From: Cantharellus purpuraceus
Lineage: Eukaryota > Basidiomycota > Agaricomycetes > Cantharellales > Hydnaceae
Length of the DNA stretch: 64,000 nt
NCBI GenBank assembly: GCA_025174535.1
Contig: JALBUN010000003.1
Coordinates: 1,758,501 to 1,822,500 of the forward strand
Direction: 5' to 3'
Position 1 is the first letter of the stretch, and every line of letters starts with the position of its first letter. A model generated the notes under the pieces. It saw nothing but the letters and a program-made list of their open reading frames with translations. It did no database searches and was not told where the DNA came from. Of the stretch, positions 1 to 64,000 are shown one piece after another. Made by a program: the position numbers and the translations under genes.

Positions 1-137
1 TTATGAAAATTTCACACATCCAAAATCTTTTAAGATATCCAAATTGTAACTCCCTGGCTTTATGTATCATTGAAATTCTGATGTATATCTCATATACATC
101 AGAATATTGTATACTGACATGATTCCAAACAAGTGTC
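1..137 (+). mobile_element. M element (MITE-like), right end
   Basis: This stretch repeats 10386-10522 almost base for base and ends in the same CAAGTGTC terminus. The left part lies outside the window. It sits inside a P LTR, which resumes at 138. Confidence 0.75.
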
Positions 138-230
138 TATCAAGAAAAGCAGCACTCCTTAATGGAACGCTGTATATACTAATATTAATATATGCTACTC
201 TATAGTAAGTAAATACCTAGGGTACTTACA
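138..230 (-). mobile_element. P-element LTR, partial
   Basis: It matches 12187-12279, including the remains of the CAGCATTCC...GGAATGCTG hairpin and the GGTACTTACA terminus at 221-230. The rest of the LTR was lost at the M insertion. Confidence 0.7.
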
Positions 231-309
231 GATAGGCTATAAGTGCTGGAAAACATCAAGGACTTTTGGATGGTTCATGACTCTGAGACTAAGACAAGCA
301 TCCATTTGC

Positions 310-675
310 TCACTTCCCTTTTGGCAGGTGAGGCATTATAAGGAGGTAGTGAAATTTTTTGGTATCAGGCCTGAGATTGATTTCAACTTTTGCATCATAA
401 TTGCCAAGTCTACCATCAAGACCAAATGCATCTTTATGTGCCAAAACTGTATCTTGGAGAGCCTTCTGATTGGTGTCATTGAGCTCTGGTGAGAAGTCAA
501 TTTCATCCAACAGTTGGTTTTCAGGAACATCCTCAGGGGGAATTTCCTGAGCCTTAGGTCCTCCTTGTACCACCTCTCCATCTGATTCAAGAGAGATAAC
601 AGTAGGTATCATACCAGACTCAAAGTTCTGTTGAGCAAGAGCTTTTATAAGTCTGGTGTGAGAGAAACAAGTCTC
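310..675 (-). pseudogene. Gypsy pol fragment (linker before reverse transcriptase)
   Basis: The minus strand encodes a stretch typical of the segment between protease and reverse transcriptase in fungal gypsy Pol, with the motif AHKDAFGLDGRLGNYDAKVE. The frame breaks near 330, where the conserved 'PYHASPAKRE'-type sequence should follow, and the rest is missing. The protein differs from the G, B and C elements, so this is a further gypsy family. It lies between a P LTR end and a G LTR start. The family call is firm; the exact lineage is not. Confidence 0.6.
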
Positions 676-865
676 TGTCAGGGCTCATACAGTTTCTATT
701 TTTAGTACCTTTCTTATCACCCCTATCAGCACAGCCTGTTAGGGTGCACTCTCCTATCTCTCCCCTATTGTTCCCCTATCTTGGTTCCCCTATTCCTTGC
801 ATCATCTAGTATAAAGATCTTGCCTGGTGCAGCATGGTTTCCTCAGCTTGATCTCTGAGGATATC
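676..865 (+). mobile_element. G-element 5' LTR, truncated
   Basis: It begins TGTCAGGG and matches the G LTR at 59495-59859, including the TATAAA box (near 810) and the 'ctctgaggatatc' segment. It stops abruptly at 865, where an S LTR minisatellite takes over. Confidence 0.75.
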
Positions 866-1142
866 ATGACTCATACCATGACTCCTTCCATGACTCATAC
901 CATGACTCCTTCCATGACTCATACCATGACTCCTTCCATGACTCCTTCCATGACTCATACCATGACTCCTTCCATGACTCATACCATGACTCCTTCCATG
1001 ACTCATACCATGACTCATACCATGACTCCTTCTATGACTCATACCATGACTCCTTCCATGACTCATACCATGACTCCTTCCATGACTCATACCATGACTC
1101 CTGCTCTGAGTCACACTATGACTCCATCCATGACTCATGCCA
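866..1142 (+). repeat. 12-bp minisatellite of Gcn4/AP-1-type sites
   Basis: Tandem 12-bp units alternate between ATGACTCATACC and ATGACTCCTTCC. I count eleven perfect ATGACTCAT sites (for example 866, 890, 914, 950, 1130). The array ends about 110 bp upstream of the TATA box of the S LTR. Other S copies carry shorter versions (15420-15500, 62545-62665). Confidence 0.9.
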
Positions 1143-1948
1143 TGAGTCAGAGCAAATCCAAGCAGCTCATTGGCTAGGAAACTTCCACCCCCTTCTCACA
1201 TATTCCACTAGCTTCCAGTAGTATTAGTCAGCTCCTGTAAATACAATATAAAAGGAGCCCACTCTGCCTCTGAATAAATAACCATTTTCTACCCCATCAT
1301 TTGCACATCAGTGTGACTAGAGTGACATACAGTGTCATCCTCTATATCTCAGTAACTGTTGATTGTCCAGTTCAAGGGTCGCTTACAGTTGTGTAACTGT
1401 ATTCGATTGCACTCAAACTAGTGATTGTCCTGCTTTGGGTGTGAGTGTAGTATCCTCGTATGACTACAAATCTACAGGGTGAGATTGTCTGTTGATAGTC
1501 CTGCCATTAGTGCTCTTTGATTAAGTTACTAGTGTGTACTGCCTTTGCAGAGCATTAGGATCTTGAACTTGTGTGAAGCAGTTGCTAGACTACTTCACAC
1601 ATCGCTGTTACCCGCTTCAGAGTGCCACTGGTTGGACAGTTGGATTCATCCACCTACTTCCTCTAGCCTCTAAGTGCATTCCCCTCTTTTCAGAATATCT
1701 GGACCCCTAAGCATCCGTGAACTCTAGACTCTGGAAGTCTTATTCATTCCCTACTGCTAAGAAATGTATTACCTTCCTGTGTATCGTCTGCATTGACTAT
1801 TACAACAGATTGTAACCAAAGTACAAATGTTAAATCGTTTCTGGAGTTGTGCTGCAGTAGGATTTGATATTCTTCTCAGCTGTTCATTCACAGAATTGTG
1901 GTGATGTAGAGTTTGCCCTAACACCATAATTTTGCAGGTTCCAAAACA
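866..1948 (+). mobile_element. S LTR, 5' truncated
   Basis: Shared with at least six other copies in the window. The sense strand is taken as + because TATAAAAGG (1247-1255) lies downstream of the minisatellite and an AATAAA follows. The right end is the intact GGTTCCAAAACA at 1948. The usual left end TGTATGGG is missing. No coding capacity is visible. It replaces the end of the G LTR and the start of G gag. Confidence 0.75.
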
Positions 1949-2719
1949 TCCTGTATGCCCTCTCTTTCATGACAGCAGGTTCCGCTGAAGTATGGGCCCA
2001 CAACAAGACCCAAGCAGTCATTGATGGGACTTCATTGCTCTCCACTCTTGAAGAGTTCATTAGACAAGTGGAGAATGCCTTTGGAGACCCTGATCGCTCT
2101 CAAATGGCATGAACAAGGTTACATGATCTCAAGATGACAGCTGGGACATCAGCAGATAAATACACAACACGGTTTGAGACACTGGCAGGAAGAACAGGGT
2201 TTAATGATGCAGCACTCAAAGATGCCTACACATGAGGGCTCCCTGCAATGATTCTTGAAAAGATCTAGGCACAGCCAGTACTCCCATTAGGTCTCAAGGC
2301 CTGGAAGGAAGCAGCCCATCAAATTGACTGCAACTACCATCACCTCATAGAAGTGAAATGGGCACAGGCTCCCCACACCTCCTCTTGCTCTACTCCATGT
2401 CAAGCTCCCAACTCCTGCCATCTCTGCACCCACCACTCCTGCACCATTCAGTGGTGCTATACCCATGGACATTGACTCCAGCCATTGTTGTATTGAAACT
2501 TAATGTGCTATAATTGTGGCAAGCATGGCCATATCTCCCCAGCATACACTGAACCACGCAGAGAACATATTCGAGCTGATCTGACAAAAGCAGCCATTGA
2601 CAGTATGGTCTCTGAATCAGTTGCAGCTGCAATGGACGCCAAAGAAACAGCACAGAAGGCATCCACTCCAGCACAAGAGGAAAAGCAGGGTTTTCAGGCC
2701 AGTCAGCAGTGAAGAGCAT
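1949..2719 (+). pseudogene. G-element Gag, broken
   Basis: Gag of a chromovirus, the structural protein of the virus-like particle. The 5' part is missing. Visible are the retrotransposon gag domain (motif FGDPDRS near 2085, LKAWKEAAHQIDCN near 2296) and a CCHC zinc knuckle (CYNCGKHGHISPAC type, near 2505) whose last Cys is replaced by Tyr here. At least four in-frame stops and frameshifts interrupt it, for example TGA at about 2112 in place of an Arg codon. The better copy is 58718-59234. Confidence 0.8.
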
Positions 2720-5700
2720 GCCCTGCTTGACAAATCAGTTTTCAGTTCTTGAATCATGTACAATAGGGCTCACAAGCAATATGCTACACCCCCCCCTGTG
2801 ATCAGACTGAAACCAAAACAGCCATGCCTAAAACTTCCTCTCAACTCCTAACTGAACACGATGACTCTCCCCGCATTTATGTTTGATCTGCAGACATCCA
2901 TCAATGTACAAGAATTCCTCTGAAAAGCCACTCTGTAGACACTGGCTACCCTCTAGCAGTGGACATGCTTCTTGACAGTGGGGCTACGGGGATGTTCATT
3001 GATGTAGAATACATCAAGGCAGAATTCAAACATGTCCCCTGCAACGTGCCATACTTGTTTATAACATTGATGGGACCCCCAATGAAGCCAGTTCAATCAA
3101 GGAAGAAGTTGACCTCATCTGCACATATGGAACCCATATGGAATGAGCCACATTCTCTGTTACAAGCTTGGGAAGCCTTGGTATCATCATTGGTCACACT
3201 TGGCTCGTAAAACACAATCCAGAGGTGAACTGGTGCACAGGAGAGATAAAGATGACTCATTGCCCTGATTCATGTGGAGAAGTACCAGAAAACAGAGAGC
3301 CCTTAACTGGAACCACTCCATTGAATGGCAAGAACCCACACAGGCAACCCTTACTTGAGGAGGGAGACTGAACCTTTGTCATCTTTGTGGAAGAAGACTT
3401 GGAAAAGATCTGTGCAGGCTCAGCAGTCTCACAACAGCTTGCACAGAAGGCCGTAGAATCTGCTTCTGTCAAACTCCTTGAAGATATTGTCCCAAAGGCA
3501 TATTGGGGATTTAAGGATGTTTTCTCAAAGGAGTCATTTGATCAGCTTCCACCTCGGAAACCATGGGACCATGCCATTGAACTCTGGGAGCCCAACCTTT
3601 CAGCACAAGTATCTATCCTATGTCCCCAAATGAGCAGAAGGAGTTAGATGCCTTCCTTGAAGAGAACCTGCGGAATCACCATGTATGCCCTTCCAAGTCA
3701 CTGATGGCATCCCCTGTTTTCTTCATGAAGAAGAAGGATGGCAACCTTCGGTTTGCAGGACTACTGTAAACTGAATGACATCACAATTAAGAATGCCTAT
3801 CCTCTACCCCTGGTACCTGATATCATGAACAAAATTGCTGCCACCAATGCCAAGTACTTCACCAAGCTTGACATCCAATGGGGATATAACAATGTGCACA
3901 TTAAAGAGGGTGATGAGTGGAAGGCAGCCTTTTGGACCAACCGTGGCTTATATGAACCCCTAGTCATGTTCTTTGGTCTCACAAACAGCCCAGCAACTTT
4001 CCAGACTATAATGAATGACATTTTCAAGGAGCTCATTGATGATGGTGTTATGGTGGTGTTCATGGATGACATTCTCATCTTCACTGAATCCCTAGAACAA
4101 CACCACAGGATTGTGCAATCCATACTTGAAATCCTTCAGGCCAACCACTTGTACCTCAAACCAGAGAAATGCCTCTTCATGCAACAGAAGGTAGATTATC
4201 TTGGACTTATTCTCTCACAAGGGCAGGTCGCTATGGACCCAGTCAAGGTAGCTGGAGTTTGAGACTGGCCTACACCCTGCAATGTCACCGAAGTCAAATC
4301 CTTCCTGGGCTTCATCAACTTCTACTGTCATTTTATTGAGGACTTCTCACACATTGCAAAACCCCTGAACCTATTAACAAAGGCAAATTCACAATGGTCC
4401 TGGATGTCTAATGGCCCAGAACAAGAAGCCTTTGAGGAACTCAAGAGACTTGTCACATCAACTCCAATCCTTGTCCTCCCTGATCAAACCAAGTGATTCC
4501 AACTTGAGACAGATGCTTCAGCATATGCAACAGGTGCCGTTCTATCTCAGCTCTGTGATGATGGGAAATAGAGACCCATAGGATTTGTATCCAAGAGTCT
4601 TTCAGATGCAGAGTGCAACTATGCCATCCATGATAAGGAATTGCTCTCTGTCATACGTGGATTATAGGAATGGTGCCACATCCTGGAAGGAACCAAACAC
4701 AAGATCGAGATCCTCAATGACCATCAAAACCTCATGTATTTCCATACAGCTCAAAACCTTAATTGCTGACAAGCTTGCTGGTCACTCTACCTCTCTCACT
4801 TTGATTTTGAACTGATCCATCATCCTGGATGCCATTCAGCTAAACCTGATGCCCTCTCACAACATGTAGACCATAAATGGGGGGAGGAAGATAATCAAAA
4901 TCAGATTCTCCTTGGCCCTGAGCTGTTTCACATTAATGCAACATCCACCTATTCAGGACCAGGAGCTCAAATGGTCACAGGAGAAGGGGACATATTTCTG
5001 GATCATGTGCGGAACTGTAACAACAGAGATGAAAAGGTTGTGAAAGCTCTCAAGGAACTTGGTTCTTCTGGAAACCTATGAGGACAGGAATAGACCAAGG
5101 CGAATGGACTTGTTCTCTATCATGGCAAGGTGTATGTTCCCCTTGACTCAAAACTGTGCCACAATATTGTAAGGGCACACCATGATACTCGCATCACAGG
5201 TCACCCTGGTCACTGGAGGACAACAGAGCTTGTATCATGCAGCTACTGGTGGCCTGGAATTGGACAATATATTGCAAGGTACATAAAGGGCTGTGATCTT
5301 TGCAATCAGACCAAAACCTTCCCAGCTGCTCCTATGGGTAAACTCCTGCCTAATTGTGTCCCAGACCGAAGATGGTAAGTGATATCTGTTGACTTAATTG
5401 TGGAGTTACCCACTAGCCATGGCTGCAATGCACTTCTTGTTGTTGTGGACTGACTCTCCAAATGAGTACATGTGATCCCTACCACCTCTGACATTAATTC
5501 CATAGGGATTGCACGACTCTTCCATGACTATGTGTGGAAACACCATGGCCTCCCTGAAGAAGTCATCAGTGACCATGGCACCCAATTTGTTTCCCAATTT
5601 ATGCGTGAGCTCAATAAGCTCTTGGGAATCAAGGTTGCAGCGTCTACAGTATATCACCCACAATCTGATGGTCAGATGAAACAGGTCAACTAAGAGATTG

Positions 5701-5876
5701 AACAGTATCTGAGGCTCTTTGTCAATCAGTGCCAAGATGACTGGGCCGAGTGGGTTGCTTTTGCTGAATTTACATACAACAACTGCATCCACTCTTCCAC
5801 ACAATCAACCCCCTTTATGCTTGACACAGGTCAACACCCAAGGCTAGGGTTAGAGCCAGTCCAAGAGACATGGCTT
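2720..5876 (+). pseudogene. G-element Pol (protease, RT, RNase H, integrase), broken
   Basis: Polyprotein of a Ty3/Gypsy chromovirus. Domains in order: aspartic protease with LLDSGATGMF (near 2970), reverse transcriptase with YFTKLDIQWGYNNVHI (near 3860) and the catalytic VVFMDDILIF (near 4050), RNase H with FQLETDASAYATG (near 4500), integrase zinc finger (H..H..CDLC near 5190-5300) and DDE core (SDHGTQF near 5570). More than ten stops and frameshifts are present, many of them TGA or TAG where the other copy has CGA or CAG. The chromodomain end is missing because the sequence is fused at about 5877 to a B LTR tail. It cannot be functional. Confidence 0.9.
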
Positions 5877-5879
5877 GAA

Positions 5880-5945
5880 GCACTCCAACTCCAACCAACA
5901 ACTCTGACCCAATCTCTGATCCCCAATTGGACCTAGTGTGTAACA
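5880..5945 (+). mobile_element. B LTR, 3' tail only
   Basis: It matches the last 66 bases of the B LTR at 26878-26943 and ends CTAGTGTGTAACA. It is fused to G pol on the left and to a partial A LTR on the right. Confidence 0.7.
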
Positions 5946-6634
5946 CTACAGCTCTGAAGGTAAATCAACCCTGAGTCACATGAGGACTTCAGTCAGCATC
6001 CACAACAAATACTCCTTATTGTCTTAGTGATCCGTCTCCATATGGTATCCTGTTCCAAGGGTATTCAGTCCCTTTGCCTGACACGATATAACCTGAGTCA
6101 GATTGAAGTGGGATGATAGGTTGGCAATGGCAACTGAAACTCTACCTCATGTTTGACTCTTCTATCCATGTTATGATATAGAGGTGAAATGCCAAGGAAT
6201 GTATATGGTTCAATGGAATCATGAAAGAATATGGGATCGCCAATGGCATAAGAGAGACATGGTGGGGATCTTGGATGTTGAAAGAGTTTTGGAAGTATTT
6301 TGACAGGTGGAGGTGACTTAACATGCCCATGGAGCTTGGCATATTTTTGATAGTCCTCCTTGTTCAGAGACCAGTGTGACATATTATTAGAAGAGATGTT
6401 GGAGAGAGGAATAGAATTGGAAGCCATGTGAATGAGGATGAAAGGATTGGTGTGAATAGAAGGCTGATAATGATTGGTGGCAATGAAACACAAGTGACAA
6501 TTGATGGCTAGAATTTGAGACTGAGGTGGAGAGGGAGTTGTGGCGCTATTTAAAAGTTTGATATGAAAAGACGCTGGCAGAGTTGGACTGTCAGAGTGGT
6601 TTGATATACATCCTCGATGCATCCTGGCTCATCA
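5946..6634 (-). mobile_element. A LTR, U3 part only
   Basis: The reverse complement matches 18040-18716. The LTR start TGATGAGCCAGG lies at 6634 reading leftwards. The TATA-containing half is missing. The right flank is the integrase of the P element. Confidence 0.75.
6098..6427 (-). pseudogene. Small LTR-borne ORF (A type), truncated by a stop
   Basis: Copy of the small ORF described at 18239-18673. It begins MASNSIPLSN at 6427 and keeps the PYTF core, but ends early because the CGA codon after 'PTSI' has become TGA. The copy at 38855-39184 has the same stop, so the change is either shared by descent or a recurrent CpG mutation. Function unknown. Confidence 0.6.
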
Positions 6635-7295
6635 ACAAGCAAATCATTCCATTGGCCAAATTCTTTATACCGTTGTATGAAGTGATCAGAAGGATTGGGC
6701 ACACAAGTGTCCAATCGTGGAGTTCACACTAAACTCCAACATAAGCTCAACAATGGGGTTTACTCCGTTTGAGCTTAACCACAGGTATATGCCTAGAATA
6801 GGCATGCCTGTTAACAATGACACCAAGTTCAAGGGTGTCAATGATTTGCACAGCAGGCTCAAATGAACCTGCTAGCGGTGCATGATGCGATTATAGAAAG
6901 TTGTGACATTCAGACGTTTCATGCCAATAAGAAACATCAGGCAGGCCCAGCCTTCCAGAGAGGTGACAAAGTCTACCTCTCAATGAAACACTTGACTCTA
7001 CCTAAAGGTAGAACCAGCAAACTAGTGCCCAGGTACATCGGGCCCTATAAAATAATCAAAGCCCATAATAAAGCTTCAACGGTGACACTGGAACTGCCAC
7101 CAGAACAGCAAAATCATTTTACGACTTTGGGAATAATGATGAGCAGGAGTGGCTCATCAATGGATAAGTGATAAAGAACTTGAATTTCAAGTTCTATGGA
7201 TGTTGGGAGACGTCACCTGGGAACCTTACATGTTGTGTAAGGACCTAGAAGCTCTAGATGATTATTTAGAACTTCAAGGGGTGACTCAAGCATGA
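6635..7295 (+). pseudogene. P-element Pol C-terminus (integrase end and chromodomain)
   Basis: End of a chromovirus integrase. Visible in order: the end of the integrase core (DQKDWAHKCPIVEF near 6684, TPFELNHRYMPRIG near 6760), the GPY/F-type module (GDKVYLSMKHLTLP near 6963, PRYIGPYKI near 7030) and a chromodomain (DEQEWLIN near 7136, VTWEPYMLCKDLEALDDYL near 7215). At least three frameshifts and a TGA for Arg (6678) break it. The 5' part of the element was removed by the A LTR at 6634. Chromodomains in this position target integration to histone-marked chromatin in related elements. The underlying DNA is unusually rich in perfect inverted repeats. Confidence 0.8.
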
Positions 7296-7712
7296 GAACT
7301 ACCTCATAGACAGTAGTTCTCAGAGAGACAGAGCCCCAAAGATCTAATGGGGCTCAAGGGGGAGAAGTGGAGCTACCAAGAATAAAGGTAGCTCCTAGCA
7401 GGATGCAACAAAGAGCTACCATCAATGATGGTAGCTCAACGAAGGGAGGAGGAACTACATTGATTAAATGGTAGTTCCTAGATAAGGATAGAGCTACCAT
7501 AACAATAGGCAGCTTGATGGTAGAAAAAACTGCTCCCATAGGGAGCAGTTCACTGTCATGCTACTCATAGTAGCACAAAAAGGGCAAGCAATAAATAATC
7601 ATGTTACACCCATGTGACATAGTCACTGGAAAAATTCTCAATAAAGAATTTTTGAGCTCAGCCATAAAAGGCTAGTGGTGTTTCTTCAAACCACCACAAC
7701 CCCCCCATCAAA
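7296..7712 (+). repeat. Cluster of short perfect hairpins between pol and extra ORF
   Basis: Non-coding DNA made almost wholly of consecutive inverted repeats. Arms and spans include 7331-7355 (7 bp), 7369-7395 (9 bp), 7413-7437 (11 bp, 3-nt loop), 7451-7478 (8 bp), 7528-7550 (10 bp, 3-nt loop), 7559-7575 (7 bp) and 7630-7653 (9 bp). Several early arms share the core GAGCTACC/GGTAGCTC; later ones are unrelated in sequence. No ORF is seen. Possible roles are transcript structure, a terminator or processing region, or a leader for the next ORF. Confidence 0.8.
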
Positions 7713-9658
7713 ATGTCATCTCTCAGAAGGGAGATGATGGATGCTCAAGACAAGCATCCAATGGAAGTTGAACAAACTTCCACAGCAGCAGCACCGGTAA
7801 TGAGTGCTGCAGATATGACCAGGGGTCATCAAGATGAGATGACCTGGAAAATTGGCAGATGGCATGGTGGCGCTGCCATTTATTACCCTCACAGGTGCAA
7901 CAAGTGTGACACATATGTGTCGCACTTAATCGAGGCCCAAAATGGGGGCCAACTATACCTTTCCACCGCTTCAGTGGAAAGAGAATTAAGAGTTGCATGG
8001 CTGCAACTTATATGCAATATTGAAGATGATGTCGCAACACCTTATTGTGAAGACTATGATAAAATGTACAAGGATAACTCAGACCTGTTTGTGCAGGTCC
8101 AAGAACTCAAAGGACTTCTCAAGAAATCTGAAGTAACTCATCTCAGAAACGAGTTAAAAACACCAAAGGAGACTGCTAATAGAGTACCTCCTACATTCAA
8201 GACCAAGCTCACAATGGTGCACTTGGCCCCAGTAGCATCACTATTGCATGCTATGGCAGGCAAATCATTGCCCGCCATTATGCCATCACAGCCTGTGGCT
8301 TTATCATCATGGGAAATGATCGATCTCACCAAAGAGGAGGATGATCACCCAAGCAAATTGCCTTGGATCAATCCTTGAGGGTTTGAGGGTCAAGATTGGG
8401 ATGACACTGACTCAATCTGGGAGGGATATGACCATGATCGTGGCCTCCTCCTGGCTGGCATCCCCAAGGGTGCTAAGCAACCGGGCAAACTCAAAGAGTT
8501 TTCCCTATCAGAAATTGAAGCTGAGATTGATCAGCTTCAAAAGGAATATATGGCTGGTGATGCCAGCTGTACATTAAAAGACCCAGCATTGAAGATGCTG
8601 GAGGAAGCCCAGTGTATGAATTATCACAAACGCTGGGATGATTTTGGGCATGCTCTCAAGCATGCCAATGTGGGGAAATCATTCCCCAAATGGGCACTGT
8701 AGTTCATGACTGCGGCTGACCCCCACAGAGCAGTCACTGGCCACCTGCTGTGACCTCTGGGCAAGTCCATCCCTATCAGGGCAGACTGGTTTGACATCTG
8801 CAATATGAACACTCCAGAGTTTGTATCGCTCCATAAAAAGGCATTGGCCACACTGTTTGCAGAACGGACTGTACCAATGTGCAGAGTCATCAAGAGAATG
8901 ACTCTACTGGCTTGCACTGATAACACGAGTCTTATTGTCACTCTACCGACCACACTGGTAGACACACTTGCCCTTATACAGGGGTGGCAAGTAAACCCTA
9001 ATGGAGTCCCCCCGGCCATCTGACAGGAGTTGGATGGTACTATGAACCTGTCCGATGTGGACGTCTGGATGTGGCTACAAAAGGCCACTCCCAAGAAGGG
9101 TTCTCCTGTGTTTAAGAAGAACCTCTGGACCATGTTCCAGAATCCTGGCCACTGGGGATTATTGACCAGTGGTCAAAAGTTCTCACCAGCTCTTGGTGAC
9201 ACCTTTCACACTTCAGTCACTGGAGCATATGATTGGGGGAATCACTCCCCCAAAGAACATACTGAATTGGAGCTTGTGCTCTGGTTTGGACAGGAGGCAT
9301 CACCCCCGATTGTGCTGCTATATTAGAGAAGCTTGCTAAATGCATTGCCTCCAGAGCAGTATTTAACCAGCCCTCCAGGGTTGGTAAGCAAAAGCAGCAG
9401 ACTCAGGGAGTCTCCCAAGCAGCTCATAAAGCTGCTAAATGCTCTCTTGCTGAGCATTTAGGTCATGATCAACTTAATTGTAAACTTGATTGGGATGCTG
9501 CAGTAGCAATTGCATCCTCCTCATCCATTCAAGTGGATGAGGATACCACAACCACATCAGGGACAACTGAGAGCCATCCCCCTCTGGAGCCATATGAACA
9601 AGATGACCATATGGACACCGACTCATCAGAACAGCTTCATAAGGAGCTGTATGATTAA
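7713..9658 (+). pseudogene. P-element extra ORF downstream of pol (unknown protein, ~645 aa)
   Basis: A single reading frame runs from ATG 7713 to TAA 9658, interrupted by in-frame stops at 8376 (TGA), 8701 (TAG), 8751 (TGA) and about 9021 (TGA), and by one frameshift near 9280. Each stop is one C-to-T change from CGA or CAG, so the ancestor was a protein of about 645 residues. Visible features: HRCNKCDTY near residue 55, a heptad-like Leu/Glu stretch near residues 120-145, a second Glu/Leu helix (EIEAEIDQLQKEY), and near the end CSLAEHLGHDQLNC, which has CCHC zinc-knuckle spacing except that the second Cys is Ala. It occupies the 'env' position, directly before the polypurine tract and LTR. 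I do not recognise the family; a Gag-like nucleic-acid-binding role is only an inference. Confidence 0.7.
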
Positions 9659-9687
9659 AAGGTACTGAATGGGATTGTGCCTCATTC

Positions 9688-9700
9688 AAAAAGGGGAGGG
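9688..9700 (+). promoter_or_regulatory. Polypurine tract of the P element
   Basis: A 13-base run of A and G (AAAAAGGGGAGGG) abuts the LTR start TGTAAGTACC at 9701. This is the expected site for priming plus-strand DNA and fixes the orientation of the element. Confidence 0.8.
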
Positions 9701-10539
9701 TGTAAGTACCCAAGGTACTTACTTATTATAGTATATAGCTAGATAGTTGTAATTAATGTATGCAGCATTCCATTAAGGAATGCTGTCTTATTGATATATG
9801 CGCCCATAGGGTGCATATGTATAGTTATTATGTAAGCCAGTGGACCCAAGTACACATGTGGGTCCACATATAGTAGACAGAACTTAGTAACTACCACACT
9901 GTACAGGACATTGCCCAACCAATACACTTGGTTGAGTTCTGTGCAACAGTGTGAACTAAGACGCTTGTTCAGAAATACAACAAATACATATATACAACCT
10001 ATTTTCCTCAAATTTTACACAATACACTTCAATTCAAACTTATTTTCATATTTCAACATGATTCTCAAATTTTACACAATATACTAGATTAAAACATATT
10101 TTGATATTTTGGCATAATTCTTAAAAATAATTGTTTTTTCCCCATTTAGTGGTGGCAACTCTTGAGGGAACATCCAAATATCATTGATTCTTTCTTGTAC
10201 AATACTTGTAACATAATTTGAACTATCTTTAATCCCCACCTAGTATTTGTATATCTAAATATCCTATATAATACCAATTAAATTAATACATACATTCCCA
10301 TTATATCCATGTAAATGATTATGTTCATCTCAACCAAATATCTTATCTTTTAAAGTTTATTAAAATATAGAATATATGTTTATATTTATGAAAATTTCAC
10401 ACATCCAAAATCTTTTAAGATATCCAAATTGTAACTCCCTGGCTTTATGTATCATTGAAATTCTGATGTATATCTCATATACATCAGAATATTGTATACT
10501 GACATGATTCCAAACAAGTGTCTAAGACACCCATTAACA
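9701..10539 (+). mobile_element. P-element 3' LTR, split by an M insertion
   Basis: The LTR starts TGTAAGTACC and ends CCCATTAACA (10539). Without the M element it is about 273 bp, against 275 bp for the copy at 12005-12279. Its terminus is itself a perfect inverted repeat (9702-9722, 9-bp arms), and further hairpins follow at 9763-9785 and 9840-9867. Confidence 0.85.
9960..10522 (+). mobile_element. M element, MITE-like, with TAA target duplication
   Basis: 563-bp AT-rich element without coding capacity. The ends GACGCTTGTT and AACAAGTGTC form an inverted terminal repeat with one mismatch. TAA flanks it on both sides (9957-9959, 10523-10525). The uninterrupted site is present in the P LTR at 12005-12030, where 'gaactaagacaccc' reads through. 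A 3-bp TWA-type duplication is typical of PIF/Harbinger elements, but the family cannot be fixed without a transposase. Confidence 0.8.
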
Positions 10540-12004
10540 AATTCTCTCCATTGGGGGAATTTCATTTCCTCTGCTTAACCGATCATTCGGTTGGATCCCC
10601 TCACCCTGGGGAGATCCAGACTCTCTGGATTCAGACTCTTGTCAAGAATCTGCTCTTCAGTGACACAACTTGTGTTGCTCAGAGTTCTCTTGGAGCGATT
10701 TTAACATTGTTCCTAGCTCTGCTATTTGCTGCCCCATAGTAGTGGCAGCATGCCCTGCTTCAGCAGCCATCTTAGCTGCCTGAGCACTAGCTTCGCTAAT
10801 GCTCTTCATCTCATGTTGATTACACATGAGTTGTTCAGTCAATCTTGCTATTGACCTGTGGGTTTCACACCACTCTATACTGTGTGATTCCCTAGTAGAA
10901 GTATTGCTACTTCTACTTGGATGACTGTCTCCTCCTTTCTTCTCTAATCAAAGAACCACTCAATGAAGGGTTCTTGTTTGACAGATGATCTATTATCTGA
11001 TTGTCTGTGCAGTCTTGTGATTGCAGTGACTCTCTTCTAGAGTCTTCCTTATGAGAAGTCCCTGCAACTTCTCTAGGGTCTAGCTCCTCTTCCTGGGAGC
11101 TTTGTTAAGTGCTGAAAACTCGGAGTTTAAAGGAGTAGCTGGTGTTCGGATACTAGTGAGGAAGGGGATGGGACTTTACTGTTCCAGTTCAACTGGAGAC
11201 AGATGGGGACAAATAACTATTGAGTCGGATCGAGTGGACTTGGCTTCAACTTATGTGTTGCACCCCCTCGAATTGTCGGTCCAATATTTTGGAGTTCGGA
11301 GTACGGAGTTGGATCAAAGATCCAGAGTTTGACTTGTCAAGAAGATACTTGTCAAGAAGCTAGTAACCAAGAAGCTGATGGGGAATCTTAGTCGATATAC
11401 GAACTACTGTAACATACAAGAAGTAGCCCGTATAAGTATGTAGAGAATTGAATGGTAAAACTAAAAGCGATAAGACAATAAGACTAATATGGAATACAAC
11501 ATGGAAAGGAGTTCAGAGTTCAGACTCATGTCCGAACTAATACTAAACAATTAGAAAGTATAACGGTTGTTGTAACCCATAAGAAGACTACTAATGAGGA
11601 GAACAATGGCGGGGTCTGGAGTTGACGGAGGTGGAGTTGATGGAGGTGGAGTTGATGGAGGTGGAGTTGATGGAGGTGGAGATGGAATCCGGAGATCAGA
11701 ACTTGGTGTTACAGGATGTAACAAGCTTCTGCTGCTGGCTATGCACTGCTGTTCATCATTTATGATGTCCTGTGTGCTTCCAGCATGACTCACTCTACTA
11801 TAGATCATCATTATGATGACTCCTTTCTTTCTTCTATCTTTGTAGGCTAACTAAGTTAGTCTACTAGTTGCTCACTTATATAAGCAACTGGGGGGGTTGG
11901 TATACATCTGTACACCAGCAACAGCTGGTTTTCTAGTATTGACTAGAAAACTTCAATAATGAGGAAGAATCAATTGATTCTTCCTTTGGAAGTTCAAAAA
12001 AGTG
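10540..12004 (-). pseudogene. P-element leader and Gag N-terminus, inverted copy
   Basis: Reading leftwards from the LTR at 12005, a leader is followed by an ORF starting near 11800 (MIYSRVSHAGSTQDIIND). It is interrupted by a solo C LTR (11103-11723) and continues with frameshifts to a helical Ala/Glu/Gln-rich segment (MTEQLMCNQHEMKSISEA at 10842). The order LTR, leader, first ORF suggests the N-terminal part of Gag. The sequence again carries dense perfect hairpins (10577-10592, 10614-10630, 10894-10917, 11053-11073, 11929-11950, and a 22-bp perfect palindrome at 11963-11984). The 3' part stops at 10540 against the P LTR of the neighbouring copy. Confidence 0.65.
11103..11723 (-). mobile_element. 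Solo C LTR with AGCTT target duplication
   Basis: 621-bp LTR ending TGTTAAG and TGTAACA, flanked by AGCTT on both sides (11098-11102, 11724-11728). The intact target reads through in the P copy near 44310. It contains a 15-bp tandem repeat (GGTGGAGTTGATGGA, about four units, 11625-11690). The same LTR begins the C element at 37244. Confidence 0.9.
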
Positions 12005-12279
12005 TTAATGGGTGTCTTAGTTCACACCATTGCACAGAACTCAACCAAGTATATTGTTGGGCAATGTGTTGTACAGTGTGGTAGTTAACTAAGTTCTCCC
12101 TACTACATGTGGACCCACACATGTACTTGGGTCCACTGGCTTACACAATAACTATACATATGCACCCATAGGGTGCATATATCTACCAAGAAGACAGCAT
12201 TCCTTAATGGAATGCTGCATACATTAATTATGACTATATAACTATATACTATAGTAAGTAAGTACCCTGGGTACTTACA
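12005..12279 (-). mobile_element. P-element 5' LTR, inverted copy
   Basis: Complete 275-bp LTR, TGTTAATGGG...GGTACTTACA on this strand. It is homologous to 9701-10539 without the M element and provides the empty site for it. Hairpins at the terminus (12257-12277), 12152-12175 and 12203-12225 are kept. Confidence 0.85.
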
Positions 12280-12527
12280 GAGTGTCACTGGTTGGACGGT
12301 TGGATTCATCCACCTACTTCCTTTAGCCTCTAAGTGCATTCCCCTCTTTTTGGAATATCTGGACCCCTAAGCATCTATGAACTCTAGACTCTGGAAGTCA
12401 TATTCATTCTCTACTGCTAAGAAATGTATTACCTTCCTGCATATTGTCTACATTAACCATTACAAAGGATTATAACCAAAATACAAATGTTAAATTATTT
12501 CTGGAGTTGTACTGCCATAGGATTTGA
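12280..12527 (+). mobile_element. S LTR fragment
   Basis: It matches 1618-1868 of the S copy at 866-1948. Both ends are truncated. Confidence 0.7.
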
Positions 12528-12913
12528 TATGTAGGTGGCTGACTGGGAAAGAGATCTGTTCACCCTTGGCAATCACCCAGCCCCATTGCCCTTCTCTCAG
12601 CATTGTGCACATACACCAGGCATGAGCCCATGACTCCTTAGATTTGTCAGACCCCCATGTGAGCCACAAATCCACCAAGCACACAGCACCATCATGGAGC
12701 AAACATGGTTCACCTGTGAAATAATCATCACACCCAACCCAGACCATGGGTGTTGGCAAAGATGAGTCCATGGTGTCCATCCACCACCAGGCCTCCCAAG
12801 TCTCACTGACTTGGCCCCCACTGTCATGTGGATAAAACATCATCCATGGCCACACCAATGGATTTTCCAGTTCCTGGGAAATGTGAGTCACACTCTGCAT
12901 GCAACTGGCCCAT
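12528..12913 (-). pseudogene. Unknown gene, 3' part (split from 27470-28400)
   Basis: The minus strand is open across most of this stretch, with a Trp-rich protein (PWMMFYPHDSGGQVSETWEA). It ends at the CCCAT target duplication of an S LTR (12909-12913); the matching CCCAT and the upstream part of the same reading direction lie at 27470. I do not recognise the protein. It resembles repetitive ORFs of unknown function that I associate with basidiomycetes. A frame change near the junction indicates decay. Confidence 0.45.
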
Positions 12914-13321
12914 TGTATGGGAACTGGTTTTCTCTGAAAAGTCTTGTTTATGGTCCTGAAATTGTATATTTTCGCTTTATGGCCTTAAAATATCAGCATA
13001 TACATGCGGCTTTCTCTTGATTTAGGGTCATTCAAATATTCTCTATTTTTCCATATTCTTTCAGGAATTTTCCATGCAGAAATGGGTTCACAAATTTATT
13101 GTCCTGTTGGGCAAAGTTTTGGACCCACACAGACCCACAAAACTTCACAGATGTCAGCAGCTTCAAAGTCAGCAGAGTCACCTGATCTACTGACTCATTT
13201 TCAATCACATGACTCATTTCAATCTCTGACCCATTCTGGTCATCACTGCCAGTAAATGCTCAATATCTTGGCAACCACAGCTCCTCCTGACTCTATTTTT
13301 GGTGGAGAGTTCAATAGAAGC
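12914..13321 (+). mobile_element. S LTR copy S1, left part
   Basis: Starts with the intact terminus TGTATGGGAAC next to CCCAT. Its right terminus and the second CCCAT lie at 27469-27474, so S1 is split by all DNA in between. Confidence 0.75.
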
Positions 13322-14590
13322 TGTATGGGAACCACCTTTTCCCTATCAAATTCCATTTATGCAGCACCAATGTGCTATACTTTGCGTTTCCATTCCTAAA
13401 TATCAGCATATATTTGATGCTTGTACCTGGAATGGACTTATTCAAATATTCTCTATTTTTCCATATTTTTTCGGGAATATTCCATGCAGAACTCAGCTCA
13501 GAATCATTTATTTCTGCTGTGCTACAGTTGTGGACCCATAGGCGCCCACAAACCTTCACACAGACGGCTCTCCCCTTTTGGACCAGGCATTTGGCCTGAA
13601 TTCAAGCTCAGATGTCTCTGATCAATAAATATTCTGTAACTTAACAACCACAGCCTCTCAGGGCACTATTTTCCGTGGAGATCATCACATGACATGTGGC
13701 TATCCATGGCTGTGCAAACCAGTGCAGAAAACAGGGTGGACACCCTTCTTTTTGCCTGATCAGTGCCTAATTCAGGGATCAGAGCAGGTGATTGATGATC
13801 AGATCAGGTGATTGCCTTGGAATATTCTACCCCTTTCCATAACATTCTAGCTGTTTCCTTCTATTATTAGATAGAACTTTCCAGAACCATTATTCAGCTC
13901 CTGATCAGTGTTAGTGCTGTGATCAGAACCTGTGATTGGCTTGGAATATTCTACCCCTTTCTTCCACCTTCCATAACCTTCCATCTATTAATAGGTAGAA
14001 TATTCCAGAAGCATTAGTCAGCTCCTGTAAATACAATATATAAGGAGGTCATTCTGCCTCTGAAATAGCAACATATTCTACCACTTCTACCCATCTTCTG
14101 CACACCAGTGTGACTAGAGTGACATACAGTGTCATCCTCTATCTCAGTAACTGTTGATTACTAGTTCAAGGATCTTTTACAGTTGTGTAACTGTACTTGA
14201 TTGCACTCGAACTAGTGATATTCCTGCTTTGGCGTGAGTGTAGTATCTGCCTCACGTGACTACGAATCTACAGGGTGAGATTGTCTGTCAATAGTCCTGC
14301 CATTAGTGCTCTTGTTTAAGTTACTAGTGTGTGCTGCCTTTGCAGAGCATTAGAAACTTGAACTTGTGTGAAGCAGTTGCTAGACTACTTCATACATTGC
14401 TGTTACCCGCTTCAGAGTGTCACTAGTTGGATGGTCAGATTCATCCACCTATTTCCTCTAGCCTCTAAGTGCATTCCCCTCTTTTTGGAATATCTGGACC
14501 CCTAAGCATCCATGAACTCTAGACTCTGGAAGTCTTATTCTTTTCTTGCTGCTAAGAAACATATTACTTTTTCTGCGTATAGTCTGCATT
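13322..14590 (+). mobile_element. S LTR copy S2 (left part) and arm 1 of a 1.27-kb inverted repeat
   Basis: Starts TGTATGGGAACC inside S1 at GAAGC. It is almost identical to the reverse complement of 16539-17808. The visible differences are mostly CpG sites, for example 'cacacagacgg' here against 'cgcgcagccgg'. It is interrupted at 14590 by S3 and ends at 16133. Confidence 0.8.
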
Positions 14591-15983
14591 TGTTTTGGAA
14601 CCCACAAAATTATGGTGTTAGGGCAAACTCTAAATCACCACAATTCTGTGAATGAACAGCTGAGAAGAATATCAAATCCTACTGCAGCACAACTCCAGAA
14701 ACGATTTAACATTTGTACTTTGGTTACAATCTGTTGTAATGGTCAATGCAGACGATACACAGGAAGGTAATACATTTCTTAGCAGTAGGGAATGAATAAG
14801 ACTTCCAGAGTCTAGAGTTCATGGATGCTTAGGGGTCCAGATATTCTGAAAAGAGGGGAATGCACTTAGAGGCTAGAGGAAGTAGGTGGATGAATCCAAC
14901 CATCCAACTAGTGACACTCTGAAGTGGGTAACAGCAATGTATGAAGTAGTCTAGCAACTGCTTCACACAAGTTCAAGATCCTAATGCTCTGCAAAGGCAG
15001 TACACACTAGTAACTTAATCAAAGAGCACTAATGGCAGGACTATCAACAGACAATCTCACCCTGTAGATTTGTAGTCATGCGAGGATACTACACTCACAC
15101 CCAAAGCAGGACAATCACTAGTTTGAGTGCAATCGAATACAGTTACACAACTGTAAGCGACCCTTGAACTGGACAATCAACAGTTACTGAGATATAGAGG
15201 ATGACACTGTATGTCACTCTAGTCACACTGATGTGCAAATGATGGGGTAGAAATGGTTATTAATTTCAGAGGCAGAATGGGCTCCTTTTATATTGTATTT
15301 ACAGGAGCTGACTAATACTACTGGAAACTTCTACCTATTAATAGATGGAAACTACTGGAAGCTAGTGGAATATGTGAGCAGGGGGTGGAAGTTTCCTAGC
15401 CAATGAGCTGCTTGGATTTGCTCTGACTCATGGCATGAGTCATAGTATGAGTAATCACACGAGTCATGGTATGAGTCATGGAAGGAGTCATTGCATGAGT
15501 CACCATTACTCAGATAACTCTGTCAATACTTTGTTTCCCAGGCTGATCAGCACAGCTATGGGTAGGCACAGCTTCTATTGAACTCTCCACTGAAAATGGA
15601 GTCAGGAGGTGCAGTGGTTGCAAAGATATTGAGCATTTACTGGCAGTGGTGGCCAGATTGAGTTGGAGATTGAAATGAGTCATGTGATTGAAAATGAGTC
15701 AGTTGTCTGGGTGACTCCGGCTGACTTTAAAGCTGCTGACATCTGTGAAGGTTTGTGGGTCCATGTGGGTCCCAAAACTTTGCCCAGCAGAACAACAAGG
15801 TTGTGGACTCATTTCTGCATTGAAAATTCCTGAAAAAATATGAAAAAATAGAGAATATTTGAATGGCCCTGAATCAAGAGAAAGCAGCACATATATGCTG
15901 ATATTTTGAGGCCATGAAGTGAAATTGTACAGTTTTGGGACTTTTAAACAAGATCTTTTTAAGGGATAACCAGTTCCCATACA
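14591..15983 (-). mobile_element. S LTR copy S3, complete, with GCATT target duplication
   Basis: 1393-bp LTR with both termini (TGTTTTGGAAC at 14591, CCCATACA at 15983), inserted in S2 with GCATT on both sides (14586-14590, 15984-15988). It keeps a short Gcn4-site array at 15420-15500. No internal domain, so it is a solo LTR or a non-autonomous element. Confidence 0.85.
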
Positions 15984-16384
15984 GCATTGAAAGATTGTAA
16001 CCAAAGTACAAATGTTAAATCATTTCTGGAGTTGTGCTGCAGCAGGGTTTGATATTCTTCTCAGCTGTTCATTCACGGAATTGTGGTGATTTAGAGTTTG
16101 CCCTAACACCATAATTTTGTGGGTTTCAAAACAGTTACTGAGATATAGAGGATGACACTGTATGTCACTCTAGTCACACTGATGTGCAAATGATGGGGTA
16201 GAAATGGTTATTTATTCAGAGGCAAAATGGCCTCCTTATATACTCTATCTACAGGAGCTGACTAATCCTTCTACCTATTAATAGTTATGAGTCATGGCAG
16301 GAGTCATAGCATGAGTCACCATTACTCAAATAACTCAGGCAATACTCCAGGTTGATCAGCACAGCTATGGGTAGGCACAGCTTC
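15984..16384. mobile_element. S LTR pieces: end of S2 (to 16133) and partial S4
   Basis: 15984-16133 continues S2 up to its terminus (TTTCAAAACA). 16134-16384 is an S fragment in the opposite direction with part of the minisatellite and ends GCTTC, the reverse complement of the GAAGC that precedes S2 at 13317-13321. The centre of the inverted repeat lies here. Confidence 0.65.
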
Positions 16385-17808
16385 TGTTTTGGAACCCGCA
16401 AAATTATGGTGTTAGGGCAAACTCTAAATCACCACAATTCCATGAATGAACAGCTGAGAAGAATATCAAACCCTGCTGCAGCACAACTCCAGAAACGATT
16501 TAATGTTTGTACTTTGGTTACAATCCTTTGTATTGGTCAATGCAGACTATACGCAGAAAAAGTAATATGTTTCTTAGCAGCAAGAAAAGAATAAGACTTC
16601 CAGAGTCTAGAGTTCATGGATGCTTAGGGGTCCAGATATTCCAAAAAGAGGGGAATGCACTTAGAGGCTAGAGGAAATAGGTGGATGAATCTGACCATCC
16701 AACTAGTGACACTCTGAAGCGGGTAACAGCAATGTATGAAGTAGTCTAGCAACTGCTTCACACAAGTTCAAGTTTCTAATGCTCTGCAAAGGCAGCACAC
16801 ACTAGTAACTTAAACAAGAGCACTAATGGCAGGACTATTGACAGACAATCTCACCCTGTAGATTCGTAGTCACGTGAGGCAGATACTACACTCACGCCCA
16901 AAGCAGGAATATCACTAGTTCGAGTGCAATCAAGTACAGTTACACAACTGTAAAAGATCCTTGAACTAGTAATCAACAGTTACTGAGATAGAGGATGACA
17001 CTGTATGTCACTCTAGTCACACTGGTGTGCAGAAGATGGGTAGAAGTGGTAGAATATGTTGCTATTTCAGAGGCAGAATGACCTCCTTATATATTGTATT
17101 TACAGGAGCTGACTAATGCTTCTGGAATATTCTACCTATTAATAGATGGAAGGTTATGGAAGGTGGAAGAAAGGGGTAGAATATTCCAAGCCAATCACAG
17201 GTTCTGATCACAGCACTAACACTGATCAGGAGCTGAATAATGGTTCTGGAAAGTTCTATCTAATAATAGAAGGAAACAGCTAGAATGTTATGGAAAGGGG
17301 TAGAATATTCCAAGGCAATCACCTGATCTGATCATCAATCACCTGCTCTGATCCCTGAATTAGGCACTGATCAGGCAAAAAGAAGGGTGTCCACCCTGTT
17401 TTCTGCACTGGTTTGCACAGCCATGGATAGCCACATGTCATGTGATGATCTCCACGGAAAATAGTGCCCTGAGAGGCTGTGGTTGTTAAGTTACAGAATA
17501 TTTATTGATCAGAGACATCTGAGCTTGAATTCAGGCCAAATGCCTGGTCCAAAAGGGGAGAGCCGGCTGCGCGAAGGTTTGTGGGCGCCTATGGGTCCAC
17601 AACTGTAGCACAGCAGAAATAAATGATTCTGAGCTGAGTTCTGCATGGAATATTCCCGAAAAAATATGGAAAAATAGAGAATATTTGAATAAGTCCATTC
17701 CAGGTACAAGCATCAAATATATGCTGATATTTAGGAATGGAAACGCAAAGTATAGCACATTGGTGCTGCATAAATGGAATTTGATAGGGAAAAGGTGGTT
17801 CCCATACA
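16385..17808 (-). mobile_element. S LTR copy S5 and arm 2 of the inverted repeat
   Basis: Runs from TGTTTTGG (16385) to CCCATACA (17808). 16539-17808 is the near-identical inverted partner of 13322-14590. It adjoins a truncated B LTR at 17809. Confidence 0.8.
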
Positions 17809-17954
17809 CCATCTCTGAAATCTCAGACACCGGTATTAGTGAGGGTGCAGCACATAAGCTGAAGCCAAGTCCATCCTGACCCCCACAACATGCTCCGACT
17901 CCAACCCAACCTCCAACCCAATCTCCAACCCCCAATTGGACCTAGTGCGTAACA
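17809..17954 (+). mobile_element. B-element 5' LTR, 3' part
   Basis: It matches the end of the B LTR at 26798-26943 and ends CTAGTGCGTAACA. The first ~365 bp were lost at the S5 junction. The internal sequence, starting GTATATTTGAACT, follows directly. Confidence 0.8.
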
Positions 17955-18238
17955 GTATATTTGAACTGCCATACTCACTCCTACCAATGCCACGATCCAC
18001 TGCCAATTCCGAACATGCACGAACCATTGAGGTGCCTGCTGACGAGCCAGGACGCATCGAGGACGCATATCGAACCACTCTGACAGTCCAACTCCGCCAG
18101 CGTCTTTTCGTATCAACTTTTAAATAGCGCTGCAACTCCCTATCCACCTCAGTCTCTAATTTGAGCCATCGATCGTGTTTCATCGCCATCGATCATTATC
18201 AGCCTTCTATTCACACCGATCCTTTCATCATCATTCAC

Positions 18239-18673
18239 ATGGCTTCCCATTCTATTCCCCTCTCCAACATCACTTCTAATAATATGTCACACTGGTCTCT
18301 GGACACAGAGGACTATCAAAAATACGCCGAGCTCCACGGGCATGTTAAGCCACCTCCACGTGTCAAAATACTTCCAAAACTCTTTCAACGTACAAGATCC
18401 CCACCATGTCTCTCTTATGCCATTGGCGATCCCATATTCTTTCACAATTCCATTGAACCATATACATTCCTCGACATTTCACCTCTATATCGTAACACGG
18501 ATAGAAGAGTCGAACGTGAGGTAGAATTTCAGTCGCCATCGCTGACCTATCCTCCCACTTCAATCCGACTCAGGTTACATCGTGTCAGGCAAAGGGACCG
18601 AATACTCTTGGAACGGGATACCATATGGAGACGGATCACTAAGACAATAAGGAGTATTTGTTGTGGATGCTGA
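18239..18673 (+). CDS. Small ORF in the A LTR (144 aa, unknown function)
   Basis: Complete ORF starting MASHSIPLSN at 18239, the first ATG kept in all three A copies. The central part is conserved: SLDTEDYQKYAELHG, KPPPRVKILPKLFQ, then Y-x-I-x-D-P-[IL]-F-x6-P-Y-T-F near residues 60-77. The C-terminus is Arg-rich and ends with several Cys (SICCGC). The G element carries a diverged homologue (54351-54830) in sense orientation between pol and its polypurine tract. Being in U3, this frame would lie near the 3' end of a genomic transcript, as with U3-encoded accessory genes of some retroviruses. No signal peptide, membrane segment or known domain is evident. Function unknown; conservation in two families argues that it is a real gene. 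Confidence 0.6.
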   Translation: MASHSIPLSNITSNNMSHWSLDTEDYQKYAELHGHVKPPPRVKILPKLFQRTRSPPCLSYAIGDPIFFHNSIEPYTFLDISPLYRNTDRRVEREVEFQSPSLTYPPTSIRLRLHRVRQRDRILLERDTIWRRITKTIRSICCGC

Positions 18674-19011
18674 CTGAAGTCCTCATGTGACTCAGGGTCA
18701 ATTAACCTTCGGAGCCGTAGGGAAGATGGTATTGGTGGACGTCTCTATTGTTCTTTTATATGACTCACCCCTGTTTCATCTTTTAATTCATTCATACACG
18801 ACTTACTCATCCTTGTTCTATTTTTGGTTCTTTTATTACTCATCACCCCCTATTCTTACAAAGATTACCCCTATCTGTCATTTCATTTCTCCATGATTTC
18901 CCCCTTTAGTAGTTCAACTTCACACGCTTCGTCAGCTGGCTTGATCAGCATTTCTTGCATCATATCGCATCATTTGCTCCTCATATTGTGTCATTGTGCC
19001 CTGGGGATTTG

Positions 19012-19020
19012 TATATAAAA
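19012..19020 (+). promoter_or_regulatory. TATA box of the A LTR
   Basis: TATATAAAAG-type box in 'tttgtatataaaagggcg', kept in the inverted copy near 38450. It marks the U3/R side of the LTR and gives its direction of transcription. Confidence 0.7.
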
Positions 19021-20542
19021 GGGCGCTAGTTTTCGCCTTTGGAATAAATAAACAAGTTTTCAGCCAACGCTCTAAAGTCAAAGTCCAAGCTCTAAGTCTA
19101 TGCTCTACACTCTACATCACAATCCATCATCTCTACACTGAGGTAAAACACCTTGGTTCAATGATCAGATTTCCCTCCGCCACCGAGAGGTTGCTTCTCC
19201 TGAAACCAGCTTTCGCGTACCTCCCAACTGGGCTCCGCATTGTCATCCAGTCACAGAGCACGATCAGCCATCGGGACCGACCTTTAGCTCCCATCCTCAT
19301 CCAACCACAGAGCACTATCCCACTTCCCTGTTACTTACCCCTCGCCCTGATTGATCTTTGGAGTGCTGAACAACTGCATTACACACCGTCTGTTTGCTAG
19401 GACCGTTGCGCGCAGGCTTATAGGATCTATTCCTTAAGCGAGCCGACACCGCTCCCAGCATCGACACCATCCCCGAGGTCATCAAAGGACTGATGGACCA
19501 CAGAGAGGCCATCAATGAAGAAGATGACACCCCGCCCTCTCCAAATCTGGCGCAAGCCATCTCCCTGCTTGCCAGCAGCATCCGTAACCCACAAGCTCCT
19601 AAGTCCCAGACCAAGGTCCGAGAACCTGACCCCTTCGATGACTCTGATCTGCAAAAACTCCAGCCATTCTTAGTGCAATGCCGGTTGAATTTCCGCAACT
19701 GCCCCAATGCATTCACATCCGATTGGGCAAAGGTCACCTTCGCCATGTCCTATTTCAAGGGCACCGCACTGGACTACTTTGAGCCAGCGCTCATGGATGA
19801 CTCCGATGACCCAATATGGTCAGAGGACTACTCCGACTTCATCTCCGAACTTCGGACCAATTTTGGTCCTTACAACCCCGAGGCCGACACCGAGAATGAA
19901 CTTGATCGACTTCAGATGAAGGAAAATCACAAAATCGCAAAATACATTGTGAGTTTCCAGCAGCTAGCCCTGAAAGTCCAATGGGGCGACGCCGCACTCC
20001 GATGCCAATTTTATGTTGGACTCCCATCCCACATCAAGGACAAGATATCATGCATCAGTAAGCCAGATACTTTGGTTAACCTCCACAAGCTCGCCCAATC
20101 CATCGATGCCCATTATTGGGAACGTCAATCCAAGGTCTCCCACAAAAATTTGGCTAACAACAAATCAGACAAATCATTGGACAAGACCCCAAAGTCCAAC
20201 AAGGGGTCCGATAAGAGGACCACCACCAACTCAGGCCAGAAGTCAAACACTGGTAATGCTGCCACTTCCAGTTCTGGTCAGAACAATTCCAGCACCAGCA
20301 ATAACTCCGGAGCTCACAAGAGTACTCCGGACCTCTCCACCAAGCTGGGGAAGGATGGAAAACTTACCCAGCAGGAACGCCAGCACCGCATGGACAACAA
20401 CCTCTGTCTGTTCTGCAGAAAGCCTGGCCACCAAGCCAAGGATTGCAACAAGGCAACCTCATCCGCAGCAAAGGCAAAAGGCCGTGCCGCCAACGCCATG
20501 ACGGACAAGTCTGACACAAAAGCAACAGACCCAAAAAAGTAG

Positions 20543-23500
20543 TAAGCAGTCCTATAGCCTCCGTACGGGCTGAGGGCTGCGTTGGTACTCCCTGTATGAC
20601 AAATGAGGTCCACCTGAACGCATCTGCTCTTTCCCACTCTAACTCCCTTACTCTCCTCATCTACTCCAACTCCATTCCCGATACCGCTATTCAAGCGTTA
20701 ATTGACTCCAGTTCTACTCACTGTTTCCTCAATTCCTCTTTTTCTGATTTACATAAACTCCATACATACGCCATAACTCTGATATCGCTCCGATTGTTAT
20801 TTAACGAGCTATAGATCTGTCTATCTGTTTTTCTGTCGGAGAAATCCAGAACCTTACATTCTATGTTACTCCGCTTGACTCCAGCTGTTCTGTGGTTCTC
20901 GGACATAACTGGCTCACCCGCTACAATCCGTTGATTGACTGGGCACTGGGCCATATCACATTCCGTTCCCCAGTACAGGCTGTGTCATCCCCGACATCAC
21001 CAGCAACTTTAGGTGCGAAATTATCTTCCGCCTCTGCTGACTCTGCTCCAATAGATACTCTGTCCACCCCGCCGTTTATATCACTGGTGGATGCTATGGT
21101 CTTTGCCAGACTAAGCAAACTGGATGGTTCCCACACATTCCAGGTCCACCTCTCCGATCTGATATTCCTCGCTGCTTGTTCCACCCAATCAACTCCACCA
21201 GATCTATCTATGGTCCCTAAGGAGTATCATGAGTTCGCTGATGTGTTCAGCAAGTCTAAAGCCAACTCCCTAGCAGAACACCGACCATATGATCTCAAGA
21301 TTGAACTGGATGACAACTCCACCCCTCCGCTTGGCCCTATCTACTTGCTATCCCAAAAAGAGCTACTGGCTCTCTGAACATTCATAGATGAGAACTTGGC
21401 TATGGGCTTCATCCGCCCATCCCTATCTCCTCATGGAGCTCCAGTCCTATTTGTATGCAAAAAGGACGGATCACTCTGTCTATGCGTCAACTTCCGTGGA
21501 CTCAACAAGATCACCAAGAAAGACCGATACCCAATACCCCACACCACGGACCTACTTGAAAGTCCTCGAAAGGCTAAGATCTATTCCAAAATAGATCTCC
21601 GACATGCTTACCATCTAGTCCGCATCTGAGAAGGCAACAAATGGAAAACGACCTTCCACACACGATATGGATCTTTCGAGTGGTGCATCATGCCCTTTGG
21701 ACTAACCAATGCTCTGGCCACCTTCCAGAGGTTCATGAATGATACCTTTGCCAACCTCCTCGATGTGACTGTCCTCGTTTACTTAGACGACATTCTGGTA
21801 TATTTGGACAACAAAGAAGAACATCGGACACATGTCCGAGAGGTGCTCTGACATCTCTGAAAACATGGCCTCTTCACCTGTGCTGACAAATGTGAATTCC
21901 ACTCCGACTCGGTCAAATACCTAGGCTATATCCTCTCCCTGGCAGGGTTGACAATGTCCAACAACAAAATCAAAGCCATACAGGAATGGCCAGAACCCCA
22001 GAAAGTCAAGGACATACAGTCCTTCCTAGGGTTCGCCAACTTCTACCGCCGCTTCATTCACGGCTACTCTGATATCACCGTTCCACTCACCCGACTCACT
22101 AGGAAGTAGTGACTATGCCACTGTAAACCCCCACAACTTTTGCCCTGTGTTTACTAACGAGCAGCTGGCATCGTCCCTACGAGCATCCACCCTCATGACT
22201 CCCACCCTCTGAGCTGTCACCATTATGGATATCGACCAACTCCGCTCCGACATCCGCTCGTCACTCTGATCTGATCCTGTTGCAGTTAAACACTTGGATG
22301 ACCCTTCCAATCCGAAATGGTCACTTGACCCCAAAGGACACCTCCGACACAACAACCAGATATACGTCCCTGATGCCAATGGTCTCCGACTCCGAGTTTT
22401 GCAGTATTACCATGATCACCTGATCTCGGGCCATTTCGGGCAAAATCACACACAAGGATTAATCTGACGAGACTATGTATGGCCAAAAATGCGAGAATAC
22501 ATTCAACACTACTGTAACTCCTGCACCATGTGTATGCGCTCAAAATTGCAAAGGCACAAACCCTACGGAACACTTAAGCAACTTCTGGTCGCGGAGCAAC
22601 CATGGAACTCCATCTCCATGGATTTCATAGAGAAGCTCCCCCTATTGCTCGGATATGATACCATACTTGTTATTGTCGACAGGTTCACCAAACAGTCACT
22701 ATTCATTCTGACACATGACACCATCACCTCCGCCTCGCTAGCTAAATTGTTTGTTCTCCACGTATTCTCTAAACACGGAGTCCCATCGCATGTCATGTCC
22801 AATTGGGGCTCGGAGTTCGTGTCCTCCTTCTTCCACACATTAGGAAAGGCTCTTGACATGAAGCTTCATTTCACCTCCGGATACCACCCTGAAGGAGACA
22901 GACAAACAGAATGAATGAAACAGTCCCTGGAACATACCTCTGAATCTATTGTAACTATCAACAAGACAACTGGGCTGACCTACTTCCAATAGCAGAGTTT
23001 GCCTACAACAACACTCCGAATGTGACTACTGGCATCTCTCCGTTCTTTGCTAATAAAGGCTACCATCCGAACATCTCCGTCCACCCTGAGAAAGAACTTG
23101 CCTCCACCAAAGCCCACCAATTTGTAACCGACCTTGATCAACTACACCAACATCTCCAAGAAACCATCTCCGATGCCCAGAAACAATATCAAGTCTCCAC
23201 CGACCACGCTGCATTCCAGCTCCAGACCTGCAAATCGGAGACAAAGTATTTGTTAAGGCCAAACACTTCTGGACCACCCGTCCATCGAAGAAACTCTCTG
23301 AGAAATACTTAGGTCCTTATGAGGTCATTGCTCGCACAGGCAGCAGGTCCTTCACCCTCCACCTCCTGGACCACTTCCGAGCAGTTCATCCGGTTTTCCA
23401 TATATCAATGCTTGAACCCACTACTACAAACGAGATCTCCGGTCGCACGCAACCTCCACCTCCCCCGATCATCATTGAAGGAGATAATGAATATGAGATC

Positions 23501-23695
23501 TCTGAGATCCTGGACTTGAAGATCAACCATTGATACAAGTGCAAGCTCCAGTACTTAGTCAAATGGACTGGATACGAAGGCACCGATGAAGAGTCCTCGT
23601 GGATCTCCACGTCCAAACTCGATCATGCATCCGAATCCGTCTCCAACTTTCACTCCACTTATCCAGACAAACCTGGCCCCCTTATGAATCTTTAA
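20543..23695 (+). pseudogene. B-element Pol, lacking RNase H and with stops
   Basis: Chromovirus polyprotein. In order: protease remnant with IDSSSTHCFLNSSF (near 20700; active-site Gly is Ser) and VLGHNWLTRYNPLIDW (20892); reverse transcriptase with [18 protein letters not shown] (near 21490), [14 protein letters not shown] and [11 protein letters not shown] (near 21780); an abrupt joint at about 22110 where the ~0.5-kb RNase H region present in the C element is missing; integrase zinc finger (H..H..CTMC near 22400-22530) and core, in which the second catalytic Asp is Asn (SNWGSEF near 22800); then a chromodomain (YEISEILD, LVKWTGYEG, 23490-23640). Several TGA stops replace CGA. Not functional. 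Confidence 0.9.
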
Positions 23696-25259
23696 GTTCA
23701 ATTGCTAATGCTAATTCTATTATTTTGCATCATCATTTTATTACAAGTCACAAGGGAAATTACAAGCCTGCCCAAAAAGCTCCGAAGGAATCACTCCGAC
23801 TCATTTCTCTCTGCTCTGAAATTTATAATCATTTTCATTTTTATTTTATACATCGCGTTTCCTTTTTCCCTTCCCCTTATCTACCTCAGGCTCCATCTCC
23901 AACGCCGTCTCTGACTCATCATCACTCTCTACATCTGACACCCAATCTTTCTCATCCCCCATGTCCGAATCCTCGTCCAAAGGGGCCATGAACTTCCACA
24001 ACCGATGTAACTTGGCTGTCCGATGACCCTCCAGAACCTCCTTCCATTTCATCATCTTCACCAAGTCCACTAGCAACCCCTCCATCCACCAGAGGTGCTC
24101 CGACTGCAGGTTAACCAGCCGGATAAGCTGGCCCACGGTACTATTTGGCGCAGAGACGTGCCCCGTACCTGCACCGGTTGTTGCTCCTTCCGATCCGACA
24201 CCGCTACCCCCCGCTGCCACAGCACCTGTCTCCATCTGCCACTTTTTGGTCGGACAACCTTCTGATTCTTTCTCTGCCCCTCCTTGTACCACTAGTCAGG
24301 GCTTGACGCTCCGACTCTGGGGATTGAACTTTCCATCGATCCTACACCCTCCTTTCTGACCCTGACAACAATCGCAGGACTGAAGGCGGCGAGTTGGGCC
24401 AGTAGGCCACATGCACTCCATGCCTGCATCACAACACAAGTCACATGTTACGCCAGGCCCGCCAAATGGCTCCATTGGAGCCAGAGCCTTGGGTGGTCCA
24501 CCCCTTCTCGCTGCAGCCTCCAAATGTTCCCTCTCCTCCTCCTTGTCCTGCTGTTCCGCTGCTGCCTTCTCCATCTCACGCTTGTGAAGCTGGATCGCCG
24601 ACCTAGCGACACACAGCTCCTTCTTACGGGTCGCCAAAACGCAACTCTCCACCTTACACCATATGACCCTCCAATCTGCCTCCCGCTTCTCTGTATCAGC
24701 ACTCAGGTATGCCTTCAATGAAAAGACTGCGACGTCGAGGTTTTTCTTGGTGGTTGTGGCGTAGAGCTCTGCCCTTTTGTGAGCCTCAACTGCAGCTACC
24801 CAAGCCATCTCCTTGTAACAATTTGAAGTCAGATCCGGCTCTGCATCCGTCCCGACATCCACACCCACCTCGGGTTCTGCATTTGCATCGAGCTCCATAT
24901 TGGCATCAGGATCCACCTCCACCTCCGCCCTCTCTGCCTCCATCGCTTCATCTTCCTCAGCCACACCCAACTCAAACAATGGTCGTACCCACGGACGTAA
25001 CAGCGAGTCCTCCACAGTAACAGTTTTCAGACGAGTTGTCTCCATGCATGTAATGGAAATAATGGCGACTTCAGGGGTCCCTGTTCGTATTGGCACACTT
25101 GGACTTCCTGGGTGGCTGGTTCCCCCTGCCCCGGTCACCTCCTCCTCTACCTCCATAGTGGCTTCTAGCTCCTGTGCCTGCTCCTCCACTTCCTTCAGTC
25201 TCGTGGCCTCCATCATGGCCACAAGTTCCTTGACCCTGCAGGCTCTCTCGGCCTTTGCC

Positions 25260-25712
25260 TCCTCCTCCTTCCGTCTCCGTTCCATCTCCACCGCCTCTTT
25301 CTGCCTCTGCTCCTCCTCCTTGCATCTCCGTTCTGCCTCCTCCTCCTCCTTGCGTCTCCATTCTGCCTCCTCCTCCTCCCTGCATCTCCATTCCGCCTCC
25401 TCCTCCTCCTTGCATCTCCGTTCCACCTCCTCCTCCTCCTTGCGTCCCTGTTCCGCCTCCTCCTCCTCCTCCTTGCATCTCCGTTCCACCTCCTCCTCCT
25501 CCTTGCATCTCCGTTCCACCTCCTCCTCCTCCTTGCATCTCCGTTCCGCCTCCTCCTCCTCCTTGCGTCTCCATTCCACCTCCTCCTCCTCCTTGCGTCT
25601 CCATTCCACCTCCTCCTCCTCCTTGTGTCTCTGTTCCACCTCCTCCTCCTCCTTCCGTCTCCGTTCCGCTTCCTCCTCCTCTTTCCATTTCCGCTCCTCT
25701 TCCTCTTCTTTC
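25260..25712 (-). repeat. Degenerate 27-bp tandem repeat encoding Glu/Arg-rich coiled coil
   Basis: About sixteen units of 24-30 bp encode RRCKEEEEAE-like blocks. Only about four or five units remain in the aORF copies at 35300-35480 and 59235-59405, so the array varies in length between elements. Every unit change is a multiple of three, which keeps the frame. Confidence 0.85.
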
Positions 25713-25716
25713 CGTC

Positions 25717-26225
25717 TGTTATGACTATATTCATTAACGCCCAGATCCCCGTCCGATCCCCTCAGATCCCCGTGCATATGAAATCTATACTCCATTTGGA
25801 AACCGCCTCCATTTTCCTGTCCGATTGTCACCGCCGATTCCACCCATCCGTCTCCGGTTCCGATTGATGCATCAGCATCACCATAGGAACCCGGACATCC
25901 ATCCCCATCGGACTCGGACATACTCATGTAAGGCCGTCGGCCTCGGAGACCCATCACCAGAGTAATTATTATTAGATTTCGAATATGTATTTAAGTTGCC
26001 AACTGGGGACTCCATTCCCCAGTTCGAATATCAAATCATGCCTAGCTCCTAAGTCCGATCCTAACTCTGTAAGTCGTACTCCATCTCCAAAATCTCGGAC
26101 ACCAGTATTAGTGAGGGCGCAGCACATAAGCTGAAGCCAAGTCCATTCCGACCCCCACGACGTGCTCCGACTCCGACCCAACCTCCCACCCAAACTCTGA
26201 CCCCAATCGGACCTAGTGCGTAACA
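25717..26225 (+). mobile_element. Solo B LTR with CCGTC target duplication, inserted in aORF
   Basis: 509-bp LTR, TGTTATGAC...GTAACA, with CCGTC on both sides (25712-25716, 26226-26230). It lies in the same orientation as the host element and splits the aORF after codon 21. Confidence 0.9.
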
Positions 26226-26319
26226 CCGTCAGGCCAAGAGCAACTGCTCAAGCTCGGCCATGCTCATGCTTGCCAAAGGGTTTGACATCGTTGAGGATAA
26301 GACCTCAATCATGCCCCTC

Positions 26320-26329
26320 CTTTTATATG
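26320..26329 (-). promoter_or_regulatory. Probable TATA box of the aORF
   Basis: On the minus strand 'acatataaaagg' lies about 35 bp upstream of the aORF ATG (26288). The same box is present before the aORF at 35210 (atataaaagg) and at 53964. This gives the antisense gene its own promoter, outside the LTR. Confidence 0.65.
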
Positions 26330-26429
26330 TCTCCAGACCCCCAGTATAACTCTGACTGTGCCCAACCATCTCACCTATTCAATCCATGGACATGAGGCCT
26401 CAGGGGCTCGGCCTTAAATGGGGAGATAC

Positions 26430-26943
26430 TGTTATGACTATATTCATTAACATCCAGATCCCCATCCAATCCACTCAGATCCCCGCGCATATGAAATCTA
26501 TACTCCATTTGGAAACCGCCATCTCCATCCACCTGTCCGATTGTCACCGCTGATTCTGCCCATCCATCTCCAGTTCCAATTGATGCATCAGCATCACCAT
26601 AGGAACCCAGACATCTGTCCCCATCGGATCAGACATACTCATGTAAGGCCGTCGGCCTCGGAGACCCATCACCAGAGTAATTATTATTAGATTTCAAAAT
26701 ATGTATTTAAGTTGCCTGACTGGGGACTTCATTCCCCAGTTCGAATATTGAATCACACCTAGTTCCTAAGTCTGATCCTAACTCTCTAAGTCTTACTCCA
26801 TCTCTGAAATCTCGGACACCAGTATTAGTGAGGGCGCAGCACATAAGCTGAAGCCAAGTCCGTCCCGACCCCCACGACGTGCTCCAACTCCGACCCGAAC
26901 TCTGACCCAATCTCCGACCTCCAATCAGACCTAGTGCGTAACA
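26430..26943 (+). mobile_element. B-element 3' LTR
   Basis: 514-bp LTR, TGTTATGAC...GTAACA, preceded directly by the purine-rich 'aaatggggagata' (26417-26429), the likely polypurine tract. It closes the B element that begins at 17809. Confidence 0.85.
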
Positions 26944-27469
26944 TTGTCCTGCTTTGGGTGTCAGTGTAGTATCTACCTCGTGTGACTACGAATCTACAGG
27001 GTGAGATTGTCTGTCAATAGTCCTGCCATTAGTGCTCTTGTTTAAGTTACTAGTGTGTACTGCCTTTGCAGAGCATTAGAAACTTGAACTTGTGTGAAGC
27101 AGTTGCTAGACTACTTCATACATTGCTGTTACCCGCTTCAGAGTGTCACTAGTTGGATGGTCAGATTCATCCACCTATTTCCTCTAGCCTCTAAGTGCAT
27201 TCCCCTCTTTTTGGAATATCTGGATCCCTAAGCGTCCATGAACTCTAGACTCTGGAAGTCTTATTCATTCCCTACTGCTAAGAAATGTATTACTTTTCTG
27301 CATATAGTCTGCATTGACCATTACAATGGATTGGAACCAAAGTATAAACATTAAATCATTTCTGGAGTTGTGCTGCAGCAGGATTTGATATTCTTCTCAG
27401 CTGTTCATTCATGGAATTGTGGTGATTTAGAGTTTGCCCTAACACCATAATTTTGTGGGTTCCAAAACA
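26944..27469 (+). mobile_element. S LTR copy S1, right part
   Basis: From the 'tgtcctgctttgggtg' segment to the terminus GGTTCCAAAACA at 27469, followed by CCCAT (27470-27474), the partner of the CCCAT at 12909. The middle of S1 was lost. Confidence 0.75.
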
Positions 27470-28400
27470 CCCATGCAATGCAGACTGACTCATATCAGCT
27501 ATGATCCCACCCATGTCCAGGACATAACGTGTATGGCCAAAAGCCCCTGTGTACTGTAGGTTTTGACAAGCCCCTCTGCTGGCCCTCAATCCCAGCCTCC
27601 CTTCACTTGATGAATTGTGGGTATGTGTGAAACACCATTGGTATTCATCACCCAGAGCATTAGTTCCAGTTCAATGTCAGAGAATATGGTTCACTGCAAG
27701 GGAGTCAGGACATCCAGGCAGCATGCCTGGTGTTATACTTCATCAACATCATCCCTATGCACTGCAGCCTTGTAATGTCATATGATCAGTCCATGGAGCC
27801 CAATCATCATCAGCTGTGACATTTTGCCACTGGTTTGCCACCGCACCTAGAGTTATACTTACTGAGCCATGAGGGTTGTTCTTTCATGATAAACAGCAGA
27901 GTAGACTCATACCATTGTCCCAGGGAGATCTCTCATCCACCCTTGCCGGTAGTAACCACACTTCATCACTCTCTTGCCATGGCATGTACATCTCATCTGC
28001 CCATACTCGTTCTTCATCTCGGATGAAATGGTCTTGCAAACCCTGACTGGGTTCCCGGACATCCAACCCAATCTCCCCACTATGCCATGTGCGCCCTGGG
28101 TCCGCGAAAGAGTGTGGCAACGGAAGACCAGGGTCACGGCCGTCTCTCATATGCAGGATGGACTGCCCATCCTGACGAGCAATGTGCGGATCTGGGTCAT
28201 CGAAGATCAATGGTGATGTGGCTGCTGTTGAGCCACATAGGTGGCCACATTCGCCTTGTGTCGTTCTGTCTTCTCATGCACTGCGGCCCGGCGGAGTGCG
28301 CGGGGGTGCTCCCCATTGTCCCAAAGCCAACATGACCATGTTTGATTCACCGGGTTATGGTGAACGTCTGCACAAGCACCTCATCAGCATGACTGGCGAG
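27470..28400 (-). pseudogene. Unknown gene, 5' part (split from 12528-12913)
   Basis: The minus strand shows discontinuous coding: AAVHEKTERHKANVATYV (near 28270), then an open stretch 28210-27884 (MIFDDPDPHIARQDGQSILH, rich in Asp, Pro and His), a poorer stretch, and TGAFGHTRYVLDMGGIIADM (near 27520). Stops and frame changes show decay. It was cut by S1. I do not recognise it; a degenerate host gene or a piece of an older DNA transposon are both possible. Confidence 0.4.
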
Positions 28401-30413
28401 TCAGCCAAAACGACGACTCACACTCCGGCTGACTCAGTCAATGTGGCATGTGTAGTTCGAGCGAGTACATTGCAGGCCCGATAATACAGGGGATCCGCAA
28501 CAGATCCCGTGAAGGGGAGACTGTCTTGGGCGTAGAACGCCGAGGACACAGGCCGGCAGATTCTAGGTAGCCAGTAACCTACGTCGCGGGTTCAATATTC
28601 AAGGCGATGCGCAATAGAGACGGGGAAGAGGAGGCGGTCTCTGTCGTTGAACGACAGCCAAAACCCTGCGATGCCAGGAAACCGGGCAGGGCCGACCACG
28701 AGCACTTTTGTCATCAATGACCTATAGTCCGTCCTCTGTCTGTATCGTCGGGTGTCAAACCAGACTCATTAATGGCCAAACATGAGGGATCAAGGAGGTG
28801 GTAAAGGGGGGCTCAACCTGGCTATTGACATGGTCGTGCAGCAGGACCATGTATCCGAACCGATAACTGATATCGACAGAAGTTAGTAACTAGAGGTGGT
28901 ACAACGTGTAGTGAAATTACATACGGCCTGGAGGACGTCGGGGGACGCATTGTCGATGCTGTTGTTTTAGCACGTGAAGGATCTCTAACTACTGCTCACT
29001 TTTCTGGGCTGTGTTTGCGGTTCCAGCACTTCTCCACGCAACACAGGGCTTGAATACTACTACCTCCGTCTCGCATTGACTAGGATCACGCGTGGGCAAA
29101 AGCATAGTAATAATTGTAGTTCAAGTTTGAGATGTCGGGATTTCGAATGTCGCATATCTCCCAAGTTTGAGATGCCGGGATGTCAAATGCCCTATATCTC
29201 CCCTCAGTTTACTTGTTCAATTCTTCGTCTGCATAGCAATACTATACACCCGCTCTATGAATAAATCTCATGAAATGTGAGTGCATTGTCTGTGGGTCTA
29301 AGGCAGCCCCTTCGTCAAAAAGTCTATCGGGAAAGACTGAAGCTTCAGTCTGGTGAACATGAGGATGCCGTTGTGTGCCACTGACCGAGCTGCGAGACGT
29401 AGATGGGCGGCTCTTAATGCCGCTTCGCGTGGAGGGTTAGAACGAGTGGCCATGGTGAAGACGAGAAGTCAGTGCACGCAGCTGGGCTTGACGGGGTCAG
29501 GTGTCATTCTCGAGCTAGCAGCCATGGAACGGCCTTAACACAAAGTCAGTAAGGCTGATAATGCGTAAGCGGGATTGCACTGAGCCTGCAAGCCGGCTTT
29601 GGAATTTCACGCCAGGGAAGTTCGGGCATCACTCGAGTTTGCAGCTTGCACTAACCGCGCAGCAGGAGACAATTTTCCAGAGGGTGGAAAAGAAAGATTT
29701 TAACATAGCGGTTTTAACACGCCGTGCGAGGCAAGCTGACACCAACCATGCGTGTGTCAAGCAATCCCCGGGTGTGTAGGCGATCATGGTTGGTTTTCCG
29801 CCCCTTTCTCCCGCGGGCATATGCTGACATGTTGTTAGGACTGGACAGGTGGCAGGGATGTTGTCGAGTCTCGACGTCCGGGGAGACACTGGCAAGGTGG
29901 ATGAAAGGATAATGCCATACTTTTAGACTTTGACGGTTGTACTACTAAGGGATGGGATATGGACAAGTTCGAGAACTACCTAATGCGCATCCCATTTTTC
30001 TGTCTTCCTGTGGATATCAGAGTGAAAAACAGAACTGATGAAGCATACCCCATTATTGTCAAAGGATATAATCATGTGATTGCAATACAACACTCAAAGC
30101 TTTGGTAACCGCCACGGAAGTCGGCTATCCCCCTTCATCTGAACTCGGATCATCGGGCACTTTTTCTTCGGAGGATGCCCGACGCTGAAGCATCCATGGC
30201 CTCAGGAGGCCAGGGATTACTGGTACTACCAGGACTCGCTAATAGGACTCTAAAGTGCACGCTGCTGAGGCTCAGGTTAATGAAATATTATAGGGACCAC
30301 CCTATAAGAGGATCCAAGAGCGAGAGCCCCTCGCACAGCCAATGGGTAAGCTCCCAGATGGCATTTAAATAATCCACTAGTGGAGCCTACCAAAGCACCT
30401 ATCTATTACAACC
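28401..30413. other. Intergenic region upstream of the P450 gene
   Basis: Higher GC and normal CpG content compared with the repeats; no element seen in other parts of the window. Short ORFs at 29353-29538 and 29561-29779 have no recognisable features. A TATA-like 'catttaaataa' (30361-30371) lies about 45 bp before the P450 start. Confidence 0.5.
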
Positions 30414-33206
30414 ATGTCTTTCAGCTGGCCTCCTGGCCCTCTCTATCTTGCGCAAACCGTACACCTATGGGCCTTTCCGCCACTTCTGATCCTGCTGGTG
30501 CACCAGTACGCAATACTCACGCTCCCCACGTCCATATGGGTGGCCGGATATCTTCTTGCAATGCCTGCCATCTCTGTCATCAAGGGAACCCTTCAGTCCC
30601 TCAAGGAACAGCGTGAAATGACTCAGCTGGGCGCACGTAAAGTGCCTTTCGTCGCATCAAGTTGGCCGGGGGCGCTTGACCGCCTCTACGATTTTGTGAA
30701 AAGCTTCAAGACTGGCTACCCTGGTATGATGTCATTTTTAATCTTTACCCCGTGATTCAATGTGTACCATCAGGCGACTGCTGGAGTGAGTGGAATGAAG
30801 CTCAAGGCCACTGCCTCAATCTTCGGGCGTTAGGGCAAGACCTAGTAGGCAAATGAAAGGCACTCGTTGAGAACATAACACTTAACTACACTCCTTTAGC
30901 TTGTCATAACGGAGCCTGACCACGTCAAGGTATTCCAAAGAGCCGTCTATCTCTGCAAATCACTGACATTTTCACAGGCAATTCTTAGCACAGAGTTTGA
31001 CTCTTTCGAAAAAGGCGAGGCCCTCCGATGGTCTGCACAGTCCATGTTAGGTTCTGGCGTATTCAATGCAGATGGTGACATGTGGAAGTGAGTATTCTTC
31101 CAGGTTTCCACATGATAAAATGCTCAGGATGAACTACCCCACAGATTCCATAGAGCAATGACTCGTCCATTCTTTGCCAGAGATCGTGTGACGGATTTCG
31201 ACATGTTCGATCGGCACGCCGATTTGGTCATCAGTCGGCTTAAGGAACGATTCGCACAAGGAGAAGCCATTGACTTCCAGGTGTGCACCCTCACCGCTTT
31301 GTCCTGGTCGCCTGCTAATTTCAGCTATACAGGATATTATTTCAAGGTTTGTATCTTACATGTGCCCAGAGGTTGGCCTACATCCACTGACTCGCCTTAG
31401 GTTCACCCTGGACTGTGCTACCGAGTTCCTGTTCGGTTCCAATGTTCACAGTCTGCACGCAACTTTACCTTATGCGCACAACTCTCCCCGTCGCAACACT
31501 AAGACACAGCCTCACTTTAGCACCCAATTCGCAGAAGCGTTCAGCCAGGCCCAGGCCCAGATTTCACTACGCATGTCCCTCGGGGGGATATGGCCTTTTC
31601 TTGAGTTCTGGAAGGATAAGACAAAGGATTCGATGATTGTTATCTATAACTTCATTGATCCTATATTGAAGGACGCCTTAGCGAAGAAGGGCATGGGAGA
31701 GAAAAGTGAAGACATCAATCAGCCGGAGACTTTGTTGGATCATCTAGTAAGCCAGACGGATGGTAAGTAGGATAAAATCGCCGGAGAGCCTTTGCGATGC
31801 TCATTACATCATCATATGAAGACCCCGTAATTATAAGGGATGAAACATTGAAGTTAGTTGCCTTTCATCGCATTGAGAGTCTCTACCGTGCTCACAATTC
31901 ATAGCATCTTGCTCGCGGGCCGTGACACAGTATGCTGCACTACATCTACATCTTTTTTCCTTGTTTGCTCATGCATGGATATTACAGACCATGGCCACCC
32001 TCACATTTGCCATATATTGTCTATCGCAACATCCCAATGTTCTGGGGACACTGCGCGAGGAGATCCTCCAGAAAATAGGGCCTAAGCGGAGACCCACGTT
32101 CGACGACATCAAGGACTGCAAGCTCTTGCGGGGTGTGGTTAATGGTAAGCTCTAGCAGCAGTTGCATTGTTGTCATTTGACAATGTATTGTGATCATGTA
32201 GAGACGCTGCGTCTGTACCCTCCCGTGCACGTATCGTCGTTCGTTCCATTGATTATTCAACTCATTTTGATGTAAACTCTTTTAGTCCATTCGACAGACG
32301 GTACGTACACTCAACCATTATCAATGAAGTCCTAGGATAATTAATGCCTGCTTCTGGACTTGGTCACACTTCAGCCACTCAAAGCGGACGACTACATTCT
32401 CTGCTGCAAATGGTGGGAAACCGTTCTACGTCCCTGGACATGTTGAGTGAGTATGGAGTTTCACGCATACATGTCACGCTTTCCAAACCTACAGTCACTA
32501 CTAGGGTCATTTACTCGATATGGCTAATGCACCGCCGTAAGGACCTTTGGGGACCTGATGGTATGTGTGAATTTGATTTTAGATCGTCCCCGCATTCCCT
32601 TTCCTAGTTGTTTTGTCGTTTAAAATTTGTAAATGAGTAACCCATTTCTATTTTTTCAGCCGATATATTTGATCCGATGCGCTTTCTGGATGGAAGGCTC
32701 AAGGTGATACCTCTTTCTATTTGCCCTGGAATTCGTTCATTCTTGCTGATATGACAGCACCTTGAACTCCTAGTACCTCACATCCAATCCGTTCATCTTC
32801 TTACCGTTCAACGCTGGTAAGTGTTTGCCCCTGTAAACTTTGCTCATCCCCTCCAAGCTTAAGTATGCTTCTGTAGGACCTCGTATCTGTCTTGGACAAC
32901 AGGTTAGCAACTCCCCTCCACTAAACTCAGTCCCCATCGTCTCACACTTCAATGTCCTAATCAAACATATTACAGTTCGCATACAACGAAGTTTCCTTCA
33001 TGCTCATCCGTCTCCTCCAAAGCTTCGACACCGTCACCCTCGTGCCTGACGCTCAACCCCCCGAATCCCGCCCCCCCGCGAGCTGGAAGACGGCACCAGG
33101 AACGCAGGCGACCGATAAGATATGGCCGAAGAGCCACCTCACGCTGTATTCTCATATGGGCCTTTGGCTCAAGATGGGAGAGGCCACGTACGTGGACACA
33201 GCATGA
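30414..33206 (+). CDS. Cytochrome P450, CYP63-like, intact
   Basis: Membrane-bound haem monooxygenase. About 577 residues from exons separated by some 17 short GT..AG introns (for example 30724-30771, 31763-31838, 32902-32975). The N-terminus MSFSWPPGPLYL is followed by long hydrophobic segments that anchor it in the ER. Domains: GDCWSEWNEA, then DMWKFHRAMTRPFFARDRV (helix C region), the I-helix ILLAGRDTTMATLTF, the K-helix ETLRLYPP, the meander FDPMRF, and the haem-binding loop FNAGPRICLGQQ with its Cys ligand. The arrangement and the motifs match the basidiomycete CYP63 family, linked to alkane and aromatic oxidation in white-rot fungi. I see no stop or frameshift if the introns are spliced as read. 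It needs a P450 reductase encoded elsewhere. Substrate unknown. Start: first ATG of the open exon. Confidence 0.9.
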
Positions 33207-33627
33207 AATTAGGGCTACGGTGGCAAAGCGTGATCACGTACGAGTTTGATTGAAGGATAGGTGTATTGCTAATGTGTGTACTACGATACTGGGCGTTGTA
33301 TCCCTTATCAAAGAGTATACATTGGCAATGTATACTTTTGAGAAACAGGGGAATTGTGGGCTTATGATGTAATATGTGATGAAGGGCTATTCAATAGCCA
33401 CAGGAGGTAAATGTTGAGATTGATTTTTTGGCTGTGAGATGACCTCTTGGCTTGTGAATGTGCAAACATGGCCATAAATATGATTAGTAAAGCTCTGAAG
33501 GTAAGAGCCTATACTCAAGGGGGGGATATATCTAAAGTAAACCCATATATGTATGTATTGAGATGTACCTTCATAATTGACTCAAATAACATGTCAAAGT
33601 CAATTAGAATTTAAGTCGTAAGTTATG
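33207..33627. other. Intergenic, 3' of the P450 gene
   Basis: AT-rich, no gene or repeat recognised. It ends where an S LTR begins inside its sequence. Confidence 0.5.
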
Positions 33628-34594
33628 AATGGTGTTAGGGCAAACTCTAAATCACCACAATTCCATGAATGAACAGCTGAGAAGAATATCAAATCCTACT
33701 GCAGCACAACTCCAGAAATGATTTAATGTTTATACTTTGGTTCCAATCCATTGTAATGGTCAATGCAGATGATATGCAGGAAGGTAATACTTTCTTAGCA
33801 GGAATGAATATGACTTCCAGAGTCTAGAGTTCATGAACACTTAGGGGTCCAGATATTCTGAAAAGAGGGGAATGCACTTAGAGGCTAGAGGAAGTAGGTG
33901 ACCTGACCATCCAACCAGTGACACTCTGAAGCAGGTAACAATGGTGTGTGAAGTAGTCTAGCAACTGCTTCACATGAGTTTAAGTTTCTAATGCTCTGCA
34001 AAGGCAGTACACACTAGTAACTTAGACAAGAGCACTAATGGCAGGACTATTGACAGACAATCTCACCCTGTAGATTTGTAGTCATGTGAGGCAGATACTA
34101 CACTGACACCCAAAGCAGGACAATCACTACTTTGAAGTGCAATCAAGTACAGTTACACAACTGTATGTCACTCTAGTCACACTGGTGTGCAGAAGATGGG
34201 GTAGAAGTGGTTGAATTGGCATCTATTTCAGAGGTAAAATGGCCTCCTTATATATATTGTATTACAGGGGCTGACTAATGCTTCTGGAATATTCTACCAA
34301 TTAATAGATGGAAACTGCTGGAAGGTTGTGTAAGGTGGGAGAAAGGGGTAGAATATTCCAAGCCAATCATCTGCTCTGATCACTGAACTAACACTGATTA
34401 GGGGGCTGAATAATGCTTCAGGAATCTTCTATCTAATAATAGAGGGAAACTACTGGAAGGTTGTGGAAGGTGGAAGAAAGGGGTAGAAGATTCCAAGCCA
34501 ATCACCTGCTCTGATCACTGGACTAGGCACTGATCAAGCAAAAAAAGAGGGTATCTGCCCTGTTTTTTGCACTGGTTCACACAGCTATGCATAG
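33628..34594 (-). mobile_element. S LTR, truncated at both ends
   Basis: Begins within the S terminus (ATGGTGTTAGGGC) and runs to 'cacagctatgcatag', where a B LTR starts. The minisatellite part is absent. Confidence 0.75.
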
Positions 34595-35105
34595 TGTTAT
34601 GCACTAGGTCCAATGGAAGGTCATAACTTGAGTTGGAGTTGGAGTTGGAGTTGGAGTTGGGATGCATTGTGTAGGTCAGAATGGACTTGGCTTCAGCTTA
34701 TGTGCCCTCACTAATACCTGTGTCTGAGATTTTGGAGACAGAATAAGACTTTAGATAGTTCAGATCAGACTTAGCAGCTAGGTGTGATTTAATATTTGAA
34801 CTGGGGAATGAAGTCCCCAGTAGTACACCCTAAATACATATTTGAAATTTAATAATAATTACTCCAGTGATGGATCTCCAAGGCCAATGACCTTACATGA
34901 ATATATCTGAGTCCAGCAGGGATGGATGTCCAATTCCTATGGTGATGCTGATGCATCAGTGGAACCAGAGATGGATGGGCAGAGTTGTGATGATGATTGG
35001 ACAGACTACAGGAGATATGGTTTCCAAATGGAGTATAGATTTCATATCCATGGGGATCTGGGGGATCAGACAAGGATCTGGGTGTTAATGAATATAATCA
35101 TAACA
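34595..35105 (-). mobile_element. B-element 3' LTR, second copy
   Basis: 511-bp LTR, complete, TGTTATGCAC...CATAACA on this strand. It contains a GGAGTT hexamer array (four units, 34635-34660). The polypurine tract of this inverted element follows as 'gtatctctccatt'. Confidence 0.8.
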
Positions 35106-35246
35106 GTATCTCTCCATTAAGGCCAAGCCCTTGAGGCCTCAGGTCCATAGACTGAATAGCTGAGATGATTGGACATAGTTGGAGTTTATACTGGGGGTCT
35201 GGAGAGCATATAAAAGGAGGGGTGTGTTGAGGTCTTATCCCCAATG

Positions 35247-36781
35247 ATGTTGAATCCTTTTCAAACATGAGTGTGGCTGAGCTCAAGCAGTTGCTCCTAT
35301 CCTGATGGAAAGAAGAGGAGGAGGAACAGAAGTGGAAGAAGGAGGAAGAGGAACAAGACAGGAGGAGGAGGCAGCAGAACAGAGATGGAAGGAGGAGGAA
35401 GAAGTGGAACAGAAACAGAAGGAGGAGGAGGAAGCAGAACGGAGATGGAAGGAGGAGAAGGAAGCAGAGGAGCAGGCATGTGAACTAGAAGCTGCCATGG
35501 AGGTAGAGGAGGAGGTGACCAGGGCAGAGGTGACTAGTCACCCAGGGAGTCCAAGCATGCCAATACAGATGTGGACCCCTGAGGTTGCCATCATTTCAGT
35601 TACATGGACAGAGCCATCCTGCCCAACACCTGCCCCACCAGCATGTTCACCAGTACATTCATGGCCACAGCCATTGCCGTGGCAGGTGCAGCTGAAGAGG
35701 ATGATGTGGTGGAGGTGAAGAAGGAAGAGATGGAGGTGGATCCAGATGTGAATCAGGATGTGGATGCAGGGCCAGAGGTGGATGCAGAGCCTGACCTATT
35801 CTCAAATCAATATGAGGAAATGGCCTGGGTGAATGTGGTCAAAAGTCACAAGTGGGTGGAGCTATATGCTACCATGACCAAGAAGGACCTCAATATCAGT
35901 CTTCTCATTGAAGATATACCCAAGTGCAGATATGGAGAAGTGTGAGGGGGAACAGAGGGTTATATGGCATAAGGCAGAAGACCAGTTAATAGTAACTCAT
36001 AAAAAGGAGTCACATGTTGCCAGGTCAGCAATCAAGATTCATGAATACAAGATAGAGAGGGCTGTGGTGGAGCAGCAAGATAAGGAAGAGGAGAGGGAGA
36101 ACCTGGAGGCCATGTCAAAACAGAGCAGACCATCCAAGGTTCCAGCTCCAGCAGAGTCATTTGGCAGACCTAGCATCATGTGTGACTCGTGACGCAGGTG
36201 CCCAGTGTGTGTGGCCTACTGGCCCAACCCATTGACAATGATCCTGCAAAAGATGTTAGGGTTGGAAGGGAGGGTGCAGGATCAATGGAAAGTTTAATCC
36301 CTGGAGTTGGAGTGTCAAGCCCCAACCTGTGACACAAGGAGGGACAGAGAAGGAGTCAGAGGGTCATCCAACCAAGAAGTGGCAGACAGAGAAGGGTGCC
36401 ATAGTGGCTGGAGGAAGTGGTGTTGAATTGGAGGGGGTGACAACTGGTGCAGGTACTGGATGTGTTTCAGCACCCAACAGCATGGTGGGACAGCTTATCA
36501 GGCTGGTCAGTCTGCCATCAGAGTACCTCCAGCAGACTGAGGGGTTACTGGTGGACTTGGTGAAGTCCATGAAGCAGAGAGAGATCCTAGAGGGATAGCA
36601 GACCATTGAGCTGTGCTGGTTGCACAAGTACTTTGCCGTGCTGGAGACTGACTCAGATGTAGGGGATGAGAGGGACTGGGTGTCAGATGTGGAGAGTGAT
36701 AGTGAGTTGGAGACAGCAATAGAAATGGAGGTTGAAACAGAAAAAAAAAAGGGAAAGGGAAACAGGAAACAGAATGTATGA
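35247..36781 (+). pseudogene. aORF, second copy, broken
   Basis: Same gene as 23846-26288, now on the + strand. It keeps MSVAELKQLLLS, a short Glu-rich repeat (about five units), the EVDPDVNQDVDAGPEVDAEPD-like acidic part, ARSAIKIHEYKIERAVVEQQ and the tail (QLIRLVSLPSEYLQQTEGLL, NSMVGQL). At the 24296-equivalent position it reads CAA, not TGA. The Cys cluster region (36180-36290) is scrambled by a TGA and by frameshifts, so no functional product is expected. CpG is almost absent. Confidence 0.75.
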
Positions 36782-36979
36782 TTTGTAGAAATAAAATGAT
36801 TTTTGATTGTAATTTTCTGGAGCAGATTTAAGAATATCAAAAGTTTGACTTGTAACTTTGAAGATGAAAGACAGAGTGGAGTGAGGGTTTCAGATTTTGG
36901 ATAGACATTGTAGTTTTCTCTGTGAAATGTAATATAAGATAATGGTGCTGAATAATAGAATCAGAGTTAATGATAGGAC

Positions 36980-37243
36980 TTAAAGATTCATAAGAGGGCC
37001 AGGTTTATCTAGATAAGTGGAATGGAAATCAGAGATGCATTCAGATGCATGATCAAGTTCAGATGCAGAAATCCATGAAGACTCTTTGTCAGTGCCTTTA
37101 TATCCAGTCCATTTGACTAGGTATTTTGGCAATTGATCTTTGAGTCAAGGATCTTGGATATCTCATATTCATTATCTCCCTCAATGATGATCAGAGGAGG
37201 CAGAGATTAGGTGTGACCAGGAATCTCATTCATGGTAGCAGGT
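36980..37243 (-). pseudogene. B-element Pol end (chromodomain), second copy
   Basis: The minus strand encodes the chromodomain end seen at 23460-23695, again tail to tail with the aORF, with the stop at 36980. A C element starting at 37244 cuts it. Confidence 0.75.
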
Positions 37244-37841
37244 TGTTACATCCTGTAACATCAAGTCTGATCTCTGGATCTCCATCTCCATCTCCATTCT
37301 CCATCAACTCCACCTCTGTCAGCCCTGAACTCCATTATTGTTCTCCTTATAAGTAGTTTCTCCTTATGGGTTACAACAAACCTTCTTCTTTTATATTGCT
37401 TAGTATAGTTCAGACTTGGGTTCAAACTCTGAACTCCTTTCTGTGTTGCACTTCATATCCATCTTATTGTCCTATCACTTTTAGTTTATCATTCAATTCT
37501 TCACATACTTATACAGGCTACTCTCTGTATGTTACAGTAGTTCATATATCAACTAAGAATTGCCCCATCAACTTCTTGGTTGCTAGCTTCTTGACAAGTA
37601 CATTCTTGACAAGTTGAACTCCAGATCCTTGATCCAACTCCATACTCTGATCTCTGAAATATTGGACTGACGATCCAAGGGGGCACAACACACAAGTTGA
37701 AGAGTCCACTCAATCCAACTCAATAGTTATTGCCCCATTCTGTCTCTGGTTGAACTGGAACAGTAAAGTCCCCTCACCTTCTTCACTAGCAGCTGAACTC
37801 TGGTTACTCCATTGAACCCCTAGTTTTGCCAGCCCTTAACA
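37244..37841 (+). mobile_element. C-element 5' LTR
   Basis: 598-bp LTR, TGTTACATCCTGTAACA...CCCTTAACA, matching the solo LTR at 11103-11723 in reverse. It is inserted in B pol and followed by the same type of leader (GTATATACAAACT) as the B element. Confidence 0.85.
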
Positions 37842-37914
37842 GTATATACAAACTAATACCCTCAATCGTCATGTCCCCCTGAAGCACCCAAACCTCCATC
37901 TGAGTACCACCCGC

Positions 37915-39391
37915 TGTCGGTTCACTTATGGAATAGATCCTATAAGCCTGCATGCAATGGTCCTAGCAAACAGACAGTGTGTAACACAGTTGTTCAGCAT
38001 GCCAAAGAACAGTCAGGCCAAGGGGTAGCACTGAGTAATGGGTAAGTGTAATAGTGCTTTGTGTCTGGTGAGGGTGAATAAAGAGGGTGCTGTTGAGCCG
38101 ATTTATAGTGCTCTGTGACTGGAGGATGATGGGGAGTGAAAAGGACAGTCAAGATGGTAGATCGTGCTCTGGGACTTTCTGGCAAGATGGTTGATCATGA
38201 TCTGTGACTGGAGGATGATGGGGAGCCCAGTTGAGAGGTACGTGAAAGCTGGTTTCAGGAGATGCGACCTCTTGGTGGCAGAGGGAATTCTGATTGTTGA
38301 ACCAAGGTGCTTTACCTCAGTGTAGAGCTGATGGATTGTGATGTAGAGTGTAGAGCATAGACTTAGAGCATGGACTTTGACTTTAGAGTGTTGGCTGAAA
38401 ACTTGTTGATTGATCCAAAAGACAAAAACTAGCACCCTTTTATATACAAATCCCCAGGGCACAACGACACAATATGAGGAGCAAATGATGCAATATGATG
38501 CAAGAAATGCTGATCAAGCCAGCTGACAAAGCATGTGAAGTTGAACTACTAATGGGGAAATCATGGAGAAATGAAGCAACAGATAGGGGTAATCTTTGTA
38601 AAAATAGGAGGTGATGAGTAATAAAAGAACCAAAAATAGAAAGATGAAACAGGGGTAAGTCATATAAAAGAGCAATAGAAATGTCCACCAATACCATCTT
38701 CCCTACAGCTCTGAAGGTGAGTCAACCCTGAGTCACATGAGGACTTCAGTCAGCAACCACAACAAATACTCCTTATTGTCTTAGTGATCCATCTCCATAT
38801 GGTATCCCGTTCCAAGGGTATTTGGTCCCTTTGCCTGACATGATGTAACCTGAGTCAGATTGAAGTGGGAGGATAGGTTGGCGATGGCAACTGAAACTCT
38901 ACCTCACATTTGACTCTTCTATCCGTGTTACAATATAGAGGTGAAATGCCAAGGAATGTATATGGTTCAATGGAATCATGAAAGAATATGGGATCACCAA
39001 TGGCATAAGAGAGACATGGTGGGGATCTTGGATGTTGAAAGAGTTTTGGAAGTATTTTGACAGGTGGAGGTGGCTTAACATGCCCATGGAGCTTGGTATA
39101 TTTTTGATAGTCTTCCATGTCCAGAGACCAGTGTGATGTATTATTAGAAGGGATGTTGAAGAGAGGAATAGAATTGGAAGCCATGTGAATGAGGATGAAA
39201 GGATTGGTGTGAATAGAAGGCTGATAATAATCAATGGTGATGAAACACAAGTGACGATTGATGGCTAGAATTTGAGACTGAGGTGGAGAGGGAGTTGCGG
39301 TGCTATTTAAAAGTTTGATACAAAAAGGTGCTGGTGGAGTTGGACTGTCAAAGTGGTTCAGTATACATCCTCAATGTGTCCTGGCTCATCA
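37915..39391 (-). mobile_element. A LTR (solo), inverted, inserted in C gag
   Basis: Inverted copy of 18040-19448 with both termini (TGTCGGTTC at 37915, CTCATCA at 39391) and CCGC on both sides (37911-37914, 39392-39395). Compared with 18040-19448 nearly all CpG have become TpG or CpA. It contains the small ORF (38855-39184) and the TATA box near 38450. Confidence 0.85.
38855..39184 (-). pseudogene. Small LTR-borne ORF (A type), truncated by a stop
   Basis: Starts MASNSIPLFN at 39184 and keeps the conserved centre with PYTF. It stops at the same CGA-to-TGA site as the copy at 6098-6427, leaving about 109 of 144 residues. The in-frame sequence behind the stop is still recognisable. Confidence 0.6.
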
Positions 39392-40485
39392 CCGCTACCA
39401 TTGAGGAAGTCCCTGGAGAAGCTCCAGTATCTGATCAGGAGCTTGAGGCTGAACTCCAGGAAGGCACTCCTCTAGCCAATCCCTCATCCATCCCAGTCCC
39501 TAACCTTGCAGAAGCCCTCAGTATGTTGGCTAACTCCATATCATCTCCAAAGAAGCCCTCTGCTTGGACTAAGGTCCAAGAACCAGATACCTTTGATGGA
39601 TCCAATTCCCACAAACTCCAGCCCTTTCTTATGCAATGCACCCTCAATTTCCACGACCATCCTGATATGTTCTCCAATGATAGTGCTAAAGTTACTTATG
39701 CTCTATCTTATTTAAAGGGAACTGCACTCAATTGGTTTGAACCCACCCTGACCTCTGATTCCAAAGCCTCTTGGCTAGATGACTACTTCAAGTTCATGTC
39801 TGAATTGAAGACCAATTTTGGACCTCATGACCCAGAGGCTGAAGCAGAGGCCAAACTTGAGAATCTCCAAATGGGTGATAACCAGAGGATCACTAAGTAT
39901 CTAGTTGAGTTCAATCAACTAGCTGCTCATGTCCAATGGGGAAACGCTGTACTCCAACGCCAGTTATACAATGGCCTTCTATCCCAAATTAAGGATGAAG
40001 TTGCCAGAGTAGGCAAACCCATCACCCTATCCAAACTCAGGACTTTAGTACAGTCCATCGATGCTTGGTATTGGAAACAGCACTCCAAGGTAGCTCATGA
40101 GACCTCCTTGGGCAAGAACCAGGACAAGTCCAACACCAAGGGCAAGTCCACTTCATCCTCCAACACCCAGGGTAGTGACAACAAGAAGCAGTCCAACTCC
40201 AGTAAATCAGGTAACCCCAGATCCAACCCCCCTACAGCCTCTACCTCCAGAACTCCAAAGAAGACCCCCAACCTCTCTACCAAGCTAGGTAAAGATGGTA
40301 AACTTACTCCACAGGAATGACAGCGTCGTATCGAACAGAACCTCTGTCTCTTTTGTGGATGAGGAGGTCACATTGCCAAGGATTGTCTGAAGACCACCTC
40401 AGCAGCCACGAAGGCTCATGCTGCTACAATGGACAACAAGTCCAACAAGAGCTCCAAAGCCAAGGCTATGGAGCCAAAAAAATAA

Positions 40486-43400
40486 TCAGCAACCCTCTGG
40501 CTCTGGCACCAGACAAGGGTTGCATTGAACTCACTGGTGCCTTCGTGGAGCTACATCTCAACGCATCCACTCTTTCAGACCCTAACTCCTTGACACTTCA
40601 ACTCACTTTCAATCTCATCCCTTTAACTCCAATCTCAACCCTAGTGGACTCCGGTCCCACTCATTGTTTCCTCAACTCATTGTTTGTCTCTGGACATCAT
40701 CTCCAGACCGAAGACATCACTCTGATTCCATTATGGCTTTTCAATGGATCTTCTAACTCCATTATCAAATCCACAATTGACTTGCCACTCTGTTTTCCTA
40801 TGGGAGAAACCCACTCTGTTACTTTTTATGTAACTCTGTTGGATGTTAGTTGCTTGGCAGTTCTGGGACACAACTGGCTCACCCACTACAATCTGTTGAT
40901 TGGCTGGGTATTGGGCAGTATCTCGTTCTGAACTCCAATAGAGACTAAATCCTTGGCACCATCTGAGTTGGTAGCATCAGCTCCACTTAACTCCATAACT
41001 CTGTCTTCACATGTTGCTTCAAAAATTGCTTTCATCAATGCAGCAACCTTTGCCCATGACTCCTTCCAAGCCAACACACAAACATTCAAGTTGTTCATTT
41101 CCTCCACAGTTCCAAGGAACTCTGAAGACCCTCCAGTCGACATGAGGAACATCCTGACAGAATATCATGAATTCATGGACATTTTTAGCAAAACCCATGC
41201 CAATACCTTACCTGCTCACAAGCTGTATGATTTGAGAATCAAAATGGAAGAGGGAACATCTCCTCCTTTTGGCCCAATCTACTCCTTGTCCCAGAGCAAA
41301 CTCCAGGCTCTTCAAGAATTCATCAATGAGCATCTATCCTACAGTTGTCCTAGGAAGGCTTGATTCTCCACCAAAATCAATCTCCAGCATGCTTACCATC
41401 TTGTCTGGACTCACAAAGGTGACAAATGGAAAACTGTGTTTCACACTCACTATGGCTCATTTGAGTGGTGTGTTATGCCCTTCAGACTTACCAATGCTCT
41501 GGCAGCATTCCAGCATCTTATGAACAACATCTTCTCTGACCTCCTGGATATATGCATCCTCATGTACTCAGATGATATCCTGATATACTCTGACACCTCC
41601 AAAGAACACAGCAACCATTCCATGAAGTCCTCCTCTAACTCTGGAAACACAAGCTGTATGCTCAAGCTGACAAATGTTCTTTCCACAAAAGCATGGTCAA
41701 GTATCTCAGATATATATTGTCTCCAAATGGACTTACTATGGACCTTAGCAAAGTCCAGGTAATACAAGATTGGCCAGAACCCCACAAAGTCAAAGACATA
41801 CAATCCTTCTTAGGATTTGCCAATTTCTATAGGTGTTTCATATTCAACTACTCTGATCTCAGAGTTCCACTGACTTGTTTAACTTGTAAAGGAACTCCAT
41901 GGGAGTTCTTGGACTCCTGCCAGACATCCTTCGAAATATTAAAGAGAGCTTTCACTACAGCTCTGGTCTTATCACAATGGAACCCAGGATCTCCAATCAT
42001 TGTAGAAACCAACACCTCTGACTAGGCACTGGTGGCCATTCTATCAACTGTCTCTCCAGCAGACAATGAGGTTCATCCAATAGCTTTCCATTCTCAGACT
42101 TTCACTCTGGCAGAACTCAACTACAATGTCCATGATAAAGAACTACTCACAATCTTTGAAGCTTTCAAGTCCTGGTGACATTACCTCAAAGGATCTCCAA
42201 CTCTGGTCAATGTCATCACAGACCACAAGAACCTCGAATACTTTTCAACTACCAAACTCCTTACTAGGCGGCAAGCCCACTGGTCCGAATTCCTGTCCCA
42301 GTTTAATCTGGTAATCTGTTTCTGTCCCAGCAAACTCAGTACAAAACTGGACTCATTAACTAGATGATGGGATGTCTATCCTAAAGAGGGAGGAAATGAT
42401 TACACAGCAGTAAATCTGCATAATCTTAGGCCTGTGTTCACTAACAAACAGTTAACCACTTCCCTCCAAGCAACAACATTCTATCCCCAGTCCTCCAAGG
42501 AGCTATCACTATGGATGTCAATTCACTCCACTCCGATATCCAATCCACACTCCAATCAGATCCAGCCATCTCTGGACATCTTATTAAACTGACCAATCGC
42601 TGGTCCATTGACCCAGAAGGCTTACTCCGTCTCGACAACCACATCTACATTCCTGATGTGAACAATCTCCGACTCTGTGTACTCCAGAACAAACATGACC
42701 ATCTGATCTTCAGTCATTTTGGACAGAACCGAACTATAGATCTAGTCAGGCGGGACTATGTCTGGCCTGAACTCCATGGTTCCATTAAGTCCTACATCAA
42801 GTCTTGTACCACTTGTATGTACTCAAAGTCACAGAGACATTGTCCTTATAGACTACTCAAGCAACTCCCTGTTCTGGAGAGTCCATGGAACTCCATATCC
42901 ATGAACTTCATCAAGAAGCTTCCAGCATCCTCCGGTTATGACACCATCTTAGTTATTGTGGACCACCTTACCAAACAGTCCATTTTTATTCCTATGGTCA
43001 ACACCATCACAGCTCCTATACTTGCAAAACTATTCATACTCCATGTCTTTCCAAGCATGGAGTTCCATCACACATTACCTCCGATCGTGGTATGGAGTCT
43101 GTATCCTCCTTTTTCTGAACCCTCAGAAAAGCTTTGGACATCAAACTCCATTTCACCTCTGGATACCACCCAGAAGCTGGTGGTCAAACCGGGTGGGTGA
43201 ACCAGACCCTGGAACAGTACCTCTGAGTCTATTGCAACTACCAACAGGACAACTGGTCCAACTTACTTCCCATCACAGAATTTGCATATAATAATGCTCC
43301 AAATACCACTACTGACTTATCTCCATTCTTTGCCAACAAGGGTTATCACCCAAACATCTCTGTACATCCCAAACAAGACCTCACTTCTTCAAGAGCTTGA

Positions 43401-43638
43401 AACTTCACTGTGGACCTCAATGAACTCCATCAGCATCTCCAAAAGACCATCTCCAATGCTCAACTCTGATACTCCACCTCCGCTGACCACCACCAATCCC
43501 TGGCCCCAGACTTCAAGGTTGGAGACAAGGTTTTTGTCAAATCTGACAATATCCATACAACAAGACCCTCCAAGAAACTATCAGAAAAATACCTCAGACC
43601 TTTCGAAATCATTGCTCAAGCAGGCTCTAATTCCTTTA
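40486..43638 (+). pseudogene. C-element Pol, broken
   Basis: Protease with LVDSGPTHCFLNSLF (near 40650) and VLGHNWLTHYN; a ~0.15-kb gap in the N-terminal RT region at about 41358; RT core with [10 protein letters not shown] (near 41560; Tyr-Ser-Asp-Asp in place of the usual x-x-DD, still carrying both Asp); RNase H (IVETNTSD, NVHDKELLTIFEAFKSW, 41990-42180), which is the domain missing from B; integrase with zinc finger (CTTCMYSKS near 42810) and TSDRG-type core. The C-terminus stops at an M element (43639), so the chromodomain and 3' LTR are absent. Many frameshifts and TGA stops. Confidence 0.85.
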
Positions 43639-44270
43639 GACACTTGTTCAGAATGATGCTGTTATACAATATTCTGATGTATACAAGATGTACATCAGAA
43701 TATATGAGATATACATCAGAATTTTAATAATGATCATAAAAATAGGGTGTTACAATCTGGATATCTTTAAAGATTTCAGATATCTGAGTTTTTTTTGGAT
43801 ATCTTAAATTTTTATAAATATAAATATATATTTCATATTTTAATAAACTTTAAAAGATAAGATGTTTGTTATGGATGAACATAATTATTTATATGAATAT
43901 AACAGTAATGTATATATTAAGATTATTGGTATAATATAGAATATTTAGATATACAAATACCAGGTGAGGATTCAAGGTACATTAGATTATTTGACCAGTA
44001 TAGTATAAGAAAGAATGAGTGAAAGAAATTAAGTGTAGCAGGAGTAGAATATTCCCTTGAAGCAGTTGCCACCAGTAAATGAAAAAAAAAAAAAAACAAT
44101 TATTTTTGAGAATCATGTCAAAACATCAAAATATGTTTTAAATCTAAGTAAATTATATAAATTTGAGAATCATGTATGAAATATCAAAATATGTTTAATA
44201 TAAGTATATTATGTAAAATTTGAGGAAATGGGTTGTATATACATATTTGATGTATTTCTGAACAAGTGTC
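43639..44270 (-). mobile_element. M element, MITE-like, at a chimeric junction
   Basis: 632-bp reverse copy of 9960-10522 with both ends (GACACTTGTT, AACAAGTGTC). The left flank is C pol, the right flank the P leader, so the two sides do not belong together: the locus was rearranged at this element. Confidence 0.75.
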
Positions 44271-44581
44271 TATGACTTCTCTAGGATCTAGTTCCCCATC
44301 ATGGGAACTTCTACTGCTGGCTGTGCACCATCATTCATCATTTATGATGTCCTGCATGCTGCCAGCATGACTCATTCTACTTCAAGTCATCATTATGATG
44401 ACTCTTTTCCTTCTGATTATGTAGGCTAACTAAGTTAGTCTACTAGTTGCTCACTTATGTGAGTGGCTGGGATGGTTGGTATATGTCTGTACACCAACAG
44501 CAGCCAGTTCTCTAGCACTGGCTAGAAAACTTCAATAACAAGGAAGAATCTAATGATTCTTCCAGTGGAAGTTCAAAAAAG
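44271..44581 (-). pseudogene. P-element leader and Gag start, third copy
   Basis: Matches 11724-12004 plus the start of the first ORF (MSHAGSMQDIINDE at about 44375). It shows that the target of the solo C LTR (AGCTT) is uninterrupted here. Cut at 44270 by the M element. Confidence 0.65.
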
Positions 44582-44792
44582 TGTAAGGTGGTTGGTTTAC
44601 TTAGATCACACTAACACAGAACTCAACCAGGTTTATTGGGTAATGTGCTGTACAGTGTGCATGGGTCCACAGCTTATAACTATATATATGCACTCTATGG
44701 GTGCATATGTCTACCAAGATGACAGCATTCCCTAATGGAATGCTGTAGATATAAATAATGGTTATTCTACATAAGTACCTAGGATACTTACA
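44582..44792 (-). mobile_element. P-element LTR, diverged
   Basis: 211-bp LTR, TGTAAGGTGG...GATACTTACA, homologous to 12005-12279 with small deletions. The GCATTCC hairpin remains and the terminal hairpin is imperfect. Confidence 0.75.
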
Positions 44793-45527
44793 GCATGGCA
44801 TCCCTTTGCAAGTGCAACTTGCTTTGGACAACCATAACCATATTCATAAAGCCCACTACTGCTGTGCCTCCTGAACTACCTTCCCAGTTGTCAAAATCTT
44901 GTGCTCTGTGCCTGAGTCTCCATTTGGAAGACACAAAGACACAAGTTTGTTCAGTGGCTGGGGATGAGGGAACCAAATAGGTATCAGGATCATCATGTTG
45001 AGGCAACAGTGCTAGCTACCTAAGTTCTGAGGTTGAGAAACAGTGAACAGCGGGGTTGAGGAGTTTCCGGATCATATGTAACTCCGGATTCCTCAAGCAT
45101 TTACTTATAGTAGTGCAGCATTACTGCACAATATTACTCCACAGTGATCTTACTGGTCACTGAGCATTACAATAGCCGTGTGGTTGCATTTACATATTGA
45201 TCCTTTGTCGTCCATGATGGCTTCACATCGGCGTGGTAGTGAGGTCTGACACTCTTTTTGAATGGAGCTTCAAAGTGGCATGTGTGGAGTAACTGTGGAC
45301 GCTCCACTATAGCTTTTCCTTCATAGCTAGCGAAATTCAGCTCAAGCTGGTTTCATATACACCCTAATGTCCCACATTTTTATATTGAAAAAAAATTCAA
45401 CTGCCGTCAATTTCGCCCACATTTGTTGGTTCTGTGCAGTGCAGTTTTGAAGTCCTAAAATGAGAACTCCGCCCGCGGAGGCAATCCAATTATATTCGAT
45501 TGCGTAGCCACGTCGACCTCTTCAAGA
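44793..45527. other. Intergenic region upstream of SWP1
   Basis: A minus-strand ORF (44788-45006, with SSKWRLRHRAQDFDNWEG) is not recognised and overlaps the P LTR end. GC content and CpG rise to host level from about 45030. No TATA box is obvious before 45528. Confidence 0.4.
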
Positions 45528-46579
45528 ATGGGTGCTCTGTTCCCTGTCCTACTTTCCTTCCTACCATTGCTTGCCAGTGCAGGCCAGCTGGTGCTTCAGT
45601 CTCCCAGAGTCACTATCACTGGCCCCGATGCCTCGATCCTTAGAAACGAACCGTAAGCTCATCGTCAGCAGTACGCAAACGCGATAAAGCTGAGCGCATA
45701 ATCTTTCAGATTGTCTATGGCTCATCGCCCATCTCCACCGCTTACTTTAGGGTCCTCGGACACCCTGAAGCTTACATTTCAGATTCTTGAAAAGGAATCT
45801 GGAAAGGGCTTGCAGCCTCACCAGACATTCCTGAGATTCTATGACCCGCAAACAGAGGAAGAGGGTGTACAACCTCTGCGCGTCTCTAGTACCGGGAAAA
45901 CTAGCTTTGAACTCGTGGGCTCTTCTTCTCTTTGGTGTGTATACGTAAACCCACGTGTTGCATGTTTTAGAATCTTGCGCGACCGCCAGTATCTCTTCCA
46001 CCAACTGCGAACGTCTCAGCACCGCTTCAAGTTACACTTCTTCTTGGCTCATTTACACATTCTCCCTTATTGCAACCGCTATTCGACTTGTATCTACCGG
46101 TGTCACATCCAGCTCCTCAACATCCTGAAGAGCCAATGTATCATCCGCTTCCCGAGATCCACCATACCTTCCGACCGGACCCAAAGACACCTTATATCAT
46201 ACTATCGGCCATTGGGACTGTTGCTGTGGTTGCACCGTGGTTGGTTCTCCTTGGTCTCGTACGTAATCATTTTTTTTTCTGCCTTACACTTGCCCTCTGT
46301 TATTTTCTCGAATGTATTTTATGCCAAGAGACTGCTTGTACTCAATGATTTTCTATTTAGTGGGGTTCAATACCGCATCGCCTTCCCCATATTCTCCACC
46401 CATTAGTCCTCCTATTCGTCGGCCTGCTTGCATCTTTTGAAGGACTTCTCTTCTGGTATTGGGTTCAGCTACGCCTTGGTCAAGTACTTTTGTACGGTGC
46501 AATTCTAGGGGCAGTCACCGTGGCAGCAGGAAAGGGCGCACTGGCCAAAGCTGGGGAGTGGAGAGTCGGTGCTGCATAA
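45528..46579 (+). CDS. SWP1: Oligosaccharyltransferase subunit Swp1 (ribophorin II)
   Basis: Subunit of the ER oligosaccharyltransferase complex that moves the lipid-linked glycan to Asn-X-Ser/Thr sites. Four exons (45528-45652, 45710-45914, 45971-46258, 46361-46579) give 837 nt and 278 residues with GT..AG introns of 56-102 bp. A signal peptide (MGALFPVLLSFLPLLASAG) is followed by a lumenal beta-rich domain (SDTLKLTFQILEKESGKG, HQTFLRFYDP) and the conserved C-terminal membrane part, preceded by EIHHTFRPDPK and starting with TPYIILSAIGTVAVVAPW, with three membrane segments in all. Length and order fit fungal Swp1. No defect is seen. The neighbour on the other strand, a GH47 mannosidase, also acts on N-glycans. 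Confidence 0.93.
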
Positions 46580-47936
46580 CACTACAAAAAGCGACAGTGT
46601 ATTTCTGGACAAGCCAAAAGACAGGGACGGTATTGTTATTGCCAAAGCCCTGTATTATTTGCTTGAAATGAACCGTATTTGAGCAACGTTGGGTTTGATA
46701 TATCTTCCTCCTCGCGCGCCCACCAGAAGGTAATACGCGGCCAATCTTTCTGTTATCCTGATGATGTTGGTGATAGAGGATCCTGGCAGAACCACCGTTG
46801 GGCATGCATGGTACTAGAATTCTTGGAACTCAGAATTTCCAACAAACATATACGGCAGGTTACGTGGTTTATAGTATGTCTAGTCTATCATAGTATTGCC
46901 GAACGTCACTCATTGTAGTCACATTCGCATTTGTTGGTCGAAGGAGAGTGTCAATGGTACCGACTAGGAAGATCGCATCCACCTTGCTAGTTTCACCAGT
47001 TACTAGCTAGCAATTCCTGTGATTCATGCACATGATTCGTGATGGAATCTCATAAGACATGACGGGACTATAAGAGAATTTTAGGATTAGGTCGGGCTGA
47101 TGAAGGGGCGAGTAACGCATACCAAAATTTGCCATCATGTGCGAGAACCTTTGGATCGAACTGATGAAGGGAATTTGTGTCAGAAAAATGTCTTACTGCA
47201 GCGTACTAAGCATATTCTTTTCGTCTAGAGTACAGATCGCATTCTTCAACATGATCCGGAACTCGCGTGCAGTGCAGGAAAGCTCGTGGCATCGTCACTG
47301 GTAGCTGTGTCAATCCATGGCGGTTGGCGATCAAGCTTAGACTTGATGCTTGAAAATGCAACTCGACGGCCTAAGGCATGACACTGCAGGCGTGTAGCAG
47401 GAGCCTATCTTTTGGCTGCGCAAAGTGATGGCCAGTGTTTCATCATTTTCGTCAGCTTGGCTCCGTTGATGTCGGCTTGAATTTATGTTGAATCCCAGTA
47501 GTGATACCAAAAACTACAGATCATTAGCAATTTCACTGCACGTTTGTAACCTACTTAAGTTGTGATGCGCTTGTCAAGCTTCGTTCCCAGGCCCGGCCCA
47601 ACCTGGGTCAATCTAAGGGTATATCAGGATACACCCCGAACCTGGTGGGTAATATCTGCTGATACTAAGAAATACTGTCGGATGAGCAATTCACAACCGT
47701 GCAAACCTATCGCAGGAAAGAGGACAACATAGCACCACCACAATCCATCACAGTTGAAATGATGCAAAGTGAAATGATGCAAAGATTGGACTAGACATAA
47801 CCCTCCTATAGGTATATGCTATAACGTATCAAAGAGCGTGCTCGATTCTCCCCTGCTGTATTTTTTCCTTGCCAACTTCACTGCAGAAACCTAAAGACAA
47901 GATATCCGTACCCATAGATCTGCCCACAGATCTGAC
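46580..47936. other. Intergenic region between convergent SWP1 and GH47 genes
   Basis: No ORF with recognisable features and no repeat shared with the rest of the window. It holds the 3' ends of both genes. Confidence 0.5.
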
Positions 47937-50013
47937 CTACAAACCAATGATGTCCTTGATTTGGTTGCGCAATCTCGGGTCCCACGAGACTTGCGGGAGA
48001 GGCACGTGGTCCAGCTTCACCGCGCTGAATGGCGCTGTCTGAGATGGGCCGGAGGGAGAGTTAAAGATGTCGGGGAGCTGTGGGGCCTTCAAAGGATGGG
48101 CCTCAGTGTTGAACACGTACTCATCGAGAGAGATGTGGTTCGGGTCGTCAAAGGTCAAGAACCTGCGATAGTACAGCCGGTCGGTCAGCGTATTATAAGA
48201 AGAACGAGATCAGTGACGCACAAGTACTTCATCACCTCCGCGAAGAAGAAACTCTCAGTGTCATCCACACGGTCCGCATCAGTGATAGTCGCATCATTCA
48301 CGTCTAAGATTCCACTAACGCCCCCATCGCCTCCGGGAACCTCGAGGAACTTCAGATAGCTCTGCACTGCACTCTGAGCGTTGGCGAGGTATTTAACGTC
48401 GCCTGTCACGCGCCACGCGTAAAAGTTGGACTCGAGCACCTCTGGACGCAAAATGTAATCTGATCCGCCGTCAAAGATGTAAAAGCCGTGCTCGTTGTTG
48501 AAAGCAATGTCTTCTGGTGTAATGCGGTTTCCAGTGAATGAGCCGTCATCTGTACCGTTGGGTGGTTGTCCGTTGACGTTGGACACGAAGGCAAAGACTT
48601 CAGGACCGATCTTCGTGCTTTGGATATGAACGTTTCAGAACACGTTTCGGGTCTGTGAATAGAAACGACTTACGCTGTACCATTATAGGTGTTGAAGCAT
48701 GCATCAACCAGTTTCAAGCCAATATCAACAATGGTTTGGTTGTTCAAGAGCTTTCCGCCCAAGATCCAGTTCCCACCATGGAAACACGCCAAATGCGACC
48801 CAATATGGCGGATCTTCCTGTCATCCTCGAAATCCGCAAGATACATGTGCCCACCGACGGTAGACTCCTTAAGGAGCCACTTTATCGACGAGTCGACGGC
48901 GGTCTTCCAGGTCTCCAAGAAGAGTGGGGGCGCGTTCGGGTGGAGTCGTGTGTACTTGAGGAGGTACTCCAGGTAGGAATCCGTGCCTCCGCCCCAAGTG
49001 ACATAGGCCCCTACAGCCTCGCCAGTCATCGGGTCGATGCCTTGCGCGGGAAGCCCGGGTAGTGGCCCCACAAGGTTAGCAATGTGTGCGGCAGAGCCTT
49101 CGGCCAACTGACGGTAGGTGTCAACCCCGGTGAGTTCAGATAGTGTACCCCATTCCATGGTGAGCTAGAAACAAAAGTTCAGAAGGCATCATAAACTGAG
49201 TGTTGACCAGTAACGAAAACTTTGAACACTCACTGTCCCGGCTTCAGCGACATTTGACTACAAAGTAACATGCTTTGATTAGTCACGTGATCGGTATTTG
49301 AGGTCAGACTTCAATACGGACCGTGGCAATGACAGGTTGGTCTGTTGAAAAGTCTACAAAGCCAAAAGGAACGCCCTTGGAGCCATTGAAGCCTATTATG
49401 AGCTTGTTGGTAAGTTCCTGAGCCTTGTCGACGAGAATTTGGGGCTTGTTTCCGTTGAGCTCATATGCGGAAAGAAGACCGCCGACGTAACGGATGGTAG
49501 ATTCAAACAGAGAGACGGTGTCGGGAGTTTGAGACTGGTTGAAATTGATGTGAGATGAGAAGTTGACGCCCATCTGAAACAGATCTTCGAGGCCCATAAT
49601 CTTCATCGTGCTCAGAGCATCAACAATTGAGGCACCTATTCCTAGTTAGCTGCAAAGGTAAGCATGGCAATATGATTTGTACCCCATCCATTTCGGCCAT
49701 CAGTGAAGCTCTGAAAATGTGTTAGATCTATATGGGCCAACAAATTCCGATAGGTCCATTCACCTTGGAGACCGCTGCATCATGGCGTCAGCTCAAAAGC
49801 ACCACATTCATGAATGAGACTCTGACGTGTCAAATCGTCGTGACCAAAGGCAAACTCGGTATACGCGTGGAACGCGTTGGTGAAAATCTGCTTGACTTGG
49901 TCGCGAACATCGCTGGCGCCTGGAGGAAGCTTGAGGCCAGGCTTTTGTACCCGGCCTGCATATGTGGCAGGGAGGCAGGCAGCAGCGACAAGCAGCAGGC
50001 GTGTAGACACCAT
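47937..50013 (-). CDS. GH47 alpha-1,2-mannosidase, secreted
   Basis: Class I inverting mannosidase that removes alpha-1,2-linked mannose from N-glycans, Ca2+-dependent. About 550 residues from eight exons; introns for example at 49627-49683, 49269-49330, 48620-48672 and 48190-48230. A signal peptide (MVSTRLLLVAAACLPATYA) is followed by YTEFAFGHDDL, FTDGRNGWGASIVDAL, TIRYVGGLLSAYELNG, SNVAEAGTLTMEW, GAYVTWGGGTDSYLEYLLKY, GHMYLADFEDD, IGSHLACFHGGNW, RPEVLESNFYAWRVTGD and the diagnostic EYVFNTEAHPLKAP. These cover the acid/base Glu, the Ca2+-binding Thr (in NTEAHP) and the paired Cys region. No transmembrane anchor after the signal peptide, so it is a secreted or lumenal enzyme, like the fungal secreted 1,2-mannosidases. 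All junctions keep the frame. Start: ATG with a clear signal peptide. Confidence 0.92.
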
Positions 50014-52749
50014 TCTGCAAGGGGAGAGGGGAGAAGGGGGTAAAGCAGAAAAAAAAAGAATCTGCTAGCGACTCAATGGAGAACCAAGCTTGGCGCTTTA
50101 TAGAGGGAACTAAGTATCCCGACTCCATTCAGTTCCGTGTATACCTTCTCGGCTCCTGAGATAGTTCTCTGCGCTTAAGTATTATACATTGATCATTCCA
50201 CGCGTCTGCTCGATCCAATTTCGGGGTATGACCACCGCATGCGTATATGGCACATCACAAGGACAGGGACAGAGAACTATCCTCTCTAAAATAACTTGAA
50301 TCCGTACGTACACAGGTCGCGTCACAAGGTGTACGCTGTCGTAAAATTCGCATAGGAGGCGTCTCACAAAGGACATTAATGGTCTTCCATGGACTTAGTG
50401 TCCGAGATCGAATATGTCGCATTTTAATCCGGCATAGTGTAGCACGATACCGAAGTTATCCCTACTAGTCGCTCTCGTTCCATTACTTGCAAACTTTGTG
50501 ATCATGCATTGCGAAATTTCCAAGAATCGCGCTGGGGGGATGTGTACGCTGAGCCTATCAAGAAGGGTCGCACGGTGTCATGATAGAACTGGCTGTCAAC
50601 AATCCGCGAAATAATCGCTTTTGCATATAATGGGAACACCACGTGCCGATGGTCCAGCGCTGCCAGCGTTTAAGACGTCTCGGACAATACGCTGCTTACC
50701 CACCGAGCTGCCGATCGGACGGTGTCGGACTCTCTTTATCATAAGCTATAACTAGCGTGCACAGGACGGTGTTGCAATACTGGTCCTGCATATCATTCTT
50801 TGTACGGACAGGTTGACAAGGTGCCTCTCACCTTCCGCCGTCAACAGCCCGCTTTTTGGTCATGCTCCAGTGAACATAGATGTCACCTTGCTATTGGATA
50901 CCACCCGCTTGTTCCTGGTCCCGACGCTTCCTTTTTCTTGCACGATTCACGTGCGCTGCCCAGGCCTTAATAAGATGAATAGGCCAATGTGATCAGGGAT
51001 CAAACATGCACGCGTTGCTTTTGCGCAATTTCAAGCGCTATTCCACTCAACGCAAAGATATGCACCAGCTATGTGGCAATAGCTGGTGAGATCTCACGCC
51101 ACCAAGCTCAGCAGACATCCTCGTCTGACCTACGATTGCCTCACGTTGGGGAAATAATAGGTCTCGTGCTCCCTCCCTGTCATCGCGTCAGCCCCCAACC
51201 TTTTCCCTCGCTCTTGCGAGATTCAAGTTTTTCTGATCATTGTGAGCGATGACTCGCGACGCCTCGGTTCAAATGACATTCCATCAGGCTTTGTCTGCCG
51301 TTAGCACCATAAATGGAACATTACTCGTGAACCTAAACAGAAGGCTGGGTATAATACAGATAAACCATGCTGTCCCCAGATACGCCTTATCTCAATTCGG
51401 TTCTTCTGAGGCTGCAGAATAACCACTTTACATAATATCAGAACATGGCGGGGACTCTTGTTCACTTAGCGGTGCCCAATCCGTACTTAATCAACTTGAT
51501 ACTCACGCCCGTATCTAATCTGCATCAAAAGAAAGCAATGGTGCAATTTGTATCACTCATACATCGGTGAGAATGCTTGGCACAAGTGAGAACAAGAAAC
51601 GTCGTCATGTGTTCCTATATCCCGTGCTCCTATATGTGCATACTCTGTCCCTAGTGTTCCCTATGCAAACTTATTCCAACATCCCTTTCACCAAGCGAAA
51701 GCGAAAGTTTTTTTCAATAGTAATATGAGATCTTCTATGAGGCATGTGAATGATGACACTCAGGAAACCTACCATATTATTCTGGTGCTTGGAGTACTCA
51801 GAGTGTAAGTGAATGCCACGTACGTCCTTCACAGCAAGCCATTCCTGCACATACCATAGCTTAATGTGAATGCTAGCATATGTGATGATCTCGGTCTACA
51901 TTATGCCTATCATTCTCTTTGATCCGTGGTCGCCATTACGGTTGCATTCTTTTGTTAAATGTTCCTTCGTGATTCCAGCCGGAGAAGTTCATCATGCCTT
52001 ACTCCGGGGTGCGGATTGCCCCAAACTTACTTTGATAATGAAGTTGTCACCGGCGGAGAGGGTATGTCTGGCACTAAGGCGATATATTTGGCCAGACTCC
52101 CTTGGACGTGACGTCTAGGAGCCAACTTCTAACCCACTGGTAATGTTTAAAGAGAAACAACCATATAGGTTACATGATATTTCTCTTCTATTGTGAATCA
52201 CGAGAGCCCGTAACAATCACCTGTTGGGGTTTTGGGGAGACGCAGTCACTCTGTATTACTAACCAGGACGTAAGCTAAACCAATGAGATTGTATCGGACC
52301 CTGTCCTCAACATCACCACCATCACTGCATCACAGACCAGGATTCAAGCCCAGAGAGAATCGCCACGTCTCAAAGCGGACGCCATCGACAGTGCTTGATT
52401 TAGATCTGGATTAGATTGGATGTCTTTGGATCTGCTCATGCTTACTCAAGATCGAGAGGCACACGTGTAAATACTTTTGGCAACTATTTTGAACCTAATT
52501 CTAGTTTGGAAAGGCCTACCCTCCCCTGTTAACTAGCACATGTGTTAGTTATGTAAGTTGACATGCTTGTTCCAGTACTTGCATGATAATATATTGCATC
52601 CCGGTAAGCTGCAGCTCCAGGCTGAGCATTTCTGAGTTCAGAATCCATACATTTCTCCTCACACCACATGCTATATACTCTTATTGGCATGGTTGTCACA
52701 TAGACATTGGCTCTATTTCTTTCTGCAGAGCTGTCAAGGGTTGGAAAGC
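50014..52749. other. Intergenic host DNA
   Basis: 2.7 kb with normal CpG content and no long ORF, repeat copy or RNA gene that I can recognise. Its first part is the promoter region of the GH47 gene. A small unrecognised gene cannot be excluded. Confidence 0.5.
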
Positions 52750-53124
52750 TTGGGGGTCAAGGGAATAACTGGAGTTTGGCTGCTAGTGGTGAAAGAGAGG
52801 GGACTTACTGTTCCAGTTCAACCAGAGACAGAGTGGGGACAATAACTATTGAGTCAGATCAAGTGGACTTGGCTTCAACTTGTGTGTTACACCCCCTTGG
52901 ATTGTCAGTCCAATATTTCAGAGTTCAAAGTACAGAGTTGGATCAGGGATCCAGAGTTCAACTTGTCAAGAAGGTACTTGTCAAGAAGCTAGCAACCAAG
53001 AAGTTGATGGGGCAAATCTTAGTCAATATACAAACCACTGTAATAGACAGAGAGTAGCCCATATAAGTATGTGGAGAATTGAATGCTGAAACTAAAGTGG
53101 TAAGACAATATGGAGTACTCTATA
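52750..53124 (-). mobile_element. C LTR fragment
   Basis: Matches about 11125-11485 of the solo C LTR, with both ends missing. The following 200 bp (53125-53324) are not recognised. Confidence 0.7.
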
Positions 53125-53324
53125 TTTAACAGAAAGGTTTGTGCTCATATATGTATATCAATGTGACATCTAACTCACCACTGCCTTGGCTGCAGAGGCT
53201 CCATCAACTGGCTAGTCCAGGGATTGGCAATGTTGACTGTCCCATTGACCCTGTTTTAATCCCTCTCAATCCCAGCCCTCATCCCTTGGTGAAGCCAACT
53301 GCTGAACTACTAATTGTGAGTAAG

Positions 53325-53862
53325 TGTTACACACTGGGTCTGAATTGGGGATTGGAAATTGGGTTGGAGGTCAGGTCAGAGGTTTGGTCAGAGTCGGAGA
53401 GGGAGTCGGGGTGCATCATGGGGGTCAGAATGGACTTGGCTTCAGCTTATGTGCTCCACCCTCACTAATACCGGTGTCCAAGATTTCAGAGATGGAGTAT
53501 GACTTAGAGAGTTAGGATTGGACTTAGGAACTAGGCGTGATTTGATATTTGAACTGGGGAATGAAGTCCCCAGTCAGGCAGCTTAAATACATATTTGAAA
53601 TCTAATAATTACTCCAGTGATGGGTCTCTGAGGCTGACAGCCTTACATGAGTATGTCTGAGTCTGATGGGAACAGATGTCCAGGTTCCTATGGTGATGCT
53701 GATGCATCAATTGGAACCAGACATGGATGGGCAAGATTTGGTGGTGACAATCGGACAGATAAATGGAGATATGATGGTCCCAAATGGAGTATAGATTTCA
53801 TATGCACAGGGATCTGAGTGGATTGGATGGGGATCTGGGCATTAATGAATATATTCATAACA
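53325..53862 (-). mobile_element. B-element 3' LTR, third copy
   Basis: 538-bp LTR, complete, TGTTACACAC...CATAACA on this strand. It is followed by the internal leader of the inverted B element (53863-53975) with its polypurine tract and the aORF TATA box (acatataaaagg near 53962), up to the point where the G element was inserted. Confidence 0.8.
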
Positions 53863-53975
53863 GTATCTCTCCATTTAAGGCTGAGCCCCTGAGGCCCTGT
53901 GTCCATGGATCAAATAGGTGAGATGGTTGGGCGCAGTTGGAGTTATACTGGGGGTCTGGAGACATATAAAAGGGC

Positions 53976-54339
53976 TGTGAGGGCAACGCTGATGATGAGG
54001 CCACAACAACAAGATACTCAATAGATGAGAGCTGATAAGAGATAATGCCAGCTGGTACAGCAGATATCCTCAGTCTATACAGCTGTTTCTGATAAATACA
54101 TGGAACTTACCTGGTACAGTGGATATCCTCAGAGATCAAGCTGAGGGGATCACACTGCACCGTCTTTATACTAAATGATGGAGATGGATAGGAGAACCAA
54201 GATAGGGGAATAATAGGGAGGAAGGATAGAGGAAGTGATAGGGGCAATGATATAGGGAGATGCACCCTGACAGGCTGTGCTGATAGGGGTGTCAAGAGAA
54301 AATACTAAAAATAGAATATGACTCATTTGAACCCTGACA
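53976..54339 (-). mobile_element. G-element 3' LTR
   Basis: 364-bp LTR, ACCCTGACA end at 54339, preceded in element direction by the polypurine tract AAGAGGGGGGTGA (54340-54352). The flank at 53971-53975 is AGGGC; the other flank, now moved by the inversion, is GGGGC (rc of 59490-59494), consistent with a 5-bp target duplication. Confidence 0.85.
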
Positions 54340-54350
54340 TCACCCCCCTC

Positions 54351-54830
54351 TTAATCCATGTCATCTCGATATGCACTATCGTCCCATCCATCTCAAGAGA
54401 GACACACCCTGAAGCACTCTGCAAGGTCCCTTCTCACTCTCTGCCAAAGTAGAGCCCATGATGAGTGTTGATGGTGATTCTTCTCTGCCTTGGGGTAAAG
54501 TGGGATGGTGAACTCTCTGGGGGATATGGGATTGTCCATGCTGAAAACTGCTCCAAGTATCATCTCCCCTCCCTCATAGGTGACTTTACTGGTGAGCCCT
54601 TGGAAGGTGTATGGTATGTCAGAGTCGCCAATGAATAGAGGGTCCCTGATGTAGTATGTCTGGCGTCTTGATGGATTACAATGCCAGAAGGGGAAATGAA
54701 CTTGTGGAGGTGGAGATGGGAGATTATAATCCTCTACGGCATGTGCAGTATCCCTTGAGTCAACTGACCAAGTGATTGATGGGTAGAAACAGAGTGAGCG
54801 TAGAGGGGTGGATTCAGACTGGTAAGGCAT
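54351..54830 (-). pseudogene. Small accessory ORF of the G element (~159 codons)
   Basis: Sense ORF between pol and the polypurine tract, starting MPYQSESTPL at 54830 and ending in TAA at 54351, with one TGA (54393) where CGA is likely. It is a diverged homologue of the small ORF of the A LTR: a Trp-Ser-x-Asp start of the core, PPPQV, then Y-x-I-x-D-P-[IL]-F-x6-P-Y-T-F. No known domain, signal peptide or membrane segment. Its place just before the 3' LTR equals the place a U3-borne frame would have in an RNA genome. Function unknown. Confidence 0.6.
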
Positions 54831-54934
54831 GGTGGGTTGGGTAGTGAACGATGATGGTTTTACTGAGGAAGGGGAGGTGGATTCACTGGCTTATATATGG
54901 TTGGTGGAATGTCGGCATGGATGAATTTGGTGAG

Positions 54935-57900
54935 CGCTAAGCTTCATTGTGCCTATTCTGCAGCTCTGAAATGTGTCCAATACCACGTGTTGGGTTCCTG
55001 CCAGCTGTCCAATCAAAGAGGACCTGTTTGGGAGGTTCTGTGAAGTTCTCAAAGCATCTGAGGGGAAGAGCCGCATAGGTGGCTGCCAAAATACACCTTG
55101 GGGCTTCAGGATTCTCCCGATGGAAGTCTGCAATGCACCTTCTAGCCCCACTGGCATCCTTAGATGGGATCCAGAGGTTGTCAGCAGCTCCATAGCCCTT
55201 CCAACACACCAGGTATTCCAGTCTTCCTCAGAAACTCTGCTGTCAAGGATCTTCTCAACTTCATATTCCTGTACTCCATCTCAAATGACTGGAGGTGGTG
55301 GAGGAGATGACTGGCGTTCAGGGATGGGATCCTTTTCATAAGGCTGGAGTAAGACAACAGAGAACACTGGATGAGTGCAACCAAAGATTGGGGAAAGTTG
55401 TAGGCCATAGGCATTTTGCAAGACCACCTTATTAATCACATACAGTCCTAACCATTTTCTTGGCTGGATGGGTGGTGGTGATATTTTGTGTGTTGAGCCA
55501 GACCTTGTCACCAAGCTTGTATACTGGGGCTGCTTGCCAATGGGCATCATAGAATCATGTCATATCATCTGCTGCCTTTTCCAGGGTGGAGCAAGCCTCA
55601 GTGAATTCTTCCAATGCTTCAAGTCATGTCTCTCAGATTGGCTCTAGCCCAAGCCTTGGGTGTTGGCCTGTATCAAGCATGAAGGGGGTTGATTGTGTGG
55701 AGGAGTGGATGCGGTTGTTATATGTGAATTCAGCAAGAGGAACCCACTCAGTCCAGTCATCCTGGCGCTGATTGATGAAAAGCCTCAAGTATTGTTCAAT
55801 TTCTTGATTGACCCTTTCTGTCTGACCATTGGTTTGTGGATGATATGCTGTGGATGCTACAACCTTGATCCCCAAAAGCTTATTGAGCTCGCACATAAAT
55901 TGAGAGACAAACTGGGTGCCATGGTCACTGATGATCTCCTCAGGAAGGCTGTGGTGTTTCCACACATGGTCTTGGAAAAGTCATGCAACTCCTATGGAGT
56001 TGATGTCAGAGGTGGTAGGGATAACATGTGCTCGTTTGGAAAGACGGTCCACAATGACAAGGAGTGCATCATAGCCATGACTGATGGGTAGCTCTACAAT
56101 AAGGTCAACAGATATCACTTGCCACCTCCAATCTGGGACACAACTAGGCAGGAGTTTACCCATAGGAGGAGCGGGGAAAGTTTTTGTCTGATTGCAGAGG
56201 TCACATCCCTTAATGTATTTGGCAATGTATTGTCCAAATCCAGGCCACCAGTAGCTGCAGGATACAAGTTCTGTTGTTCTCCAGCGACCAGGGTGACCTG
56301 TAATGTGAATATTGTGGTGTGCCCTTACAATGTCATGGTGCAATTTTGGGTCAAGAGGGACATATACCTTGCCACAATAGAGGACGAGTCCATTCTCCTT
56401 GGTCCATTCCTGTCCTCGTAAATTCCAAGAGGGACCAAGTTCCTTAAGAGCCTTCACAACCTTTTCATCTCTGTTGGTGCAGTTCCACACACGTTCCAGG
56501 AATATGTCTCCTTCTCCTGTGATCATTTGAGCTCCTGGCCCTGGATAGGTGGATGTCGCATCAATGTGGAACAGCTCAGGGCCAAGAAGAACCTGATTCT
56601 GATTATCTTCCTCCCCCAATTTATGATCTACACATCATGAGAGGGCATCAGGTTTGGCTGAATGTCGTCCAGGACAGTGGATCAGTTCAAAGTCAAAACG
56701 AGAAAGGTATAGTGACCAGCGAGCTTGTCAACAATTGAAATTCTGAGCTGTACAGAAATATGTGAGGTTCTGATGGTCATTAAGGGTTTCAATCTTGTAT
56801 TTGGTCCCTTCCAAGATGTGGCGCCATTCTTCTAGTCCATGGATGACTGAGAGCAATTCCTTATCATGGATGGCATAGTTGCACTCCACATCTGAAAGGC
56901 TCTTGGATACAAAACCTACCAGCCTCCATTTCTCATTGTCACAGAGTTGAGATAGAACAGCACCTGTTGCATATGCTGAAGCATCTGTCTCTAGTTGAAA
57001 ACACTTGGTTTGATCTGGGAGGACAAGGATTGGAGTCGACATGACAAGCTGCTTGAGTTTATCAAAGGCTTCTTGTTCTGGGCCATTGGGTATCCAGGAC
57101 CACTGTGTATCTGCCTTTGTTAACCAATTCAGAGGCTTTGTGATATATGAGAAGTCCTCAATGAAGTGACAGTAGAAATTGATGAAACCAAGGAAGGATT
57201 TGACTTCTGTCACATTGCGCAGTGTGGGCCAGTCTCTGACTCTGGCCACCTTAACTGGGTCCATAGCTACCTGTCCCTGTGAGAGAATCAATCCAAGATA
57301 ATCTACCTTCTGTTGTGTGAAAAGGCATTTCTCTGGTTTGAGGTACAGGTGGTTGGCCTGAAGAATTTCAAGGACAGATTGCATGATCATGTGGTGTTGT
57401 TCTAGGGATTCAGTGAAAATGAGGATGTCGTCCATGAACACTACCATAGTGCCATCATCAATGAGGTCCTTGAAAATGTCATTCATCGTCATCTGAAAGG
57501 TTGCTGGGCTGTTTGTGAGACCAAAGAACATGACCAGGGGTTCAAATAGACCATGATTGGTTTGAAAGGCTGCCTTCCACTCATCGCCCTCTTTAATATG
57601 CACATTGTTATATCCCCATTGGATGTCAAGCTTGGTAAAGTACTTGGCATTGGCTGCGGCAATTTTATTCATGATGTCTGGTGCCAGGGGTAGTGGATAG
57701 GCATTCTTGATCATGATATCATTCAGCTTGTGGTAGTCTTGCACAAAACGAAGATTACCGTCCTTCTTCTTCACAAAAAAGACAGGGGATGCCATGGGTG
57801 ACTTGGAAGGACATATATGATGATTCCATAGGTTCTCCTCAAGGAATGTGTCCAACTCCTTCTGCTCATTTGGGGACATTGGATAGACCTTTGTGCTGAA

Positions 57901-58717
57901 GGGTTGCACTCCTGGAGTGAGTTCAATAGTGTGGTCCCACAGTTTTTGAGGTGGAAGTTGGTCAAAGGACTCCTTTGCAAAAACATTCTTAAATCCCCAG
58001 TATGCCTTTGGGACAATCTCCTCAAAGGTTTTGACTGGAGTAGATTCTGCAGCCTTCTGTGTGAGCTGTTGAGAAACTGTTGAACTAGCATAGATATTCT
58101 CCAAGTCTTCTTCTACAAAGATAACAAATGTTTGGTCTCCCTCGTATTGGGGTTGCCTGTGTGAGTTCTTGCCATTTGAAGGAGTTGTGCCAAGCAAATG
58201 CTCTTTGTGTTCTGGTACTTCTCCACATGAATCAGGGCAGCGAGTCATCTGTACCTTTCCTGTATGCCAGTCTATCTCTGGGTTGTGCTTCACGAGCCAG
58301 GTGTGCCCAACAATTATGCCAAAGGTTCCCCTGCTTCATTTGGGGTCCCATCAATGTTATAAACAGGTATGGCACGTGGTAGAGGGCGTGTTTGAAGTTT
58401 CTCTGCTTTGACATATTCTGCATCAATGAACATTCCTGTAGCATCACTATCGAGGAGTGCATCTACTGCTAGAGGGTATCCAGTGTCTACTGAGTGGATT
58501 TTCATGGGAATTCTTGTACATCGACGGATGTCTGCAGATCAAAGGTAGAGATGAGGAGGGTCATCATGTTTAGCTGGAAGTTGAGAAGGGGTTTCAGGCA
58601 TGGCTGTTTTGGTTTCGGTCTGATGGACAAGGGGGTGTGCATGTAACATATTGCTTGTGAGCCCTACAGTACATGATTCAAGAACTGAAAACTGGTTTGT
58701 CAGGCAGGGCATCCTCT
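54935..58717 (-). pseudogene. G-element Pol, nearly intact copy
   Basis: Chromovirus Pol on the minus strand, read leftwards. Protease region with LLDSDATGMFIDAEY (Gly of the active-site triad replaced) near 58450; a 521-residue open stretch (58293-56728) with FVQDYHKLNDI, YFTKLDIQWGYNNVHI, VVFMDDILIF, FQLETDASAYATG and KELLSVIHGLEEWRHI; after a stop, the integrase (56619-55981) with its zinc finger (HHNIHITGHPG, CDLCNQTK) and the first catalytic Asp in VISVDLIVELP; a frameshift near 55970; the rest of the core (SDHGTQF, YHPQTNGQTERVNQEIEQYL); a linker; and a chromodomain end (CWKGYGAADNLWIPSKD, 55209-54937). Only a few lesions, so it is the youngest G copy here. Confidence 0.9.
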
Positions 58718-59234
58718 TCACTGCTGACTGGCCTGAAAATCCTGCTTCTCCTCTTGCTTTGGGATTACTGCCTTCTGTGCTTCTTCCTTGGCCTTCAGTG
58801 CAGCTGCTACTGACTCTGATATCATGCCGGCAATTGCTGTTTGTGTGAGATCAGCTTGGATATGTTCCTTGTGTGGTTCAGGGCATGCTGGGGATATATG
58901 GCCATGCTTTCCACAGTTATAGCACATCCGAGTCTCAATGCAATGGCAGTTGGAGTCAATATCCATAGGTGCAGCACCATTAGAGATTGCCAAGGTAGTT
59001 GGTACAGAGATGACCGGAGTGCTGTGAGGGCAGGATGGGGTAGAGCGAGCAGGAGTGAGAGAAGTCTGAGCATGTCTCACTTCTAGAAGATGATGGTGGT
59101 TGCAGTCAATTTGGCAGGCCACTTCCTTCCATGCCTTGAGATCAGATGGGAGGGATGGCTGTGCATGGATCTTGTCAAGAATCATTGCAGGGAGCCCTTG
59201 GCCATAGGCATCTTCCAGTGCTGCATTGTTAAAC
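58718..59234 (-). pseudogene. G-element Gag, C-terminal part
   Basis: Gag from KTGFNNAALEDAYGQGLPA (59234) through LKAWKEVACQIDCNHHHLLEV to the intact CCHC knuckle CYNCGKHGHISPAC (near 58915). It is fused in frame at 59235 to the Glu/Arg repeat of an aORF. Its N-terminal part lies inverted at 59928-60245. Confidence 0.85.
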
Positions 59235-59494
59235 CCAGTCTTTCCTCTCCTCCTTCCTTCTCCATTCCATCTCCGCCTCCTCCTTCCATCTCCGCCTCCT
59301 CCTTCCATCTCCACTCCTCTCCCTCCTTCCATCTCTGCTCCTCCTCCTCTTCCTCCTTCCATCTCTGTTCTGCCTCCTCCTCCTCTTTCCATCTCCACTC
59401 CTCTGTTAGGCCAAGAGCAACTGCTCAAGCTCAGCCATGCTCATGTTTGCCAAAGGGTTTGACATCGTTGAGGATAAGACCTCAATCATGCCCC
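59235..59494 (-). pseudogene. aORF third copy, 5' part, displaced by inversion
   Basis: Reads leftwards from the aORF start region ('gggcatgattgaggtc', MSNPLANMSMAELEQ near 59460) through TAA at the codon-20 position into about five Glu/Gly/Arg repeat units. At 59235 it joins G gag. The 3' part of the same gene is at 60246-61320 on the other strand. Confidence 0.8.
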
Positions 59495-59859
59495 TGTCAG
59501 GGTTCAAATGAGTCATATTCTATTTTTAGTATTTTCTCTTGACACCCCTATCAGCACAGCCTGTCAGGGTGCATCTCCCCTATATCATTGCCCCTATCAC
59601 TTCCTCTATCCTTCCTCCCTATTATTCCCCTCTCTTGGTTCTCCTATCCATCTCCATCATTTAGTATAAAGACGGTGTAGTGTGATCCCCTCAGCTTGAT
59701 CTCTGAGGATATCCGCTGTACCAGGTAAGTTCCATGTATTTATCAGAAACAGCTGTATAGACTGAGGATATCTGCTGTACCAGCTGGCATTATCTCCTAT
59801 CAGCTCTCATCTATTGAGTATCTTGTTGTTGTGGCCTCGTCATCAGCATCGCCCTCACA
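59495..59859 (+). mobile_element. G-element 5' LTR, inside the inverted segment
   Basis: 365-bp LTR, TGTCAGGGTT...GCCCTCACA, with TATAAA at 59665 and a partial internal duplication of 'ctgaggatatcygctgtacca'. It belongs to the G element on the minus strand but points to the right because of the inversion. Confidence 0.85.
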
Positions 59860-59927
59860 GAAGATCAAGTTCATAAGACAACCCCACACCTCATAACACT
59901 TTCCCTATTAACTTCTTCACTGATACC

Positions 59928-60245
59928 ATGACCAATCAGCTCCCTGAAGCCTATTGGGACACTCTAGGTGAAAGTGGTGGCTTTCTGCGAGCATTGCTTA
60001 ACACCCAGGCACAGCAGCTCCAGCAGCTGCAACTCCAGAACCAGCACCTCCAGAGCCAGTTTGCCAATGTCCAGAACAACCTAGCAGATGCTGTCACTGC
60101 TGCTGCCATCGCTGCAGCACAGACCATCTCTCAGACCACCTCATTTCCCATACCTCCTGCATTGTCATCCATTCACCCAATAAGGGCAGCTGAACCAGCC
60201 AAATTCAATGGAGATCGTGCAGAGATGGGAGAATGCTTTTGGGGA
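59928..60245 (+). pseudogene. G-element Gag, N-terminal part, inverted
   Basis: Starts MTNQLPEAYWDTLGE at 59928, 69 bp after the LTR. A Gln/Leu-rich coiled coil (LLNTQAQQLQQLQLQN) and an Ala-rich stretch follow, then AAEPAKFNGDR and the FGDPD motif. It breaks off at 60245 and continues as aORF sequence. The matching C-terminal part is at 58718-59234. Confidence 0.85.
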
Positions 60246-61320
60246 CCCTGACTGCTCAGTGAAAGCCGAGCAAGCCCACAGGGTCAAGGAACTTGTGGCT
60301 GCGATGGAGGCTGCAAGACTGAAGGAAGTGGAAGAGCAGGTGCATGATCTAGAAGCCGCCATGGAGGTAGAGGAGGTGACTGGGGCAGGGGTGACCAGTC
60401 ACTCAAGGAGTCCAAGTGTGCCAGTATGGGCAGGGATCCCCAGGGTTGCCATCATCTCAATTACATGGACAGAGTCAACCTGTCTGGCAACTGCCCCTAT
60501 GGTGGGCTCACTGTTATGCCTGTGGTCATGGCCATTATTTGCAGTGGGTGTGGCTGAGGAAGATGATGTGGCAGAGGTGGAGAGGGCGGGAGTAGAGGCG
60601 GATCCTGATGCCAATATGGAGCTCGATGCAAATGCAGAGCCCAAGTGGGCATGGATGTTGGGACCGATGTAGAGCTGGATCTGACCTCAAATTGTCTTGG
60701 GTAGTTGCGGTGATGAGCCAGGACGCATCGAGGACGTGATGTGGGTGTGGAGTGTGTGGCCTACCGGCCCAACTCACCACCTTCAGTCCTGCGATCGTTG
60801 TTGGGGTCAGAAAGGAGGGTGTAGGGTCGATGGAAAGTTTGATCCCCAGAGTCAGAGCGTCAAGCCCTGACTAGTGGTACAAGGAGGGGCAGAGAAAGAA
60901 TTGGAAGGTCGTCTGACCAAAAAGTGGTGGATGGAGATGGGTGCTGTGGCAGCTGGGGGTAGCAGTGTCAGATTGGAAGGGGCAATGACCGGTGCGTGTA
61001 TGGGGCACATCTCTGCACCCAACAGTACTGTGGGCCAGCTTATCCGGCTGGTTAACCTGCAGTTGGAGCACCTCCGGCAGACAGAGGGTTTGTTAGTGGA
61101 GTTGGTGAAGACGATGAAATGGAAGGAGGTTCTTGAGGGTCAGTGGACAGTTGAGTTACATCAGCTGCAGAAGTTCATGGCCCCTTTGGATGAGGATTCA
61201 GATATGGGGGATGAGAAAGATTGGGTGTCAGATGTAGAGAGTGATGATGAGTTGGAGGTGGCATCAGAGATGGAGCCTGAGGTAGACAAGGGGAAGGGAA
61301 AAAGGAAACGCAATGTATAA
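60246..61320 (+). pseudogene. aORF, third copy, 3' part
   Basis: Continues the aORF from KAEQAHRVKELVAAMEAARL (aORF region behind the Glu/Arg repeat) through the acidic part (DPDANMELDANAEP). About 0.4 kb is missing at 60700-60740, where a 28-base piece identical to the A LTR start (tgatgagccaggacgcatcg...) fills the gap. The Cys cluster is out of frame. From 60885 the tail is open again (QLIRLVNLQLEHLRQTEGLL, acidic end, GKGKRKR, stop 61320). TGA stands at the same place as in the first copy. Confidence 0.75.
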
Positions 61321-61464
61321 CATAAAAAAAATGAAGATGATTTTGATTTTAATATTTTGGAGCAGAGAAAATGGGGCAGAGTGAGGTTCCTTTGGAGTTT
61401 TGGTAGACTTGTAATTCCTTTTAATGATGATGCAAAATAATAGAATTAGCATTAGTAATGGAAC

Positions 61465-61709
61465 TTAAAGATTCATAAGAGGGCCAGGTTTGTCTGGATA
61501 AGTGGAGTGAAAATCAGAGATGGATTTGGATGTGTGATCAAGTTCAGATGTGGAGATCCATGAGGACTCTTCATCAGTGCCTTCATATCCAGTCCATTTG
61601 ACTAGGTACTGGAGCTTGCACTTGTATCAACAATCGATCTTCAAGTCCAGGATCTCAAATATCTCATATTTGTTTTTTCCTTTGATGATGATCAGGGGAG
61701 GTGGGGGTT
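61465..61709 (-). pseudogene. B-element Pol end (chromodomain), third copy, first part
   Basis: Stop at 61465, tail to tail with the aORF as in the other two copies. The chromodomain coding sequence matches 23460-23695. It is split at 61709 by a solo S LTR and continues at 63653. Confidence 0.8.
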
Positions 61710-63652
61710 TGTTTTGGAACCTGCAAAATTATGGTGTTAGGGAAAACTCTAAATCACCACAATTCCGTGAATGAACAGCTGAGAAGAATATCAAACCCTG
61801 CTGCAGCACAACTCCAGAAACAATTTAACATTTGTACTTTGGTTACAATCTGTTGTAATGGTCAATGCAGATGATACACAGGAAGGTAATATGTTTCTTA
61901 GCAGCAGGGAATGAATAAGACTTTCAGAGTCTAGAGTTCATAGACGCTTAGGGGTCCAGATATTCCAAAAAGAGGGGAATGCACTTAGAGGCTAGAGGAA
62001 GTAGGTGGATGAATCTGACTGTCCAACCAGTGACACTCTGAAGCAGGTAACAGTGATGTGTAAAGTAGTCCAGCAACTGCTTCACACAAGTTCAAGCTTC
62101 TAATGCTCTGTAAAGGCAGTACACACTAGTAACTTAATCAAAGAGCACTAATGGCAGGACTATCAACAGACAATCTCACCCTGTAGATTTGTAGTCACGC
62201 AAGGTAGATACTACACTCACGCCCAAAGCAGGACAATCACTACTTCAAGTGCAATCAAATACAGTTACACAACTGTAAGCAACCCTTGAACTGGACAATC
62301 AACAGTTACTGAGATATAGAGGATGACACTGTATGTCACTCTAGTCACACTGATGTGCAAATGATGGGGTAGAAATGGTTATTTATTCAGAGGCAGAATG
62401 GGCTCCTTTTATATTGTATTTACAGGAGCTGACTAATACTACCGGAAACTTCTACCTATTAATAGATGGAAACTACTGGAAGCTAGTGGAATATGTGAGA
62501 AGGGGGTGGAAGTTTTCTAGCCAATGAGCTGCTTGGATTTGCTCTGACTCATGGCATGAGTCATGGATGGAGTCATAGTATGAGTAATCACAGGAGTCAT
62601 GGTATGAGTCATGGAAGGAGTCATAGCATGAGTCATGGCAGGAGTTATTGCATGAGTTACCATTACTCAAATAACTTGGTCAATACTTCATTTCCTGGGC
62701 TGATCAGCATGGCTATGGGTAGGCACGGCTTCTATTGAACTCTCCACTGAAAATGGAGTCAGGAGGTGCAGTGGTTGTGAAGATATTGAGCATTTACTGG
62801 CAGTGGTGACCAGATTGAGTCGGAGATTGAAATGAGTCATGTGATTGAAAATGAGTCAGTTGTCCAGGTGACTCCAGCTTGCTTTAAAGCTGCTGACATC
62901 TGCAAAGGTTTGTGGGTTCATGTGGGTGGTGACTCCGGCTTGCTTTAAAGCTGCTGACATCTGCAAAGGTTTGTGGGTCCATGTGGGTCCCAAAACTTTG
63001 CCCAGCAGAACAATAAGTTTGTAGACTCATTTCTGCATGGAAAATTCCTGAAAAAATATGAAAAAATAGAGAATATTTGAATGGCCCTGAATCAAGAGAA
63101 AGCACATATATGCTGATATTTTAAGGCCATGAAGCGAAATTGTACAGTTTTGGGACTTTAAACAAGATCTTTTTTAAGGAAAACCAGTTCCCATACACCC
63201 TGAACTAGGCACTGATCAGGCAAAAAGAAGGGTGTCCACCCTGTTTTCTGCACTGGTTTGGACAGCCATGGATAGCCACATCTCAGTGATGATCTCCATG
63301 GAAAATAGTGCCCTGAGAGGCTGTGGTTGTCAAGTTAGAGAATATTTATTGATCAGATACATCTGAGCTTGAATTCAGGCCAAATGCCTGGTCCAAAGGG
63401 GAGAGCCGGCTGTGTGAAGGTTTGTGGGCACCTATGGGTCCACAACTGTAGCACAGCAGAAATAAATGATTCTGGGCCGAGTTCTGCATGGAATATTCCC
63501 AAAAAAAATATGGAAAAATAGAGAATATTTGAATAAGTCCATTCCAGGTACAAGCACCAAATATATGCTGATATTTAGGAATGGAAAAGCAAAGTATAGC
63601 ACATTGGTGCTGTATAAATAGGATTTGATAGGGAAAAGGTGGTTCCCATACA
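61710..63652 (-). mobile_element. Solo S LTR, full length, with GGGTT target duplication
   Basis: 1943-bp LTR with both termini (TGTTTTGGAACC at 61710, CCCATACA at 63652) and GGGTT on both sides (61705-61709, 63653-63657). It gives the best view of the S LTR: terminus, TATA box on the minus strand near 62405, a three-site Gcn4-type array (62545-62665), and a long part without ORF. It contains the 61-bp tandem duplication at 62867-62988. Confidence 0.9.
62867..62988 (-). repeat. 61-bp tandem duplication in the S LTR
   Basis: Two adjacent copies (62867-62927, 62928-62988) differing at three or four bases, beginning GGTGACTCC. The S3 copy (near 15700) has one. Confidence 0.85.
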
Positions 63653-64000
63653 GGGTTGCATGTGACCTGAGATCTCACTTGTAGTGGCAGGTTCAAGCAT
63701 TGATATATGGAAGACCAGATGAACTGCTCAGAAGTGGTCAGGGAGGTGGAGGGTGAAGGTCCTGCTGCCTGCACAAGCAATGACCTCATAAGGACCTAAG
63801 TATTTCTTGGAGAGTTTCTTCAATGGACAGGTGGTCTGGAAGTGTTCAGCCTTAATGAATACTTTGTCTCCAATCTGCAGGTCCAGAGCCAGAATGCGGT
63901 GTTGGTCCACAGAGACTTGGTATTGTTTCTGAGCATCAGAGATGGTTTCTTGGAGATGTTGGTGTAGTTGATCGAGGTTGGTTACAAATTGGCAGGCTTT
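63653..64000 (-). pseudogene. B-element Pol (integrase C-terminus), third copy, second part
   Basis: The minus strand matches 23090-23455 of the first B copy, with DLQIGDKVFIKAEHFQT and KKYLGPYEVIACAGSRTFTL (GPY/F module). It runs off the window end. Confidence 0.8.

Follow-up and report, generated by a model that had tools for sequence, protein, structure and literature searches.

RNA phages keep both strands of their genomes folded, avoiding duplexes. Among LTR retrotransposons, the genomic RNAs of yeast Ty1 and Ty3, probed by SHAPE, contain folded regions, as predicted for the element described here, with stable structured regions reported to span up to 30% of the RNA (PMC11381356); we found no mention of hairpin saturation there, a comparison made by description. 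In vertebrate cells, structured transcripts reportedly escape recognition by innate sensors (PMC3950689). With genome-scale ordered RNA structure our element has in common a pervasive local folding beyond that of shuffled sequences, but here it occurs in a fungal retroelement, with perfect Watson-Crick stems, and the structure is deduced from DNA alone. Among the open-licence papers retrieved, none appeared, judged by title and abstract, to deal with a hairpin-saturated retrotransposon.

A Ty3/gypsy family and its extra open reading frame

The hairpin-rich stretch, located in 64,000 nt of the Cantharellus purpuraceus genome (the window), is part of a high-copy family of Ty3/gypsy retrotransposons of this fungal host (Table 1). 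The family shares with Ty3/gypsy elements having a Tf2-1-like integrase C-terminus (chromovirus-like) the RT/RNase H, SH3 domain, LTRs and a gag-like frame, and is distinguished from them by being saturated with hairpins and by an extra ORF that follows pol. In genome copy L012, a reverse transcriptase/RNase H of Ty3/gypsy type (PF17919 and PF17917) scored above cut-off, as did the Tf2-1-like SH3 C-terminus (PF24626) of an integrase downstream of it; the Ty3-type Gag capsid (PF19259) reached 26.2 bits, below its cut-off of 29.1. Both ends of the copies match the LTR, with TG...CA termini read from the sequence. An earlier model reading made without database searches (the sequence-only reading) had correctly called a retroelement with an extra ORF; its chromodomain label is unconfirmed, since Pfam profiles returned no such match in the L012 frame.

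Table 1. Features of the family in the window, and other stretches used for comparison (perfect inverted repeats, observed versus mean of dinucleotide shuffles)
Coordinates	Strand	Feature	Observed vs shuffled
136..232	-	Family LTR fragment, 78-79% identical	
6642..7160	+	Integrase C-terminal coding region, frame decayed, rich in hairpins	
7161..7712	+	Non-coding spacer preceded by the last part of pol; hairpins densest here, including the GAGCTACC hairpins at 7370-7515	
7713..9658	+	Extra ORF downstream of pol; start codon 7713, stop 9656-9658, frame broken here	
9701..9962	+	3' LTR, first letters TGTAAGTACC, four perfect hairpins	
10540..11102	-	Second, inverted copy: gag-proximal region, rich in hairpins	
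11726..12002	-	Inverted copy: leader, downstream of its 5' LTR, rich in hairpins	
12003..12279	-	Inverted copy: 5' LTR, 89.5% identical to 9701-9962	
44300..44760	-	Fragment of LTR and leader from a diverged family lineage, most hairpins retained	
18033..23341		Other stretch	5 vs 5.2
23415..26225		Other stretch	2 vs 1.9
35304..43625		Other stretch	14 vs 12.8
45000..52700		Other stretch	8 vs 8.0
52700..60700		Other stretch	6 vs 11.9

The element copy is truncated at 6634-6641 by another repeat, found again at 38703-39391 and 18033-18720, and its 3' LTR is split by a small repeat (9963-10525), resuming at about 10523-10539 to end in ...TTAACA (read from the sequence). Insertion of this small repeat into hairpins was suspected because copy L041 carries it within a hairpin loop, and was dropped as an idea: the assumed 8-nt duplication was found at seven of 22 sites, and only one of these seven (L041) lay in a hairpin. 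The family is abundant and decayed.

Open over 577 codons in L077, the extra ORF has no known domain and no convincing relative in Pfam or among solved structures; its predicted fold (mean pLDDT 34.8, nine sequences) gave no reliable model, and a protein search returned three relatives, in metagenomes and with 42-48% identity. For the RT, the same type of search yielded 252 relatives, the best 120 of which show 58-80% identity over the aligned part. Two scans of viral contigs for relatives outside this genome found none.

Excess of perfect inverted repeats

The sequence-only reading had claimed at least 28 perfect inverted repeats (arms of 7-11 bp, loops up to 20 nt) and listed 21, every one of which is a perfect inverted repeat with arms of at least 7. 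Positions 6635-9870 in fact contain 45 with arms of at least 7, compared with a mean of 4.23 in 60 dinucleotide shuffles (maximum 9). The excess persisted with longer arms, with 23 versus 1.45 at 8 or more, 14 versus 0.30 at 9 or more and 7 versus 0.05 at 10 or more (40 dinucleotide shuffles each). As also claimed, it extends to the inverted copy (6 versus 0.62 in 10540-11097; 10 versus 0.87 in 11724-12279, dinucleotide shuffles), and we found it in a further fragment, 43630-44760, absent from the earlier account (15 versus 2.9 in shuffles). Five of the seven other stretches tested in the window are at chance or near it; of the remaining two, 1-5945 is raised yet inside the shuffle range (15 versus 9.0, up to 16), and 27500-33600 is above the shuffle maximum of 11 (15 versus 6.3). 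Once loops exceed about 17 nt the excess disappears; it peaks at 3-11 nt, the pattern of intra-strand hairpins.

In other genome copies, every part examined shows the excess: gag, RT/RNase H, integrase, extra ORF, leader and LTR. For all nine coding frames, none of the codon-preserving shuffles was as high as the observed count, with 13, 9 and 10 inverted repeats versus 1.2, 1.0 and 1.2 in RT/RNase H frames, 9 versus 1.0 and 7 versus 0.6 in gag, 4 versus 0.45 in integrase, and 8, 10 and 8 versus 1.9, 0.9 and 0.9 in the extra ORF. Hairpins in coding frames thus exceed what the protein and codon usage would give, and neither type of shuffle, the check that the earlier reading had proposed, reproduced the density.

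That chance, base composition, codon usage or the amplification of a single hairpin produced this pattern is close to negligible in our estimation. Three hairpins at 7370-7515 do have the common core GAGCTACC, as amplification would give, so that the claim of a separate sequence for every hairpin is mostly, not entirely, true. However, 326 of 469 hairpins in 18 stretches of family copies are distinct, and direct repeats number only 54 versus 39.6; composition is contradicted by the dinucleotide and codon shuffles.

Divergence of hairpins and predicted folding

With stems defined as perfect in some copies, a choice that biases toward apparent conservation, arms diverged less than outside positions in 21 of 21 comparisons (seven diverged copies, three stem definitions) and loops more in 20, the lone exception being copy L029 with stems seen in at least eight copies. 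Transversions per site were 0.060 in stems, 0.099 outside and 0.198 in loops, and in one diverged non-coding LTR 2 of 76 arm sites had changed versus 39 of 102 outside stems. Loss of pairing in relatives had been named as grounds for refutation; diverged copies of the same genome retain most of it.

Raw double changes were Watson-Crick in 24 of 45 cases between L012 and L029 and in 60 of 74 across seven copies, counts that we set aside, as palindromic CG steps look like covariation when they decay to TG or CA. Because of this imitation only CpG-masked counts were used, in which 17 of 21 double changes restore Watson-Crick pairing, compared with about 1.5 of 6 among shifted pairs; they stem from only about four hairpins, and all are transitions in isolated single pairs, without runs. 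Most raw cases are CpG decay, and only about four of the masked ones are independent.

The earlier reading had also offered template switching, and neutral mutation during element replication, for example by copying arm to arm, could make and perfect hairpins in coding and non-coding regions alike, as observed, with strand symmetry, Watson-Crick perfection and no G-U preference (see below). We nevertheless consider it improbable, and disfavour it as the sole cause, because arms are conserved next to diverged flanks, including in the non-coding LTR, they are slow and loops fast, and differences are mostly not limited to one arm. At three differences, one-sided changes were below chance (3/57, 12/106 and 1/15, versus 14.2, 26.5 and 3.8 expected; rows non-independent), although the four-difference class is contrary (6/14 versus 1.8 expected); masked double changes, moreover, lie singly and not in runs.

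Local RNA folding predictions, another check put forward earlier, placed the family far beyond dinucleotide shuffles, with a mean z in 120-nt windows of -2.92 sense and -2.82 antisense (531 windows from 18 stretches, several copies); the element in the window reached -2.71 and -2.37. Five other stretches of the window ranged from -0.65 to +0.29, and two sister Ty3/gypsy families in this genome lacked the hairpin excess and the strong folding (-0.55/-0.61 and -0.23/-0.73). The ssRNA phages MS2 (-2.59/-2.30) and Qbeta (-2.51/-2.29) are comparable on both strands, with a smaller inverted-repeat excess (2.8- and 4.5-fold, respectively, versus 10.3-fold for the element in the window).

The stems pair by Watson-Crick rules and show no preference for G-U: one-mismatch stems comprised 41 GT, 61 AC and 57 other cases, and states common to lineages did not favour G-U either (GT 5 versus AC 4, and GT 1 versus AC 6). 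Among predicted pairs, the G-U share in the sense strand is equal to or lower than that in the antisense, the opposite of MS2 and Qbeta, in whose sense strands G-U is slightly commoner. These wobble tests for sense-strand RNA pairing (G-U over A-C) were therefore negative and count against a folded-RNA reading; the plain reading that sense RNA folds is incomplete, and pairing may matter on both strands. The bases next to hairpins hint at sense RNA, A being overrepresented there in the sense strand (41% and 44% versus 32%, 254 hairpins).

Strand symmetry and the lack of G-U preference would also suit pairing in DNA, either as hairpins of single-stranded minus-strand cDNA or as cruciforms in the integrated copy. 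This we hold to be quite improbable, as the A enrichment is a strand asymmetry, loops of 3-11 nt are preferred to those of 0-2 nt, unlike the loop sizes that suit cruciforms, and the small mobile repeat showed no preference for hairpins at its few testable sites (1/7).

Probable selection for folding and a proposed link to RNA silencing

The hairpin structure is established statistically, while its function is something we infer. The excess over shuffles, slow arms, fast loops and folding z lead us to prefer selection for a folded genome RNA, and with it the class of causes proposed by the sequence-only reading, namely compaction, protection or the hindering of RNA silencing. Our preferred reading, tentative although it may well be right, is that selection most probably turned coding and non-coding sequence alike into a chain of short local hairpins, which would keep the element beyond the reach of dsRNA-based silencing. 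The acting molecule would presumably be RNA, and the predicted folding of the RNA genome is as tight as in an RNA phage. Strand symmetry would arise from a need for the complementary strand as well, whether minus-strand cDNA or a copy that is antisense or made by RdRP, to fold on itself; sense and antisense strands would then not anneal to long dsRNA, and the folded element RNA would stay hidden from the host's dsRNA-based silencing. The host genome encodes RdRP and Piwi genes. Against escape from silencing we count that the family is both abundant and decayed, so folding did not stop its inactivation.

The same evidence for selected structure (folding z, slow arms, codon shuffles, the LTR and the phage comparison) would support selection for packaging or compaction, with RNA stems offering many Gag binding places and a compact genome, silencing being irrelevant, and RNA phages of comparable folding, compared here solely by folding score, are packaged RNAs. 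We judge it unlikely, although worth retaining: packaging involves sense RNA only, so that G-U should be tolerated above A-C, which is not observed, and the hairpins lack a common motif except for the three with GAGCTACC.

Selection for folding as an escape from silencing might be taken further, to the doubtful proposal that the element has come to fold by the logic of an RNA replicon, in which both strands, full of Watson-Crick hairpins as strong as in RNA phages, self-collapse and Dicer is left without long dsRNA, a genome-wide, sequence-encoded counter-defence. The family carries a warning, that CpG decay within palindromes mimics compensatory evolution. If selected folding is true, genome-scale RNA folding, mainly a topic of RNA viruses, can also evolve within a retroelement integrated in its host, and would be legible straight from the element's DNA. 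As copies are fossilised at differing ages, structural and coding constraint are separable in this family, which would also allow a test of whether folding alone protects a transposon against RNA silencing.

Excess of perfect inverted repeats

A sequence-only reading had described this Ty3/gypsy element as saturated with short perfect hairpins, and all 21 of its examples were present. Using a script that reports maximal perfect repeats (arm ≥7, loop ≤20), we found 168 inverted repeats in the whole window, 45 of them beginning within the element, as compared with a mean of 4.23 and a maximum of 9 in 60 dinucleotide shuffles, bearing out the claimed excess. The excess grew with arm length (14 versus 0.30 at arm ≥9) and extended, as that reading had also stated, to the inverted 5′ part of the second copy, and to a further fragment. 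Five of seven other window stretches were at or near chance, and positions 1–5945 lay inside their own shuffle range. A modest excess at 27500–33600 (15 versus 6.3, shuffle maximum 11) is, as far as seen, not of this family.

All parts read in other copies were hairpin-rich. In nine of nine frames (gag, RT/RNase H, integrase and extra ORF), none of the 200 or 300 codon-preserving shuffles per frame reached the observed count; the excess thus withstood this check too, indicating that neither protein nor codon usage forces the hairpins. Of two sister Ty3/gypsy families in the same genome, one had 9 inverted repeats over 4,001 bases and the other 3 over 1,501, and the predicted folding of both was near normal. 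Computed on 7 of 18 stretches, the excess was 9–21-fold at loops of 0–11 nt, sevenfold at 12–14, threefold at 15–17 and 1.0–1.8-fold beyond, which is the profile of hairpins inside one strand.

Element, copies and neighbouring repeats

As reconstructed from ten-kilobase stretches surrounding several copies, the element begins with an LTR and leader, continues with a gag-like frame, RT/RNase H, integrase, spacer and extra ORF, and closes with the second LTR. Pfam searches returned RT/RNase H and Tf2-1-like SH3 domains above cut-off, a Ty3 capsid match below its own cut-off and no chromodomain match; the closest other families by integrase show 38–43% identity. In the 40.15 Mb host genome (50 contigs), the LTR piece had at least 42 matches. 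With the best 150 candidates scored per search, the RT, integrase and extra-ORF pieces had 150, 154 and 158 among the matches listed, many fragmentary and often with TGA stops, the last 27 for RT being other gypsy elements at 27–31% identity. The element itself is of a known kind; no open-licence paper listed in a literature search described, judging by title and abstract, a hairpin-saturated retrotransposon.

The extra ORF after pol encodes a conserved protein, open for 577 codons in one copy (L077) and with metagenomic relatives at 42–48% identity. No known domain was found in it, and only its predicted helical middle part was modelled with some confidence.

A 560-bp AT-rich repeat (inverted ends GACGCTTGTTCAGAA...TTCTGAACAAGCGTC, internal 14-bp hairpin), with at least 46 matches, most at 96–98% identity, resembles a young MITE. 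This repeat breaks the 3′ LTR in the window and lies within a hairpin loop in the copy L041; no general preference for hairpins could be shown. Another insert, which includes a short GGAGTTGATGGAGGT-like tandem repeat, splits the inverted copy.

Coordinates of the element and neighbouring features
Feature	Window	Other copy
Hairpin-rich element	6635–9870	
Second copy, inverted 5′ part	10540–11097; 11724–12279	
Further fragment with excess	43630–44760	
Fragment compared for divergence	44765–44301	
Extra ORF	7713–9658	L077 336–2069 (−)
560-bp AT-rich repeat	9963–10525; 1–139; 43636–44271	L041 about 136–643
Insert in inverted copy (first) and its recurrences	11103–11725; 37237–37841; 52731–53110	

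Divergence of stems and loops

We aligned the extra-ORF start from 30 copies, of which 23 form the main group and seven are diverged, leaving out 16 loci, nearly all for short coverage and L030 for span. Because copies carry CpG decay (TG/CA variants, TGA stops), we masked 216 of the 906 alignment columns as CpG-like. Across the family (e.g. loci L033–L052), CG has changed heavily to TG/CA and TGA stops are numerous, which suggests CpG-methylation decay; the host genome has weak DNA-methylase matches.

In all 21 comparisons, divergence was lower in stems than outside, a contrast that the perfect-arm requirement biases toward stem conservation; with hairpins defined in diverged copies, the stem/outside/loop order was unchanged. 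Loops diverged more than outside positions in 20 of these 21; only the comparison of copy L029 that used stems present in eight or more main copies departed from this. Transversions per site were 0.060 in stems, 0.099 outside and 0.198 in loops, and the contrast was present at each codon position, in a frame that is approximate, coming from a copy with an indel. Changes in stems, loops and outside positions were 2/76, 4/19 and 39/102 in the non-coding LTR of L029, 10/144, 5/32 and 34/226 in a window fragment, and 45/114, 13/34 and 66/135 in the L030 row, most of whose slot is non-LTR. Neutral template switching as the origin of the hairpins would account for strand symmetry and stem perfection, but leaves conserved arms and fast loops unaccounted for, and we consider it improbable.

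Among 688 masked pair-by-copy cells, 579 showed no change, 88 a change on one side only and 21 a change on both. Seventeen of these 21, all of them transitions and drawn from about four hairpins, were Watson-Crick; when pairs were displaced by 1–5 columns, about 1.5 of 6 were. This covariation supports selection, without being overwhelming.

Folding, strands and silencing

In 120-nt windows (531, from 18 stretches), the mean z of predicted folding energy against dinucleotide shuffles was −2.92 sense and −2.82 antisense; three RT copies gave −1.57/−2.03, −2.44/−2.79 and −3.15/−2.70. With one script, the window element (−2.71/−2.37) compares with the ssRNA phages MS2 (−2.59/−2.30) and Qbeta (−2.51/−2.29), whereas its inverted repeats reach 10.3-fold over expectation, against 2.8-fold and 4.5-fold, respectively. 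Genome-scale folding is known for RNA viruses (PMC3950689), and PMC11381356 describes structured RNA regions in Ty1 and Ty3; the element here differs in its hairpin saturation, read from DNA.

Selection on sense RNA alone should favour GT mismatches. One-mismatch stems in 59 sense sequences comprised GT 41, AC 61 and other 57, or GT 20, AC 25 and other 18 outside decayable CpG contexts; mismatches beside helix ends showed no GT excess over AC, and lineage-shared states were GT 5, AC 4 and GT 1, AC 6. Either pairing is needed on both strands, or the stems have to be perfect and the observed mismatches are later decay. Neighbours of hairpins are A-rich on the sense strand, a hint of sense RNA involvement; the A-skew of loops was not significantly above that of outside positions. 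That the hairpins act in DNA appears improbable to us.

Selection for a folded RNA genome is, as a first step, well supported. Packaging, the closest rival, is less likely. We tentatively favour avoidance of silencing, jointly with such selection at somewhat less than even chances, because it would explain the symmetry between strands, the shortness of the loops, the spread over all parts and the RdRP and Piwi genes of the host genome. The RNA genome of the element would be selected to be folded, and folding may avoid long dsRNA and, with it, silencing.
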